The position numbers were made by a program, and so were the translations under genes. Source: Bolinopsis microptera (taxonomy: Eukaryota; Ctenophora; Tentaculata; Lobata; Bolinopsidae). Taken from it: DNA of 64,000 nucleotides. The DNA lies in NCBI RefSeq assembly GCF_026151205.1, contig NC_087084.1:9544894-9608893 (forward strand), read 5' to 3'. Below the pieces are notes generated by a model that saw only the letters and a list, made by a program, of their open reading frames with translations, made no database searches and was not told the origin of the DNA. This document shows, piece by piece, positions 1-64,000 of the stretch (the stretch's first letter is position 1; each line of letters starts with the position of its first letter).

Positions 1-117
1 TATTCTTTGGTAGTCTGAGTCAGTTTTTATCGCATCAAAAAACTATGCGAGTATACAGCCCATTAAAATGTAGCTCTCACTCATCACTGAACACAACGTA
101 ATTACCACAAAACCGAT

Positions 118-1195
118 CAAAATGTCGTAACAACAATTACTGCACGTGCACGTGCGTGTAACAATCCTCGTCACCATGGTTACTATGCAGCTTCCTACTT
201 TTCATCAAATTTGCACGTGGGCGGTCGTAGTTCGTACATACATACATACAAAAATAATTCTTTGAATTATAAGTATATACTAGAAAACCCGTGGTCATAG
301 GGAGGAAGCTAATAATATCTTTGTTAGTAAGTTTAGATCGCGTCAAAAAATATCCTACACAACCGAAGATACAGTTAATTAAAATGTTGCTCGTACTAAA
401 CACAGCGTTATATCAACGAAACCTATCAAAATGACGTTAAAACAATCATTGCACGTGCACGTGCGTGTAACAATCCTCGTTACCATGGTAACTACGCAAC
501 TTCCTATTTCTCGCCTTATTTGCACGTGGGTGGTCGTACAGTGTACGTACAGAAATAATTCTCTGAATTATAGTAGAGACTAGAAAGCCCGTGGTAACAG
601 GGACGAAGCTAGTAGTATTCTTGGAAAGAAAGTTTTAATCGCATCAAAAAATATCCATCCCAACCGAAGATACAGCCGATTTAAATATAAAACACTTTAA
701 ACACAACGTAATTACCACAAAACCGATCAAAATGACGTTAAAACAATCTTTGCACGTGCATGTGTGCATTAAAACACCGTTGCTATGGAACCTTTTGGTT
801 GTTACCTAAATTCCTATTTTTCATCTAATTTGCACGTGGGCGGTCGTACAAAGATTGTACAAAAATAATTCTCTGAATTATAGTAGAGACTAGAAAACCC
901 GTGGTCACAGGGAGGAAGCTAATAGTATTTTTTGTTAGTAAGTTTAAATCGCGTCAAAAAATATCCTACACAACCGAAGATACAGCCGATTAAAATGTTG
1001 CTCGTACTAAACACATTGTAATATCAACAAAACCGACCAAAATGACGTTAAAACAATCATTGCACGTGCAAGTGCGTGTAACAACCCTCGTTACCAGGGT
1101 AACTATGCAACATACTATTTCTCGTCTGATTTGCACGTGGGCGGTCGTACAACAAAAACAATTCTCTGAATTATAGTAGAGATATGTATTATATA
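118..1195. repeat. Four-copy tandem repeat, period about 305 bp
   Basis: Four diverged copies follow one another. The landmark AAAATGACGTTAAAACAATC and its variants recur near 118, 427, 728 and 1038, spacing 301-310 bp. Each is followed by a run of CACGTG-like hexamers (TGCACGTGCACGTGCGTG in the first two copies) and then by a block similar to TTTGCACGTGGGCGGTCGTA. Small open frames inside are by-products of the repeat. No coding function is seen. Confidence 0.8.
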
Positions 1196-1199
1196 TCAC

Positions 1200-1905
1200 T
1201 TAATTAACTATATTGATATGTAGATTCATTTTCATATGCATAAGGTACATTACCTAGTATGTATATTGTATAACTATAATCAAAATCAGGACACAATATC
1301 AATCGTAAAATCATGTGAAATTATTTCATCATATTTTACAGTTCCGTTATCATGGAACATGAAATGATGAGATGCTGCCCAACACTTTAGCAATACAAGT
1401 GTATAGTTAAAGTCGGATTTGTTAAAACTATTGTGAGTGCAGTTGACATGTAACATTCATTCATCTCGTGTACATATTGTAATCATGAAAACGTAACAGC
1501 AATTATCATGAGGTGAATTAAAATAAGTGATCAATTACCATGTGATTATCAGGTGATTATCATGTGACACGAAAATCAAACTTACCTTCAATAAGACAAC
1601 AATTTGTTGGTATTAATTAATTATTATGCGAGATTTTAAGTTTTAAAACATACATTCTAATTTCAAACAAATTAACGATTGACTAAAAATCTAATCAATA
1701 AATAATCTGGTTAATTGATCATCTTCAATTCATAGTGGTCCGTTTCAAAGCTGTCCTAAATCAAAAATTAAATTACCCCCATTTCTTATTTAGTTATTTA
1801 TCTACATATTTTGGGTACGGAAAGTCAATGTACTCTCGAATCTCAATGACAACTTTAAATCAGACCACTACAATTAACGATCAATTACTGTCCAATTAAG
1901 AATCA
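1200..1905. other. AT-rich sequence with no recognised gene
   Basis: AT-rich DNA with several ATTAATTA-type motifs and no convincing exon. A possible terminal exon of the Ig-like gene (minus, about 1730-1762) has a compatible splice phase and runs only about 12 codons to a stop. It is too short to claim. Confidence 0.4.
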
Positions 1906-1910
1906 ATTAC

Positions 1911-4900
1911 CTTCTATGCCAATTAGTGGTAGGGCTGGCGATGTCCTCCCCGTTAAATTTACATTTCCACTTGTCATGGACTTTGTTCTGTGTGAATCCA
2001 GGGCTTGATATTTTTATTGTAAACTCCATATTCTGGGAGGGATCAAACACGTGTAATTTTACGATTAATTACATATCATTTAACTAATTGATTAATTAGT
2101 AATTAATGAGGTTTAACATTAAGAAATTACCTTTTTACTGATTTTATTAATTGTGATCACATTGACTGATACACTACCCCTGATAACAGATATTTGACTA
2201 ATCTTCAAAAATTAAATATACATAAATCTGAATTTTGTTGATTAAACTAAACAAAAATATAATTGTTTTGACACATAACATGTTTTGATGAATTTAAAAC
2301 ATTATAATCATCAACAAGACTAAGTTGAGAATTTATAAAAAAACATAAAATCCAACACACAAATCTCCACATAAAATACCTGTTTAGAGCCGTAGGACGC
2401 CACAATAACACGTGACATCTTCTTGGCCAGTACACCACGTGGTAGGCCGATAAAGGGCGCTTCTTTCATCACGAACTCAAACCTTAGTCCCTGCCTGAAG
2501 TTGATGTGAAATTAATAATACCCTGGCAGTATGATTGCATATCATTGATTTGCATATATTAACTTAGCCTGACGATTGAAATGAAATGTAAAACAATACT
2601 TATACAATAATTCACACCAATAAAGGTAAAGAATGTCGATAGAGCACCGAGATTCAAGAGACGTATGCGTTTCTCAGGTCAAACAAAACGTTGTTAGTTG
2701 CAGTTATGGCGAAGGAAATTGCCAAAAATAACAATACTTCTCAGTTTGAAGGATATCGAGTCACGAGATAATCACATACTCAGTCATCTGACACACCAGC
2801 TTTTTTAACGACACTTTAATAGTCTCACTTGAATGACATAAATGTACATTTAACTGTTGAAGCGTGTAATATAAACATTAGAATTAATTTATTAAATTAA
2901 TTAATTAAATTAATTAATAATCGCAACGTATACTCACATTAGAAGGTCGTTAGGAAAATAAGCATTACAGTAATAATACTCCTTCATGTTGCTGCTTTTA
3001 AATCCTTCAATCTCTGCAATACAAATACCGCTGGTAGCTTCGTAATCTGAGGGAGATGTAAATTAGTTATATTTACTTAGTTACTGTAGTTAGGGAGTTA
3101 TTATTAGTTATATTTACTTAGTTACTGTAGTTAGGGAGTTATTATTAGTTATATTTACTTAGTTACAGTTGTTAGGGAGTTATTATTAGTTATATTTACT
3201 TAGTTACAGTTGTTAGGGAGTTATTATTAGTTATATTTACTTAGTTACTGTAGTTAGGGAGTTATTATTAGTTATATTTACTTAGTTACTGTAGTTAGGG
3301 AGTTATTATTAGTTATATTTACTTAGTTACAGTTGTTAGGGAGTTATTATTAGTTATATTTACTTAGTTACTGTAGTTAGGGAGTTATTATTAGTTATAT
3401 TTACTTAGTTACAGTTGTTAGGGAGTTATTATTAGTTATATTTACTTAGTTACAGTTGTTAGGGAGTTATTATTAGTTATATTTATTAGTTACTGTAGTT
3501 AGGGAGTTATTATTAGTTATATTTACTTAGTTACAGTTGTTAGGGAGTTATTATTAGTTATATTTACTTAGTTACAGTTGTTAGGGAGTTATTATTAGTT
3601 ATATTTACTTAGTTACTGTAGTTAGGGAGTTATTATTAGTTATATTTACTTAGTTACAGTTGTTAGGGAGTTATTATTAGTTATATTTACTTAGTTACTG
3701 TAGTTAGGGAGTTATTATTAGTTATATTTACTTAGTTACTGTAGTTAGGGAGTTATTATTAGTTATATTTACTTAGTTACAGTTGTTAGGGAGTTATTAT
3801 TAGTTATATTTACTTAGTTACAGTTGTTAGGGAGTTATTATTAGTTATATTTACTTAGTTACTGTAGTTAGGGAGTTATTATTAGTTATATTTACTTAGT
3901 TACAGTTGTTAGGGAGTTATTATTAGTTATATTTACTTAGTTACTGTAGTTAGGGAGTTATTATTAGTTATATTTACTTAGTTACAGTTGTTAGGGAGTT
4001 ATTATTAGTTATATTTACTTAGTTACAGTTGTTAGGGAGTTATTATTAGTTATATTTACTTAGTTACTGTAGTTAGGGAGTTATTATTAGTTATATTTAC
4101 TTAGTTACAGTTGTTAGGGAGTTATTATTAGTTATATTTACTTAGTTACTGTAGTTAGGGAGTTATTATTAGTTATATTTACTTAGTTACTGTAGTTAGG
4201 GAGTTATTATTAGTTATATTTACTTAGTTACAGTTGTTAGGGAGTTATTATTAGTTATATTTACTTAGTTACTGTAGTTAGGGAGTTATTATTAGTTATA
4301 TTTACTTAGTTACAGTAGTTAGGGAGTTATTATTAGTTATATTTACTTAGTTACAGTTGTTAGGGAGTTATTATTAGTTATATTTACTTAGTTACAGTAG
4401 TTAGGGAGTTATTATTAGTTAAATTTACTTAGTTACAGTTGTTAGGGAGTTATTATTAGTTATATTTACTTAGTTACTGTAGTTAGGGAGTTATTATTAG
4501 TTATATTTACTTAGTTACTGTAGTTAGGGAGTTATTATTAGTTATATTTATTAGTTACTGTAGTTAGGGAGTTATTATTAGTTATATTTACTTAGTTACT
4601 GTAGTTAGGGAGTTATTATTAGTTATATTTACTTAGTTACAGTTGTTAGGGAGTTATTATTAGTTATATTTACTTAGTTACAGTTGTTAGGGAGTTATTA
4701 TTAGTTATATTTACTTAGTTACTGTAGTTAGGGAGTTATTATTAGTTATATTTACTTAGTTACAGTTGTTAGGGAGTTATTATTAGTTATATTTACTTAG
4801 TTACAGTAGTTAGGGAGTTATTATTAGTTATATTTACTTAGTTACTGTAGTTAGGGAGTTATTATTAGTTATATTTACTTAGTTACAGTTGTTAGGGAGT

Positions 4901-7900
4901 TATTATTAGTTATATTTACTTAGTTACTGTAGTTAGGGAGTTATTATTAGTTATATTTACTTAGTTACAGTTGTTAGGGAGTTATTATTAGTTATATTTA
5001 CTTAGTTACAGTTGTTAGGGAGTTATTATTAGTTATATTTACTTAGTTACAGTTGTTAGGGAGTTATTATTATTTATATTTACTTAGTTACTGTATTTAG
5101 GGAGTTATTATTAGTTATATTTACTTAGTTACAGTTGTTAGGGAGTTATTATTAGTTATATTTACTTAGTTACAGTTGTTAGGGAGTTATTATTAGTTAT
5201 ATTTACTTAGTTACAGTTGTTAGGGAGTTATTATTAGTTATATTTACTTAGTTACAGTTGTTAGGGAGTTATTATTAGTTATATTTACTTAGTTACTGTA
5301 GTTAGGGAGTTATTATTAGTTATATTTACTTAGTTACAGTTGTTAGGGAGTTATTATTAGTTATATTTACTTAGTTACAGTTGTTAGGGAGTTATTATTA
5401 GTTATATTTACTTAGTTACAGTTGTTAGGGAGTTATTATTAGTTATATTTACTTAGTTACTGTAGTTAGGGAGTTATTATTAGTTATATTTACTTAGTTA
5501 CAGTTGTTAGGGAGTTATTATTAGTTATATTTACTTAGTTACTGTAGTTAGGGAGTTATTATTAGTTATATTTACTTAGTTACTGTAGTTAGGGAGTTAT
5601 TATTAGTTATATTTACTTAGTTACAGTTGTTAGGGAGTTATTATTAGTTATATTTACTTAGTTACTGTAGTTAGGGAGTTATTATTAGTTATATTTACTT
5701 AGTTACAGTTGTTAGGGAGTTATTATTAGTTATATTTACTTAGTTACTGTAGTTAGGGAGTTATTATTAGTTATATTTACTTAGTTACAGTTGTTAGGGA
5801 GTTATTATTAGTTATATTTATTAGTTACTGTAGTTAGGGAGTTATTATTATTTATATTTACTTAGTTACAGTTGTTAGGGAGTTATTATTAGTTATATTT
5901 ACTTAGTTACAGTTGTTAGGGAGTTAATGAGTTCAGTTACCCGATATACCTGAGCATACTTAATATACTGAGCGTACTTAATGAATACCCAGCATACCTA
6001 TTACATGATATTATATTATATATTATTATACCTATATTATGATACATTGTACCCAGCGTGCGCGTACTTGGTATGTTGTACTATACCGAGGATTCTGCAT
6101 TTATTTATTAAATAATCTGCAAGAGCAAATTGTTGTTGCACTGTAAACCTCAAAACGCCCAGTAAATCGTAGTTCATTATTTGAAATAAAAACCAGTTGG
6201 AACTGTACGCGTTGTAAGTTGACATGTGTCTTCATTTGAAAAATAATTCGCACATTGCACATTTCTGATTCAGTGGCTGAAAATAGTCCCGGCACTCCGA
6301 CACTCTATTCTATATTACAAATCCAATCTATCATACTGTCAGGAGTCCGGACCTCTAAAGTCTTGGTAAATAAAATAGACCGATAGTTCAACTACCGGTC
6401 CACGCACGTGACCCTCCCACGTGATCTGGGTAATTTCACCCGGTTTACCATTACCACTGCAGTCAGCAGTGCACGTGTTACAATGAATTACGTGTATTAA
6501 GTTAAGTTTAATCTAAAGAGCTCTTTAAAATCTCGTCAATCTGGAGCTTCATTAATTACAGTACTTCATTTAATAGTACATGTCTCGTGCAATTTAAACT
6601 GTACCTTAACTATCGTTTATATTTTGTATTATATTTTATGAGCGTTCGATTTTAAGAATTCACTTACAATTCTCAAGCTAGACTAAGACACCTATTTTAA
6701 CACTAAAACTATGACAGAATCACGGCTCGTGTCATTGATAGGAGACCATCTTTATTAAAACGCAACGTTTTAAATGAAGGTTCAAAGAGATCAACCTTCT
6801 AAACCTGCACCCTCACATAACACAGTTTAGAGCTTCAGGGACCTGCCCGTCTGGTAATCTCAAGGAAAGTAAAGGAGTGCAGCACTCCCTCTAGTGCAGC
6901 ACTCCCTTCCCCAGTTAAGTAGGTGTTTAGTAACGCGGACATGATTCATGGAACGTGAGCTGTATTTAACTATATAACTATAATAGTTAAATAAGTGGAG
7001 TGGGGATAACCATTCTTTAATACGTAGAGTGGATATGGGACTGATTAAACTTTGCATTATATCATATTATAGTCTAGTGTTTGGCAAATCATATATATTT
7101 AAATTTATTTAACGTTTTATAATTTAAATGAATCGTTCAGACTCCACCTATCTCTCAAGATTCACTTAGTTTATTTAATTATTATTAGTTTATTTAATTA
7201 CCAGTAAAAACTAAATTTCATCCAGCAAAAAGGACTATAACTCAAGAGAGTTCTCACTCAATAACTATATGCTTTCAGCCTGCAGCCTGCTTAACCCCCT
7301 GACCATCACCACCGCAGCACACAGTAACACCCTGACTCGCTGGGCTCTGTATTTAATGCTACAATGTACATAATAATACGCTTTATCTTGAAACTCACTG
7401 TATAAATGTACGGGTCTACATTTACGATACAAAATACCATACAATGGAGATAGTGTTATCTTTATTCTTTAATCAATGGCAATGGGGAATAATAATGCAA
7501 ATCGTAATCTATACTAATAATCTCAAGATGCGTGTTTGTGTGTGTGTTCGCGTGCGATTTCCGAGCGGCTTAATTAGGAAAACGGATACATGAGGAGCAC
7601 TCAGAATTAAATTGCGGTCACGTCTGTTTGGAATGATGACAATGTGGGAGAGGTTTGCCAATCTTAATGGATGGGATTTTTAATTTATCCAATTCATCTA
7701 ATTGTACTCTTAAGTATTCGTAACAATAAACATTTGAGTACGATATCCGGGAATAGTATATATATATTTTAGTGCATAGTACAATATTTTGTTACACGCA
7801 ACTGACTATGTGGACAATTACAGGAGAGACCGCTTGCTTGCGGCCTTGTTGGTTAGTTGGCATGTTGCCAAGACATGAACTACAATATGTTATGTAATGG

Positions 7901-10900
7901 GTTGTGGTTGGGTGTGTGTGTGGGTCGCTCACTTTACTATTCAAACAGAAAGTCTACAAACTTGAGGTCTCCAATGTTTGAGGGGGCCGGGGGGGGGTCT
8001 TCATCAAAATTCTCCCGAAATTAACTTTATAGTTGTTTCTGATAGAGGGGAGTGATATCTATCACTATCAGCTGCTTCAATCGCGTGCCCTGAAAATTGA
8101 GTCTAAAAATCTATCTTCTCCTACATTTTTAAAGCAATCACCTTGAAACTTTCAACATAATATGTTATAAGGACCATTTAGAAGAGATTTTTGGTCCAGA
8201 ATTTTGATAGGTCTTAGAAAATTCGTTTTTGAAAATCTTGGACCTGGAAAAATCGTCAAAAAGTGAGGTCCAAGATTTTAAAAATCGAATATTAACATTT
8301 TTAGGCCAATCTCTTTTAAATGGTCCTTAGAACATATCCTAAGAGTTTCATGGTGATCGCTCAAAAAATGTAGGAGAAGACAGATTTTTAGACTCAATTT
8401 TCAGGGCACGCTATACAATTACAAATAAGCGCTGACCTTAGACCGGCGATAACTTCGGCTAAGAACAATATTTTTCCATTATAGGACCAAAAGCAGCTGA
8501 TAGATATCACTCCCCTCTATCAGAAACAACTATAAAGTCAATTTCGAGAGAATTTTGATGAAGACCCCCGGCCCCCTGAAGTCACATTGTGTTACAGATC
8601 AAGTCTGTTTCTGGGGAAATTGTTCTTAAACAAAATGTATAACTTGAATTATCTGTTCAATTACTAAACAACGTGAGCTCAACACTCAACAGCTTAATAT
8701 TTTGGAATCAAGTGTTCAACTCTGAAACTCTCCAAGGTGCTGCTTCAGAAGCTACCAAGTAGACTCTCCTGCAGGCTCATTGTATCACTGGTCAGTGATC
8801 CTTTACTTTAAGTTTGACGCTACAATTCTCATTAAACTGTGTACGTGTCCAATTCACCGTTGACCTAGATTTACCGGAATTTTCTTTCTAGGAATTCGAT
8901 TCAATCAACCTCCAAATGTGTCTCTACTTCTACATTATGAGGGCCGCGAATAAACGTACCTTCAAGAACGTGAAAGTTGCCAATGTCGTACTCGTTCCAC
9001 CTCACACTTCCGATACGGAAGTAGTCCTGAAATTGTACACTGTCAAATGGTAAAAAACAAACAAAAACAACATGGAACATGAGAAGCAGTCCTGAAATTG
9101 TAAAATTACACTTTTAAATTATTGGTATAGAAAAAACAAAAAACAAAAACAATTTGGAGATACATGGATATAATAATGAGATCTTGACCTTGGCCCTTTA
9201 TTCTTTAATAAAATTTGGGAGCTCCCAGTAAATAAAATAATTACTTCCCTCCATGATTTTAAAAGCTGATTAGAAAGCAACTCTAACTTATCACAAATAC
9301 AAAGGAAGGCCTTTTTCCAATTTTCAATTCGATCAGATTATTTACCACGCACAAAAATTTGCCTTAAATCCCAGGACCAGTAGGTACCAGCTGCTTACTC
9401 TTCTCTATCTGATCTTTTCAAATTATATTGCTTCCAACTTGAACTACCACCTTATTTATAATAACATTTCAGACGGGCCTCTAATTTAAAGTAATATGGG
9501 CCAGACTTGTGCCAGCTTTTACTGTAGCATGTAAAATCCGGATTGGAATATTGTTATATAACTTAGTGTTGAAAGCAGTTGAAAGTATTAAAACGTAGCA
9601 TGATATATTACAAAAAAACTGAAGAAACCTTACCCCGTCATCATTTTGCATGCGCTCGTAGTCGAAAAAGGCTTCCATAGTAGCCGTACTATTGATTGAG
9701 GTGTACTGGCTAAAACTATAAATGTGGCTGGCTTTGGTTTTGAGACCCGAGCAGAACCTAGAGGCGGCTCCGTCAGTGAAATAGTTACCTTCAGTGTCCC
9801 TGGGGGGTGGGGTGTTAGAGGGGACAGTGGTAGTAGTCAGTCAAGTTCTGATTGGGTCACGTGATTTAAATACTGTGGTGTTATTGGAGCAATGTTACCA
9901 TGGTTAGTGGTTACCATGGTTACGCTGTAGTCAGTCAAGTGGATACAATAGTGTCTTCTGATTGGGTCACGTGATTTAAATACTGTGGTGTTATTGGAGC
10001 AATGTTACCATGGTTACCATGATTACGCTGTAGTCAGTCAAGTGGATACAATAGTGGCTACTGGAGTCTGTGTAGTCATTGTAGTTTGTAAAGTCAAAAA
10101 TATGTATTTCATGTAACAATAGTCACACTACAATGGTCATCGAACCGTTCCTACTATTTATAGTTATAGTGGAAACATAAATAACTCCTTTTGTATATTT
10201 TATAAAATATACAAAAGGAGTTATATTAACGATGTAACAGAGTCGATATATTTTAATGTTGCCATGGGGTGGCAAGTCCCCATACATGGTGGTCCGGTAG
10301 TTTCATTGCGTCTTAATATACTCCTTCATAATATATGTTCCAACTTTTCGTGTGGATAATTGTACATTCATATTCCCGTTTCTCGTTATGAATCCTCGTT
10401 ATGTGTATCATGATTATAATAGTGTAACTGCATTTAATGTTAGCTGCTCAGTCGGTATAATGGAATCATAAGTCTGGCCAAAACATTACCATCAATGATT
10501 AGTAATGTGGTCACATAGTTCAAGTAACATATAAAAGTTATTACTTTACCACTGTAACAGTAAGGAGGTTTAATTAATGTCTATATTGGAGGCAGTCTCG
10601 AGACTGGTATGTTAACAATTCAGCCGCATGGCGCAATGTCCTTACTGGCGACGAAACTTTTAGTGTTGTTAAAAGTGTCAGTAACTTGTTGCTGGCACGA
10701 GGCTAATAGTCGGTTATTCCTGGTTATAAGACGTCAGTAGTGGTCATTGAAAGGACTTTGTAGATAATTTTAGGTCATAAATGGTCATACGACGTCATCA
10801 AATGTCATTAATAATCAAATTATGACGTCGTTCGTGGTCATTCGAGGTCAATAGTCGTTATGTATTTGTGAGCTAATTCGTAGTGACTTGACTGGCTACT

Positions 10901-13900
10901 TTTACCTAAACACTACGATAAATTACAGCAAATTTAGATGCTGTTAATCGAATGCTGTTCATGGTATCGTATAATTCACTGTCAAAATCTACTTAAAATG
11001 GACTTGTCGAATAGAACATCAGAATTTACTTGATCCTCGATAATAATATGTACATTGTAAGATAGAATAAATAGTTCGTCGAGCAGTAATTTCAAAGTTT
11101 CAAGAATAAATTTCAAACTTACGGGTACATTTAAATGCTGAAGAAGGTACATATTAAGATATTGTATAGAATTTTACAATTCTTCAGTCAGCACAAGAGA
11201 CAGGTATAATAATGAGACAACGTTTCAGCGTTAGATTTAGTTCGTCAGTTAACGAATCGAGATGTTTCTCGTAATTTTCAGTGTGATAAAGATGTACAAA
11301 TATACAGTGATTCATCTATTATTATAGTAAAACCTCAATTTTCCGGTGGCAGGTTTGATGGAATTTTCTAAATTAACGATATCAGCAGCTAGTTAAAATA
11401 AAGGGTAATACGTGGTCTTATCTTTATCTATAATTTATTCATACGATTGAGTCCTTATCTACTTTTGTAAATCAGATTAGAGGTTAGGTGAGCCATGCAC
11501 GACATATCAGCTTGTTCATGAGTGTGCTCTTCGTTTAATCAAGTCATACAGATGGCGGTACAATTTTATCAATTATCAGACGGTTTTTATCTTATATGTC
11601 GTAGGTTGGTATGTACCTCTAATCGTCAATGACAGATAGCTAAAACATCTCCAGTGGCTCATAAAGTATGCAAATAGTTTGCATACTTGCATACTATTCA
11701 GCACATGCATAGCCGGTTGTGAAGTGTGAACTGTGTAGGTAGTAGGTACAGGTAAAAAGTAAGGTTTTCTGTTGCAGCAAAAAGGTTTTTCATTGCAACG
11801 TCCTGAGTTAAAATCCACTATAATATTAATCGCCACATGAAATAGGTTTATTAAAGAAATATCAAGAGATAGGGTTTCGGTTAAGTTAAATGGAAGTTTT
11901 ATGACACAGTTGAGGTTACAAGTCGCAAATGTTTTACTTGCAAAGTAAGCGCGAGCGGGTACTTTTATTTTTAAAAAAGGTTAATTATTGAAACTTTAAA
12001 GATATTATACATGTAGAAGAATTTTCATGCAAACAGCAAAAGAACAGCGAATCGACATGAATCAAATACTACACAGATGTAACTCGTATACCTGTGTCTA
12101 GTGTATACTCGTGTAAATCAAAGGGAAGGGTAGAAGGTTGTAGCAGAACAATCAATAATAATTATCAGCAAAAATATTTGTGTTTTCTTTGGTAAATTTC
12201 TATTGATCCCGTTTGATGCAATAGTTTTAATACTTTCGACACTACTATTATATTATATTATATATATAGTAGTGTCGAAAGTATTAAAACTTTCGCATCA
12301 AACGGGATCGATAGAAATTTACCAAACAAAACATTGCAACTATGCGACTCATAAATAATATAATATGATTATGTAATGGAATATAATATTCCAATTCGGA
12401 TTTTTAAAAAAATATTTGTATTAGTCAGCTTTTTATTGGATACATCATATCCACGTCGTAAGTCGTAAATAATCTATTAAATCTTAGTTAGATAGAGTAG
12501 TTAACGGTATTTTACTAGACTTAGTGCATTTTCAGGATTACTTCAAGTCTCAGGCTATCTTATGACGAAAGTGCACGTAAGAGTAAATAAAATATGACGT
12601 TTTCAGGCAGAAAGAGCTACTGGTACCCAATCTTAATTATGATATACACAGTTTACAATAAGAGTCATTCGACTTAAATTTTCCGAGACATTAGGATTAT
12701 TGTTTATCACACAACCACACTCTTTGGTTTTAATACTGAATATATCATTACCAGAATTAGAACGAAAACAAGGTAAAATTACAAAGTTATACGGTTTCTA
12801 ATTATTGGTTTATGATACTATAAACCATTGGTTAGATACTGCGAATAGCAGATGGAACATTGATCCCTCGTGACAGGGTGAGTGAACATAAAAACAAGAG
12901 TTGACAACATTTCGAATAGAAGTACAAAAACAGCGAAAATAATAAAACATTATACACATGTAATACATACAGTCAGCAGGATTTTTTAGTATAGAATAAT
13001 TTTAGTACATAGTATAGTATAATTTTAGCATTAGTAAGTACACAATACACATATTTACTCAGCGGGATTTTAGTATAATCTAGTATAAACCAAGTACAAT
13101 AAATCCGCAACAGTATAAGAAGAACATATATAAGCGCAGCACGATATCCGCGGGACACAAGACAGCAAGGCAAGAGCTAGAACTCGAGAAACTCGTATAG
13201 TTACTATAGAAACTACTATAGTAACTATGGAAACTGATATAGTTACACAATGCTTCTTCAGCTGACTCCTACCACAATGCATCCGGATACCATGGAGCTG
13301 TTATCAACAAATGGGTCGGAAGGATAGCTTGAAATTTTTGTTGAAGCCTAGAGAGGGGAAAAAAGAATAGCACATTCCACAATTTTACCAGAATGTGGTG
13401 TGATTGTTAAGTGTGATGAGGTGTGATTGTGGGTTGCGGTATGACTGGTAATTTGGGTGTGGTGTGATTGATTACGTGGTTGTGGGTGTGTAGTGATTTT
13501 GATTGCACGATGTTTGGTTGAGCAGTAGCGGTGAAGATGTTGGGAGTGCCAGCAGAAAGTATCTCTGTCAGGTGAGGATTCCACTGAGGAGCTGTGGGAA
13601 CCGGACACGTGGGCAGAAGACACAAGAGTGGAAGACAAAAGTTCGGTAAATTCCCAAAAGAGTGGGCTCGAAGGCGGACCACGTGATACTTACTTTAGCT
13701 TAGACACGGGGGTGGGACCAGACGTTTTCCTAAATGATAAACTAGTAATAAATTTGTAACATCACGAAATGTCTTTGAACTTTTGTTTATAAGCGTTGAA
13801 ATCTTCTTTTATATTATATACAGGGTGGGCCAAACGTTACTGGACATACCTTGGCATTGATAGCTCAGTCACTGAGTGACCAATTGAAATAATTCTTTCT

Positions 13901-16568
13901 AGTACGACTTACTACCACCACTGGTTCGAGGAATTTGTCAAATCGAAAAATATTAGAGTTTATTTTTTTCAAATGAAGGTTCATTTTTGCATTTATTTGA
14001 TAGTTTGGATAGTCGGATCGAGCTAAATTTTATTAAATTGTGTTTGGCCATTCGAATTACGTTTGTCCTGAAAAGATTAGAGTTGTAGCTTCTCAGATGG
14101 CCGAGATAAGAAGCATAACGAGTTTATTCATTACGTGTGATCAGGTGATTGGCTTACCTGATCACGTGAAAAGATCACCCCGTTAACCACCCCGATAAAT
14201 ATTATGGGAAATGGGAATCGTTAAGGCTGCCCAATTAAGGTGTCACAGTGTCACATAATCATTAATCACCCAGTCAATTTTGTTAACGAGATACACAAAA
14301 TGCTTGATAACTTCGTCATTTCTAATCCGTTTCACGTCATTTTTTCAGATCAGATGCAACATATAATAATCTACCGTCTCTGAAATAATCAGGCGTCCAG
14401 CATGTTCAGAGAGATCAATATAGGTGTTTTAATTTTGAATGGGCGTGGTCTAAAATATTCGAATTTTCAAATTTTGACGACGGAATCCTCGAACCAGAAG
14501 GTACAGTATGCTATCCGCAAAGCAACAGCTCTCAAATATATAACACGGCGGAGCTATTAAGGCCAACGCATGTCCAGTGACTTTTGGCCCACCCTGTACA
14601 TTAATTTACATAATATTTAAGTTACATAATATTATATAATAATAATAGTAACTAAAAATGTATACATCGCTTTATAGCCAAAAAGAATTAAAAATCCAAA
14701 GATCTAGTTCAAGTCATCTAAAGCAACTCATGAACATGTACATAAGAACTTAGGATTTCATGAAGTATGGTTTTTATAAGAAAAATATTATATGATACTT
14801 GTATGAATACTTTTATGAATACATATAATATACATAATATATACATTAACATATAGCCATATTCAATTACATCTGACAAGACTTTACCGGCAAAGCAGGT
14901 TTTTGATGTTCTCAATAATTTCTAATCCCTTATTTGACTTTAAAACTATATTTTTATTGATTTTACGAAGAGTGCTATTAAATAGATTACACAGGATTAG
15001 GAATTACACAGGATTAAAATTAAATTATAGACCCACTATCGTGAACCGTCATAATTGTACACAATTGGACAAACAAGCCATCCAAGTTGGTTTGAAATCC
15101 AAGTTGGTTTGAAATCAGAGCCATGGTTTGCCTTACGTAGGAATAATTCAGCAAATTGATAGTAAGGTTTCGCACATTTGTGAAAGTATTATGTGATCCG
15201 CCCTCGGGTCAACCCTTTTAGGAAAGCTCTTGTGTCTACCACCCTTGTTTCTTCTGTCCGTGCGCGGCAAAAAAGTGCGATTATTGTTTGAGTAACAAGT
15301 GCGATGATGGTGTGATTATCCTGTATGATGATGTTATGCACAATTAATGAAAACGTCATGACGTGATGAAATGAAAGTTGAGTTGAATACAACATAAAAT
15401 AAAACAATAAACTAACAATTTCACATCTTCAGAGGGGGCATGCAACAGATCACCCAGATCCTTATTTCATAGCAATGATAAAGAAACTAACTAAAATCTC
15501 ACAGGCATCTCAATGCAAAGCTAATTACTCATTGTATGACTAATAAGATAATTGATAACGCATGATAAATTGGAGGATTGCTTCATGCTTCATGATCAAC
15601 AAGGTCATCAAATGCAAATACAAATCACACGATTCATGGAAAACACACATTACAAGGAAATTTTCACATATTATTTCACACTTGCTTGAAGAACAACAAA
15701 ACAGGAAACTCGTATCTGTGGTAACACTCACCAGCACTGGTTGATTATAGGATTTAGAAAATAATGACTAGGTGACTCGGTTTTCACAGGGACACGCAGT
15801 TGGAGATATATTGGGTCCCCGATAACGTCCTCTTCGGAACAGCGTGGTTCGTTTGGGCATCGCCCGCCGCATTCGTTAGATGCGCGGCATCTATACCGTC
15901 CTGTGTAGGGTGAGATGATATTGTTGGGAAATATGTATAGTATATTATTATATTATGGTTTTGGAGGGACTTTTATTGGTGTTGAGAAATGATTACCAAT
16001 CCTATGTATAATTGCGAGTGTGCCCTTGTAAATCATTAACTAATTTAGACCAGAGGATCATTATAACAGTTTGTGTTTATTAATTACAAAATATATTCAG
16101 AGACAAAAAATATACTCGTGAGCATTTTTTAACAAATTTTTAATTTTAAATTATCATCAATAATAAACGCTTTTTTGTTGACTATTTTCTCGAGATTAGT
16201 ACACACCTGTGTCCTTTTTGTTGAAATATTTAATGTAGAGATGTCCGAGAACATGTGACTGGATATAACGCGAACTATCTAGCAGTCCTGAAAGTTAAAT
16301 ACAGATTATTTCGATCAAATACTTAAGGCATATAAATCTGATATAGCAGTAAACGAGTCTTAGATTTTTTAAACCCGACAAACAAAAAATGACAAATGAA
16401 TGATTAAAAAAAACGATTAAAAAATCCTTAAAATGGTACCTAGGTCGGATAAAGAGTTCCATCTCTGAGTCTCACTGTTGTATTTCTCCCACACAAAGGT
16501 TGGTTGTGGTGAACCTAAGATAGTGCACGCTACCACTGCTGTTCTGTTGTACACGAACTCTGTCGGGA
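1911..16568 (-). CDS. Multi-exon gene for an Ig-like domain protein (partial model, seven exons)
   Basis: Seven minus-strand exons join with matching phases and GT-AG borders: 16568-16440, 15900-15732, 9799-9634, 9026-8960, 3046-2938, 2494-2380 and 2032-1911. The first two make a clear Ig-like fold: AVVACTILGSPQPTFVWEK carries the B-strand Cys and C-strand Trp, and the join gives DLGRYRCRASNECGG, the classic D-x-G-x-Y-x-C motif. A Cys-rich linker follows. Later exons carry weaker Ig-like pieces (LEDYEATSGICIAEIEG; WKCKFNGEDI). No signal peptide, membrane segment, start or stop was found, so both ends are missing. A cell-surface or secreted recognition role is inferred from the Ig motifs only. 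Exons at 23.3-24.55 kb encode a similar module and may belong to the same transcription unit. The intron between 3047 and 8959 is filled largely by a minisatellite. Exons are well supported; their grouping into one gene is an inference. Confidence 0.6.
3061..5926. repeat. 41-bp minisatellite, about 70 copies
   Basis: A near-perfect tandem array of a 41-bp unit lies inside an intron of the Ig-like gene. Two main variants differ in the middle (ACTGTAGTT versus ACAGTTGTT), with a rare ACAGTAGTT form, and are interleaved. At least three units lack CTTA after TTTA. Every intact unit contains TTAGGG. Very low divergence between copies indicates recent expansion or homogenisation. Confidence 0.95.
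5930..7975. other. Intronic or intergenic AT-rich DNA, no gene seen
   Basis: AT-rich sequence between the minisatellite and the next inverted-repeat element. It contains short simple repeats (ATTATATTAT, GTGTGTGTG near 7530 and 7910) and a few CACGTG motifs near 6408-6470. The short open frames here show no splice context or recognisable motif. Confidence 0.4.
7981..8577. mobile_element. Inverted-repeat (MITE-like) element with GGGGGCCGGGGG ends
   Basis: The left end reads AGGGGGCCGGGGG then GTCTTCATCAAAATTCTC. The right end is the reverse complement, ending GGCCCCCT. The inverted similarity continues inward for well over 150 bp (GATAGAGGGGAGTGATATCT, AGTCTAAAAATCT), so the unit can fold into a long hairpin. 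No transposase is encoded. The target-site duplication is not clear. Confidence 0.75.
9838..10060. repeat. Two-copy tandem duplication of about 110 bp
   Basis: The block TCTGATTGGGTCACGTGATT ... GTAGTCAGTCAAGTGGATAC occurs twice in a row with few differences. It lies upstream, on the gene's strand, of the 9799-9634 exon, in an intron of the Ig-like gene. Confidence 0.8.
10181..10224. repeat. Perfect 44-bp palindrome
   Basis: ATAACTCCTTTTGTATATTT followed by its exact reverse complement, with no loop. It can form a cruciform and could be the remnant of a fold-back element. Confidence 0.85.
10225..12179. other. AT-rich DNA, no gene seen
   Basis: Intronic DNA of the Ig-like gene model. Around 10725-10835 GACGTCA/GACGTCG and GGTCAT motifs are clustered. 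Short open frames (for example 11576-11836) have no homologous motif or splice context. Confidence 0.4.
12180..12333. repeat. Inverted repeat with arms of about 65 bp
   Basis: GGTAAATTTCTATTGATCCC, GTTTGATG and AGTTTTAATACTTTCGACAC are followed, after an AT-only loop near 12248-12270, by their near-perfect reverse complement. This is a small snap-back element without coding capacity. Confidence 0.85.
13821..14596. mobile_element. Mariner-type MITE, 776 bp, flanked by TA
   Basis: The ends are inverted repeats of at least 36 bp with a few mismatches: CAGGGTGGGCCAAACGTTAC at the left, and at the right, read inward, CAGGGTGGGCCAAAAGTCAC. Both are followed by TGGACAT. TA dinucleotides flank both ends (13819-13820 and 14597-14598), as expected for Tc1/mariner insertions. 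No transposase frame is present, so it is non-autonomous. It lies within an intron of the Ig-like gene model. Confidence 0.85.
14640..14830 (-). mobile_element. 3' tail fragment of the jockey/CR1-type LINE
   Basis: Strongly similar to the 3' untranslated end of the LINE at 20.8-22.5 kb: CATCGCTTTATAGCC, CTAAAGC(A/G)ACTCATGA, AACATGTACATAAGAACTTA and TGATACTT occur in the same order and orientation. No coding part remains, the usual product of 5' truncation. Confidence 0.8.
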
Positions 16569-16847
16569 CTGAAATATTCCGGCTGTTAATAATAATAGTA
16601 GATTTAAACTACTGTGTCACTGTTTATATTAGGATTTAGGATACAACGTTTTTTCGACAGTGTTTAATGTAACTATCCCAGAAAGGTAGTAAGTACTACT
16701 ACTAAGAAAGAACTGGGCAGTAATGCTTGAAAAGATATCGGTAATACTAATGCTTGATATGAAACTAAAGATCTTTAACCAATGACTCAGTCTTATGTCT
16801 ACAAGTCTGTCTAGGAGCATGTTTAGGATGCTAGAAAAGTAAATCAT

Positions 16848-16851
<4 letters not shown>

Positions 16852-16927
<76 letters not shown>
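16852..16927. repeat. Homopolymer run of 76 G
   Basis: An uninterrupted run of 76 G on the plus strand. Downstream, at 17058-17079, is a run of 22 C, so the ~130 bp between them is bracketed by inverted homopolymers and contains several CTTAGTAC motifs. Such a tract could form G-quadruplexes. Its exact length may be affected by sequencing or assembly. Confidence 0.8.
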
Positions 16928-16928
<1 letters not shown>

Positions 16929-17057
16929 CATGCACTTAGTACTGGACGTGACGTTGGGGTGGTGGGTACTAAGTGGTACTCCATTTTACCTCAAATCTAA
17001 ATTTTGGGAATGAGTTTTTAGGTTAACAAAATTTAGTACCTGAACTTAGTACCTGAT

Positions 17058-17079
17058 CCCCCCCCCCCCCCCCCCCCCC
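17058..17079. repeat. Homopolymer run of 22 C
   Basis: Follows AACTTAGTACCTGAT and is the inverted partner of the upstream G run. A shorter C run (14) lies at 19250-19263. Confidence 0.8.
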
Positions 17080-17806
17080 GAATTTTATTGTAGAATCCAC
17101 GTACGTAGGAAGACACGTCAATTAATGTTCAGCTCGGCGCCAACCTCGATTTAGTTCGACCTTTTCTCTGGCCAGGAAAATTTCATGGCAGGGATCAGAA
17201 GACAGAAACCTAACAGCACGCTGCCTCGTGGATCTGGGACTTTGAGAAAAAAGCGTACAGAGGTCTAATAATGAATGCTTAAAATCGAATAAATCAGTAA
17301 TGCCATTGTTCCAAGAATTGCGGCTGCTTTACTTATGGGACGATTCAGATAATGGAAGTCTTTAAAGAATTAATCAAAGATTTACTAGCGTAAGTTACAC
17401 AAAAGGCCCGATCGTAAAACCGTTAATTTTCAAAACATAACCAAATTAAACGTCTGCGTTTTATCTCTTGGACAATTAATTCAAAATTATCCTTGAGAGA
17501 TTTATAAATTTCCAAATCTACTTCGCCTACCAATTATTAACCAAATTTTGCGAAACTGAAAAATTGTTCTCATCGTATTAAAAAGCATTAAAAAGCATTA
17601 AAAAGCATCAAAAAGCAATAGCGAACAACAGAAGTTGATATATCCAAATCTTTCAAACGTCTAGTTTTACTCGAATATTCTACCGGTTTGAAGTTAAATG
17701 ACTATTGCATTGTTACAGTTTTTTGTTTATACCGCATCAAGTTGGAGGGTGAGACAATGAGTGAGGGGACACACCCTCTAGCAAGTGGTACATTAAAAGG
17801 TTGGCA

Positions 17807-18769
17807 ACTTGGTCGTTTAGCTCCGGACAGTCTATTCAACGTCTATGAAACGTCCATGCAACAACAAAAGAACCGTCTATGCAACGTCTATGCAACGTCC
17901 CTGCACAATGAACACTCTATGCACACTCCCTGCACGGTCAGTCTATGCAACGTCTATGCAACGTCTATGCAACGTCTATGCAACGTCCCTGCACAGTACC
18001 ATATGAACACCGGCTACTAGCCGGCTACTAGCCGGCTACTAGCCGGCTAGTAGCCACTTTTGTAATAACAGCTCCTCAACTTCACATTACCAACCGGCTA
18101 CTAACCGGCACTTGAAAAGTGGTCACTAGCCGGCTACTAACCTGCTACTAACCTGCTAGTAACCACCAAGTGGCTACTAACCGGCTACTAATAGGTCTGC
18201 TTTAGAGCCGGCTAGTGACCGGTTAGTAGCCGGTTAGTAGCCACTTGGTGGTTACTAGCCGGTTAGTAGCCGGTTAGTAGCCGGCTAGTGACCGCTTTTC
18301 AAGTGCCGGCTAGTGACCGCTTTTCAAGTGCCGGCTAGTAGCCGGTTTAGAACCGGCTACTAATAGGTCTGCTTTAGAGCTCGGCTAATAGCCGGCTAGT
18401 GACCGCTTAGTAGCCGGTTAGTAGCCACTTTGTGGTCACTAGCCGGCTAGTAGCCGGTTAGTAGCCGGCTAGTGACCACTTTTCAAGTGCCGGTTAGTAG
18501 CCGGTTGTTAATGTGAAGTTGAGGAGCTGTTATTACAAAAGTGGCTACTAGCCGGCTAGTAGCCGGCTAGTAGCCGGTGTTCATATGGTACTGTGCAGGG
18601 ACGTTGCATAGACGTTGCATAGACGTTGCATAGACTGACCGTGCAGGGAGTGTGCATAGAGTGTTCATTGTGCAGGGACGTTGCATAGACGTTGCATAGA
18701 CGGTTCTTTTGTTGTTGCACGGACGTTGCATAGACGTTGCATAGACTGTCCGGAGCTAAACGACCAACT
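17807..18769. repeat. Large fold-back of 11-bp modules, about 960 bp
   Basis: A long inverted repeat centred near 18285. The outer part of each arm begins AACTTGGTCGTTTAGCTCCG and then has runs of an 11-mer CTATGCAACGT (GCATAGACGTT on the other arm). The inner part has runs of an 11-mer CCGGCTACTAG (CCGGCTAGTAG). The order of unique islands (AGCTCCTCAACTTCACATTA, CACTTTTGTAATAACAG) is mirrored on both sides. The 110-codon open frame in the left arm is a by-product. No transposase is seen. Confidence 0.9.
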
Positions 18770-19608
18770 TCCCAAAAGGTTTATCTAGACAATAATTAAA
18801 TTCAACATTTAAATTAATGATAACCATTACATCATGAATTATCTTAGAAGGTTAGTGATATTGTTTGGTATAATTGTTTTAATACAATAAGTGAGATCAC
18901 GAGATCTGAAGTTTAGTGCCATGCCCTGATTGTAAGTTGCAATAATGATAAATAGTTTTAAGGGCTAGCTACGCCCAGATCTAGGTTGACATCAAATTGC
19001 TTCTAGAATAGCTACGCCCAGATGCAGATCTAGGATGACATAATTCATCATTCATCATTGCTTCTACGAGATGACGTACTTTCCAATCTGTAAGTTTGAG
19101 CAAGTGTTTGACCAGTGAGCCCCATGAGGCATATCCCTTTTAAATACAACTAATTAGACTTAGAGCTACGTAAAACATAAGCTACCTAGAAGATGGCACG
19201 TAGCCAGAAGCGACAATTAAATGCCAAAGATTACACAATCTAATGTCCGCCCCCCCCCCCCCCTCGATCAGAGACTAAACTGACACGGTCCCACGAGGTT
19301 AGCAACACATGTGTCTGAGACTTATATTTCACACGCTCTCTGCTCTTACCAGTAGTTCCCTCAGTACAATTTGCAATAGTTTTGCAACATTAGCTGTTAT
19401 CCTGCGCTTTAGTTTGAAGTTGTTTCATAGTTAGTGTATATTAGTTTTAGTGTTTAAGTTATTGCCATTTAATATGGCAATAGTATGGCAATATGTTTTA
19501 CCGATCTTCCTTGTAGAATTTTCAGATCTTTAGGATGTTTATTGTTAACTGCTTCAGATTTGTGTAAAGTTCGATAATAATAATAATTCACAGTTAGATT
19601 TGGAAGAT

Positions 19609-20710
19609 ATGAGGGTTGTTTTAGGGGTGGTGCTGTGTTTGGTAGTTGTTTGTTGTGGTAAGACAAATAAGAAGGTGGAGAGGCTGTGTAATAAGAACCG
19701 AGGAACGATGGAAACTAGCTGCGTTCTTAAGGGTAGGTCACACTTAATAAATAATAAGGTTAGAAGATAGGTCACTAAATATTAAGGTTAGAAGATAGGT
19801 CACTAAATATTAAGGTTAGAAGATAGGTCACTAAATATTAAGGTTAGAAGATAGGTCACTAAATATTAAGGTTAGAAGATAGGTCACTAAATATTAAGGT
19901 TAGAAGATAGGTCACTAAATATTAAGGTTAGAAATTAGAATATAAGTCAGCCACAATAGTCCGGCAAGTCAAAGAAAAGCTATACATAACACAAAAAGCT
20001 TTATTGTAAACTAGAAAACCTCATTGTAAATCAGGTTTCATATTATGTACAATTAATGATCGAATGTAAGGAATTTATAGGCTGGTTAAGTGGTTTATGG
20101 CTATTATTCTTATTAATGTATCATGAAAACAAATGACATAATACATTCTTGAATAGCATATTACATTATAAAACATAATCAGAGTTAAACTGGATAATCG
20201 ATGGTCACTGCCCACAGGCCCAACTTTCTATGAAGTTTTAACAAATTCCCTCAAGTTGTAATATCCCTTTCGAGCAACTTGCAACTTGGTAAATCGTGTC
20301 GTTCTTTGTCGGTATTTAATAACTGTTATACTGTATATTTATTGCGCTGTTTACAAAGATCAGTAAATATCTCCACCTTCAATGTACAATATACAATGTA
20401 CAACCCTGAAGTTAACCCCTCCCCAACCCAGGTTACCAACCACCATTAGAAATATCCTGCCACTTCAACCTGCAAACGCCAACCTAAGGGCAAGAAACAG
20501 TACAAAAAGAAGAAATGCTCAGCAGCAGCTGACTATATCCTGAAGAACTGTCCGGAGCTGCAGTGTGGCACTACCACTACCACTCCCACTCCCACAACAT
20601 ATCCTTGTATGGGAGGGGGCGGGTGGGGGACCTCCTCCTCACCCTCAGGGTCCGGCCCGTGTGATTATAGCATTCCTACTACCCCGGAGGGAGGGTACTG
20701 GGAGGAGTAA
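19609..20710 (+). CDS. Small secreted Cys-rich protein, two-exon model with a disturbed frame
   Basis: Exon 1 (19609-19732) starts with a clear signal peptide, MRVVLGVVLCLVVVCCG, continues KTNKKVERLCNKNRGTMETS and ends at a GTAGGT donor in phase 1. A good acceptor (CCCCAACCCAG) at 20431 opens exon 2 in phase, giving GYQPPLEISCHFNLQTPT and a stop at 20485. An overlapping frame open from 20450 to 20710 looks coding: KGKKQYKKKKCSAAADYILK, then NCPELQCG and a Thr/Pro-rich then Gly/Ser-rich tail ending WEE. The two halves fit one Cys-rich secreted protein broken by one extra base near 20485. This could be a real lesion, an assembly slip, or a missing exon. The protein family is not recognised. Confidence 0.5.
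19757..19935. repeat. 28-bp minisatellite, six to seven copies
   Basis: Near-identical tandem copies of a unit GATAGGTCACTAAATATTAA followed by GGTTAGAA. The array starts just after the donor site of the secreted-protein gene's first exon, whose border (GGTAGGTCAC) resembles the unit's GATAGGTCAC, so the array may have grown from the splice border. Confidence 0.9.
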
Positions 20711-20789
20711 ACTACTAGTTTGGGAGGAGTAAACTACACGTTTGGTAGAGTCGGATTTTAAACCTGTTGATTAAGTTATAATAATAATA

Positions 20790-22548
20790 ATAATAATAAG
20801 TAGGAATTTATACATCGCTTTATAGCCATAAAGAACTCAAAACCCAAAGATTCAGTTCAAACCATCTAAAGCGACTCATGAGTAACATGTACATAAGAAC
20901 TTATTTGTATGAAGTATGGATTTTATGAGAAAGGTAATACATGATACTTATACAAATACGTTTTCAAAGAGATGAGTTTTTAGTTTCTTTTTAAATAAGA
21001 CGATATCGGTTAGTGTTCTCAATTGATAAGGAAGCTTATTCCAAACAGAGGGTCCGCAGTAGCTGAAACTTCTCTCGGTTTTACTATAGTTTGAAATAGG
21101 AGGAACATTTAGGAGGAAATAGTCTTCTTCAGTTCTTAGTACACGTACAGGTTGACTTTTGATGTCAATACATTTGATGATATACTCCGGCGCTATGTTG
21201 TTAACGCATTTGAACACGGTTAGAGCAATCTTATACTCTATTCGTTGTCGTATCGGAAGAAAATGGGCTTTTTTCAGGAATGGAGTGACACTGTCCCATT
21301 TTTTGATAGCTTTCCAACCAAACAAGAATCGAACACAGGAATTTTGTACCTTCTGGAGTTTCTTTATTAGAAGATCAGGTAAACCGTATAAGAGTCCATT
21401 GCAGTAGTCTAGTTTTGAAAAGATCAAGCAGTGAATGAGCTGTCTTTTTAGATCATAGTTAAGCTTTGAGCCTATAACTCGAAGGTTTCTCAGATGGATG
21501 TTGCAGCAACTGATAATTGAATTTATTTGGTCTTCAAATGTTAGGAATTGATCAAATAGGACACCTAAACTTTTCACTGTGCGGGATGCATCCACAGGGT
21601 CAGTTGCATTTTCAAGTTGTATTGAATCGACTGGACATGAAGAGTAACTGTTCTTGGTCTGTACTACAAGAGCTTCTGTTTTGTTTTGGTTCAGTTTGAG
21701 TTTATTTTGGGTCATCCAGGTCTTAATATCTTCAAAACAATTTGTTATTCTCTCTTCGATTGTTGAGAGATCTCGAAATAGTGGGTTAAACTCAATGTAC
21801 AGTTGAGTGTCATCTGCGTACATGTGGATGTTAAATCCATGTCTCTTTGCGATCTGATTGAGCTCCTTTGTGTAAAGTATAAACAGAATTGGACCTAGAA
21901 TTGAACCTTGCGGGACTCCAATTCTAAGGAAGCATCTCTTTGATCTTGATTTATCAATAGTTACTGTGAAGGATCTGTTATTAAGGTATGATGTAAACCA
22001 TTCGAGAACAGTACCTTCAAAACCAAAGTCCTTTTTTAGTTTTTTTAGGAGCAAGTGATGATTTACAGTATCAAAAGCAGCACTGAGGTCCAAAAGGAGG
22101 AGGATAACCTTACTTTTCATGTCACTGATACAAAGAAGATCATTGTAGATGGTAAGGGTCGCAGTTTCGCAGCTATGATTTGACCTATAACCACTTTGAT
22201 GCTCAGCATGAAGATTGTGATAGTCAAGATGTTTGGTCATCTGTTTCTGGACGCTCTTTTCAATGAGTTTCGAGAGGAAAGGTAAGTTACTAATCGGTCT
22301 ATAGTTGTTGAAGCTATTGACATCTCCTTTATCATCTTTGATGGCTGGTCTGACAAGAGCACTCTTTAGGACTGACGGAAATTTTCCAGTGACAAGTGAG
22401 TCATTGATAATAAATGACACAATTGGTTTAACTTCATTAAAACACTGCATTAGAAGTTTTAGAGGGATGGGATCCTCTTCACATTCTTTTTTGTTAAGGT
22501 CAGAAAGAATCTTTTTGAGATCATTGTCGCTTATGGTTTCTACTTAAT
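20790..22548 (-). mobile_element. 5'-truncated jockey/CR1-superfamily LINE with reverse transcriptase
   Basis: One long minus-strand frame (22450-20948, open about 33 codons further upstream to a stop at 22547) encodes an RNA-directed DNA polymerase. The RT motifs appear in order: NNYRPISNLPFLSKLIEK, LLDLSAAFDTVNHHLLLKKL, GVPQGSILGPILFILYTKEL and the catalytic YADDTQLY. The usual C-terminal segment follows (SYCGPSVWNKLPYQLR ... FKKKLKTHLF). The apurinic endonuclease is missing, so the copy is 5'-truncated near 22548. The 3' end has a short untranslated region and a (TAA)n-type tail at 20780-20798. The RT frame is intact. The clade is assigned from motif style only. The copy lies between the two groups of Ig-like exons, possibly in an intron. 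Confidence 0.93.
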
Positions 22549-22549
22549 T

Positions 22550-23290
22550 TGTTTTAACATTACGAAGTTAACTATTTAAGTTATTACATTTTTAGTAGGC
22601 CTGTCTAAGGTATGGGATTTATTTTAAAAATATATTTGTGTCGTGTAAAGTTGGATTTGGATAAAATCAGTCTTCACAATAACGATATATAATTATGTAA
22701 TGTAATACATAATGATATCGTTGTGTACCGACGGGGAACGTTTGACTTTCAAATAACGTTTATAGAATGACATTTTTGAAATTTAAACTATTATATAATA
22801 TTATGACTATAATTTATAACAAGATTCCATTACAACTAACAAGGTGAACATTTTATTTCTCCTCTGTAAGTGCGATCTCGACAATTAAAAGGAAGACTTT
22901 CAACAGACGATGTATCTTTATCAGTCTGAAATTACAAAAACCAAACTTTATTAGTCTATATATATTTATCATATTAAAACCTTGTTAGTTATACCTTGTT
23001 AGTTATACGTAAGTCGTAAAAATAATGGGAGCAGTTAGTAGCAGTTAATGTAGCAGTTAGTTACCTGTTACATGTTCAAGTATAAAATATTTCTACAGAA
23101 TTCTAAAGAAGCCAAGATAAAAAAAACTTTGAGCCCATAATTTTGTAGCACTTTGACATTAATCTACATTTGTGTGATGTTAATGCCGAATGACGATAGC
23201 CGATAGGAGATAATGATTTTATTCTTTTGATCATTCAAAGTAACCCTTCATTGCGTGCGGTGATAAACATTAAACAATTATATACGTTAT
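22550..23290. other. AT-rich DNA, possible terminal exon of the Ig-like gene
   Basis: Mostly AT-rich. After an acceptor-like TAATTTCAG on the minus strand at about 22925, two frames are open for roughly 25-30 codons. One fits the phase of the exon ending at 23297 and reaches a stop at about 22857, beside an AATAAA. I could not decide whether this is a real last exon. Confidence 0.3.
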
Positions 23291-23296
23291 ACGTAC

Positions 23297-24550
23297 CTGT
23301 AATTGCTCACTTTTTGTTTTATATAGTCATAACTTTCGTCTGACATAAATATTATTATAATATGGATGATATTAAACAGGAACAACAGTTCCCTCATTGA
23401 AAAACTATCGTTATAACAAACAATTGGTTAGCTTATATCTAATCTCTCAAAACTCAGGAAAAAAATTATAAATAATTTATGAACACTAGCTGTGAATTAA
23501 GTTTCATTTTTAAAGCTTTAAATTACAAAAAATAAACAGATAAACTGCGTGTTTTAACAATTAAGTTATGAAATTATCAATGATTAAGTTATTTACTTGG
23601 TTCAAGAAGATAGTCCTCGATAGTGAATTTGCACAGCCAAGAGGGAATAGCGTGGTACAGCCAAACGTCGTCCACAAAGGAACCGTTAACGTTTATAACC
23701 TGAGTTAATGTTAACGTTTATAATCTGAGTTAATGTTAACGTTTATAATCTGAGTTAATGTTAACGTTTATAATCTGAGTTAATGTTAACGTTTATAATC
23801 TGAGTTAATGTTAACATTTATAGTCTGAGTTAATGTTAACGTTTATAATCTGAGTTAATGTTAACGTTTATAACCTAAGTTAATGTTAACGTTTATAGTA
23901 TAGAATAATTGCTCCACATGCACTTCTGATAAAAAGTCACATTCCTAACGTGAGTCAGAGGAGACAAAATTTACAGCAACCATCAAATACCGTGATTTCC
24001 GAAGTAATTTCTACCGGTAAAGGTCATGATATAGCGTCGGATGATATCCGATTGTCAGAATCAAATTTCATATCTCGTCTAATTTTTATGGCAACCTGCC
24101 CACGGCAAACGTCATTATCAAGTTCGTACTAAAATAATTGATTCTAAGAATTTCGCTGATTCATTAACAATCTCTGCGATGATAAAACGTTTTTAATGAA
24201 AATTCTTACCTTGAGGGAGTAAAATCCTGCATCTTCTAGTGCGATGACGTTAGCTCTGTCGTGGCCGACCTCATCACGGAAATTGTGTAAAACCTGAAGA
24301 GGGTGCGTGGTTTTAATAAAGTGATAATTATTTACTGAAATGCTAATATTCTTGAAAACATTCATTGATTAAAGTGTAAAAAATAATGTGCGCATATAAT
24401 AATGATAGGTACTTGTACTACACGTGTAGTGACACGTGACACGGTTCAAACTTTAGTTCAAACCTTTGTGTTAGCATAATCTGAACGGAATGTTATTTGC
24501 TGATCGTCTATTCCTGGAGCATAGTAAAACTTTTTCGTGAGGCTGGACAC
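23297..24550 (-). CDS. Ig-like domain gene fragment, four exons
   Basis: Phase-compatible minus-strand exons: 24550-24464, 24293-24210, 23699-23597 and 23339-23297. The joined product reads VSSLTKKFYYAPGIDDQQIT, then LHNFRDEVGHDRANVIALED and AGFYSLKVINVNG. EDAGFY followed by an LKV strand matches the D-x-G-x-Y motif of Ig domains, with Leu in place of the expected Cys two residues after Tyr. Next come DDVWLYHAIPSWLCKFTIED and ESYDYIKQKVSNY. The Ig-like stretch resembles LEDYEATSGICIAEIEG encoded near 8.96-3.0 kb, so both groups may be repeats of one module in a single long gene interrupted by the LINE. The start, upstream exons and stop were not found. The last exon could instead be a separate first exon (an ATG lies at 23346). 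Function unknown beyond probable extracellular recognition. Confidence 0.5.
23685..23905. repeat. 25-bp minisatellite spanning a splice acceptor
   Basis: About eight to nine tandem copies of GTTAACGTTTATAATCTGAG followed by TTAAT. On the minus strand each unit reads ..AACTCAG then ATTATAAACGTTAAC, so each copy repeats the 3' intron end and first exon bases of the 23699-23597 exon. Which copy's AG is used cannot be told from sequence. Confidence 0.85.
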
Positions 24551-25401
24551 CTGAAGGGAGCGGAGTTCATTTTAATGAGGAATTATTTGAATTCTTTGGA
24601 AAATGAACATGATCACAGTTTATAATGTAGTTTATTTACAAGAAAACGTAAAAGATAGACTAAAAAAGGTGCTTAATTAAATTGATAGGTATCATCAAAG
24701 GTAGTCAAATATAGACTTACTGAGTTGAGAGATAGCAATAAAAATACTAATGTCAGTGATTTAGGGCCGGGATTGCAAAACATTGTAATGTTACCATTGA
24801 ACCTTGGGGATAATATGTCGTTATAACAACCTTTATCATATTGTGCATGTGTTTTAACAGTAGATTACTATGTCAGAAAAATTAGATGTTGAAAGAATTA
24901 TAGCTTAAAAGTATCATATCGAGAGAAATTCAAAATCTCAAAATAATTAGCGTTTACAATTTATATTAATGAGGAGACTGCACTGACATGAATAAAGCAC
25001 GATGTTAACTTACAAACAATACAATATCAAATTACTATCCATGGCATACCACATCACTACATATGTGTTTCTAAGAAAAAATGGTATTTTTATTCATACA
25101 AATAATTCTTAATTAATAACACATTTTGTGCAACAATTGAAAAGTTACCATATCATATAAGTATAGGTTTGTGACCAGCACCTGAAGCTCCACTTGAAGC
25201 AAAAACTAACACACCAAAATGCGGTTATAAATTCCTACACAATTATGACCAATTAAAATCGTTTTTTAAAGCAGCTAAATAGAATTTTGACGAATTTGTG
25301 AGAAGGTCAAGGTTATCTACCAGTTACCACCAGAAAACGACTGTGTATAGGTGATAGAAGCTGATGTCAATTATCATTGTGTCAAAACATAACTGAGCAA
25401 T

Positions 25402-27677
25402 TTACAACATTCCATCGTCCTCTTCCTCGGCTATTTCTTTAGCGTATTCTAGGTCCTGCTGCTCACGCTCACGCTGCTTCTGTGCATCCTCCAGGTTATC
25501 GTTGTAAGATTTGGGAGGGAATCTCATTGCCTTGATGCTGTGGTTGTGTATGTCAAGGCAGAAGCGGATGCGTTCGTGGTAAGCTTTCAGAGGTTCGTTG
25601 GTTCCATAAACGTTGGCACTGTCATTGCTTTGCATGTAACCCTTTTCGTGATCAATCGTGGCCTCAATCACACCGTCATGGATAGCCTGGGAAAATTGAA
25701 ATTAAAATCGTATAGTTGCAACCTACACTACCCATCTTATTTAAGCAATACTTGAGAATAATGTCTCGAGAAATTCTACATTTTTGGCACTCTATAGCAA
25801 AACTATAGAAAAATCATAAATTCAGACAGTCTCGATAACTATATTTGTTTTTAAAAAATCTAAAAGTAATTTATAAAACATCATCACCTTAGCGATGATG
25901 TACTCAGCATCCTCAGGGCTATCTAGCTGCAGTTTATCAGCAACATCAGCCAGACTAATTCTACTGTAACTCAGTGCGACACTCTTGATACCTGAAATAA
26001 ATTGATTGTAGTAGGGGTTCTAGTTCGCAGTAAACCAATTCAGTTCGCAGTAAACCACTTAGCATCAGTTCGCAGTAAACCACTTATCATTTGTATCTTT
26101 TTTAGCTTGTTATCAGCAGTCGTTATCTGCAAGTGTTAAACACCACGCTAACCTGATGAAATTCTGATGAAATTCCTGATGAATTTTCCACACAGTGGAA
26201 AAGGATATGCAATCGGAGATTGGAAAGCTCATGAGAGCTGTGAACTGTGGCTCATATTTTATTATTTAAGCTGCTCTACGAGCACATAAGCTAGCTAGTT
26301 AGTTTTATATAGTTAAGAGTATTAGTTACAAATTATTTTGAGAATACCCATTTTCGAAAATTCCACTCTAACCAGGAAATGCTCGATTACAAAAATGGGT
26401 ATTCTCAAATAACTGCCTATGAGGTCATTTGGGTTGGACGGCACAAACCACTGTTTTGGTGTATACCCCCTTAAATATATTAAAAAATTGTAACAAATTT
26501 TGGTATTAGGCCAGTTAAATGATCACGAAGAAACAAACTGTATTTGAAAAAAAAAGGAAAATATGAAAGCAGAAAACATACCTGTTTTGATGACATTGTG
26601 GCGTAACCTGTTGATCAGAGTCATTGTACCTTCCTTCATGAATTTATCAGAATATTTTTCCAAGACAATGGAGAACTTAGCCAGGTCACCAGCAAGAACA
26701 GCTTGAGTTAACTGTAAGTATGGGTGAAGAGACATCATCAGGTGCTGATCCCTGAAGATGTGGCGCTCTGGGACCTCCCCGAGAAGAAGTTGAACCACCA
26801 CAAGAAGCTTGGTAGCAGCTTGCTTAAATCCAATGGCCGCATTTTGGGGAGCCTTTCTTATGGCTTGGTTGAGATTCTTGAAAGCTTCAGAATAATCCAG
26901 CTGGGTTGCCTTGATTTTACCCAGATAGAAAAGGTATCTTGCGCTTTCATTGTTGTTAGCATTTTCAGGGAAGGTGGTTTTGCTTATCAATTTCTCGGCT
27001 TGTTCGTACAAGTTATAGTGGATGTAGTTCCGTAATAGGAGATTTAACAGCATAGCTTGTCCCTCGCTGTCATGTCTGAGAGTTGAGGTACGCAGGCGAC
27101 CATGAAGAAGTGTACGAGCTTCATGAAGCCTTCCTGACATCTCAAAAGCTCGACTGTAGTAGAAGAAACACCTAGCTCCCAGTAAGTGCATGGTGGGTTT
27201 ATTAACAGACATAACTCGGTTAATCAATGCCTGAGCACAGGGGATGCTGTCATTGATGCGGTTATTGTCCAGCAAACTTATCAGTCCAAGGAGATTGACA
27301 TATATCTCAGTAAGCACACTCCTAGCATGAGGCTTTTCATCTTTGCTGTCAGAACAAGGAAAGTAACTCAACAGCTTTCCTTTGAACTCATAAGAATCGG
27401 AAATGTAAGTTTTAGTGAGCTGATTGAGGACAGCATCGTTCAATCGCTTCCTTGTAGATGCCAGTTGTCTCAAAACTCTTAAAACAAATCGAGGTTCTTT
27501 GTTAACAACACTTTTTTCAATGATGCTAATGTGATCTTTGATGTCCTCTATAGTAAGTGCATCTATCTCAGATTGTGGCTTTGGTGCTTCTGCTTCTTTC
27601 ATCTCCACATCTTCAGATTTAGGTTTTTCAGCCTTTGGTTTCTCGCCTTTAGGTTTCCTCTGTGCTTTTGAGGCCAT
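25402..27677 (-). CDS. PSMD3: 26S proteasome non-ATPase regulatory subunit 3 (Rpn3)
   Basis: Rpn3 is a lid subunit of the 26S proteasome regulatory particle. It helps to scaffold the deubiquitinating lid and acts in cytosol and nucleus. Three exons: 27677-26582, 25991-25888 and 25686-25402, all GT-AG and phase-compatible, giving about 494 residues against roughly 530 in vertebrates. The N-terminus is charged ([20 protein letters not shown]). The middle is helical-repeat sequence with [20 protein letters not shown]. The C-terminal part is the PCI domain: [37 protein letters not shown], then the family hallmark [20 protein letters not shown]. An acidic tail ends EEEDDGML. The ATG at 27677 is the only sensible start, since the frame is closed just upstream. 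Nothing suggests loss of function. It is the most secure gene in the left half and fixes the animal-type splicing used for the other models. Confidence 0.97.
26018..26412. repeat. Small repeats inside PSMD3 intron 1
   Basis: Three copies of AGTTCGCAGTAAACCA lie at about 26021-26090. A small inverted repeat follows at 26333-26412, with arms TATTTTGAGAATACCCATTT and AAAAATGGGTATTCTCAAAT around a ~40 bp loop, a short MITE-like hairpin. Confidence 0.7.
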
Positions 27678-27729
27678 GACTGCTTGTCTTACTTTTCAAT
27701 ATGCTAGAATATACAAAGTGTTAGATTAG

Positions 27730-28440
27730 TGCAATTGTTACAAAATACATGACCCAGCTAATAAGATGTTTTCAAGGATAAATATCATGATCATTTTTGA
27801 GAATTTTTGAATCTGAGAATTTGACAATTATTGCCGGGAATACTCAAAAATGTCTCAAAAATTATTTTTGAATCTGAGAAATTCAGCATGGTTTTCTCAT
27901 TTTCTCAAAAATTGTCCACTCAAAAATCATTTTTGAGAATGAGAATTTGGCCATTTTTGTCGAGACTCTCAAAATACTCATGATCCCCCTCCCCCTTTTT
28001 TTAGTACTATGGAGATACAAGTATCTTATAAAATTTTAGGAACTTGAAAACGTCTATCACTCATCCCGGTTCATCTCATACTCCCCCCAATTATTCTCAC
28101 CTAATATCCTTGATGAAACTATAATAATATAAATAATACAAGCTCATATTTTCTGGCTTTAAAAGTAGATGGTATCATATTACTATATACTTAGTAACTT
28201 CAACAATTGACAGGCCTTCCCATGAAGTCAACAACTGTAAAAAAAGTTTCCAGAAGATAGATAACATTTATAAACATTGAAGCAAGGGTTATATATTATG
28301 TGAAACAATACATTTATGTATGCAACAATGCTGGTCAATAACTAGACTGTAATTATGGAGACAGTGCAGTTCATCGAATGATAGCAACACCAAGGGCCAG
28401 TGATGCCTACCCCTTTATAGCATAGGGACAGCATTGTAGC
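27730..28440. other. Upstream region of PSMD3 with CTCAAAAAT-rich block
   Basis: 27770-27990 contains many copies of TTTTTGAGAAT / CTCAAAAAT in both orientations, flanked by inverted TCATGATC-type ends: a degenerate hairpin-rich element directly upstream of PSMD3. No TATA box can be assigned with confidence. The remainder shows no gene. Confidence 0.4.
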
Positions 28441-29089
28441 CTATGTTAATAGGGACTACCGGTGGGTGATGAATAATTGAGAATCCAACAGGATCTTGTT
28501 CTCTTCATTGTGCTGATTCCGGGAAGCATTTGTTTTACACTCTAATCCTATTAAAAATCGAGATATCGGTCATTGAAAAATGAGTAATTATAGGCCTGTC
28601 AATGATTGCAGCCCAATTAAGAGCTGATCAGTTGCAGCTACTTGTGCCATATAAGGGATAACTGAAGTCACGTGACCGCCAATCCTATCACGTGACCTTG
28701 ATTCGTAAATCCTTGGTCACGTGATCACATTCGTACCGTGTCGAATGCTGACTAGGATATCTCGTGACGTCACCAGAGCTCAAGCTTCCTGACCAGGCCT
28801 TATATGGAATAATATAGTGTATCACGTGTAATTGGATCCAATTAAGATGAGCCGCGCAATTATCGCAGCATCTCGATCTGGTATCACCTGTTGAAACCCA
28901 GCAGGCAGCTGGGCCAGAGATTTTAAAATAGAAGGATTTTTTGTTGATGAAAATCGAAGCGAAAATCATGTAACCCTATGTTTCCGAGGACGCCGAACAC
29001 GATAAAACTGGTTATAATTATCATACTCAAGGGCAAATTGCTTTAAAATGCACTTGAATGTCATAGTTGTTATTATAAAAGGGTATTAT

Positions 29090-29262
29090 GTAACTTTAAC
29101 TCTAGATATAAGGTATAATGTAACGTTAACTCTAGATGTAAGGTATAATGTAACGTTAACTCTAGATATAAGGTATAATGTAACGTTAACTCTAGATGTA
29201 AGGTATAATGTAACGTTAACTCTAGATGTAATGTATAATGTAACGTTAACTCCAGATATCTA
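29090..29262. repeat. 30-bp tandem repeat, about six copies
   Basis: The unit is GTAACGTTAACTCTAGATRT followed by AAGGTATAAT. A further partial copy at 30088-30122 shows that the array was split by inserted sequence. The 75-codon open frame here is produced by the repeat period. Confidence 0.88.
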
Positions 29263-30087
29263 TATTATATTTTAAACTTGACGAAATTTCCCCGGCAACG
29301 GGGACATAGAAGAAAAAACACCGAAAATCGACCTCAAAATGACCCTCTGGTGATGCCAAACCCAGCTCGCAAATGGAGTTGAAACCTCGCCATTTTTAGC
29401 AGGGTTGTAGAAAAAGGATAGGAATAGGCTATAGCATTCTTAGAATTTTGATTTAGGCTTTAGATTTTTTATAATTAACGTCGGAAGTGAGGTAAAATAA
29501 CCGTTAGAATAATGTCGTTATTTTAGCAAAGGTTTACTGCGCTGTTGCGTAGCAACGTTAAAATGCACGTGCGCGAGCAACCACAGATTAACAACGCGCG
29601 TTGTTATGCTGTATGCTACGTCATAATTTCAAAACTAGCTCACATTTACGCTCACGCTATGACTTCTTATAACTTTGTTTGTGATTGCAATATTTTGATG
29701 CAGTAAAAAGTATCGATACTTTTTTTTTCGATACTAAATTCGCTAGATCAACACACAATGCTGACATTACGCCGCGCACACACAATCAACAAAAATATTG
29801 TTGTTTTCTAATTACGCAAATAACTTTGCGCATTAAACATTTTAATTGCCTGGCAATAATTCAATTGACTGTCATTCTCGATTGAAATATCAGAATTTCA
29901 CAACTAGCTCACATTTACCCTCATGACGCTATATACCTATATATATTTATAACTTTGGTTGTGATTGAAATTTTTTGATGCGGTAAAAAGTATCGTTTTG
30001 GGGCTATATGACGAAGAGAAATTAAAACATAACTGATGCTTAAAATTTCCTCGAACAAAGCTTTCGACTAGCGGCGGGTTTCTAGTA
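29263..30087. mobile_element. Repeat inserted into the 30-bp array; relative at 63.0-63.2 kb
   Basis: The array is interrupted by about 0.8 kb. Its left 180 bp (AAACTTGACGAAATTTC ... TGGAGTTGAAACCTCGCC ... TTTTTAGCAGGGTTG) matches, in reverse orientation, 63035-63190 (CTTGCTAAAAACCGCGAG, CAACTCCATTTTC, GAAATTTC-type end next to AAATATAATATAGATAT). Inside is a ~267 bp direct duplication starting AACTAGCTCACATTTA at about 29634 and 29901. No coding sequence is recognised. Confidence 0.65.
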
Positions 30088-31983
30088 AGGTATAATGTAA
30101 CGTTAACTCCAGATATAAGGCACAAGTTAAAGGACCAGTTAACTGAAAAAAAGTTATCCTCATATTTTGACAGATTGTGACAAATAGCAAACTAAGCAAC
30201 GAGTCGAAATTGTTTGTTCGTAAGTCATATATTAATATGCTAATTGCGGTTCTTTTGCACCCTGTCTAAAGACTCTATCACGATCCTATCGAAAATGGTA
30301 TTACTATAATAAATATATTTGGTAGACCGGGTATTTTGGCGGGAATTCTGTTCCTACGGCACTGTTCTGATAGAAGCTACTTCTACTAATGGTCCCAGAG
30401 GAACGGCCGTAAAGTAGCCAGACTTCTTGTCTCCTGTACTGGCTGACACATGCGGATTAAAGTTAGAAATTTCGCTATGTGTAATTAAGCAATGAAAACA
30501 ATCCAAAATTATCACATATGACATAAGTTCTAATAGCAGAAACTTTCTAACCGTACATTCACCCGCCACTGTTCAAGAACCTATATCACTGTTTAAAATC
30601 ATGACGTGAGCACTGTACATCCAATCAGCTATTCCTTTAGTTAGGATGATAGCCAAAACTATAAGGATTTTGGAGAACTAGGGTAATAGTCATAATTTAA
30701 TTCAAAAATTTGAGTGAGTTACACGTGTTTTATTGACGATGATAAACATTTGCAATGTATTTCGCTATGCAAGCGCGCACTGAGGGACTTTATGACGTCA
30801 CGAGGCCACAGCTTATTATTGCAATAACACGCGTTACACGTACGCTAGAGAGTTGGTTCTTTCGGCGATACGATTCTTTACCAGTTTGTCACAGCTGATT
30901 TAAATCTTAGCCAAATTGGAGACTACATATTATGATAGGAAAAAGTTTAATGTTAAAGGTAAGGTTAACTTTAAATTTGAGGCAGAAGGTAATGAGTAGT
31001 GTACAACGGAAGGGGACCATTCTCATAAAAGGAGCGTCGACTTATCCGTAAGTAGCCCTAGCACAATCCTTAAATACCGCAAGTTCATCCTTAAACCGTT
31101 ATAAAGACTTGAAATACCGCTTGTAGAAGTCCCGATACAATTCTTGGTAGTCCTTTTCGATATTGGTTGAAATCTGTATTCGTTAATCTTAAGCAAATAT
31201 TTGAATACATTTCTTTCATCTTCTGAACTTGAAATCTTTCCTTCATAAGCCCGATTATTAGTTGAGAACTAGTAGCGTCGTTGTTTACAATTACTGAGAT
31301 TCGGCAGAGAGACTGGTGCCACCCTAAGCCGCTCAGGCGCTTAGTTTATAATAACATCTATGACATTCAAGTGCATTTTAAAGCAATTTGCCCTTGAGTA
31401 TGATAATTATAACCAGTTTTATCGTGTTCGGCGTCCTTGGAAACATAGGGTTACATGATTTTCGCTTCGATTTTCATCAACAAAAAATCCTTCTATTTTA
31501 AAATCTCTGGCCCAGCTGCCTGCTGGGTTTCAAAAGGTGATACCAGATCGAGATGCTGCGATAATTGCGCAGCTCATCTTAATTGGATCCAATTACACGT
31601 GATACACTATATTATTCCATATAAGGCCTGGTCAGGAAGCTTGAGCTCTGGTGACGTCACGAGATATCCTAGTCAGCATTCGACACGTTACGAATGTGAT
31701 CACGTGACCAAGGATTTACGAATCAAGGTCACGTGATAGGATTGGCGGTCACGTGACTTCAGTTATCCCTTATATGGCACAAGTAGCTGCAACTGATCAG
31801 CTCTTAATTGGGCTGCAATCATTGACAGGCCTATAATTACTCATTTTTCAATGACCGATATCTCGATTTTTAATAGGATTAGAGCGTAAAACGAATGCTT
31901 CCCGGAATCAGCACAATGAAGAGAACAAGATCCTGTTGGATTCTCAATTATTCATCACCCACCGGTAGTCCCTACTATGTTAA

Positions 31984-33475
31984 GTTTGGCCGAAGTTGGT
32001 CTAAGTGTTGGTGCAGTAACACTGCAGTAACAGGGCAAAGAAAAAAACTCTTGATAGACTAAATGAGAAAAAGTCTGATTTTATAATAATAATAAATACA
32101 ACTTTTATAAACCGCCTTATAGCTAAATCATATAACTCGATATAATTTAATCCTGGAGATAAACTCCAGTGCTTTCTAAAGCGGCTCTTACATTAACTGA
32201 GCTTAATTTAATAATTTAATAATAACATTTTAATATTGAGGAATAAGCAAGAGAAGAGCTGTCCAGTGATGGCAAGATAACAAATTTTCCGTTGCAATGG
32301 TAAGGGATAAGATTATTATTATTATTAAATCTAAAATAGCTAATAATTTAATTAATTATTAACAGGCCCCTTAACGTGGGCAATAACATACGCTTTATAT
32401 ATATAAGGGATAAGAAGACTTTCAGCTAAACAATAGCAGAGTGCAAGACAAATTCATAGGACGTTTGGTAATAGAATTATGCCTACCATTTGCATTAGCC
32501 ATAAAGAGGTATTACCCAGGAGTTTTTGTAGAAAGTAAAGTTTAATGTAAGTAAGTAAGTAACGAACTCGCATATGGGAAAGGTTCATGTGTTAAGGTGA
32601 GCAATTTGTAACAAATAATTTGAGGACAACATGACACTTCAAAACATAACAAGAGGAAATATGGACAGAAAAACCACATTCAAAGACTGAAAGATCTGGA
32701 GGACTCTGCAACCCAGGAATCAACTACTCAGTTATCATCGCTCAATAATCGGTTTGGTATCGATGTTACATACTATGTTTCCGCGACTTTGAAGCTTTTC
32801 TTTTTTTTTCAAACATTGGAGTACAATGTGCAGAAAGTTGGAGATTTAAACTTTTGGAAGCATGTAAGGATATAGATCTGATATCGATTGTAAATACTAA
32901 AGATACTCTAGCACAATTGTAACTGCAGTTTTACATGCTTGATGAACACTCTTGCAGGTACCACCCGTATTCATACTCAGACCTGAATATAGTCATTTTC
33001 CGATACAAGATTGGGGACAGGTTCTATAAACCAAAAAACAAACAAACAAGGTTGAAGGTGAGTCGACTTAGTACAAAAGCAAAAGATAAAACAGACATTA
33101 TCATTTCATCAAAACAAGGCAATGAATTAAATTAGCCTCGGATGGCAAGAAGTCCTTCGAAATGTAAAATTTCATTTCCCATCGAAAACTTATATCACTG
33201 GATACTACTCCATACTCAGATAAAAATGGAAAATGTAGTTTAACGAATAACTTTAGTTCCCAAAAATGTGTCATTGAGTATGGAGTAACCAAAGTTGAAT
33301 ACAAGCCTCGGCGTATCAAAAACAACATAATTTAGCTAAAAACTGTTCATGTTGTGCAAATGATCACATGACACACAAACGGCATCAACCAGGCCGAAGA
33401 ATAATATGATAATCATTAAATTTTATTATCAGTATGTTATAAACATGTGAATATGTGAGCCTTTAAAATTAAATT
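31984..33475. other. No gene recognised; LINE-tail-like segment near its left end
   Basis: 32090-32200 has CGCCTTATAGC ... TTTCTAAAGCGGCTCT next to an AATAATAATAAA run. This is the same layout as the LINE 3' tail seen elsewhere in the window (CGCTTTATAGCC ... TCTAAAGCGACTC), so it is probably the tail of a related family. The rest is AT-rich with short open frames and no recognisable motif. Confidence 0.4.
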
Positions 33476-34203
33476 TGTTTGATTGATGATGTCAACCCAT
33501 CAAGATTGTTGCTCTGAGAACAGCAAAGCAAAAATGATAGTTTGTCCCCTTAATATGGAGCCTGCGAAGTGCAAATGCGCGCGGCGCAACCACGTCTTAA
33601 TTCCACGCGGGTTATATATATTGTTCTTGTCCCATGTCATGTGCCTTGTATTGTTTATTTTTTGACATCCGTTGCATGCCACTTTTCGCGCGCGAAGCGC
33701 CGACGAAACATGTATCAATTTATTTTTATTGTTTATTGATTTTTTGTTATAGACTGACCCGGCGCGCGCTATACTACGTTGCAGCACTTGGACAAGTATT
33801 TGCTCTATCCAGAGCCCTCTCGCTTGCAGTAGCTTAACGGGTGATACTTAACGGGTGATATACAGGACCGTCGACGAGTCCAACACGGCGCGCGTCCTGG
33901 TAGGTTGTAAACCTACAAGCAGTAGCGCGCGACCGCCGAAGGCGCGTCAGTACGCAGTACGCGTAGACTCATGGCTAGGTCAAGACAAGTATTATAAGTC
34001 ATTTTATGAATCGATCCGGCATTTGCTTGCTCGAACCATGCAACGTTATGTGTTAGCTCTAGTGTATGTTTATAACCTACCGAGACGCGCGCCGAGTTGG
34101 TACAAACATTTAATTTTACGAATATCACATGATCATACGCTAATAATTGTTTTGTGCTTACTGCTTAAATAATATTGCGTGACCACCATGATTATCAGAT
34201 TAT

Positions 34204-34294
34204 ATGGCAGGCATATGATTTATTTGTAAAATCAAGCGTGTCACATATAATATGTGACACGCTTGATTTTACAAATGAATCATATGCCTGCCAT
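34204..34294. repeat. 91-bp near-perfect palindrome
   Basis: ATGGCAGGCATATGATTTAT, TTGTAAAATCAAGCGTGTCA and a CATATAATATG centre followed by the reverse complement. Snap-back element embedded in the GC-patchy repeat region. Confidence 0.9.
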
Positions 34295-34763
34295 TAATTG
34301 CAGACGAATGACGATGTCAATCAGTCAATCACTCAATCCTTTGCAGCCCGGCGTGGTCCTGTGTGCTGTGGTGCCCGTGAATTTCGCCGATCTAATGAGA
34401 AGCATTTATATTTGATGCGCGGCGCGGCCCAGTAGTGCATTACGCTACTATGCAACGTCACATATTAAACTTCACATAGTATACGCGCAGACATATTGCA
34501 TTATGCATTGGTAGGACGACGACGTAGGTTAAGCATAAAATATTAAGCGCTTTTCTTCACAGCAACTGCTTAGTGCTTAGGGTTGAATAGTATTTAATTA
34601 GGAAGAATTATAACATTTAAAAAAATTTTAAATGTGTATCATTTGTTTTATTTCACGTTCAACGTTCATCGTTTCAATTTTAACTTTTTTGACGCGTGGC
34701 CGTCAGGGCGATTTTGGCTTTGCAGCCTAGCTTCGTTTTTAATTGTTAATAATTTTAAATCTA

Positions 34764-34860
34764 CCTTACCTGGGGACCTCAGGCTATTATGTTCATAAAC
34801 ATATAGAATAGAGATTCGGCGGAATGACAGGCTGAGCGCGGCCCAGTAAAATCTAGACCA
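34764..34860. repeat. Interspersed repeat, TTACCTGGGGACCTCAGGCT family
   Basis: Shares TTACCTGGGGACCTCAGGCT, then TTATGTT.ATAAACAT and GAGATTCGGCGGAATGA-type sequence, with copies at 62701-62765 and 63744-63810. The head of the unit is itself nearly palindromic. Not assigned to a known class. Confidence 0.6.
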
Positions 34861-35520
34861 AGACACGATCAACTAAAAATAAAATTTTGGACAAGCACTG
34901 ACATCACAAATGACAAATAACAAATCATGGCCTTGCAATTTCCTCATTCTACGCTAGGTACGCGGGCTGAAATATAAATATTTAACAGAAAGCATTAGCA
35001 GTTGCTGCAGGAAAATGGAATTTATGTATTATTGGACTTGTTGTAGGGTGTTATAGAAAGAATTTGGGTGGGGTCACGGGTTGAAATGATCAATGCAACG
35101 TATAAACGAACTAGGTTCATATTGTAACATTGACAATTGATATAATAGGGTGCGCGTGGCAATTAGGATTTTTTGATTGCTCTATCCAGAGCCCTTGCGC
35201 TTGTTGTTAAATAAGCGCGCCCGCATCGGCGCGAAAGCACATGGTTAGGTGATGCATTTTTTGACGTCACGGCCCAACTTGCTGCCATGCACGTTCAACG
35301 TTTTATAGCTCTCTCGTGCACGCAAAGCGTACACTCCGGCCGGCCGGCGAGAATGCCGGCCGATCAAAAGGTGTTGCAGCGTGTGTCAAGGTCCAACAAG
35401 GACTAAAGAAAATCGCAATTATTTAGACCAAAAATCGCGGCGCCGCGACATGCCAAACCACAAACTAAACAAAATTGCGGCAAAAAAAATCTCAAAAATC
35501 GCGGCGAAAGATAATGTATT

Positions 35521-36900
35521 TGCAGAGCAAAGTCAGATGTCATATATTCGTTAACTAGCTCGTTAGTTTAGTTAGATTAGCTATACATACTGAGCAGAGC
35601 TTGCTTTTAGATCAGCCCTTCCAGACGATCTCGAAAGTTCTTCCCAGCTCTCCAGACCTCGCCAGAGGCAGAACGGAACTCGTTGTTCCACTTCGAATCT
35701 GTGACTGTACTCATATAAATAATATTATTAGTTAACTTTTGTTAATTCTTTACCATACTACACGCAATCAAACCAATAAACCCTGAGATTACATCACGTG
35801 ATCGAATCACGTGTTTTGATAACAAAGCTAGAGACTAAGGGGTAAGGAGCACACTGCTTTTCATGTGTTTTATAGACTTACCACGAGTTCCTTTTCACAA
35901 ATTGTACTACTAGTCTCAACTATAATTCTAAAAATTATCCTTTGTGGGGACCGACGGCTCATCCATCATCGTCTGAGTATAAGGCAGACACTCCTGATCA
36001 AGGACAAAAGAAAATCGCGATTACTTAGGCCACAAATCGCGGCTATGTTACAACCAGATCATTCTTAAATTAGGCCTTGACAATAGCATGTCTGAAGAGC
36101 CTTGCAGCAAAATATACGAAATTTCATGAGCTATGTAAAATATCCGAATATATACTGGTTTTTAACAAAATCTTAACCGATTAGCAAAGAAAATGAGTGG
36201 AAAATATGCTGCTCCTTCATAATTTTTTTATAGATATTTAAAACCGTTTCAATGTATCGTGAACACCCTGTATATGATATATATTAACTGTACTATCTTT
36301 TGCAAGCTGATGTCAACTTTGCGTTGACCGGTTGATGTAGAAAAGACAATTGTAAATATCAGATTTTCGCAACCATAAGGTAAGTTATACAACTCAATTC
36401 GGCGACGGCGTTCTGTGATCACGTGCCCGACAAAGTGTTGCCGTAAGATAAGTTTATTTGTTTTAAATATTTCAATATTTAAAACTTTTAAGATTTTAAA
36501 AGCTTTTAGTCACTAAAGTCATGAAAAGAATATAAAAAAATATTGTGGCGGGTTAAAAATAATGGCGAGTAAAAATCGAGGAGGAGGAGGAGGAGGAAGA
36601 GGAGGAGACTTATCAAGTTTTGATCACCTTTTCTACATTTGATCTTACAATTATTTGTATCACTCATTCCGTTTCGTTTCGTTCCATTTTACCTCATTTC
36701 GTTTCAATTAATTCAATTAATTTCATTCAACTCCAACCTCTATGCCTGCATTTAATGAACAAGAAACTATAACTGCCAGCAAAAATTCTTGAAATTCTGT
36801 GCTTACTCCTGATTAGAATAAAGCGAACAAATTTGGAAACAACTGTAGGGATTTATTAAAATGTTACGAATTTAACGTTATTTCAATAAGACAAATAATA
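35521..36900. other. No gene seen
   Basis: AT-rich DNA. GAAAATCGCGATTA and AAATCGCGG-type motifs at 36010-36045 echo the block at 35405-35515, so another degraded repeat copy is present. A GGA/GAG purine run lies at 36575-36610. No coding exon is recognised. Confidence 0.4.
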
Positions 36901-36904
36901 GCTT

Positions 36905-36980
36905 GTAATCACGGTGATTCAAACCCACAACCTCCCGACTGAGAAGGGGAGGATCTAGCCCTGTGCTATCTAGCAGCTAT
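36905..36980 (-). repeat. tRNA-like sequence, possible SINE head or decayed tRNA
   Basis: On the minus strand GCTAGATAGCACAGGGCTAG resembles a tRNA A-box region. It is followed by CCTCCC...GGGAGG, which can pair as an anticodon-type stem, and by GGTTGTGGGTTTGAATCACC, which fits a B-box (GGTTCRANNCC) closely. The acceptor stem does not pair convincingly, so a functional tRNA is unlikely. A tRNA-derived SINE head or pseudogene is the better reading. Confidence 0.4.
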
Positions 36981-37710
36981 AAGATAACATCACCCTCTCC
37001 AATACATACAGTGTTGGCCAGTGTAATACGTGGTCTAGTTTTCACCCGAGATAACGCTTATCATTATACTATAAGTATGCATTTGATAAAAGATAACAAC
37101 CAATACAGTCATATCTTTCATAATATCACAGTTGCAATGCACGACGATGAAGAATAATTGCATGATGGTCAAGAATTGTCTTTGTTATAACTATGTGCAG
37201 TTATTAAATGAGACAATAAGCTAGTCGAGTTATAAAATATAGTGAAAATTGAGATATTAAGTACCAATCTTTAGTGTGTATCTAGTAATCGTGTTAATGC
37301 CATAGATATTCGCAGTTTCAATGGTTTGTTATGTAGTTCTTAACTGTTTACACGACTTGAATAGTTTCATCCCAAATTATTAAAACACATTGAAATCAGC
37401 TGTGCAATTAATTTGTGAACATAGGTAACTTACTTCCGCTGTGGTTTGGTACTACAAAATTTGGTAAGTTTCGATCGCGAAAAATAGGCGTGTAATTTGG
37501 GCATTTACAAATATCTGGCTACAAAACATTTGGGTGAGACCTTGGTTCCAAATCTGCCTCTGCTTTTTCGGTTGTTAATAATGATAATCTTTTAAAATGG
37601 ATGGGGTTATTCCTACATTAATCTAAGATCAATAATTTAAATATTATATTAATATTATCCCCCGTCTGATTGTAGCTTACAAACGACACGCTTCAGACCA
37701 AACACACATA

Positions 37711-38499
37711 ATGGGCATGGCAAAAAACTGGGAATCATTTGTCAGCATGACTCGTGCAAAGGCTGAATCTCATAGAAAAGTAGCACAATATTGGGACCGA
37801 GTCCACAACATCTTGAGCATGGTAGATTCCAAACACAAGGAAATTTTTCCTTTGGTTGGTAATATACTCAATGATGGAAGTATAGTGTATTGGCTATGCC
37901 CCGCTTACTAGTTTAGCTCTTTCTAGTCCCCTGCTACACGGCATGTAAACAGGGATTGGCTAGTTAGAGGCGGTCCGTGTAGGCCTTACACTGTGCTTTC
38001 AGCAATACTCATAACTCTCATATTTTTATCCGCAATGACTACCCTGTCCACACTTCTGCCCATTTCTCACTATTTTGGAGCTGCATTGGGAACTGTCACT
38101 ACCCTTGTATCTGCCATAAATGGCTCCTTGAATCCGAGTGGGAGAAGACAAAATCAGATGGAAGCTAGTAGACGGTTTATGGCCCTGATGCTGAGAATGG
38201 TAAGAGTTGAAACTGAAAGGGATTATGAGGAGATGTGGAAGGAATATAACAAAGAATTACTGGACGAACCGTTCCTTCCATCAGGATCAAGAGTCAAAGA
38301 CGATGCAGCTTTTTCCATATCGCCTGAGTTACAGATAGTGATAACCGAGAAAGAAGCAGATGTTGATGAATGTGCATCAAATTTTGGGGTTGAGGAGGGT
38401 CGCTTTGTCGTAGAAAATGGTGTTTCTCAGTCGGTTGAAAATGGGAGAAAATACCGGGATACTGACACTGAACTTAAAGCTGAATCTTCAACGTTGTAG
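37711..38499 (+). CDS. Two-transmembrane protein resembling SLATT-domain proteins
   Basis: Two exons, 37711-37858 (phase 1, donor GTAATA) and 38003-38499 (acceptor TGTGCTTTCAG), give a 214-residue protein. An N-terminal helix (HRKVAQYWDRVHNILSM, residues 21-37) precedes TM1 (about 45-68, FPLVAILITLIFLSAMTTLS) and TM2 (about 73-91, YFGAALGTVTTLVSAING). A cytosolic helix follows (NQMEASRRFMALMLRMVRVE, then YEEMWKEYNKELLDEPFLP). This order of helix, two membrane helices, short basic loop and a helix ending Y-x-x-L-L-x-x-P-x-x-P matches the SLATT/DUF4231 fold, known in bacterial nucleotide-signalling effector systems and some large DNA viruses. The C-terminal 60 residues are acidic. The assignment is pattern-based inference; function is unknown. 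It lies 0.6 kb from, and converges on, CPT2 copy A. Confidence 0.55.
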
Positions 38500-39085
38500 T
38501 ATTAATAAGATTATGAGAAATGAAGATTACTATGAAAATAGTTGTATACATACTAATTAGAGAGACAATCAATTACTTAGAGACAATTAGAGACACAAAT
38601 AGAGACACAATGCTCAAAATCGACCCACTATAAAACTCTTTTGGAGTAAAAGCAGCCAAGTTATGTGTTATGGAACCTGCTCCCTGAGGGACGTTCTTGT
38701 TTATATCTACGAGTTTAATTCTATATGATTTATTGTAGAATTTATTTTATTGTGATAGAATAATCTTTAGCAAAGTTTTACGGAATACAAAAACTTGGCG
38801 ACGTTGGTGTTGGTTTGTCATCATTTGTCATTGTATCAGCAGAAGTGGAATGGAAACTTCTAGAAGATGGAAAGAAAATGCCCATAGACTTCGCCGAGAC
38901 GAACTTTCAGTTAAAGTCGGACTTCGACAAAATTTAGCGAAGCAGCAAACGAGCAGCACTACCATTATAACAACGGGGTGCACCCTAAAGACACTCTGAA
39001 GTCTGACATCGAAATTGCATAACATCAACTGTCCCTATCAAGTTTTTATAAAAACATATTATCAAGATCATCAAAATCCAGACGT

Positions 39086-41469
39086 TTAAAATGATAAAAT
39101 TCTAGAAGGTTTAAAGTTCTTCCCTTGGAACACAGCCAACAAATCTTCAGCAGATTTCCCCATATTATCTACAAAATCACTGAAGTGATCGTTGGGGAGG
39201 TAGCAGGAAACGGCAGCTCCGAAACTTTCTTTACTCATCAAGTAACCTGGAGATATTTACTGTTATCTAAATGGGAAGTGGTACTTCCAGGGGATATATA
39301 TTATATAACTGTTGCACACTATGATGATTGCAGATCTGATATATGATAGCATAAATTTAGAATTCAATTCATAACTCGATTTTGGGTATCCCTCGAAATT
39401 CCAGTTTTAAAAATTGAAAGCTTTAAAAATACTGTCACACCAAATAAATATATTGTCGATTAAACCCACCTATCCCATAGCCTTGAGAAGAAACTGCCCC
39501 AAAAGTTAAGTATAGTTTAAGAGCCGGTGACCCAACAGTACTGGTAGACAGCCCAATATTCGCCATCTTACCCCAACTCGGATCTGTAAACAACTCCAAC
39601 TCTTTCTCCCCTTGATGTCGGTTCATCGTGCGCAACGCAAGCAAATGTCTGTCAAACCCTTCTCCTTGAGCAGCTTCCTTACAAAGTGACACATGCTTTG
39701 AGGAGGTTTTCTTGAGCAGATCCACAATCTCAGATAAGCTGGCCTGATGATCGTGATCAAATGCTACAGAACAGTTTTTAGTTTCAGTCGAGCAGGATCT
39801 GATAGTCTCAGTTCTCCCTGATCTATAATGAGCGGTACTACCTGACTCGTATGTTCCCACACACTCCCCGTGTGTTCTCCAATACCCCATCTGGAATATC
39901 AGCTGACTCACAGAATCTGGGCTCATTCCGAACTTTTTGATTACACTCTTTCCGAAACCACCAAAGTTGAAATCTTCAACTTTAGATCCCGAATTAGCAG
40001 CTACATACTGAGATTTAGCCTTTTCAAGTTGACCTAGAATCGAGTCACTGTAGACAGGATCAACTCTAACAACAGGTATAGCATCACTTCCAGCACTCTT
40101 CACAGGCACCTGTCTCAAATAATCAATATGCACGTTGTTCATCATGTTCATTTTTGCGAAACCATCTAACCTAGAGTGTTCCCAGTTCACACCTGCCTTT
40201 CCATCCTGAGTAACCACCAAACTAAACGACTTGTCAAACCACCGGTTGTGGCCCTCTCCAACCAGTCCGTTCTTCAGAACCTCACCTGAGTTCTGGGTCT
40301 TCAAATCATCCAGACACAACACGAAGATTGCTTCATCAATGACATCTAGAAAAAGTTTGTTCTGCGCTTCAAGCTCTGCGCGCACGTTAGACCAATCCTC
40401 TCTTTCCAGTGCAGTGAAATACCCTAATCCTTGTTTGTTAGGAGCTCGTGAGTCAGCTAGAATCTCCTCTAGCGCTAACTGCAAAGCGCCAGTGTCTCTT
40501 ATTTCACCTTTACTATCCAAAACTTCAATACTGTAAACATGTCCCTTGTGCAGCACTGCAAGATGTCTAGAATCAGGGAACTTCACATTCTCATCACGGG
40601 TCTTGCCGGGAATACGCGTAGACTGGAACAGCAGCGGGAACTGCATCATACACGCATTGATGGGTGGTAACTTATTGTCGCGCAGCGTACAGAAGTAGCG
40701 CAGAGTGGATGTAACCAGCTGTGTTGCTTTGTCTATCTGGGTGTTAAGCGCTGGGTCCGGATGGTCGGAGTAGGTTAGGAAGGTGTTGGAATTGAGTAGG
40801 ACGGACCTTCGGTCACATAGGTACATGTCAAGCCAGGCATGGTGGATATAGCTGTGTTGAGGGTCAAGTGTTTTTTCTCTGGCTAGGAGTGCCGCGTGGA
40901 GGTCTCTGCCTATACCTATAGGGAGGATGAATTGAAAATAATCGAGAAAACCTTCAAGTACTAAATTACTGTAAAACCAGATACTGTAAAACCGAATATA
41001 ATAATGTGCTCTATCAAAACAACTTCAAAATGCACAATTCACCCTTCTTGAACTTGTTGACAGTATCAGAAGTAGCAGCAAACTCAGCAGCAGTTAGGAG
41101 AGGTCTCTGTGCGTTCAGATATCTTGCACAGGTGTCCGCTAGGTTAGGAATAGGAAGACGAGGGAGAGTCTCTTGGAGAGCCTGAAATATGTCAAATATG
41201 TAAGTCAGTGCAGTGATTAGAGGCTTTTAATTCGGAAAATCTATAACTTATAAGTAAACAACTGAAATACATTGTTTTTGTATTTGAGTGTCATTTACAC
41301 TACTATTACTCACAGTAGTTGGGGTATCAGAGTGGTGAAGATAATTTCCTCCAGCCCCTGAAGGTACGGTACCTAAGTGCCTAGGTACGGTACCTAGGTA
41401 GCTATTAGAAGCAGCGTGAACTAGGTATCGGGTATCATTTAGACAAGATTTACTGGCTACTTTCAGCAT
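39086..41469 (-). CDS. CPT2: Carnitine O-palmitoyltransferase 2, mitochondrial (copy A)
   Basis: CPT2 transfers long-chain acyl groups from carnitine to CoA on the matrix side of the inner mitochondrial membrane. Four exons: 41469-41314, 41181-41043, 40915-39470 and 39246-39086, all GT-AG, phases matching, about 633 residues with no stop. The N-terminus is basic (MLKVASKSCLNDTRYLVHAA), a plausible mitochondrial targeting peptide. Family blocks: ETLPRLPIPNLADTCARYL, SYIHHAWLDMYLCDRRSVLL, STSTVGSPALKLYLTFGAV. The catalytic His345 and Asp349 are present, but the motif reads EHSRLDGF where copy B has EHSWGDGV, and neighbouring residues also differ. Against copy B I count roughly 35 changes in about 450 residues, about eight of them in the 17 residues after this His. 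It may be an active enzyme with altered properties or a decaying copy. The final exon ends differently from copy B (PSRILSF). Confidence 0.93.
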
Positions 41470-42560
41470 TCAGTAATTTTTAACAGAAACAGAAGATTTG
41501 TGTTATGAAATTATAACCACACAGTTGATAACAATTTGCAGTGTAGCGGACAAAAATCAAAACTAATGTAACAACTTAGTGTGTGATCTATTCAGATAAT
41601 TAGCGCTGCCTTACGTCAAGGCGGAAAAGGTGCAGGAGACTACGTACTCCACAATGGCATCTGATACAATACAATATACCTTATGTCACACACCCCGTAC
41701 CCGTTTTAAGAAGACGCAATCAGGGCAATAACTAGATTTTTCAAGGTCGTTAGAAGCAATTAGACTATTAGTTATATGGGGAATGTCATGCAATCAGTGA
41801 CTGATTAGTAATTGAAGACGGTTTTTATAATGCTGCTTATGTGAACTACAGTGATGTGCCCTGATGAGGTGTTATTGGAGTACTGCGAGAACTTTAAGTT
41901 TATTATCGTGAGGGATTATTGTCAAATAGTAATAAAACATGACAGACTCTTCAGCATGCAGTAGCCATTAACTGATAACCACAGTTACGAATTCGATTGA
42001 CGTCTTAGTCTTAGTCTTACGATATGTTACACAATTTGGTACGCGGACCGAATCGCTATATATTTTAATTTATAGCGTAATACCGGAACGGGTTTGTGGC
42101 GTACCATCTCACCGTACCCGCATCCCTACACCGCGGTAGCCGCACCATACATTGATCATTATACTTCAGTAGAATCTGATTAACAATTAAGTTACGCACG
42201 ATTTGCAAAAGCATATGAGATTCGATCAGTTAGGGCGCAATTAGATTTTGACCGTTCTGTGCAGTACATGCTTATAGTTATACGTTTTTGTTGTATGAGT
42301 GATGAGTAAGGTGTGGAATTGTAAAAGTAAGCTATACCGTACCAATGTATTTTTTACGCTGATTTTGAATAAGACCTATTACATAGCATGAAATTAAAGT
42401 CATTTTTAGACGAGTTATGATCAAATAATAATTTTTGTCAGACGCACGCACGTGACAAGCTTTACTTGTAAAACGATATTTGAGCTGTTTGTTATTATAC
42501 TTTAGATTTAGAGTTAGTTTTGGTTTTTAAAGTAATCGTGAAGATAATAACAATATATAT
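41470..42560. other. No gene seen
   Basis: AT-rich DNA upstream of CPT2 copy A. It has little resemblance to the sequence upstream of copy B beyond the first ~20 bp before the ATG, so the inverted duplication ends about here. A promoter for copy A should lie here but no element can be named. Confidence 0.4.
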
Positions 42561-42571
42561 AATAAAGATTT

Positions 42572-42839
42572 ATTATAGCTGTGGTGCGCACGGTGCCGCG
42601 CAACGGCGTTGTGGGGTCGGCCACTCACGCTGAATAACAGAGTAGCCAAACCGGGGTCTATTACCCGTACGGCATATTATTACGCGCAGGGTCACTGGCG
42701 GTCCGCCGACCAGGGACGTCCGGTGGCGATCTGCCTCTGGTCTGCATGATATATGACCACCAAATCTGAGAGCAGGTTGGGGGCACTACGGAAAGCTTAT
42801 AAGCTACCGTCAACTATTACTACTAGTACTACTACTACT
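42572..42839 (+). mobile_element. SINE-like retroposon with 11-bp target duplication
   Basis: A GC-richer segment of 268 bp is flanked by the exact direct repeat AATAAAGATTT (42561-42571 and 42840-42850). It ends in a simple (ACT)n tail (TACTACTAGTACTACTACT), the structure of a SINE or short non-LTR retroposon in plus orientation. Internal sequence such as GTGCGCACGGTGCCGCGCAA and ACCAGGGACGTCCGGTGGCG is not recognised as tRNA- or 5S-derived. No coding potential. Confidence 0.75.
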
Positions 42840-43069
42840 AATAAAGATTTGAAGACTAAAGTACAAATGTATGCCATGCACCTTATATAACTTTAAATAC
42901 TTACCATTAAAATCGAAATCAGCATTTACAATTAATTTACACAAAACAGTCAAAACACAAAATTTAATTGCACCTGGCTATGCGTAAACACATGGGTAGC
43001 CAAAACCAAAAGTGAACTACTTCATATTTCAATATTTTCGTAATGGAATGGATTGCCATCCTCAAAATT

Positions 43070-43815
43070 AATTGACGCGATGTCAACCCTTCCAGCTAGT
43101 AGTAGTACTGATCGTTGCTCTGCGAAGCAATAATGCAAAACAACGATGCGAACATGGAACAGAGAGGTAAGATCAGAATGAAAGTTCCAAATTCGCGCGG
43201 CGCGTCGAAGTTAAGGAGCAATTAGTCCTCCAATTCTCAAAATTTAGTAAAAAGCCTTATTAATTATAAGCATTTTCTGCTCGATTATACGCTAATCAAA
43301 CATTAAATACACTTTTTATTATACGTATTTTGACCGGATAACAATGATCTAAAATGCAAATGCAAAATGGTCATAAAATACAAATTATTAAACTCAAATT
43401 TTTTTTTTGGTTAAAATTGCAAAAAATCAATTTTTCAAATCCAAAAAAATATTAAAATTTATTAAAAAAAGTAAAATAAGTGTAAATTTAAATTGATACA
43501 CGATGGCAATCCTTCGCAGCTCGGCGAGTCTCAGTGGTGCATTTTGCCGATCTACCGAATGTTGCGAGAATAATTATTTGATGCGCGGCGCGGCCCAAAT
43601 ATAGTGCATCATGCGACAAAAATTTAAACTTTTTTTATTTATGCGTGGTTTAATTTTTGGTACTATTGGAGGTATATATCGTATTTTTTGTAGCGCGATG
43701 CGTTACTGTGCCGCGCCGCGCACTTGCAATAAGGCTTCTCACAGCGATCTGGCTAGATCGGCGAGATGCGCTACTGTGCCGCGCCGAGCTGCCATGAATT
43801 GACATCGTCAATTAA
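43070..43815. mobile_element. Non-autonomous element with inverted ATTGACGATGTCAA-type ends
   Basis: The left end contains AATTGACGCGATGTCAACCC. The right end, reversed, reads ATTAATTGACGATGTCAATT. An inner inverted pair is also visible: CAGCTCGGCGAG ... CCGATCTA at 43517-43557 against GATCGGCGAG ... CGCCGAGCTG at 43757-43792. It shares blocks with 33.5-34.4 kb. No transposase. Confidence 0.55.
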
Positions 43816-45116
43816 TCGTATTTTGTAAACAATTTATTTGTATATTCAATATTTCGTAATAAGGATGAATTGAAAAATAATTTCCGCCAAAAAAGATTTT
43901 GAAATTAAACCAAAGTTTTGAGTGCGCCGCGCATATTTTCTAAAAATTATACACAGAATGAAAATCGAGCGCTAAAGCATATAAACTGTCATATTGTCAC
44001 ATCACAGTGCTGGCGAGCACGACCGTTGCATTTATTGTGGGTATACTATGTTCCCCACTTACTATTATACCCCTTTTACTATTATACCCCTTTGGTACAC
44101 GTTACAAGCCTCTTTTGTGCACGCGAAGCGTGCACTCCGCCTCCGGCAGGAGTTTTCCAGGCATTAAGACTCATCGGAAGTCGTTCAGCAGATTTATTTT
44201 TAGTTCAAAACATTCTAATTTGATGTCGAAGATGACAGGAATAAAAAATAGTTATGTTCAGATTTTTAAGAAATTTGCATAAAATACTCGCCAGCACTGT
44301 TATACGAAATTCGGTAAAAAACCCAAAATCGCCATATTCAGGTGTCCTAAAAACCATGTTAAAATTGAGTTAGAGATCTGAAATTTTTCAGGGCGTCTAG
44401 ACGTTGACCAAATTGACTGCAAAAAAAGTTTCAGGTTTCAGGAGCATCGGGAAATGGGTTTTCTAGAACCCCTGTTTTACGACAGATTGTCCCTGAATAT
44501 ACATGTATACAGATATACATATATATTCAGGGATAGACGCTTTGCCAGTCAATTGTAGCCTGTATTTAAATTGTGCATTAGGCTAGTTTTAAAGTTGAAA
44601 ATCGAAAAGTTGCACACGTGGGGACACGCCCAAATTGATAGAAAATTGCTAAAATCACTGAAAATTGCTGTTTTCGTCATTTTCTGTCAACTTTAGAGTG
44701 CCGTTGTGATTACAGTTCTTCTTGAAATACTTTGAAACTTTGCATGCTTATCAAGCTATATATAAAACAATTACATGCAAAAATTTAGGGCGATTCAATA
44801 TTGGATGCGCATGAAATGTCCGCTCAAAGTTTGCACGTGCGAAAGGTGAGAATTTTGCTCATTCGTGATTTCCAACAAATTCTGCTTTGCCACGACAGTT
44901 TAATGTCATTATATATGAATTTAATGTCAACTTGAATGAGTATTAAGTGGTATATTCAGTCAGTGATGGACCGATATGCTTACCTAAACACAAGGAAATG
45001 TTTTTAAAGGAAAAATTTCGAAATCGTTGAAACTTCCTCCTTATTATAATGAAGATATCAGTTTATATTTCGACTTTATAAAGTACCCTGACATTATAAT
45101 AAAAAAGAGATGATAT
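43816..45116. other. No gene recognised
   Basis: Contains the GTGCACGCGAAGCGTGCAC hairpin near 44117, related to one at 35.3 kb. At 44492-44533 a stem-loop reads CCCTGAATATACATG ... ATATATTCAGGG. Open frames at 43918-44282 are AT-rich and unsupported. 44280-44960 reads like a degraded repeat. Confidence 0.35.
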
Positions 45117-45621
45117 TTTACCAAAACCCATAATCATGGGTAGAGTGGACCGCTGCCAGTGTCTCTCTTTCCCAAACAAAAGGAAATGATATTAATTTGA
45201 TTGACCGTTCTCAAATGCAAAATGATACCGAGAATGAAATCGGTCGCTCGCTTTTCCCATTCATTTACAATTGTAATAGATTAAGAAGAACTACCCAAAG
45301 GCAGCTGTACTCGGCAATAAAGATTCAATAAACTTCAGCTAATGCAATAAGTGATAACTACCACCCTTACCCCGAAATACTAGGTATCGACCCGAACGCA
45401 ACCCAAAGAGATTTTTACAGCATCTGATTGACATGTAATCAATCGAAAATTATTACAATTCGTAAGCCGTGAATGAATGGGAAAAGCGAGCGACCGATTT
45501 CATTCTCGGTATCATTTTGCATTTGAGAACGGTCAATCAAATTAATATCATTTCCTTTTGTTTGGGAAAGAGAGACACTGGCAGCGGTCCACTCTACCCA
45601 TGATTATGGGTTTTGGCAAAA
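45117..45621. mobile_element. Fold-back element, two 151-bp arms
   Basis: The arm 45117-45267 is repeated almost perfectly in reverse complement at 45471-45621. It includes CCCATAATCATGGGTAGAGT, CCGCTGCCAGTGTCTCTCTT and GAGAATGAAATCGGTCGCTC, around a ~200 bp loop. Only a base or two differ between arms, so it is young or kept alike by repair. Non-coding. Confidence 0.9.
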
Positions 45622-45716
45622 TAACTACTTTAGTAGTTTTAAGCGGTTTTTAAAGATTAGATTAGATTAAGAACAATGAAATATACATCATCACTAGTTT
45701 TAGACATTTTTCCGAA

Positions 45717-48297
45717 TTTTTTCCCTAGATCGTAGGGAATAAGTAATCGGGTTTGGATATATGAGGTGGCCCGATGGACCTGCGATGACGACAAAAGTCT
45801 GCTCCTTCGCAATATAGACCACTCCCCTATAATTATGTGTACAAAAGGAACCTATTTTGCGCGCGCGAGGCCAGTTATGTGTTAATTAATTAGAGGCATA
45901 GCAACCAGTTGTAGGTGCTTGACGACTGTTACACAGATTTCCATCGGGTTACAATTTACTCTAATTCATTAATATAGCATATTAGTCATCTGAGCGGATC
46001 AATCATCAATATTTAAAGTGTTATTTTGTTGAAACAAGCTCAATAAATTACCGAGTGATAAAATTCAGCAAGTCAAAACAAATTAAATTATGATATCAGC
46101 TGATAAACTTGTGGCCGATTATTTAACAGTCGATCGACACCGAAGGGTAAAAAGCGATTATATATTTAAGAACAGATGTTACTTTACATTTACACTCAAG
46201 AAGCGACTAAGATATGTTGCGGTATGCTTTTAAAGAATCCTATATAGTCGATGGTGCTGTACAGCACCATCGACTACATAGATGTGTCGAGTAAGCATCA
46301 AAATGTATTAGTTTATGTTAGATACAAATAATAACTAAGATGAGACAGAATATTTTATTACAGTCAATAAAGTTGGCATACGATGTCATAATATGACGTG
46401 ACATGATACGTAAACACGAAACAAACCGCGTAAAATATGAAATGATCTACAACCAAACCACATACAGATCAACGGCGACACCTCAGATGCGCGCAGAATT
46501 TTCAAGTTCTGCACGCCTAATATAATAATGAAAACGATTATCACCATGCGCGCCAAACACCACTCTGGGATACAATAAAGTAGAACAATTAGTATTACAT
46601 TGTAGGCAGTAGGGAAATTTGATCGTGCGTGGTGTTACCGCGGCGAAATTCTTGTTCTTCTTTCGTCATTAAAAAACAAAGTTTTAACAGAATTGTCATA
46701 AAAATAATTTATCTCCATAAAGTAGAAATTAAACTAATAAATGAAAAACTGTTAATTTAAAAAAAATTGAAGAAACTTATTCCTATTTGGCAACACACGG
46801 ATTTTTATGTAAATATTGAACTTTTTGCTTCTTATTTTCGATATAATTTATACCCTCTATCTTCCCTAGAACTGTGTATGACACAAAAGTTGCCTGTGTC
46901 TACTGAGTTATTATTCTTTTTAAATTCATCTAGGTTAATTTTAAAATCAATGACAGACACTGAATTTCTAACAAAAGGTGGCAATTTATTCCAAAAGCTG
47001 ATAACATGCTCTAATAAAAAATTATTTGACAACGTTTTAATATTTCTATCGTTATTGTGGCATTTCAGAACTTCTTTTCCTTCGAATTGATTATCATTTC
47101 GCTGTGTAATTTAATCATTAACTATTTTTTCATGTATTCTCTTTGATGTGGATTACACATCCATACTAAGTAAAACAAAAGTTTAAGTAAAACAAAATTT
47201 CTAATGGAAGTCGACTCTATATAATGTGACAAGCTTTTTATCATATTCTTTAATATACTCAAAAGTTGACTCCACATGTGACATACTTTTTATCTTCTAC
47301 TATATAATTTATCGTGATTGGTTGACACTGAATTGGTTTTAATGGATCCTTTACAGTTACACTGTTAACAAGAATTTCGCCGCGGTAACACCACGCACGA
47401 TCAAATTTCCCTACTGCCTACAATGTTATTGTTTTACTTTATTGTATCCCAGAGTGGTGTTTGGCGCACGTGATCATCGTTTATATTATATTAGGCGTGC
47501 AGAACTTGAAAAATTCTGCGCGCATTTGAGGTGTCGCCGTCGATCTGTATGTGGTTTGGTTGTAGATCATTTCATACTTTGCGCGGTTTTGTTTCATGTT
47601 AATAGCAATAACGATGCGTATCATGTCACGTCATATTACTGCATCGTATGCCAACTTTATTGACTTGTGACTGTAATAAAAAATTCTGCCTCGTCTTAGT
47701 TATTATTTTTATCTAATATAATTTAAACTAATACATTTTGATGCTTACTCGACACATCTATACTTATAGCACCATCGATTTTCGAGCCTTTTATTTGATA
47801 TACGATTCTTTAAAAGCATACCGCAATCTTGATATTAGTTGCTTCTTGAATGTAAATGTAAAGTAACATCTGTTCTCAACTATGTATTCCTATGCTTTTT
47901 ACCATTCAGTGTTGATTAACTGTATAATAATCAGCCACGATTTTATCAGCTGATATCATAATTTTATTTGTTTTGACTTGCTGAATTTTATCACTCGGTA
48001 ATTAATTAAGCTTGTCTCACCAAAATAACACTTAAATTTATGATTGATCCGTGTGTAACAGTCGTCAAGCACCAAAAACTGGTTGCTATGCCTGTAATTA
48101 ATTAACGCATAACTGGCGTCGCGCGCGCAAAATAGACTCCTTTTATACACATAATTATAGGGGAGTTGTCTATATTGCGAAGGAGCAGACTTTTGTCGAC
48201 ATCGTAGGACCGTCGGGCCACCTCATATATCCAAACCTGATTACTTATTCCCTACGATCTTTTTGCCTTCGGCAAGAGTAGGGAAAAAAATTTGAAG
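45717..48297. mobile_element. Long-TIR element, 2.6 kb, arms of about 940 bp
   Basis: The left arm (about 45717-46662) begins TTTTTTCCCTAGATCGTAGG. The right arm (about 47366-48297) is its reverse complement with roughly 10-15 percent differences and a small extra hairpin (CTTGCCGAAGGCAAAAA) near its outer end. Shared landmarks include GGAGCAGACTTTTGTCG and AACACCACGCACGATCAAAT. The left arm alone has a perfect palindrome, TAGTCGATGGTGCTGT plus its complement, at 46246-46277. The ~700 bp loop holds a LINE remnant. No transposase is seen and no clear target duplication was found. Confidence 0.82.
46832..47096 (-). pseudogene. C-terminal remnant of a LINE reverse transcriptase
   Basis: The minus-strand frame contains HVISFWNKLPPFVRNSVSVI and then DFKINLDEFKKNNN. 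This is the conserved WN-x-LP ... FK-x-x-LD-x-F ending of jockey/CR1-type polymerases. Everything upstream of it is missing. It sits in the loop of the 45.7-48.3 kb inverted-repeat element and differs in sequence from the LINE at 20.9 kb, so it derives from another family. Confidence 0.7.
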
Positions 48298-48505
48298 TTT
48301 GATGGAATTACAGAAACGAAAATAATTGATAATTCATCACAAGGAATTCATTAAAGCAGCTGAAAGTTTGTTGCTTAATTAGTATCAGGTCATTGTCCCC
48401 AAAATTTGGCTCATATACCAGCTATATTGTGACCCAACATTAATGTGGTTTTGAAACATTAGTTCATTGACTACAATCATGTAAATCGAAAACTTATCAC
48501 CAGCC

Positions 48506-49946
48506 ATGTCATTTCCACCATCTAACGATGCTTCAATGATGCCAAGTCCAAGACGGGGAAAACGGAATCCTCGCTTTTCCTCTCCAGGACAACAGTTTTC
48601 ACCTGGTGGCCAACAAAATTCCTTCCATCAGTCGCCTTACAATAACGGAGGAGGCCAACAGTCTCCCTATAATAACAGAGGAGGCCAACAGTCTCCCTAT
48701 AATAACAGAGGTTTTGGGTACGTTACACTTTATGGCTTGAGATATCAAATGGTGAATGTATATGAATGTATCTGTGACGAATATTTTGATCTAAAACCTT
48801 AAGCTGTATTTGTTGGCTTTTCAATTGGAACTGATGGGATTTTTGTACAGTGCTGTTTAATTTCTAGAATTGCTGATGAACAATGAACATTAATTTAGTT
48901 CATTTCACTGCAGGACTCCAAATAGACAGTCAGGTGGACGCGGGCGGGGCCGTGGACGTGGACAAGGGTGTCAATATGGGGACTATCAGAGAGATGTCCA
49001 ACAGTTCAGTCCCAACTACCGGTCTATGAGTGGAGGTTATGGAGGCTCCTCACCGGTATGATTATAACTATTCCTGTAACAAATTGACAGTATATATCTG
49101 TACTTTTTATTGTAGGAAGGATCTTTGAATTTCAACAAATTTTTGCATAATATTTCGGTGATTCATCTATCTATTTTTAATTGACTCTAATTGATTACAA
49201 ATTGGATTTGTAATTCTATGAAAATTAACTAAACTAGTTGATTTCACCTCCTCAGAATTGTAGTTTTGACCCTAACCTGAAAAGAAGAATGCACCCACAA
49301 GGTAACGGACTCTACCACCCGTCTATGGCAACTGATCCGTGGGAAGGGTTATCATCTGAGGATAAACCTATGTTCAAGTGAGTTCAATGTTAACTAATTA
49401 ACTAATTAATTAATTAATCAATGTTCAAAACATGTTTTAGTCAGCTAATGAGATTTTCATGTATAGCAAATTCTATCTATTACTTATTAAATAAGGCCAT
49501 GCGTTGATTCATCAAATTCGACTTTAAATATTCAATCAGTTTAATCTTAACATAATAATATTAATATTAAACTCTTTAAACGCAGGGCTGCAAACTACAT
49601 CAGCGAAAGTTATTTGAGTTACTGCGCTAAATTGCAAACGAAATCACGTGAACGCACATTTGAGGATGATTGGAAGACATCGTCTGATTCCACAACTACA
49701 CCCTCAGTATCTCAGTTAGCAGCAAATGTCTCCAAACTCTATGACTCATTTGTCTCTAGTAATTCTGAAAGTATTCCTGGAAAACTAAAAGAACATCGGA
49801 ATGACGATAGGCCTACTAAAATCCAAAAAACTGAAACCAGTATAAAAAATACTGAAACGGCTACAGAAACTTTGAATGTTGAAGAAGGAGAAAAGAAAGT
49901 AAAAGAGGATGACGAATTTTCTGATGACGGAAATTTGATGTTTTGA
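48506..49946 (+). CDS. Low-complexity nuclear-type protein resembling MPLKIP/TTDN1
   Basis: Four exons, 48506-48717, 48914-49055, 49256-49377 and 49586-49946, are GT-AG and phase-compatible and give about 278 residues. The N-terminus is Ser/Pro/Gln/Gly-rich with SPRRGKRNPRFSSPGQQFSP and repeated QQSPYNN(G/R)GG. Exon 2 is an Arg-Gly box (GGRGRGRGRGQG). Exon 3 carries KRRMHPQGNG then YHPSMATDPWEGL (residues 138-150), very like the conserved C-terminal Y-x-P-S-M-x-x-D-P-W-x-x-L block of M-phase-specific PLK1-interacting protein, a nuclear protein mutated in non-photosensitive trichothiodystrophy. Here about 130 extra residues follow, acidic and Ser/Thr-rich, ending DDEFSDDGNLMF, which the vertebrate protein lacks. 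The family call rests on one motif plus composition. It is read in the same direction as CPT2 copy B, about 0.5 kb upstream of it. Confidence 0.7.
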
Positions 49947-50474
49947 TCTTCATTTATTTAAATGTTTCACTGCCTATGACTTGATAGATAACAGACACTT
50001 TTTCCGTATCAAATCTGTGAATTTTAATTTTAGTCAGGATGTAAAACACATTATAAAACCTTTTATAATGTTTATGCCTTTTACAACTTTCTTTTTATTA
50101 TATAATATTATTATTATCAACTGAAATATAGGAGAACATAAACGTGGATGCGACAGAATTTTAGCACTAAAGAAAAGTTTTGAAAACTGGGATTCGAAAT
50201 TGAATTATATTTTAAACTGTTTAACATTTGAAATATTTTATCATTCTGCTATGTGGACTTTTATTCCAGTTCTTAACTCATTTGTCCTTATCTTTCTAAA
50301 TTTAGTTTAACAAATTTATGTTCAAAACATACATCAAGACAGTGGAATAAACCGTTCAGTCTGGGATTTGCTTTACACAAGAGCCTCCCCCCCCCCCCCT
50401 CTTTTGATGTTTTAATAACGTAATGTGTGGTTTGTTCTATTATTTACAGCTCTCAACATTTAAAATTACCCAGG
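49947..50474. other. Intergenic region before CPT2 copy B
   Basis: AT-rich, with a C run near 50388. ATTTACAGCTCTCAACATTT and AAATTACCCAG just before the ATG at 50475 look like splice acceptors, so a non-coding first exon upstream is possible. Confidence 0.4.
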
Positions 50475-53400
50475 ATGCTAAAAGTAGCCAGTAAATCTTG
50501 TCTAAATGATACCCGATACCTAGTTCACGCTGCTTCTAATAGCTACCTAGGTACCGTACCTAAGCACTTAGGTACCGTACCTTCAGGGGCTGGAGGAAAT
50601 TATCTTCACCACTCTGATACCCCAACTACTGTGAGTAATAGTAGTGTAAATTTTTTTAAAATTAAATACTTTTCAAACTTTACAGAGTACAGCAATTACA
50701 ACGTATGAAATAAACTCGAATAAATTATTGCCCCCGTCTGTAAAATCTGACGGGAGACCAAACACGGTACTGCACAGTAAAACGTGCCCGCAATTACATG
50801 GCCCCCGATATGATTTTTAAAAGTATGAAACAAAATTGTGATAAAATAAATGTGTGGTGAAGAATGTGAAACAGTTCAAATTTCTTCAGACGAGGCTGAT
50901 ACACTGTTCTTATCAGAGCTGACAATCTTATTGTTCCTTATGAAATGAACTCTGTTAGGCTCTGCTTTCCTCTTCTCTTTCAATTCCTCCCAGAGCTTCT
51001 TGTAGGCTCTCCTTTCTTCCACTGATCTGTCTGGGCAAATGTAGATACTTTTATAGCCCTCTTTGTGCGTAGTAGTTTCGCTTTTCGCAGCACCTAAGTA
51101 ACCATATCAAAGCTATTTAGAGATAGTTTAGTAGGTCGTATTAATGTGCCGGCTCTCTTCAAACCAACTCTACAACAGTCACGAAATGAAGGTTTCTCGT
51201 TTATCTCACCAAGAACTTCAGCAAATTTGTTTTCTAACTTCTCGCCGTCGGATTCACTTATTCCGTAGATTACGACGTTTCTGCTTCTTTCATCCTTTTC
51301 AGCTATTGTCTTAACTGTAGTACAGATCTTCTTTGGCGTAAGAGCAGCTGCACAAGTCTTCTTCAGGGCAGAAGAATATGATTTCATCTCTGTCTGCACA
51401 GTTGTTTGGACAGTCTTAAGTTCTTCGTCCTTCTTTTCAATGAGCTGCTTCTGCAAATCAATGACAGTTTTCTGCTCCGCGATTAATGAAATGTTCTGTT
51501 TATCTACTCTCTCCGCAGCCATTTGCAAATGAGGAGCTGCATAACGATTCAAAATGAAGCAAACAGTTTGCAGCCAATCACACAGTTTTTCGTTCGAAAC
51601 TGATCGCTTGTTCAGGTTTTTCAATACTAGATCTCCGTATTCCTTAACATCCAGTTCATGGCACATTTCATTAAAAACACTGTTTGTAGCTCTCGCTACC
51701 TGATCTGCATGTCTGGCACTAAACAGATCATCATTATCGGGGTCATCGACCAAATGCTTCGTATGTTCATGGTATGAGTACTGCATCGTGTATATTCCAA
51801 TGCAATGTACAGTTCTTGTATACAGGCTACACAACGATCACACTAAAAGACAAGCACTTCTTATCGCAAGTTACAACAGCTGATAACAGAGCTCGCTATT
51901 TGCAACCAAATATAAAACGACTACACATCTCAAATACAAAAACAATGTATTTCAGTTGTTTACTTATAAGTTATAGATTTTCCGAATTAAAAGCCTCTAA
52001 TCACTGCACTGACTTACATATTTAACATATTTCAGGCTCTCCAAGAGACTCTCCCTCGTCTTCCTATTCCTAACCTAGCGGACACCTGTGCAAGATATCT
52101 GAACGCACAGAGACCTCTCCTAACTGATGCTGAATTTGCTGCTACTTCTGATACTGTCAACAAGTTCAGGAAGGGTGAGTTGTGCATTTTGAAGTTGTTT
52201 TGAAAGAATAATTCAAAACATTGATATCGGGTTTTAACTTCTTATGTTTGTTTTTATTTGTAAATATTATTAATGAGTCATACTAAACCGCAAAGTTTTT
52301 ATCTAATTACTAGCAAAAAAGAGGTTACAAAATTTCATTTAGTAAGATTTTAGGTTTCAATTTGGTCTATCAATTTTTAACATTCCGCAGGTGTAGGGAG
52401 AGATCTCCACGCGGCACTCCTAGCCAGAGAAAAAACACTACACCCTCAACACAGCTATATCCACCATGCCTGGCTTGACATGTATCAATGTGACCGAGGC
52501 TCTGTTCTCCTCAACTCAAACCCCGTCCTGACCTACTCCGACCATCCGGACCCAGCACTTAACACCCAGATAGACAAAGCAACACAGCTGGTTACCTCCA
52601 CTCTACGCTACTTCTGTACGCTGCGCGACAATAAGTTACCACCCATCAACGCGTGTATGATGCAGTTCCCGCTGCTGTTCCAGTCTACGCGTATTCCCGG
52701 CAAGACCCGTGATGAGAATGTGAGATTCCCTGATTCTAGACATCTAGCAGTGCTGCACAAGGGACATGTTTACAGTATTGATGTTTTGGATAGTAGAGGT
52801 GAAATAAGAGACACTGTTGCTTTACAGTTAGCGCTAGAAGAGATTATAGCTGACTCACGTGCTCCTAACAAACAAGGATTAGGGTATTTCACTGCACTGG
52901 AAAGAGAAGAGTGGTCTAACGTGCGCGCAGAGCTTGAAGCGCAGAACAAACCTTTTCTAGATGCCATTGATGAAGCAATCTTCGTGTTATGTCTGGATGA
53001 TTTGAAGACCCAGAACTCAGGTGAGGTTCTGAAGAACGGACTGGTTGGAGAGGGCCACAACCGTTGGTTTGACAAGTCGTTTAGTTTGGTGGTTACTCAG
53101 GATGGAAAGGCAGGTGTGAACTGGGAACACTCTTGGGGAGATGGTGTGACTATAATGCACATGATAAATAATGTACATACTGATTATTTGAGGCAGGTGC
53201 CTGTGAAGAGTGCTGGAAGTGAGGCTATACCTGTTGTTAGAGTTGATCCTGTCTACAGTGACTCGATTCTAGGTCAACTTGAAAAGGCTAAATCTCAGTA
53301 TGAAGCTTCTAATTCGGGATCCAAAGTTGTTGATTTCAACTTTGGTGGTTTCGGAAAGAGTGCAATCAAAAAGTTCGGAATGAGCCCAGATTCTGTGAGT

Positions 53401-54207
53401 CAGCTGATATTCCAGATGGGGTATTGGAGAACACACGGGGAGTGTGTGGGAACATACGAGTCAGGTAGTACCGCTCATTATAGGTCAGGGAGAACTGAGA
53501 CTATCAGATCCTGCTCGACTGAAACTAAAAACTGTTCTGTAGCATTTGATTACGATCATCAGGCCAGCTTATCTGAGATTGTGGATCTGCTCAAGAAAAC
53601 CTCATCAAAGCATGTGTCGCTTTGTAAGGAAGCTGCCCAAGGAGAAGGGTTTGATAGGCATTTGTTTGCGTTGCGCACGCTGAACCGACATCAAGGGGAG
53701 AAAGAGTTGGAGTTGTTTACAGATCCGAGTTGGGGTAAGATGGCGAATATTGGACTGTCTACCAGTACTGTTGGGTCACCGGCTCTTCAACTATACTTAG
53801 CTTTTGGGGCAGTTTCTCCTCAAGGCTATGGGTTAGGTGGGTTTAATCTACAATATATTTATTTTGTGTGACAGTATTCTCATAGCTTTCAATTTCAAAA
53901 ACTGGATTTTCGAGATATATCCCAAATCGAGTTATGAATTGAATTCTAAATTTATGCTATCATATATCAGATCTGCAATAATCATAGTGTGCAACAGTTA
54001 TATATTCCCTGGAAGTACCACTTCCCATTTAGATAACAGTAAATATCTCCAGGTTACTTGATGAGTAAAGAGAGTTTCGGAGCTGCCGTTTCCTGCTACC
54101 TGCCCAACGATCACTTCAGTGATTTTGTAGATAATCTGGGAAAATCAGCTGAAGATTTGTTGGCTGTGTTCCAAGGGAAGAACATTAAACTTTCTAGAAC
54201 TGTGTGA
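50475..54207 (+). CDS. CPT2: Carnitine O-palmitoyltransferase 2, mitochondrial (copy B)
   Basis: Same mitochondrial acylcarnitine/CoA transferase as copy A, in mirror orientation. Exons 50475-50630, 52036-52174, 52391-53836 and 54053-54207 give about 631 residues. Exons 1-3 have the same lengths as in copy A. The catalytic motif is the family form EHSWGDGV (His345, Asp349, offset about 27 from human numbering). Other blocks: RTETIRSCSTETKNCSVAFD, DPSWGKMANIGLSTSTVGSP and, from the last exon, YLMSKESFGAAVSCYLPNDH. The targeting peptide contains a small internal duplication (LGTVP twice). Intron 1 is 1.4 kb against 132 bp in copy A because a LINE ORF1-like segment has inserted. Similarity to copy A continues through introns and past the stop, so this is a segmental inverted duplication, not retrotransposition. 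All conserved residues are kept, so this is the likely ancestral-type enzyme. Confidence 0.95.
50652..51928 (-). mobile_element. LINE-derived insertion with an ORF1-like gene, in CPT2 copy B intron 1
   Basis: Comparison with copy A's intron 1 shows the insertion directly: GTAGTGTAAAT and CTCAAATACAAAAACA, almost adjacent in copy A, are about 1.28 kb apart here. The minus frame 51834-51094 encodes a coiled-coil region (KQNISLIAEQKTVIDLQKQL) and then an RRM-like ORF1 segment (RSRNVVIYGISESDGEKLEN ... FRDCCRVGLKRAG). It stops at a TAG. The natural continuation (GYKSIYICPDRSVEERRAYK ... EPNRVHFIRNNKIVSSDK) lies in another frame down to about 50887, so the gene carries a frameshift and is a pseudogene. 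No reverse transcriptase is present. The plus-strand left border (TTTTTTTAAAATT) could be a short A-rich tail. Confidence 0.8.
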
Positions 54208-55380
54208 ATTCTAAGATTTTTATGATGATCTGGATACGTAATGTTTGTTAAATGATTTCACAGATTGAAGTGATGATAGAGTTAGTTTATGAGACAATTA
54301 AAGAGACATTTTTTAAAATTATAATTTATGATGGGTAGTTTAGATTTCTCAGCGGTTAGACGATATAGTGATTAGTGACCTGGAATTTTCGAAAATTTCA
54401 TAACATCAGGATAATTTTGGTTGATGTTATCCACAAGTAAAATGTATATATTATTTATTTGTAGTCGCCTTTTTATGTTGCCTTGTTTCTCTAACATGAT
54501 GGTAGCAAACAGATACATATTTTAATATTTTAATTGTTTTGATGGAGTTAGTATGGTAGATTGGTAGTGCGAAATTTTAGGCTTTTGAGGGTTTTTCTCA
54601 GAGATTGATGTGGAGTGGACATTTAAAGATTATTTTGTATTCAATAATGAGATGTTTTTATATGAAATTAACAAAAATCTAAAGATTTCATCAAAAAAAT
54701 GTTAGCTGTTTCACAATTTTATTCAGTATTCTATCGAAAACCGGAAACAAAATGAACTTTTCTTGAGAAATTCTAGATGAAAATGGAGTGCAGTCATTTT
54801 ACATTGAGGATAACATGTTCCATGAGTAACGAATGATATCTACATACCATAATGTACAATAATGTACATACCATACATTCTACATACCATAATGTACAAT
54901 CTACATCGCAAAAGTAGAAAATAAAACAGAAATCACAATAATAGTATAGGCTTGCACGTTACATGCATAATCGGAATCTACTTTGCTACAACAAACAGAT
55001 ACAGTCTATAAAATTACAATTTCTACATACTATGCAATTTGTCACATTGTCAGGTTTAATGAAATAAGCTACAAGCGTGCACGAAATATAAAGTAACAGA
55101 TGCAATGGAATGGTTTCTAATCAAAAATCGATGCCCATTTTTGCCTCTAAAATTTAATAACATACTTCATAAATCTTAGTTAGTTTATTCATAAATTGGA
55201 CCGAAAAAGATTATTCTTGAAGAACGTAAATATAGCAATCATACAACCTGGCATAGAACAACTAAGCTCAGGTAATTTCAATACCTTCAAATGATAAGTT
55301 CTGTTACCAGGGATGGGAAGTCTAAATATTTGAGTTTCTCTGCCTTTTAGATCACAATAATTGGTCTTTATCCCATCTGA
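54208..55380. other. No gene seen; 3' flank of CPT2 copy B
   Basis: The resemblance to the matching flank of copy A fades just beyond the stop codon; AGAGACAATTA-type motifs occur on both sides. 54840-54905 has a short direct repeat (TACATACCATAATGTACAAT). No exon recognised. Confidence 0.4.
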
Positions 55381-58032
55381 CTACATTCCATATCCATCAC
55401 AGTAAATAGCATCAGGCACCCTGAGGTCCATCCCCTCCTCATCCATACTGTAAACATTCTCAAGGGGCACATCCTGTCGCTTCTTCCTGGGTCTAGCAAG
55501 TTGTTGTGGTGTAACAGGAAACATAACCTGAGGTAAAGGTTGGTGGGCTCCGTGGGGTGGGGTGGGGTCGGGTGGGGCTGCTCCGTGGGACCTTGGCTTT
55601 GGTTGGAGGTTTAAAGTTGGCTTTGGGGCTGGCATCGGGGACCTTGTCTTTGGTTTAAGCGGTTGTGTTGGCTTCGTTTTCTTTGGCAGGGATGCAGTTG
55701 ACGGTTCTCCAGAAACATCTTGGGTGTGTTTTTCTTTAAACTTCTTCAGACTTCCTTTAACCTTTCTCACGACCACCCTTGTCGTTGCAGGAATTTGACT
55801 AAATTTAATTTTCAACGCAGTCTGAACTACGACTACAATCAGAACTAAGCTGATCAGTGCAACACTCACAATATCCAACACACTAACATTCCTGTTAGGC
55901 TCTAGTTGGTGCTTCACACACATCGTGTTGTCAGATGACACAGTCCCCTCAGGACATTCCACACATTCCACTCCATTCCCGAAATAGTTGTCCGGACAAC
56001 GGATACAGGATGAGCTAACCCAGCGGTGTCCTACTGGACAGGTAGAGCAGGAAGAGGATCCTTTCTTTGAGACGGTGTTAAACGGGCATCGGGAGCAGGA
56101 GAAGGAGGCTTGGTCGCTGTAGAAGTTCTCTGGACATTTCTGGCATTTTTGTGAGGCAGTGGACCAGTATTGGCCTGGTATGCAGGTGTTTTCTATTGGA
56201 GAAGAGTTCTGACATGTTAGCCAGATGTCACTATCATGGTCCAAACATCTTTCGTAGAACTGTGTTTGGTTTTGGTATTGACAGGAAGGTGAGGAAGGTT
56301 GTTGACTGAATGTGCATCTTCCTTCATCCAAAATCACTGGGTACATTTTCTGGAATTCTTTGACTAATTCGGGAACAATATTCTGGGCAGATCGGAACCC
56401 CATAGCTTGGCACACTCTATCACCTTCTTCACCCCCAAACTGGAAGTACTCCTTGCAGACTGTCCCGCCCTGATAGATAAGGAGACCATCACCTTTATCT
56501 GTTATCTTACCTTCAGTGTCGAGCAGGTAGAGTCTGTTGTTCCCTATAACACTTGTTGTTCCTGAGATGGAATGGTTTTTCAGATGTAAAATTTGCTTGT
56601 AACCATGATATTTATAGTAGGAGTGTGTCAGACCTTAACCAATCAGATTCAAGCTGCGACCAATCAAAAGTCAGAATCACTACCACGGGTCAAAACAAAA
56701 AAGTTTAGTGATATTACATTCTAGAAATATTCTAGAAGACATAGTTAAATATTGTTTCGTTCAACTCTTAGCGTGACTAGGGTAAAGCACATAATTTTGT
56801 CATTTTTTGGCAATTTTCCGACTGCCTGATGTAAACCATGGGTTTTAACCTCGTCTGAAATTCCGATTTAGATGAAACCTCCACCATGTTATAGTAGACA
56901 GTCTAGGCAAGTTCTAACACAAAAATGATCGAAATTGCTGGGGTTGAAGATGTTCAAAAAAATTATTTTGAAAAAATGACAAAATTAGGTGACTTTACTT
57001 AATTTTGTCACCCCGAACCTAATTTTGTCACTTGAAGATTGTGCAAAAAGTAACCGTTTCTCGGTATTTTAGACTACCTGGATGCATCATTCGAGCGCTT
57101 TTTTACCAACATTGACCTCAAAAATCCCAAAGATATGATGTTTTCATAGTTTTGTAGCTTGATGAAAAGATGACACTTTTTGGGTATCTAATCTTAGAAA
57201 ATAGCCCCAAATGCCCCTGAAACCACTGGCATCTTGAAAAACGATTGGTTCTAGGCCTAGGTTGAAATTTTCATGTCTGTATTTTGTTAGTCATTTTAGA
57301 TTGAAAAAATCAGATTATCCACCTAATATTTCTCGGCGAAAATATGCTATTATAAGTGTTATAAGTGCCTTATACATATCCTATGGGCAAAAAAACTTCA
57401 GAATAGTTGTATAAGGCCATTTTCAACACAATCTGTGATTTACAAGAAATTTGAGAAAGGTCGATTTTTTTGACAAAATTAGGTACTTTTGGCAAAATCG
57501 AACCTAATTTTGTCACCCTCTGTAACTTAAACAATAATTGCGCTAGAGACTTGAAAATTTGTACGTATACTTCTGCTGTAGAAGATATTTGAAATATGCA
57601 ATGGCATGAAGCTAGCTCAATTACTTTTGAAATAGCAATAAATCAAAATTTTGAAAATTCCTTAAGAAAACCTTAAGGATCTTATTTATTTTTCGGGTTA
57701 ACAGTTTCGCCTTCATTTTTGACACAGATGCAAAAGAGCTAGAAACTTAAACTTTGTACGAGAAGTTTCAGCAAAGTCTAAGCTTTCTTTATATACACAA
57801 TCCTTTTCTTTCAAGCTGAAATTCCGAGCCGAGGCAGTTTTTCAGAGCAAAATGACAAAATTAGGTACCCTGACAAAATTATGTGCCTTACCCTAGTTAT
57901 TTAAAAATATTCGTGTAGCGAAAGAGGTGTGAAAAAAGATAAGCATGGTTTTCTCTTTTAAAGTTAAAACTTTACACAACAAATATTACCTTGAATTAAA
58001 GCAAATACGATAACAAATACAATCCCAATCAT
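55381..58032 (-). CDS. Single-pass receptor: SRCR-like domain, Cys-rich ephrin-receptor-like repeats, Pro-rich tail
   Basis: Exon 1 (58032-57990) is a signal peptide, MIGIVFVIVFALIQG. Exon 2 (56561-55381) joins in phase 1; total about 407 residues. Residues 24-110 begin like a scavenger-receptor Cys-rich domain (RLYLLDTEG, GGTVCKEYFQFGG, VCQAMGF). Residues 141-230 are GCC2/GCC3 (ephrin-receptor-like) modules: CQKCPENFYSDQASFSCSRC, CSTCPVGH, CIRCPDNYFGNGVECVECPE. A transmembrane helix follows (about 241-263, VSVALISLVLIVVVVQ). The cytosolic tail is basic and Pro-rich, then ends with tyrosines at about 385, 401 and 405 (ENVYSMDEEGMDL, IYCDGYGM), candidate phosphotyrosine docking sites. Ligand and pathway unknown; a cell-surface recognition role is inferred. 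The 1.4 kb intron carries a transposon-like element. Confidence 0.87.
56781..57892. mobile_element. Inverted-repeat element inside the receptor gene intron
   Basis: The ends are inverted copies of GGTAARGCACATAATTTTGT, both bordered by CTAG (56777-56780 and 57893-57896), which may be the target site. Within, CCTAATTTTGTCAC / TGACAAAATTAGG motifs recur near 56990, 57015, 57475, 57507 and 57855 in both orientations. About 1.1 kb, no transposase. Confidence 0.7.
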
Positions 58033-58089
58033 CCTCTTCGTAGCAGTCCTAAACTTAACAAAGCACAACGAACAAGTATTGAATAGTCT

Positions 58090-58720
58090 GTATATACAGC
58101 GTAGCCCTACAAAGTGCAACATTTCGTTCAACTGTCACGTGATCAGCTCAATGAACCATTAAGCTACTCATTCAATGGTTAATTGAGCTTGTTCCTTGTT
58201 CTCGGAAGTCAATATTCTTGGATAGTATGACGTTCCTTTAGGTCTTTTAGATATCTGGTATGCACTGTGGTTAGCAGCCTTTTCATGAATAAAGAGGGCC
58301 CTAAGACTCCAAGATTAGAGTATTTTAATATCAGCTGCTCTATGACTAAAACCTTGAACTAGACTTGTTAGAAGCTTTTCAAAATATAAACTATAAGCCG
58401 CATGTTTTAATTCTCTCAGAAAGAGCTAAAAAGTGTTTATATCTCCATTTAAGGGACAGTATATGAAATTGAAGAACCCAGGAATCCGGGCAAATAGCTG
58501 AGCAATGACAGTTCTAATTGATGGCGTGACCACTGACCAGAGCTTGTTACTTGGAGCGGTCCAGCGGAACCGAGGGAAAAGGGACACTGGGTCACAGGTA
58601 AATCTATTTTTATATTATTCGGAGGGCGCCAAGACAATTTTGTACATGTCACATGACCTCGCGCTATTATATATATATAATATAATTTGCCATTCGAGCG
58701 CGCGCGCGCGTCATCAAGCT
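58090..58720. other. No gene recognised
   Basis: Upstream of the receptor gene. It contains CACGTGATCAGCTCAATGAACCATTAAG with a partly inverted partner ATTCAATGGTTAATTGAGCT, and CGCGCGCGCGCG near 58699. Promoter signals cannot be assigned. Confidence 0.35.
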
Positions 58721-58726
58721 AAGCTA

Positions 58727-59140
58727 AGCTAGCTAGCTCAGTAAACGACCGGGGGTAGGATTTGGCCGGGGCCGGGGCCGGGGCCGGGAATGTCCAAATT
58801 TTGCCGGGGCCGGGAATTGGCCGTTCTGGAATTTGGCCGGGGCCGGGGCCGTGAATTTAATAAATCCACGGCCAAGTTAGAACTTTTCAGGACTTAGGAT
58901 CTGAAAAACAAAGGACTGCTCTTGAAAGTTGGCACTCTGGACATCATCCTTTCAAAATTGAAAATCCATTTTAAGATTTATATGAAAGTTTTAGGCCGAT
59001 TTCGATCAAAAATTTCCGGCCAAATTCCCGGCAAAAATTGAAAATCGGCCGGGGCCGGGGCCGGGAAGAAATAGCTCCCCCGGTGCCGGGATTTCACGGC
59101 GCCGGGAATCCCGGTCGATTACTGAGCTAACTAGCTAGCT
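58727..59140. mobile_element. GGGGCC-rich inverted-repeat element
   Basis: The left end reads AGCTAGCTCAGTAAACGACC then GGG. The right end, reversed, reads AGCTAGTTAGCTCAGTAATC then GACCGGG. Between them are runs of GGGGCC (GGCCGGGGCCGGGGCCGGG) and repeated CGGCCAAATTCCCGG-type words. GC content is far above the surroundings. No coding sequence. Confidence 0.65.
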
Positions 59141-59339
59141 GTGCGATTTATTCGATCAATGATCGATACCAGTAATACCAGTAGTATAGTATGTTCTACG
59201 CTAAAATCGAATGTAGAATATTCTAGAAATTCAATACACTGATCAACCAATTTGCTGACATAGCACATTGTTTAAATACTGCACCTAACGCCATTATTGA
59301 TTATACATTATAAGATCAAAGAATATTGAAAGTAAAATT

Positions 59340-59412
59340 TAGTTAGCAACGATCCCGGTCCCAATCCCGGCTTAATTCCGGTCCCGGTCTTATTCCCGGT
59401 CCCGGTCTTATG
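59340..59412. repeat. CCCGGTCCCGGTCTTATT repeat
   Basis: Short degenerate array of TCCCGGTC words. The same words form the array at 62350-62465 and related ones occur near 63325-63420. Confidence 0.6.
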
Positions 59413-59446
59413 CATTGACATCAAGAGTCAACCTGTACGTGTACTA

Positions 59447-60191
59447 CCTTACTCGGGATTATTATGACCGGGATAAAGTGGCGGGTTTAGGGTAATTTCG
59501 CCATATTTTTCCCGAACCACATTTTCACCGGTCGTTAATAAACCCGCCGACTCAGCTTTTAGGGTTCCCAAGGGGTATGGGTGCTCATATTTTAATCGTT
59601 GTCTTATATTCACTAAAGAAGACTATTGGGACACTTGTTGTAGGTTTTTCGACTTCATTTGGCTAAAATTGCAAAAAATTCACCTTTTCGCCCAATTCTT
59701 GTCATATATCCTTATTGTCAAAGTTGATTTAAATAGGCCAATTTTTATTTTCTTAGGTATTGAATATCTCTACATAATGAAATAGGACTCAAAATAAAAG
59801 TAACAGTTAAATTAAAACTTGAATTAATTAAAACTGTCAATAACATGAATCAGTTTCATCAGTCATTTATTCATAATTCTAAACAATGTGAACGATGCAT
59901 TCTTTCGAAGTTTGATTAACCACGAGTCATTATTTCTGTCTACTTTGAACAATTATTGATAATTCGACTTGTTTCACAAGTTTTAGCAATGCGAAAATTT
60001 CTAAACTTGTTGATCTCTAATAAGGAAATTTACATCTGAGACAAAATTTTTTAATCTAAAATTGAAAGGTTGGACACCGGTAAAATGGCGACCGGGAAAA
60101 TGTGGTGGGTTTTGAGCAATTTCGCCATATTTTTCCCGAACCATATTTTAACCCGTCGTTAATAAACCCGTCGTAATAATCCCGAGTAAGG
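59447..60191. mobile_element. TA-flanked MITE, 745 bp
   Basis: The ends are inverted copies of CCTTACTCGGGATTATTA, and both are bordered by TA (59445-59446, 60192-60193). Just inside each end is a direct repeat (ATTTCGCCATATTTTTCCCG, AACCACATTTT, CGTTAATAAACCCG) at about 59495 and 60120. No transposase. The layout suggests a Tc1/mariner-type non-autonomous element. Confidence 0.75.
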
Positions 60192-60194
60192 TAC

Positions 60195-60550
60195 GAACTG
60201 AACACAATTATTTCCTCCTAAATGTTCCTCCTGCTCCAAACTATAGTAAAACGGAGAGAAGTTTTCGCTACTGTGGACCCTCCGTTTTGAATCAGCTTCC
60301 CTATAAATTGAGAACATTGACTGATATTGCATTGTTTAAAAAGAGACTTAAAACTCATCTTTTTGAAAAACTATTCTTATAAGTTCATAAAATAACTTCT
60401 TCATAAAAACCCATATTTCATAAAATGCCAAGTTCTTATGTACATGTTCATTGTTCATGAGTCGCTTTAGATGGCTTGAACTGAATCTTTTGATTTTGAG
60501 TTCTCTTTGGCTATAAAGCGATGTATAAATTTCTAGTTATTATTATTATA
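60195..60550 (+). pseudogene. 3' fragment of the jockey/CR1-type LINE
   Basis: The frame reads PNYSKTERSF.YCGPSVLNQL, PYKLRTLTDIALFKKRLKTH, LFEKLFL, then the LINE 3' untranslated sequence and a TTATTATTATTATAA tail. It matches the C-terminus and tail of the LINE at 20.9 kb and is 5'-truncated. Confidence 0.88.
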
Positions 60551-62334
60551 AAGGGTCTCAATAAGAGGTCTCGACTGCCTAGGCGTCAAACCTTGGCAGT
60601 CGGTAGTTTTCCTCTGGCCCGGGATCAGCTGACCCTAGGGACCAGAGGGTAAAGGTGTAGAGACTATGTGTATCTACAAATCTTTCGAAGTTGTTTTTAC
60701 AAGAGACAGGGCTTGCTACGCAAGGGAAGAAAACCGGGAGAAACATTCACAAATTATACAAATAAATATTATAAAACCTAGCTAAAAGAAATTCAAACAA
60801 TCCTACACTACTACAAATGTTTATTACATACTACAATGTAATACACGATGAATAAATGCTGTAAAATCAAGAAACAGGGCTTGCAGGGCAAGGGACGGAA
60901 CACAGGGACTGGCTAAAGAGTGTATAAAACAGTGATTCAGCAAGTACCCATTGGGTATTGCTGAATCTGACCCACAAAATACCACAATCAATACAAGAAT
61001 ATACAATATTTAAACAAACATCATGTTTATACAAGAATCAGGGCATGCAGAGCAAGAGAAGAAAAATAAGAGAAAAACTCCAACACATGTATACCCCTTA
61101 GTCCAGTAAATAACAATAATTACTTGTACACAAAACTGTATAATATAAAATACATAACAAATACACAGTCTACCCAATATACGGGTTAAAAATTGTATAA
61201 ACAAGAGACAGGGCTTGCATAGCAAGGGAAGAGATATAAGAGGACCAGGTAAAAAGTGTTTATTACAGTATCCAATGAAGAATAAACTAAATATAGAGTA
61301 TCTACAGTGTATTATACTCTCAAAAATATCAAATGTCTAAGACCATCCTGAGAATTCTGGCTGATCCAAGTAGAGCTGTCTTCTGGAGATTAGAGATGCT
61401 CAGATTGCAGTGGACTGCGTCGAGGTGTTTACGAAAGTTAATGGTGATAGTTCCTAATGCGCCTATCACCACAGGGACGATTGTGACCTTTCGTAAATTC
61501 CAGTTCTTCTTAATTTCTCTTTTTAGGTCTTGATATTTCAGTATCTTTTCTTGTTCTCTATCCAGGATCCGGGTATCTCCTGGGACTGCAACGTCAATGA
61601 TGGTTGCTGCGTTGGTTACCTTGTCTACCAGGAGGAGATCCGGTCTGCAGTGTTCGATAACGTGGTCCGACTGGACATGGAAGTCCCACAATATCTTGAC
61701 TTTTTCGTTCTCCAGCACCTTCTCTGCCCGGTGTTCGTACCACCTTTTACTGCGTGGGAAGCCGTATTCCTTGCACAGACTCCAGTGCAATGCGGCAGCT
61801 ACTTTGTCATGCCGACACTTATATTCTGTCTGTGAAAGTTTTGGGCACCCATTCAGTATGTGGTCTATTGTCTCGTAATGATTTCTGCAGAGTCTGCAGA
61901 GGGGAGAAGAGCCAGGTGTTTTGTCAATCCTGTGCTTCACATAATTCGTCCTAAGTGCTTGGTCTTGGGCTGCTATCAATAATCCTTCTGTCTCCTTCTT
62001 CAAGTCTTGTTGAGTGAGCCAGTTCCAAGAGGTTAACGGGTCCGCTATACCCATCATCTGCCTTGGGAACTGTCCGTGCATCACTTTAGCAGTCCACTTC
62101 TCCTTGCGGATTTCCTCGCGTTCTGTTCGGTCGATATCTTTCTCTATCTCTTCACACAAGAGTATCTTGTCTTTGACAAAGTAGTCCTTCAGAGCAATCA
62201 GTTCTGGGTCTCTACTCTTCATCACATAAGTGGTGAGTGCATTCTCCTCTCTCTTTACGACTTCCTCTATACTATGTAGCCCACGGCCACCCAGTTGACG
62301 GCTTACGTATAACCGATCAACATCTCCTTGGGGG
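60551..62334 (-). mobile_element. LINE with Zn-knuckle and restriction-like endonuclease (5'-truncated)
   Basis: The open minus frame runs from about 62333 to a stop at 61329 and encodes the C-terminus of an R2/R4-type retrotransposon. It begins DVDRLYVSRQLGGRGLHSIE, continues KWTAKVMHGQFPRQM and SWNWLTQQDLKKETEGLLIA, then has the zinc knuckle CRLCRNHYETIDHILNGCP (C-x2-C ... H-x4-C). Next is the endonuclease core RPDLLLVDKVTNAATIIDVA (PD...D) with downstream lysines (EKILKYQDLKREIKKNW). The reverse transcriptase part is missing, so the copy is truncated at 62334. The frame is intact. The 3' part (60551-61328) has a hairpin CTCTGGCCCGGGATCAGCTG ... CCCTAGGGACCAGAGG and four spaced ~167 bp repeats. 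Clade assignment is from domain style. Confidence 0.88.
60700..61245. repeat. Four spaced repeats in the LINE 3' region, about 167 bp apart
   Basis: The motif AAGARACAGGGCTTGC...GCAAGGGAAG recurs at about 60701, 60869, 61033 and 61203 (spacing 168, 164, 170), each followed by an A-rich stretch. Within each motif GGGCTTGC and GCAAGGG can pair around a few bases, so each copy has a small hairpin. Confidence 0.8.
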
Positions 62335-62465
62335 TGTATTATTATTATTATTATTCCCGGGCCCGGTCTTATTCCCGGTCCCGGCTTAATCCCGGTCCCG
62401 GCACTTTTTCCAGTGGCCCAGTCCCGGTCCCGGTCTCAGCCAAGAAAGCGGTCCCGGTCGATCCT
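62335..62465. repeat. TCCCGGTCCCGG array
   Basis: An ATT simple repeat, then a degenerate array of CCCGGTCCCGGCTTAATC-type words. It directly abuts the 5' truncation point of the LINE, so it was probably the insertion target or a neighbouring element. Confidence 0.65.
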
Positions 62466-62566
62466 TGGGTAGTACTAGTATCAAACGTAAAGAAAAGTAG
62501 TTTCAAAATTCCAAAACGAAATGTAATTTCATGGTCACTCAATATTGTCTTATGAAAACGAACGAA

Positions 62567-62636
62567 TAGAAGTCGTCGTACTTGATTATTGATATGGAAA
62601 AACTTGATAGCGTAAATCAATAATCAAGTGCGACGA
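62567..62636. repeat. Hairpin with 25-bp stem
   Basis: GTCGTCGTACTTGATTATTG and its near-perfect complement CAATAATCAAGTGCGACGAC are separated by about 22 bp. Confidence 0.8.
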
Positions 62637-62700
62637 CTTTTACAAAGGAGAACAGCATGAGATAAATGAAAAACTTAATGTAACACTAACAATAGTTTTC

Positions 62701-62765
62701 TTACCTGGGCACCCCAGGCTATTAGTATTATGTTAATAAACATAATAGAGATTCGGCCAGTAATA
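62701..62765. repeat. Interspersed repeat, TTACCTGGG family, copy 2
   Basis: TTACCTGGGCACCCCAGGCT, then TTATGTTAATAAACATAATA and GAGATTCGGCCAG; related to copies at 34764 and 63744. Confidence 0.6.
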
Positions 62766-63029
62766 GATTTCAATTTGTAAAAGGTGCCGATCAAAGGTAT
62801 CAAAGGTAAGGTATCATTGTGTAGCACGGGATAACGGCTACACCCTTTCTTTGGCTACTAGTCAGTACTACAACACTAATTATTATTATTAGCTGTTTCT
62901 CCTATTTACCTTCCTCGGAAATAGGAAGACGGTTTTATTAGCGTTTGATATTGACTATAAGTATAACTGACACACCTTGCATGTCCTATTTCGCACGCCG
63001 GCGTGCGGGATGAAAGGACTGTAGGAAAG

Positions 63030-63195
63030 GTATGTCTGCAACCTTGCTAAAAACCGCGAGTTTTCAACTCCATTTTCAAGCTGAAATTAGCTTCATTGAA
63101 CTTGAAGGGTCAATTTTTGGTCTATTTTCAGTGTTTTTATGCCGTTGTCGGTGAGATTTCGTCAAGTTTAAAATATAATATAGATATATGTGTAG
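63030..63195. repeat. Copy of the repeat inserted in the Mutator-like element
   Basis: In reverse orientation it matches 29263-29440: CTTGCTAAAAACCGCGAG, TTTTCAACTCCATTTTC, then GAGATTTCGTCAAGTTTAAA and ATATAATATAGATAT. Neither copy is coding. Confidence 0.65.
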
Positions 63196-63740
63196 TTTAT
63201 GAATACTGTCTGCTATACATGATAAATAAATGGCTTTTAGAATCATAGTTGATAAAAGCCCAAAAAATAAGGATTAACTTAAATTTTCTGGCAAGATCCG
63301 GTAGCCTTATATATTTTTCTCTAACACCCGGTTCCAGTCCGGCTAAATCCGGCTAACCGGAAAACAGATTGATATCCGGCAAAATCCGGTCCGGCAGCCA
63401 AAATCCGAGACCGGTCGGTTCCTAGTTGGGGTGCATATTAGTCCAATGCGAGCGAGGGGCACAAAGCGCCGCCGATCAGGTAGGAACACTTAACAAAAGG
63501 TTGAGCGTTTTATAATAGGGTTTTACAATTTACATCTCCCTCAACTGTAAAGTGAGTAGTACGTTAACATCTTCAATAATTTGTGGTGTAACCTTTGAAA
63601 GTGAGTAATATGTAAATGTAATAAACTCTTAAGGTGATGTCCCCAATTAGTTGTATATGCTCTATATCACCCTCAGGGTTGTACCACATACGACATGAGT
63701 GCCTTGTTTCTAAATATCCGGTTGTGCTACTACTATTACT
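63196..63740. other. No gene recognised; CCGG-rich degenerate repeat at 63325-63420
   Basis: A block of TCCGGCTAAATCCGGCTAAC and similar words resembles the other CCGG-rich arrays of this end of the window. The rest is AT-rich and shows no exon. Confidence 0.4.
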
Positions 63741-63743
63741 ACT

Positions 63744-63810
63744 TTACCTGGGGACCTCAGGCTTTTGTGTTTATATGGCGGAATGAAGGGCTGAGAGCTA
63801 CTGCTAGCCT
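63744..63810. repeat. Interspersed repeat, TTACCTGGG family, copy 3
   Basis: TTACCTGGGGACCTCAGGCT followed by TTTATATGGCGGAATGAAGG and GCTGAGAG. It is preceded by a (TAC)n-like run, which could be the tail of a neighbouring retroposon. Confidence 0.6.
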
Positions 63811-64000
63811 TGAGTACTTTAGTTCTGTCAGCTCATTTTAGGTCTCAATTATGTTTATTTAACGATATCTTCCTGTGCTTAAAGTTGTATAATCTTTAAT
63901 GTCCAACTCTAAACATATAAAGATATAAGTATGAGAATAAATTGATTTTCGTAATCTACGGCCAACTAGGTTCCTTTAGATTTCACTTTTACCTGACCAA

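Follow-up and report, generated by a model that had tools for sequence, protein, structure and literature searches.

The whole 64-kb stretch of DNA analysed, hereafter the window, carries two inverted CPT2-type genes whose divergence is distributed as a patchwork. These paralogs are probably older than they look, with most of their length homogenised by gene conversion and with two tracts of exon 3 and most of intron 2 having escaped it. One of the two tracts lies directly behind the catalytic histidine.

An Inverted Pair of CPT2-Type Genes

The stretch reads as eukaryotic, judging from its multi-exon genes, and a comparison with Rfam gave 0 matches. The two copies, A (39086-41469, minus strand) and B (50475-54207, plus strand), are arranged head-to-head, and each has four exons and an open reading frame without a frameshift or an internal stop. 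In these respects, the original prediction of an inverted pair of intact CPT2 genes with the same four exons and phases agrees with the reconstruction. The predicted exon boundaries were read from the DNA letters alone, by means of splice signals and the alignment of A to B. Exon lengths are equal in the two copies until the last exon; the C-terminal tails differ, and the encoded proteins have 633 (A) and 631 (B) residues. The reconstructed exons are as follows.

39086..39246, minus strand: copy A exon 4 with stop
39470..40915, minus strand: copy A exon 3, with the catalytic His at codon 345 (PF00755, E 9.2e-136)
41043..41181, minus strand: copy A exon 2
41314..41469, minus strand: copy A exon 1, with the ATG at 41469
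50475..50630, plus strand: copy B exon 1
52036..52174, plus strand: copy B exon 2
52391..53836, plus strand: copy B exon 3, with the catalytic His at codon 345 (PF00755, E 4.9e-138)
54053..54207, plus strand: copy B exon 4 with stop TGA

The genes are not adjacent. Their starts are separated by approximately 9 kb, which includes a plus-strand gene (48506-49946) that we take to be an MPLKIP/TTDN1 homologue. No counterpart of this gene was detected on the side of copy A, with matches elsewhere at E 0.8 or worse, and a comparison of 41484-45726 with 48261-50458 revealed no hidden similarity (best match E 0.2).

Family Identity and Catalytic Residues

The exon 3 products alone match the carnitine/choline acyltransferase family (PF00755) across profile positions 41-541 (B) and 40-541 (A) of 574. 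Catalytic His345 and the acidic Asp349, four residues on, are present in both copies. The same is true of the residues aligned with K419, K423, D430 and E453, which are named as CoA-site residues of CrAT (PMC11852590); this alignment was read by eye, and the CrAT numbering was inferred from motifs. In phmmer searches, both copies were closer to CPT2 of known structure (E 8.5e-97 for B, 1.1e-89 for A) than to CrAT, CrOT or ChAT of known structure, CPT1 being absent among the matches; the next-best hits were CrAT for B (7.8e-49) and CrOT for A (9.4e-47). Foldseek with the predicted exon 3 structures (pLDDT 86.1 for A, 86.3 for B) also ranked rat CPT2 first for both copies, so that rat CPT2 (PDB 2deb, 2h4t and others) is their best match in sequence and in fold. 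The predicted elements around the divergent stretches described below are nearly alike in the two models. Structure models respond little to point changes, and hence the comparison tells no more than that there is no obvious disruption.

Rat CPT2 and copy B are approximately 41% identical across the aligned stretches. Approximately 36 residues of the rat protein (2deb chain positions 168 to 208) are missing from both copies, rat residues 169-207 standing opposite 3 residues in each. A membrane-association insert of approximately 30 residues is described for CPT II (PMC8125234), and by its position the gap in A and B probably corresponds to this insert. Since the insert appears to be lacking in both copies, they are labelled "CPT2-type" here. 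Both are probably functional.

Two Divergent Islands in Exon 3

Across 630 ungapped aligned codons, the copies differ at 87 nucleotides, with 41 replaced and 39 silent codons, and the proteins are approximately 93% identical. The earlier count of about 35 residue differences was thus too low, and the differing C-terminal tails come in addition to the 41. What had been noticed at the active site can be seen as described: copy A reads HSRLDGF and copy B HSWGDGV, the form of rat CPT2, with His and Asp kept in both, and eight residues are replaced in codons 346-362, right after the catalytic His. Permutations gave a mean maximum of 4.3 replaced residues per 17-codon window (P = 0.00065, the best of four widths), and 0/20,000 permutations reached the observed 14 nucleotide differences per 51-nt window (five widths tried). 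With the broadest window (150 nt), the maximum lies at another place, starting at codon 96 (P = 0.009). These P values are not corrected for the number of widths, five for nucleotides and four for residues. A uniform spread of substitutions, named beforehand as an outcome that would speak against the cluster, was not seen; the differences are clustered.

The cluster is not the only one. A two-state HMM fitted to all coding differences, run without information on where the active site lies, found two segments of high divergence and no more, at codons 130-146 (island 1) and 346-363 (island 2). A second island of similar density had therefore been missed when a single cluster beside the active site was proposed.

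40773..40823, minus strand: divergent island 1 of copy A, codons 130-146 (HMM; position counted)
52483..52533, plus strand: divergent island 1 of copy B, codons 130-146 (HMM; position counted)
40122..40175, minus strand: divergent island 2 of copy A, codons 346-363, immediately behind the catalytic His (HMM; position counted)
53131..53184, plus strand: divergent island 2 of copy B, codons 346-363 (HMM; position counted)

The fitted divergence rates are 23% in the islands and 3.4% elsewhere. The gain in likelihood (2dLL 27.9) was reached by 0/400 permutations, the largest of which gave 17.5, with 60 fitting iterations for the permuted sets and 120 for the real data. Island 1 holds 12 differences in 48 nt and island 2 holds 14 in 51 nt; together they contain 26 of the 87 nucleotide differences in 99 of 1890 nt, that is, in 5% of the coding sequence.

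Both clusters are short and dense and consist of substitutions only, which is what a focal burst of mutation at two places, by error-prone repair or template switching, would leave. Such a burst is nevertheless extremely improbable. When random substitutions were simulated, the silent count of island 1 was matched in 0.2% of the cases that remained free of stops, and stops arose in 36% of cases for island 1 and in 28% for island 2; the silent count of island 2 taken alone was not informative (P = 0.14). The rest of the window was also searched for a template of the islands, and only matches of 11-16 nt were found.

Residues at the Active Site

The residues of the two copies were compared with 33 aligned relatives (31 bacterial sequences, rat CPT2 and mouse CrAT). 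Leu at the position of L348 in copy A occurs in 19 of the 33, all of them among the 31 bacterial sequences, and 13 of these 19 have the form HxxLDG (counted by eye). At position 347, Arg, as in A, was found in 1/33, and Trp, as in B, also in 1/33, namely rat CPT2. The states F351, K353, N355 and M357 of copy A were each found in 0/33 relatives. In one bacterial relative (L028), Gln occupies the position of the catalytic His. Among viral contigs, there were 0 relatives in 55 pattern matches. On this comparison, HSRLD is a family-compatible site in which several neighbouring residues are unusual, and because it resembles the HxxLD of bacterial relatives, copy A need not be dead. Codon 353, eight residues after the His, corresponds to Met335 of mouse carnitine octanoyltransferase (CrOT) by numbering counted by hand; a mutant structure exists for this site, and a literature search on CrOT mutants gave no match.

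At island 1, L131 and F144 of rat CPT2 are retained by copy A and P143 by copy B, and consequently neither copy is simply ancestral. When the 34 residue differences of exon 3 were compared with rat CPT2 by eye, A matched at 5 and B at 8, and the other 21 decide for neither copy; the direction of change shows no strong asymmetry.

Silent Sites Diverge Together with the Protein

The silent sites change the picture of the cluster. The dS value is 1.13 for codons 130-145 and 0.80 for codons 346-366 but 0.08 outside both; for the HMM islands taken together it is 0.87, approximately ten times the outside value. Silent differences amount to 12.0 at 23.3 sites in the islands versus 25.5 at 302.2 sites in the remainder of exon 3 (P = 6e-7), in islands that had been located with all differences and that hold a total of 23 silent sites. 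Compared with 29/552 outside both islands, silent codons differ in 7/12 cases in codons 130-145 (P = 1.5e-6) and in 3/7 cases in codons 346-362 (P = 0.005), both windows having been chosen after the data were seen. A search for the densest place in silent differences alone recovered codons 130-145, with 7 silent codons in a window of 12 (P = 0.0009, the best among four widths), and did not single out island 2. Silent sites thus give strong support to island 1 and moderate support to island 2.

A comparison of dN/dS inside and outside the islands showed no elevation in the cluster. The pooled islands gave 0.22 (bootstrap 0.07-0.64, computable in 4836 of 5000 replicates) and the sequence outside them 0.27 (0.16-0.44). 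The idea that the cluster signals protein change in itself is not borne out, and a burst of replacements at the active site is unsupported because the silent sites diverged alongside. Relaxed constraint over the whole gene of one copy is also disfavoured by the outside value, as a dN/dS of 0.5 or more is expected if one copy drifted freely throughout. With both frames open and this ratio outside the islands, the possibility that one copy is a pseudogene was rejected.

These values bear on another explanation, namely that the inverted duplication is recent and that the active-site helix of A changed fast, under positive selection or local relaxation, towards a new acyl preference and without any conversion. 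The eight replacements directly after the catalytic His speak for it, as do the four residues of A that no aligned relative shares and the match of position 353 to a CrOT site with a mutant crystal structure. However, the silent sites of the islands are over-diverged too, without a rise in pooled dN/dS. Most of the changed codons of island 1 are silent (7 silent and 4 replaced in codons 130-145), and this island wants a separate explanation, while intron 2, described below, is left unexplained. Rapid change after a recent duplication is for these reasons judged unlikely.

Introns and Flanks

The introns differ strongly in how well they are conserved between the copies. In intron 1, the first 21 nt are identical, as are 106/107 aligned nucleotides at the 3' end, and copy B has an additional stretch of approximately 1.28 kb. 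Intron 2 is alike over approximately 29 nt and then unrelated. Intron 3 has 14 differences in 216 aligned sites (94% identity), which are uneven: 12 substitutions fall in the first 100 aligned sites and 2 in the remaining 116. The homologous flanks are short, approximately 14-16 nt on the 5' side and 26-29 nt on the 3' side, and the sequences are unrelated beyond them. The earlier description of a similarity that includes introns and 3' flanks thus applies to introns 1 and 3, fails for most of intron 2 and is limited to approximately 26-29 nt in the 3' flank.

40916..41013, minus strand: part of copy A intron 2 without recognisable similarity to B (alignment)
52204..52390, plus strand: part of copy B intron 2 without recognisable similarity to A (alignment)
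50652..51928, plus strand: approximately 1.28 kb in intron 1 of copy B only (gap between aligned blocks; both flanking stretches align)

As intron 1 is near-identical and intron 2 unrelated, with an exon of 139 bases between them, a single duplication of one age is hard to reconcile with this pattern. The replacement of intron 2 by an unrelated insertion or a deletion could also have occurred.

The same comparison bears on the assembly. Inverted repeats are abundant in the window, and two haplotypes might have been joined in inverted order. Alleles should, however, share their flanks. Copies A and B differ in their flanks, in the greater part of intron 2 and by the insertion in intron 1, while the MPLKIP-like gene is found on one side only; such an artefact is very improbable. 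The differences in flanks and introns likewise make it unlikely that A and B are simple alleles.

It is also conceivable that the pair is young and that a third, diverged CPT2 donated one tract or two by conversion, from intron 2 to codon 146 and at codons 346-363. A single event could cover the unrelated intron 2 and the nearby island 1, and codons 99-129, which lie between them, have a dS above average (0.16). Nevertheless, these codons are far less diverged than island 1, so one clean tract is not seen, and no third CPT2-like piece was found in the window. An imported origin of the tracts is consequently rather improbable.

A Patchwork Probably Left by Gene Conversion

Silent divergence between A and B is non-uniform, as in a gene-conversion mosaic, and falls into three tiers. 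From exon 1 to where intron 2 begins, silent and intron sites differ by 1.7%; in exon 3, the silent sites that lie outside the islands differ by 8.4% (P = 0.0005); within the islands, the figure is approximately 51%. Such a patchwork fits conversion with escaped islands better than it fits a recent duplication followed by a burst at a single site. The two inverted paralogs would then be of greater age than their mean identity suggests. Conversion in patches would have homogenised most of their length, whereas codons 130-146, codons 346-363 and most of intron 2 would have escaped and kept the older divergence. The escape may have been due to chance or to selection against conversion at the active site. 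As only two sequences were compared, conversion is read from patchiness rather than from a tree; we infer gene conversion as the cause, the relative ages of the parts and the working state of both copies. Local gene conversion had been among the options in the original prediction, next to an altered acyl specificity and relaxed constraint. Conversion is supported, but not as a local event: most of the gene looks homogenised, and the cluster is the part that was left out or brought in.

If the islands did escape conversion, selection may be holding A and B different at the acyl-transfer site against continuing exchange, and the genes may form a split pair with differing acyl or carnitine preferences. 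This extension is tentative. Under it, A would combine the bacterial-like HxxLD with F351 and K353, and B would combine HSWGDGV with Q131 and V144 at the other island.

If selection holds the islands, the pair is a natural test of the residues that set the acyl preference of CPT2, in enzymes that are approximately 93% identical and have their densest differences in two short patches. If it does not, the pair illustrates how patchy conversion can pass for an adaptive cluster in a count limited to protein changes.

Comparison with Known Systems

Patchy gene conversion, the likely cause of the pattern, is a process of a known kind, found here in an interesting place. A literature search on CPT2 duplicates in invertebrates, covering titles and the starts of abstracts, returned no CPT2 pair. 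The nearest parallels come from other genes. In Tigriopus californicus, GOT1p1 and GOT1p2 form a mosaic of low and high divergence under gene conversion, with low Ka/Ks, and in GOT1Sd and GOT1Sr the exons are converted while the third intron is largely unalignable (PMC3728101). The CPT2-type genes resemble the former as enzyme-gene paralogs with a divergence mosaic and the latter in having an unalignable intron between similar exons. GOT1 is a different enzyme, and exchange there is backed by four populations and by GENECONV, whereas the CPT2-type genes are a single pair without an outgroup.

In an opsin pair that is otherwise homogenised, divergence peaks over a short stretch at sites of functional importance (PMC3924837). 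The effects of the opsin sites are known and other primates show the history, in contrast to the one pair of sequences considered here. The CPT2-type pair shares with the opsins so described a short divergence peak at functional sites amid homogenised sequence. The opsin peak, by the same description, lies in one exon, while the CPT2-type pair has two islands in one exon and, in addition, an unalignable intron.

Repeats and Coding Frames around the CPT2-Type Copies

The sequence between and around the two CPT2-type copies, A (minus strand) and B (plus strand), is occupied by the following repeats and coding frames:

20951-22543, minus: reverse-transcriptase frame (RVT_1, Pfam)
26526-27695, minus: frame for a PSMD3-type proteasome subunit (Pfam TPR_PSMD3_N, E 3.6e-105)
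45727-46656 and 47367-48260: second, inner inverted repeat, nested between copies A and B
48506-49946, plus: multi-exon gene upstream of copy B
51094-51837, minus: open frame of 247 residues, stop to stop, within the stretch of intron 1 found only in copy B
61332-62435, minus: frame weakly matching zf-RVT (Pfam; match scoring under the family cut-off)

The arms of the inner inverted repeat are 83-93% identical and are separated by a spacer of 710 nt. The repeat could be a piece of one old palindrome, or it could be a separate element. The multi-exon gene is taken here to be an MPLKIP/TTDN1 homologue; its last exon, the sole part scanned, gave no Pfam match. The 247-residue frame, which also had no match in a Pfam scan, presumably resembles a retrotransposon ORF1. 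The RVT_1 and zf-RVT frames are probably the remains of retrotransposons.

Elsewhere in the window, a 41-bp unit forms a tandem array of 70 copies with 96% matches (3062-5926). An inverted pair of 633 nt at 98.7% identity (28447-29079 and 31345-31977), with approximately 2.3 kb between its members, resembles an element of recent origin that bears long terminal inverted repeats. The plus strand also carries 76 consecutive G residues (16852-16927), possibly a sequencing or assembly artefact.

Comparison with Rat CPT2

Approximately 36 residues of rat CPT2 (2deb chain 169-207) are absent from exon 3 of both copy A (39470-40915) and copy B (52391-53836). Judged by its position, the absent segment probably corresponds to the CPT II membrane-association insert described in PMC8125234.
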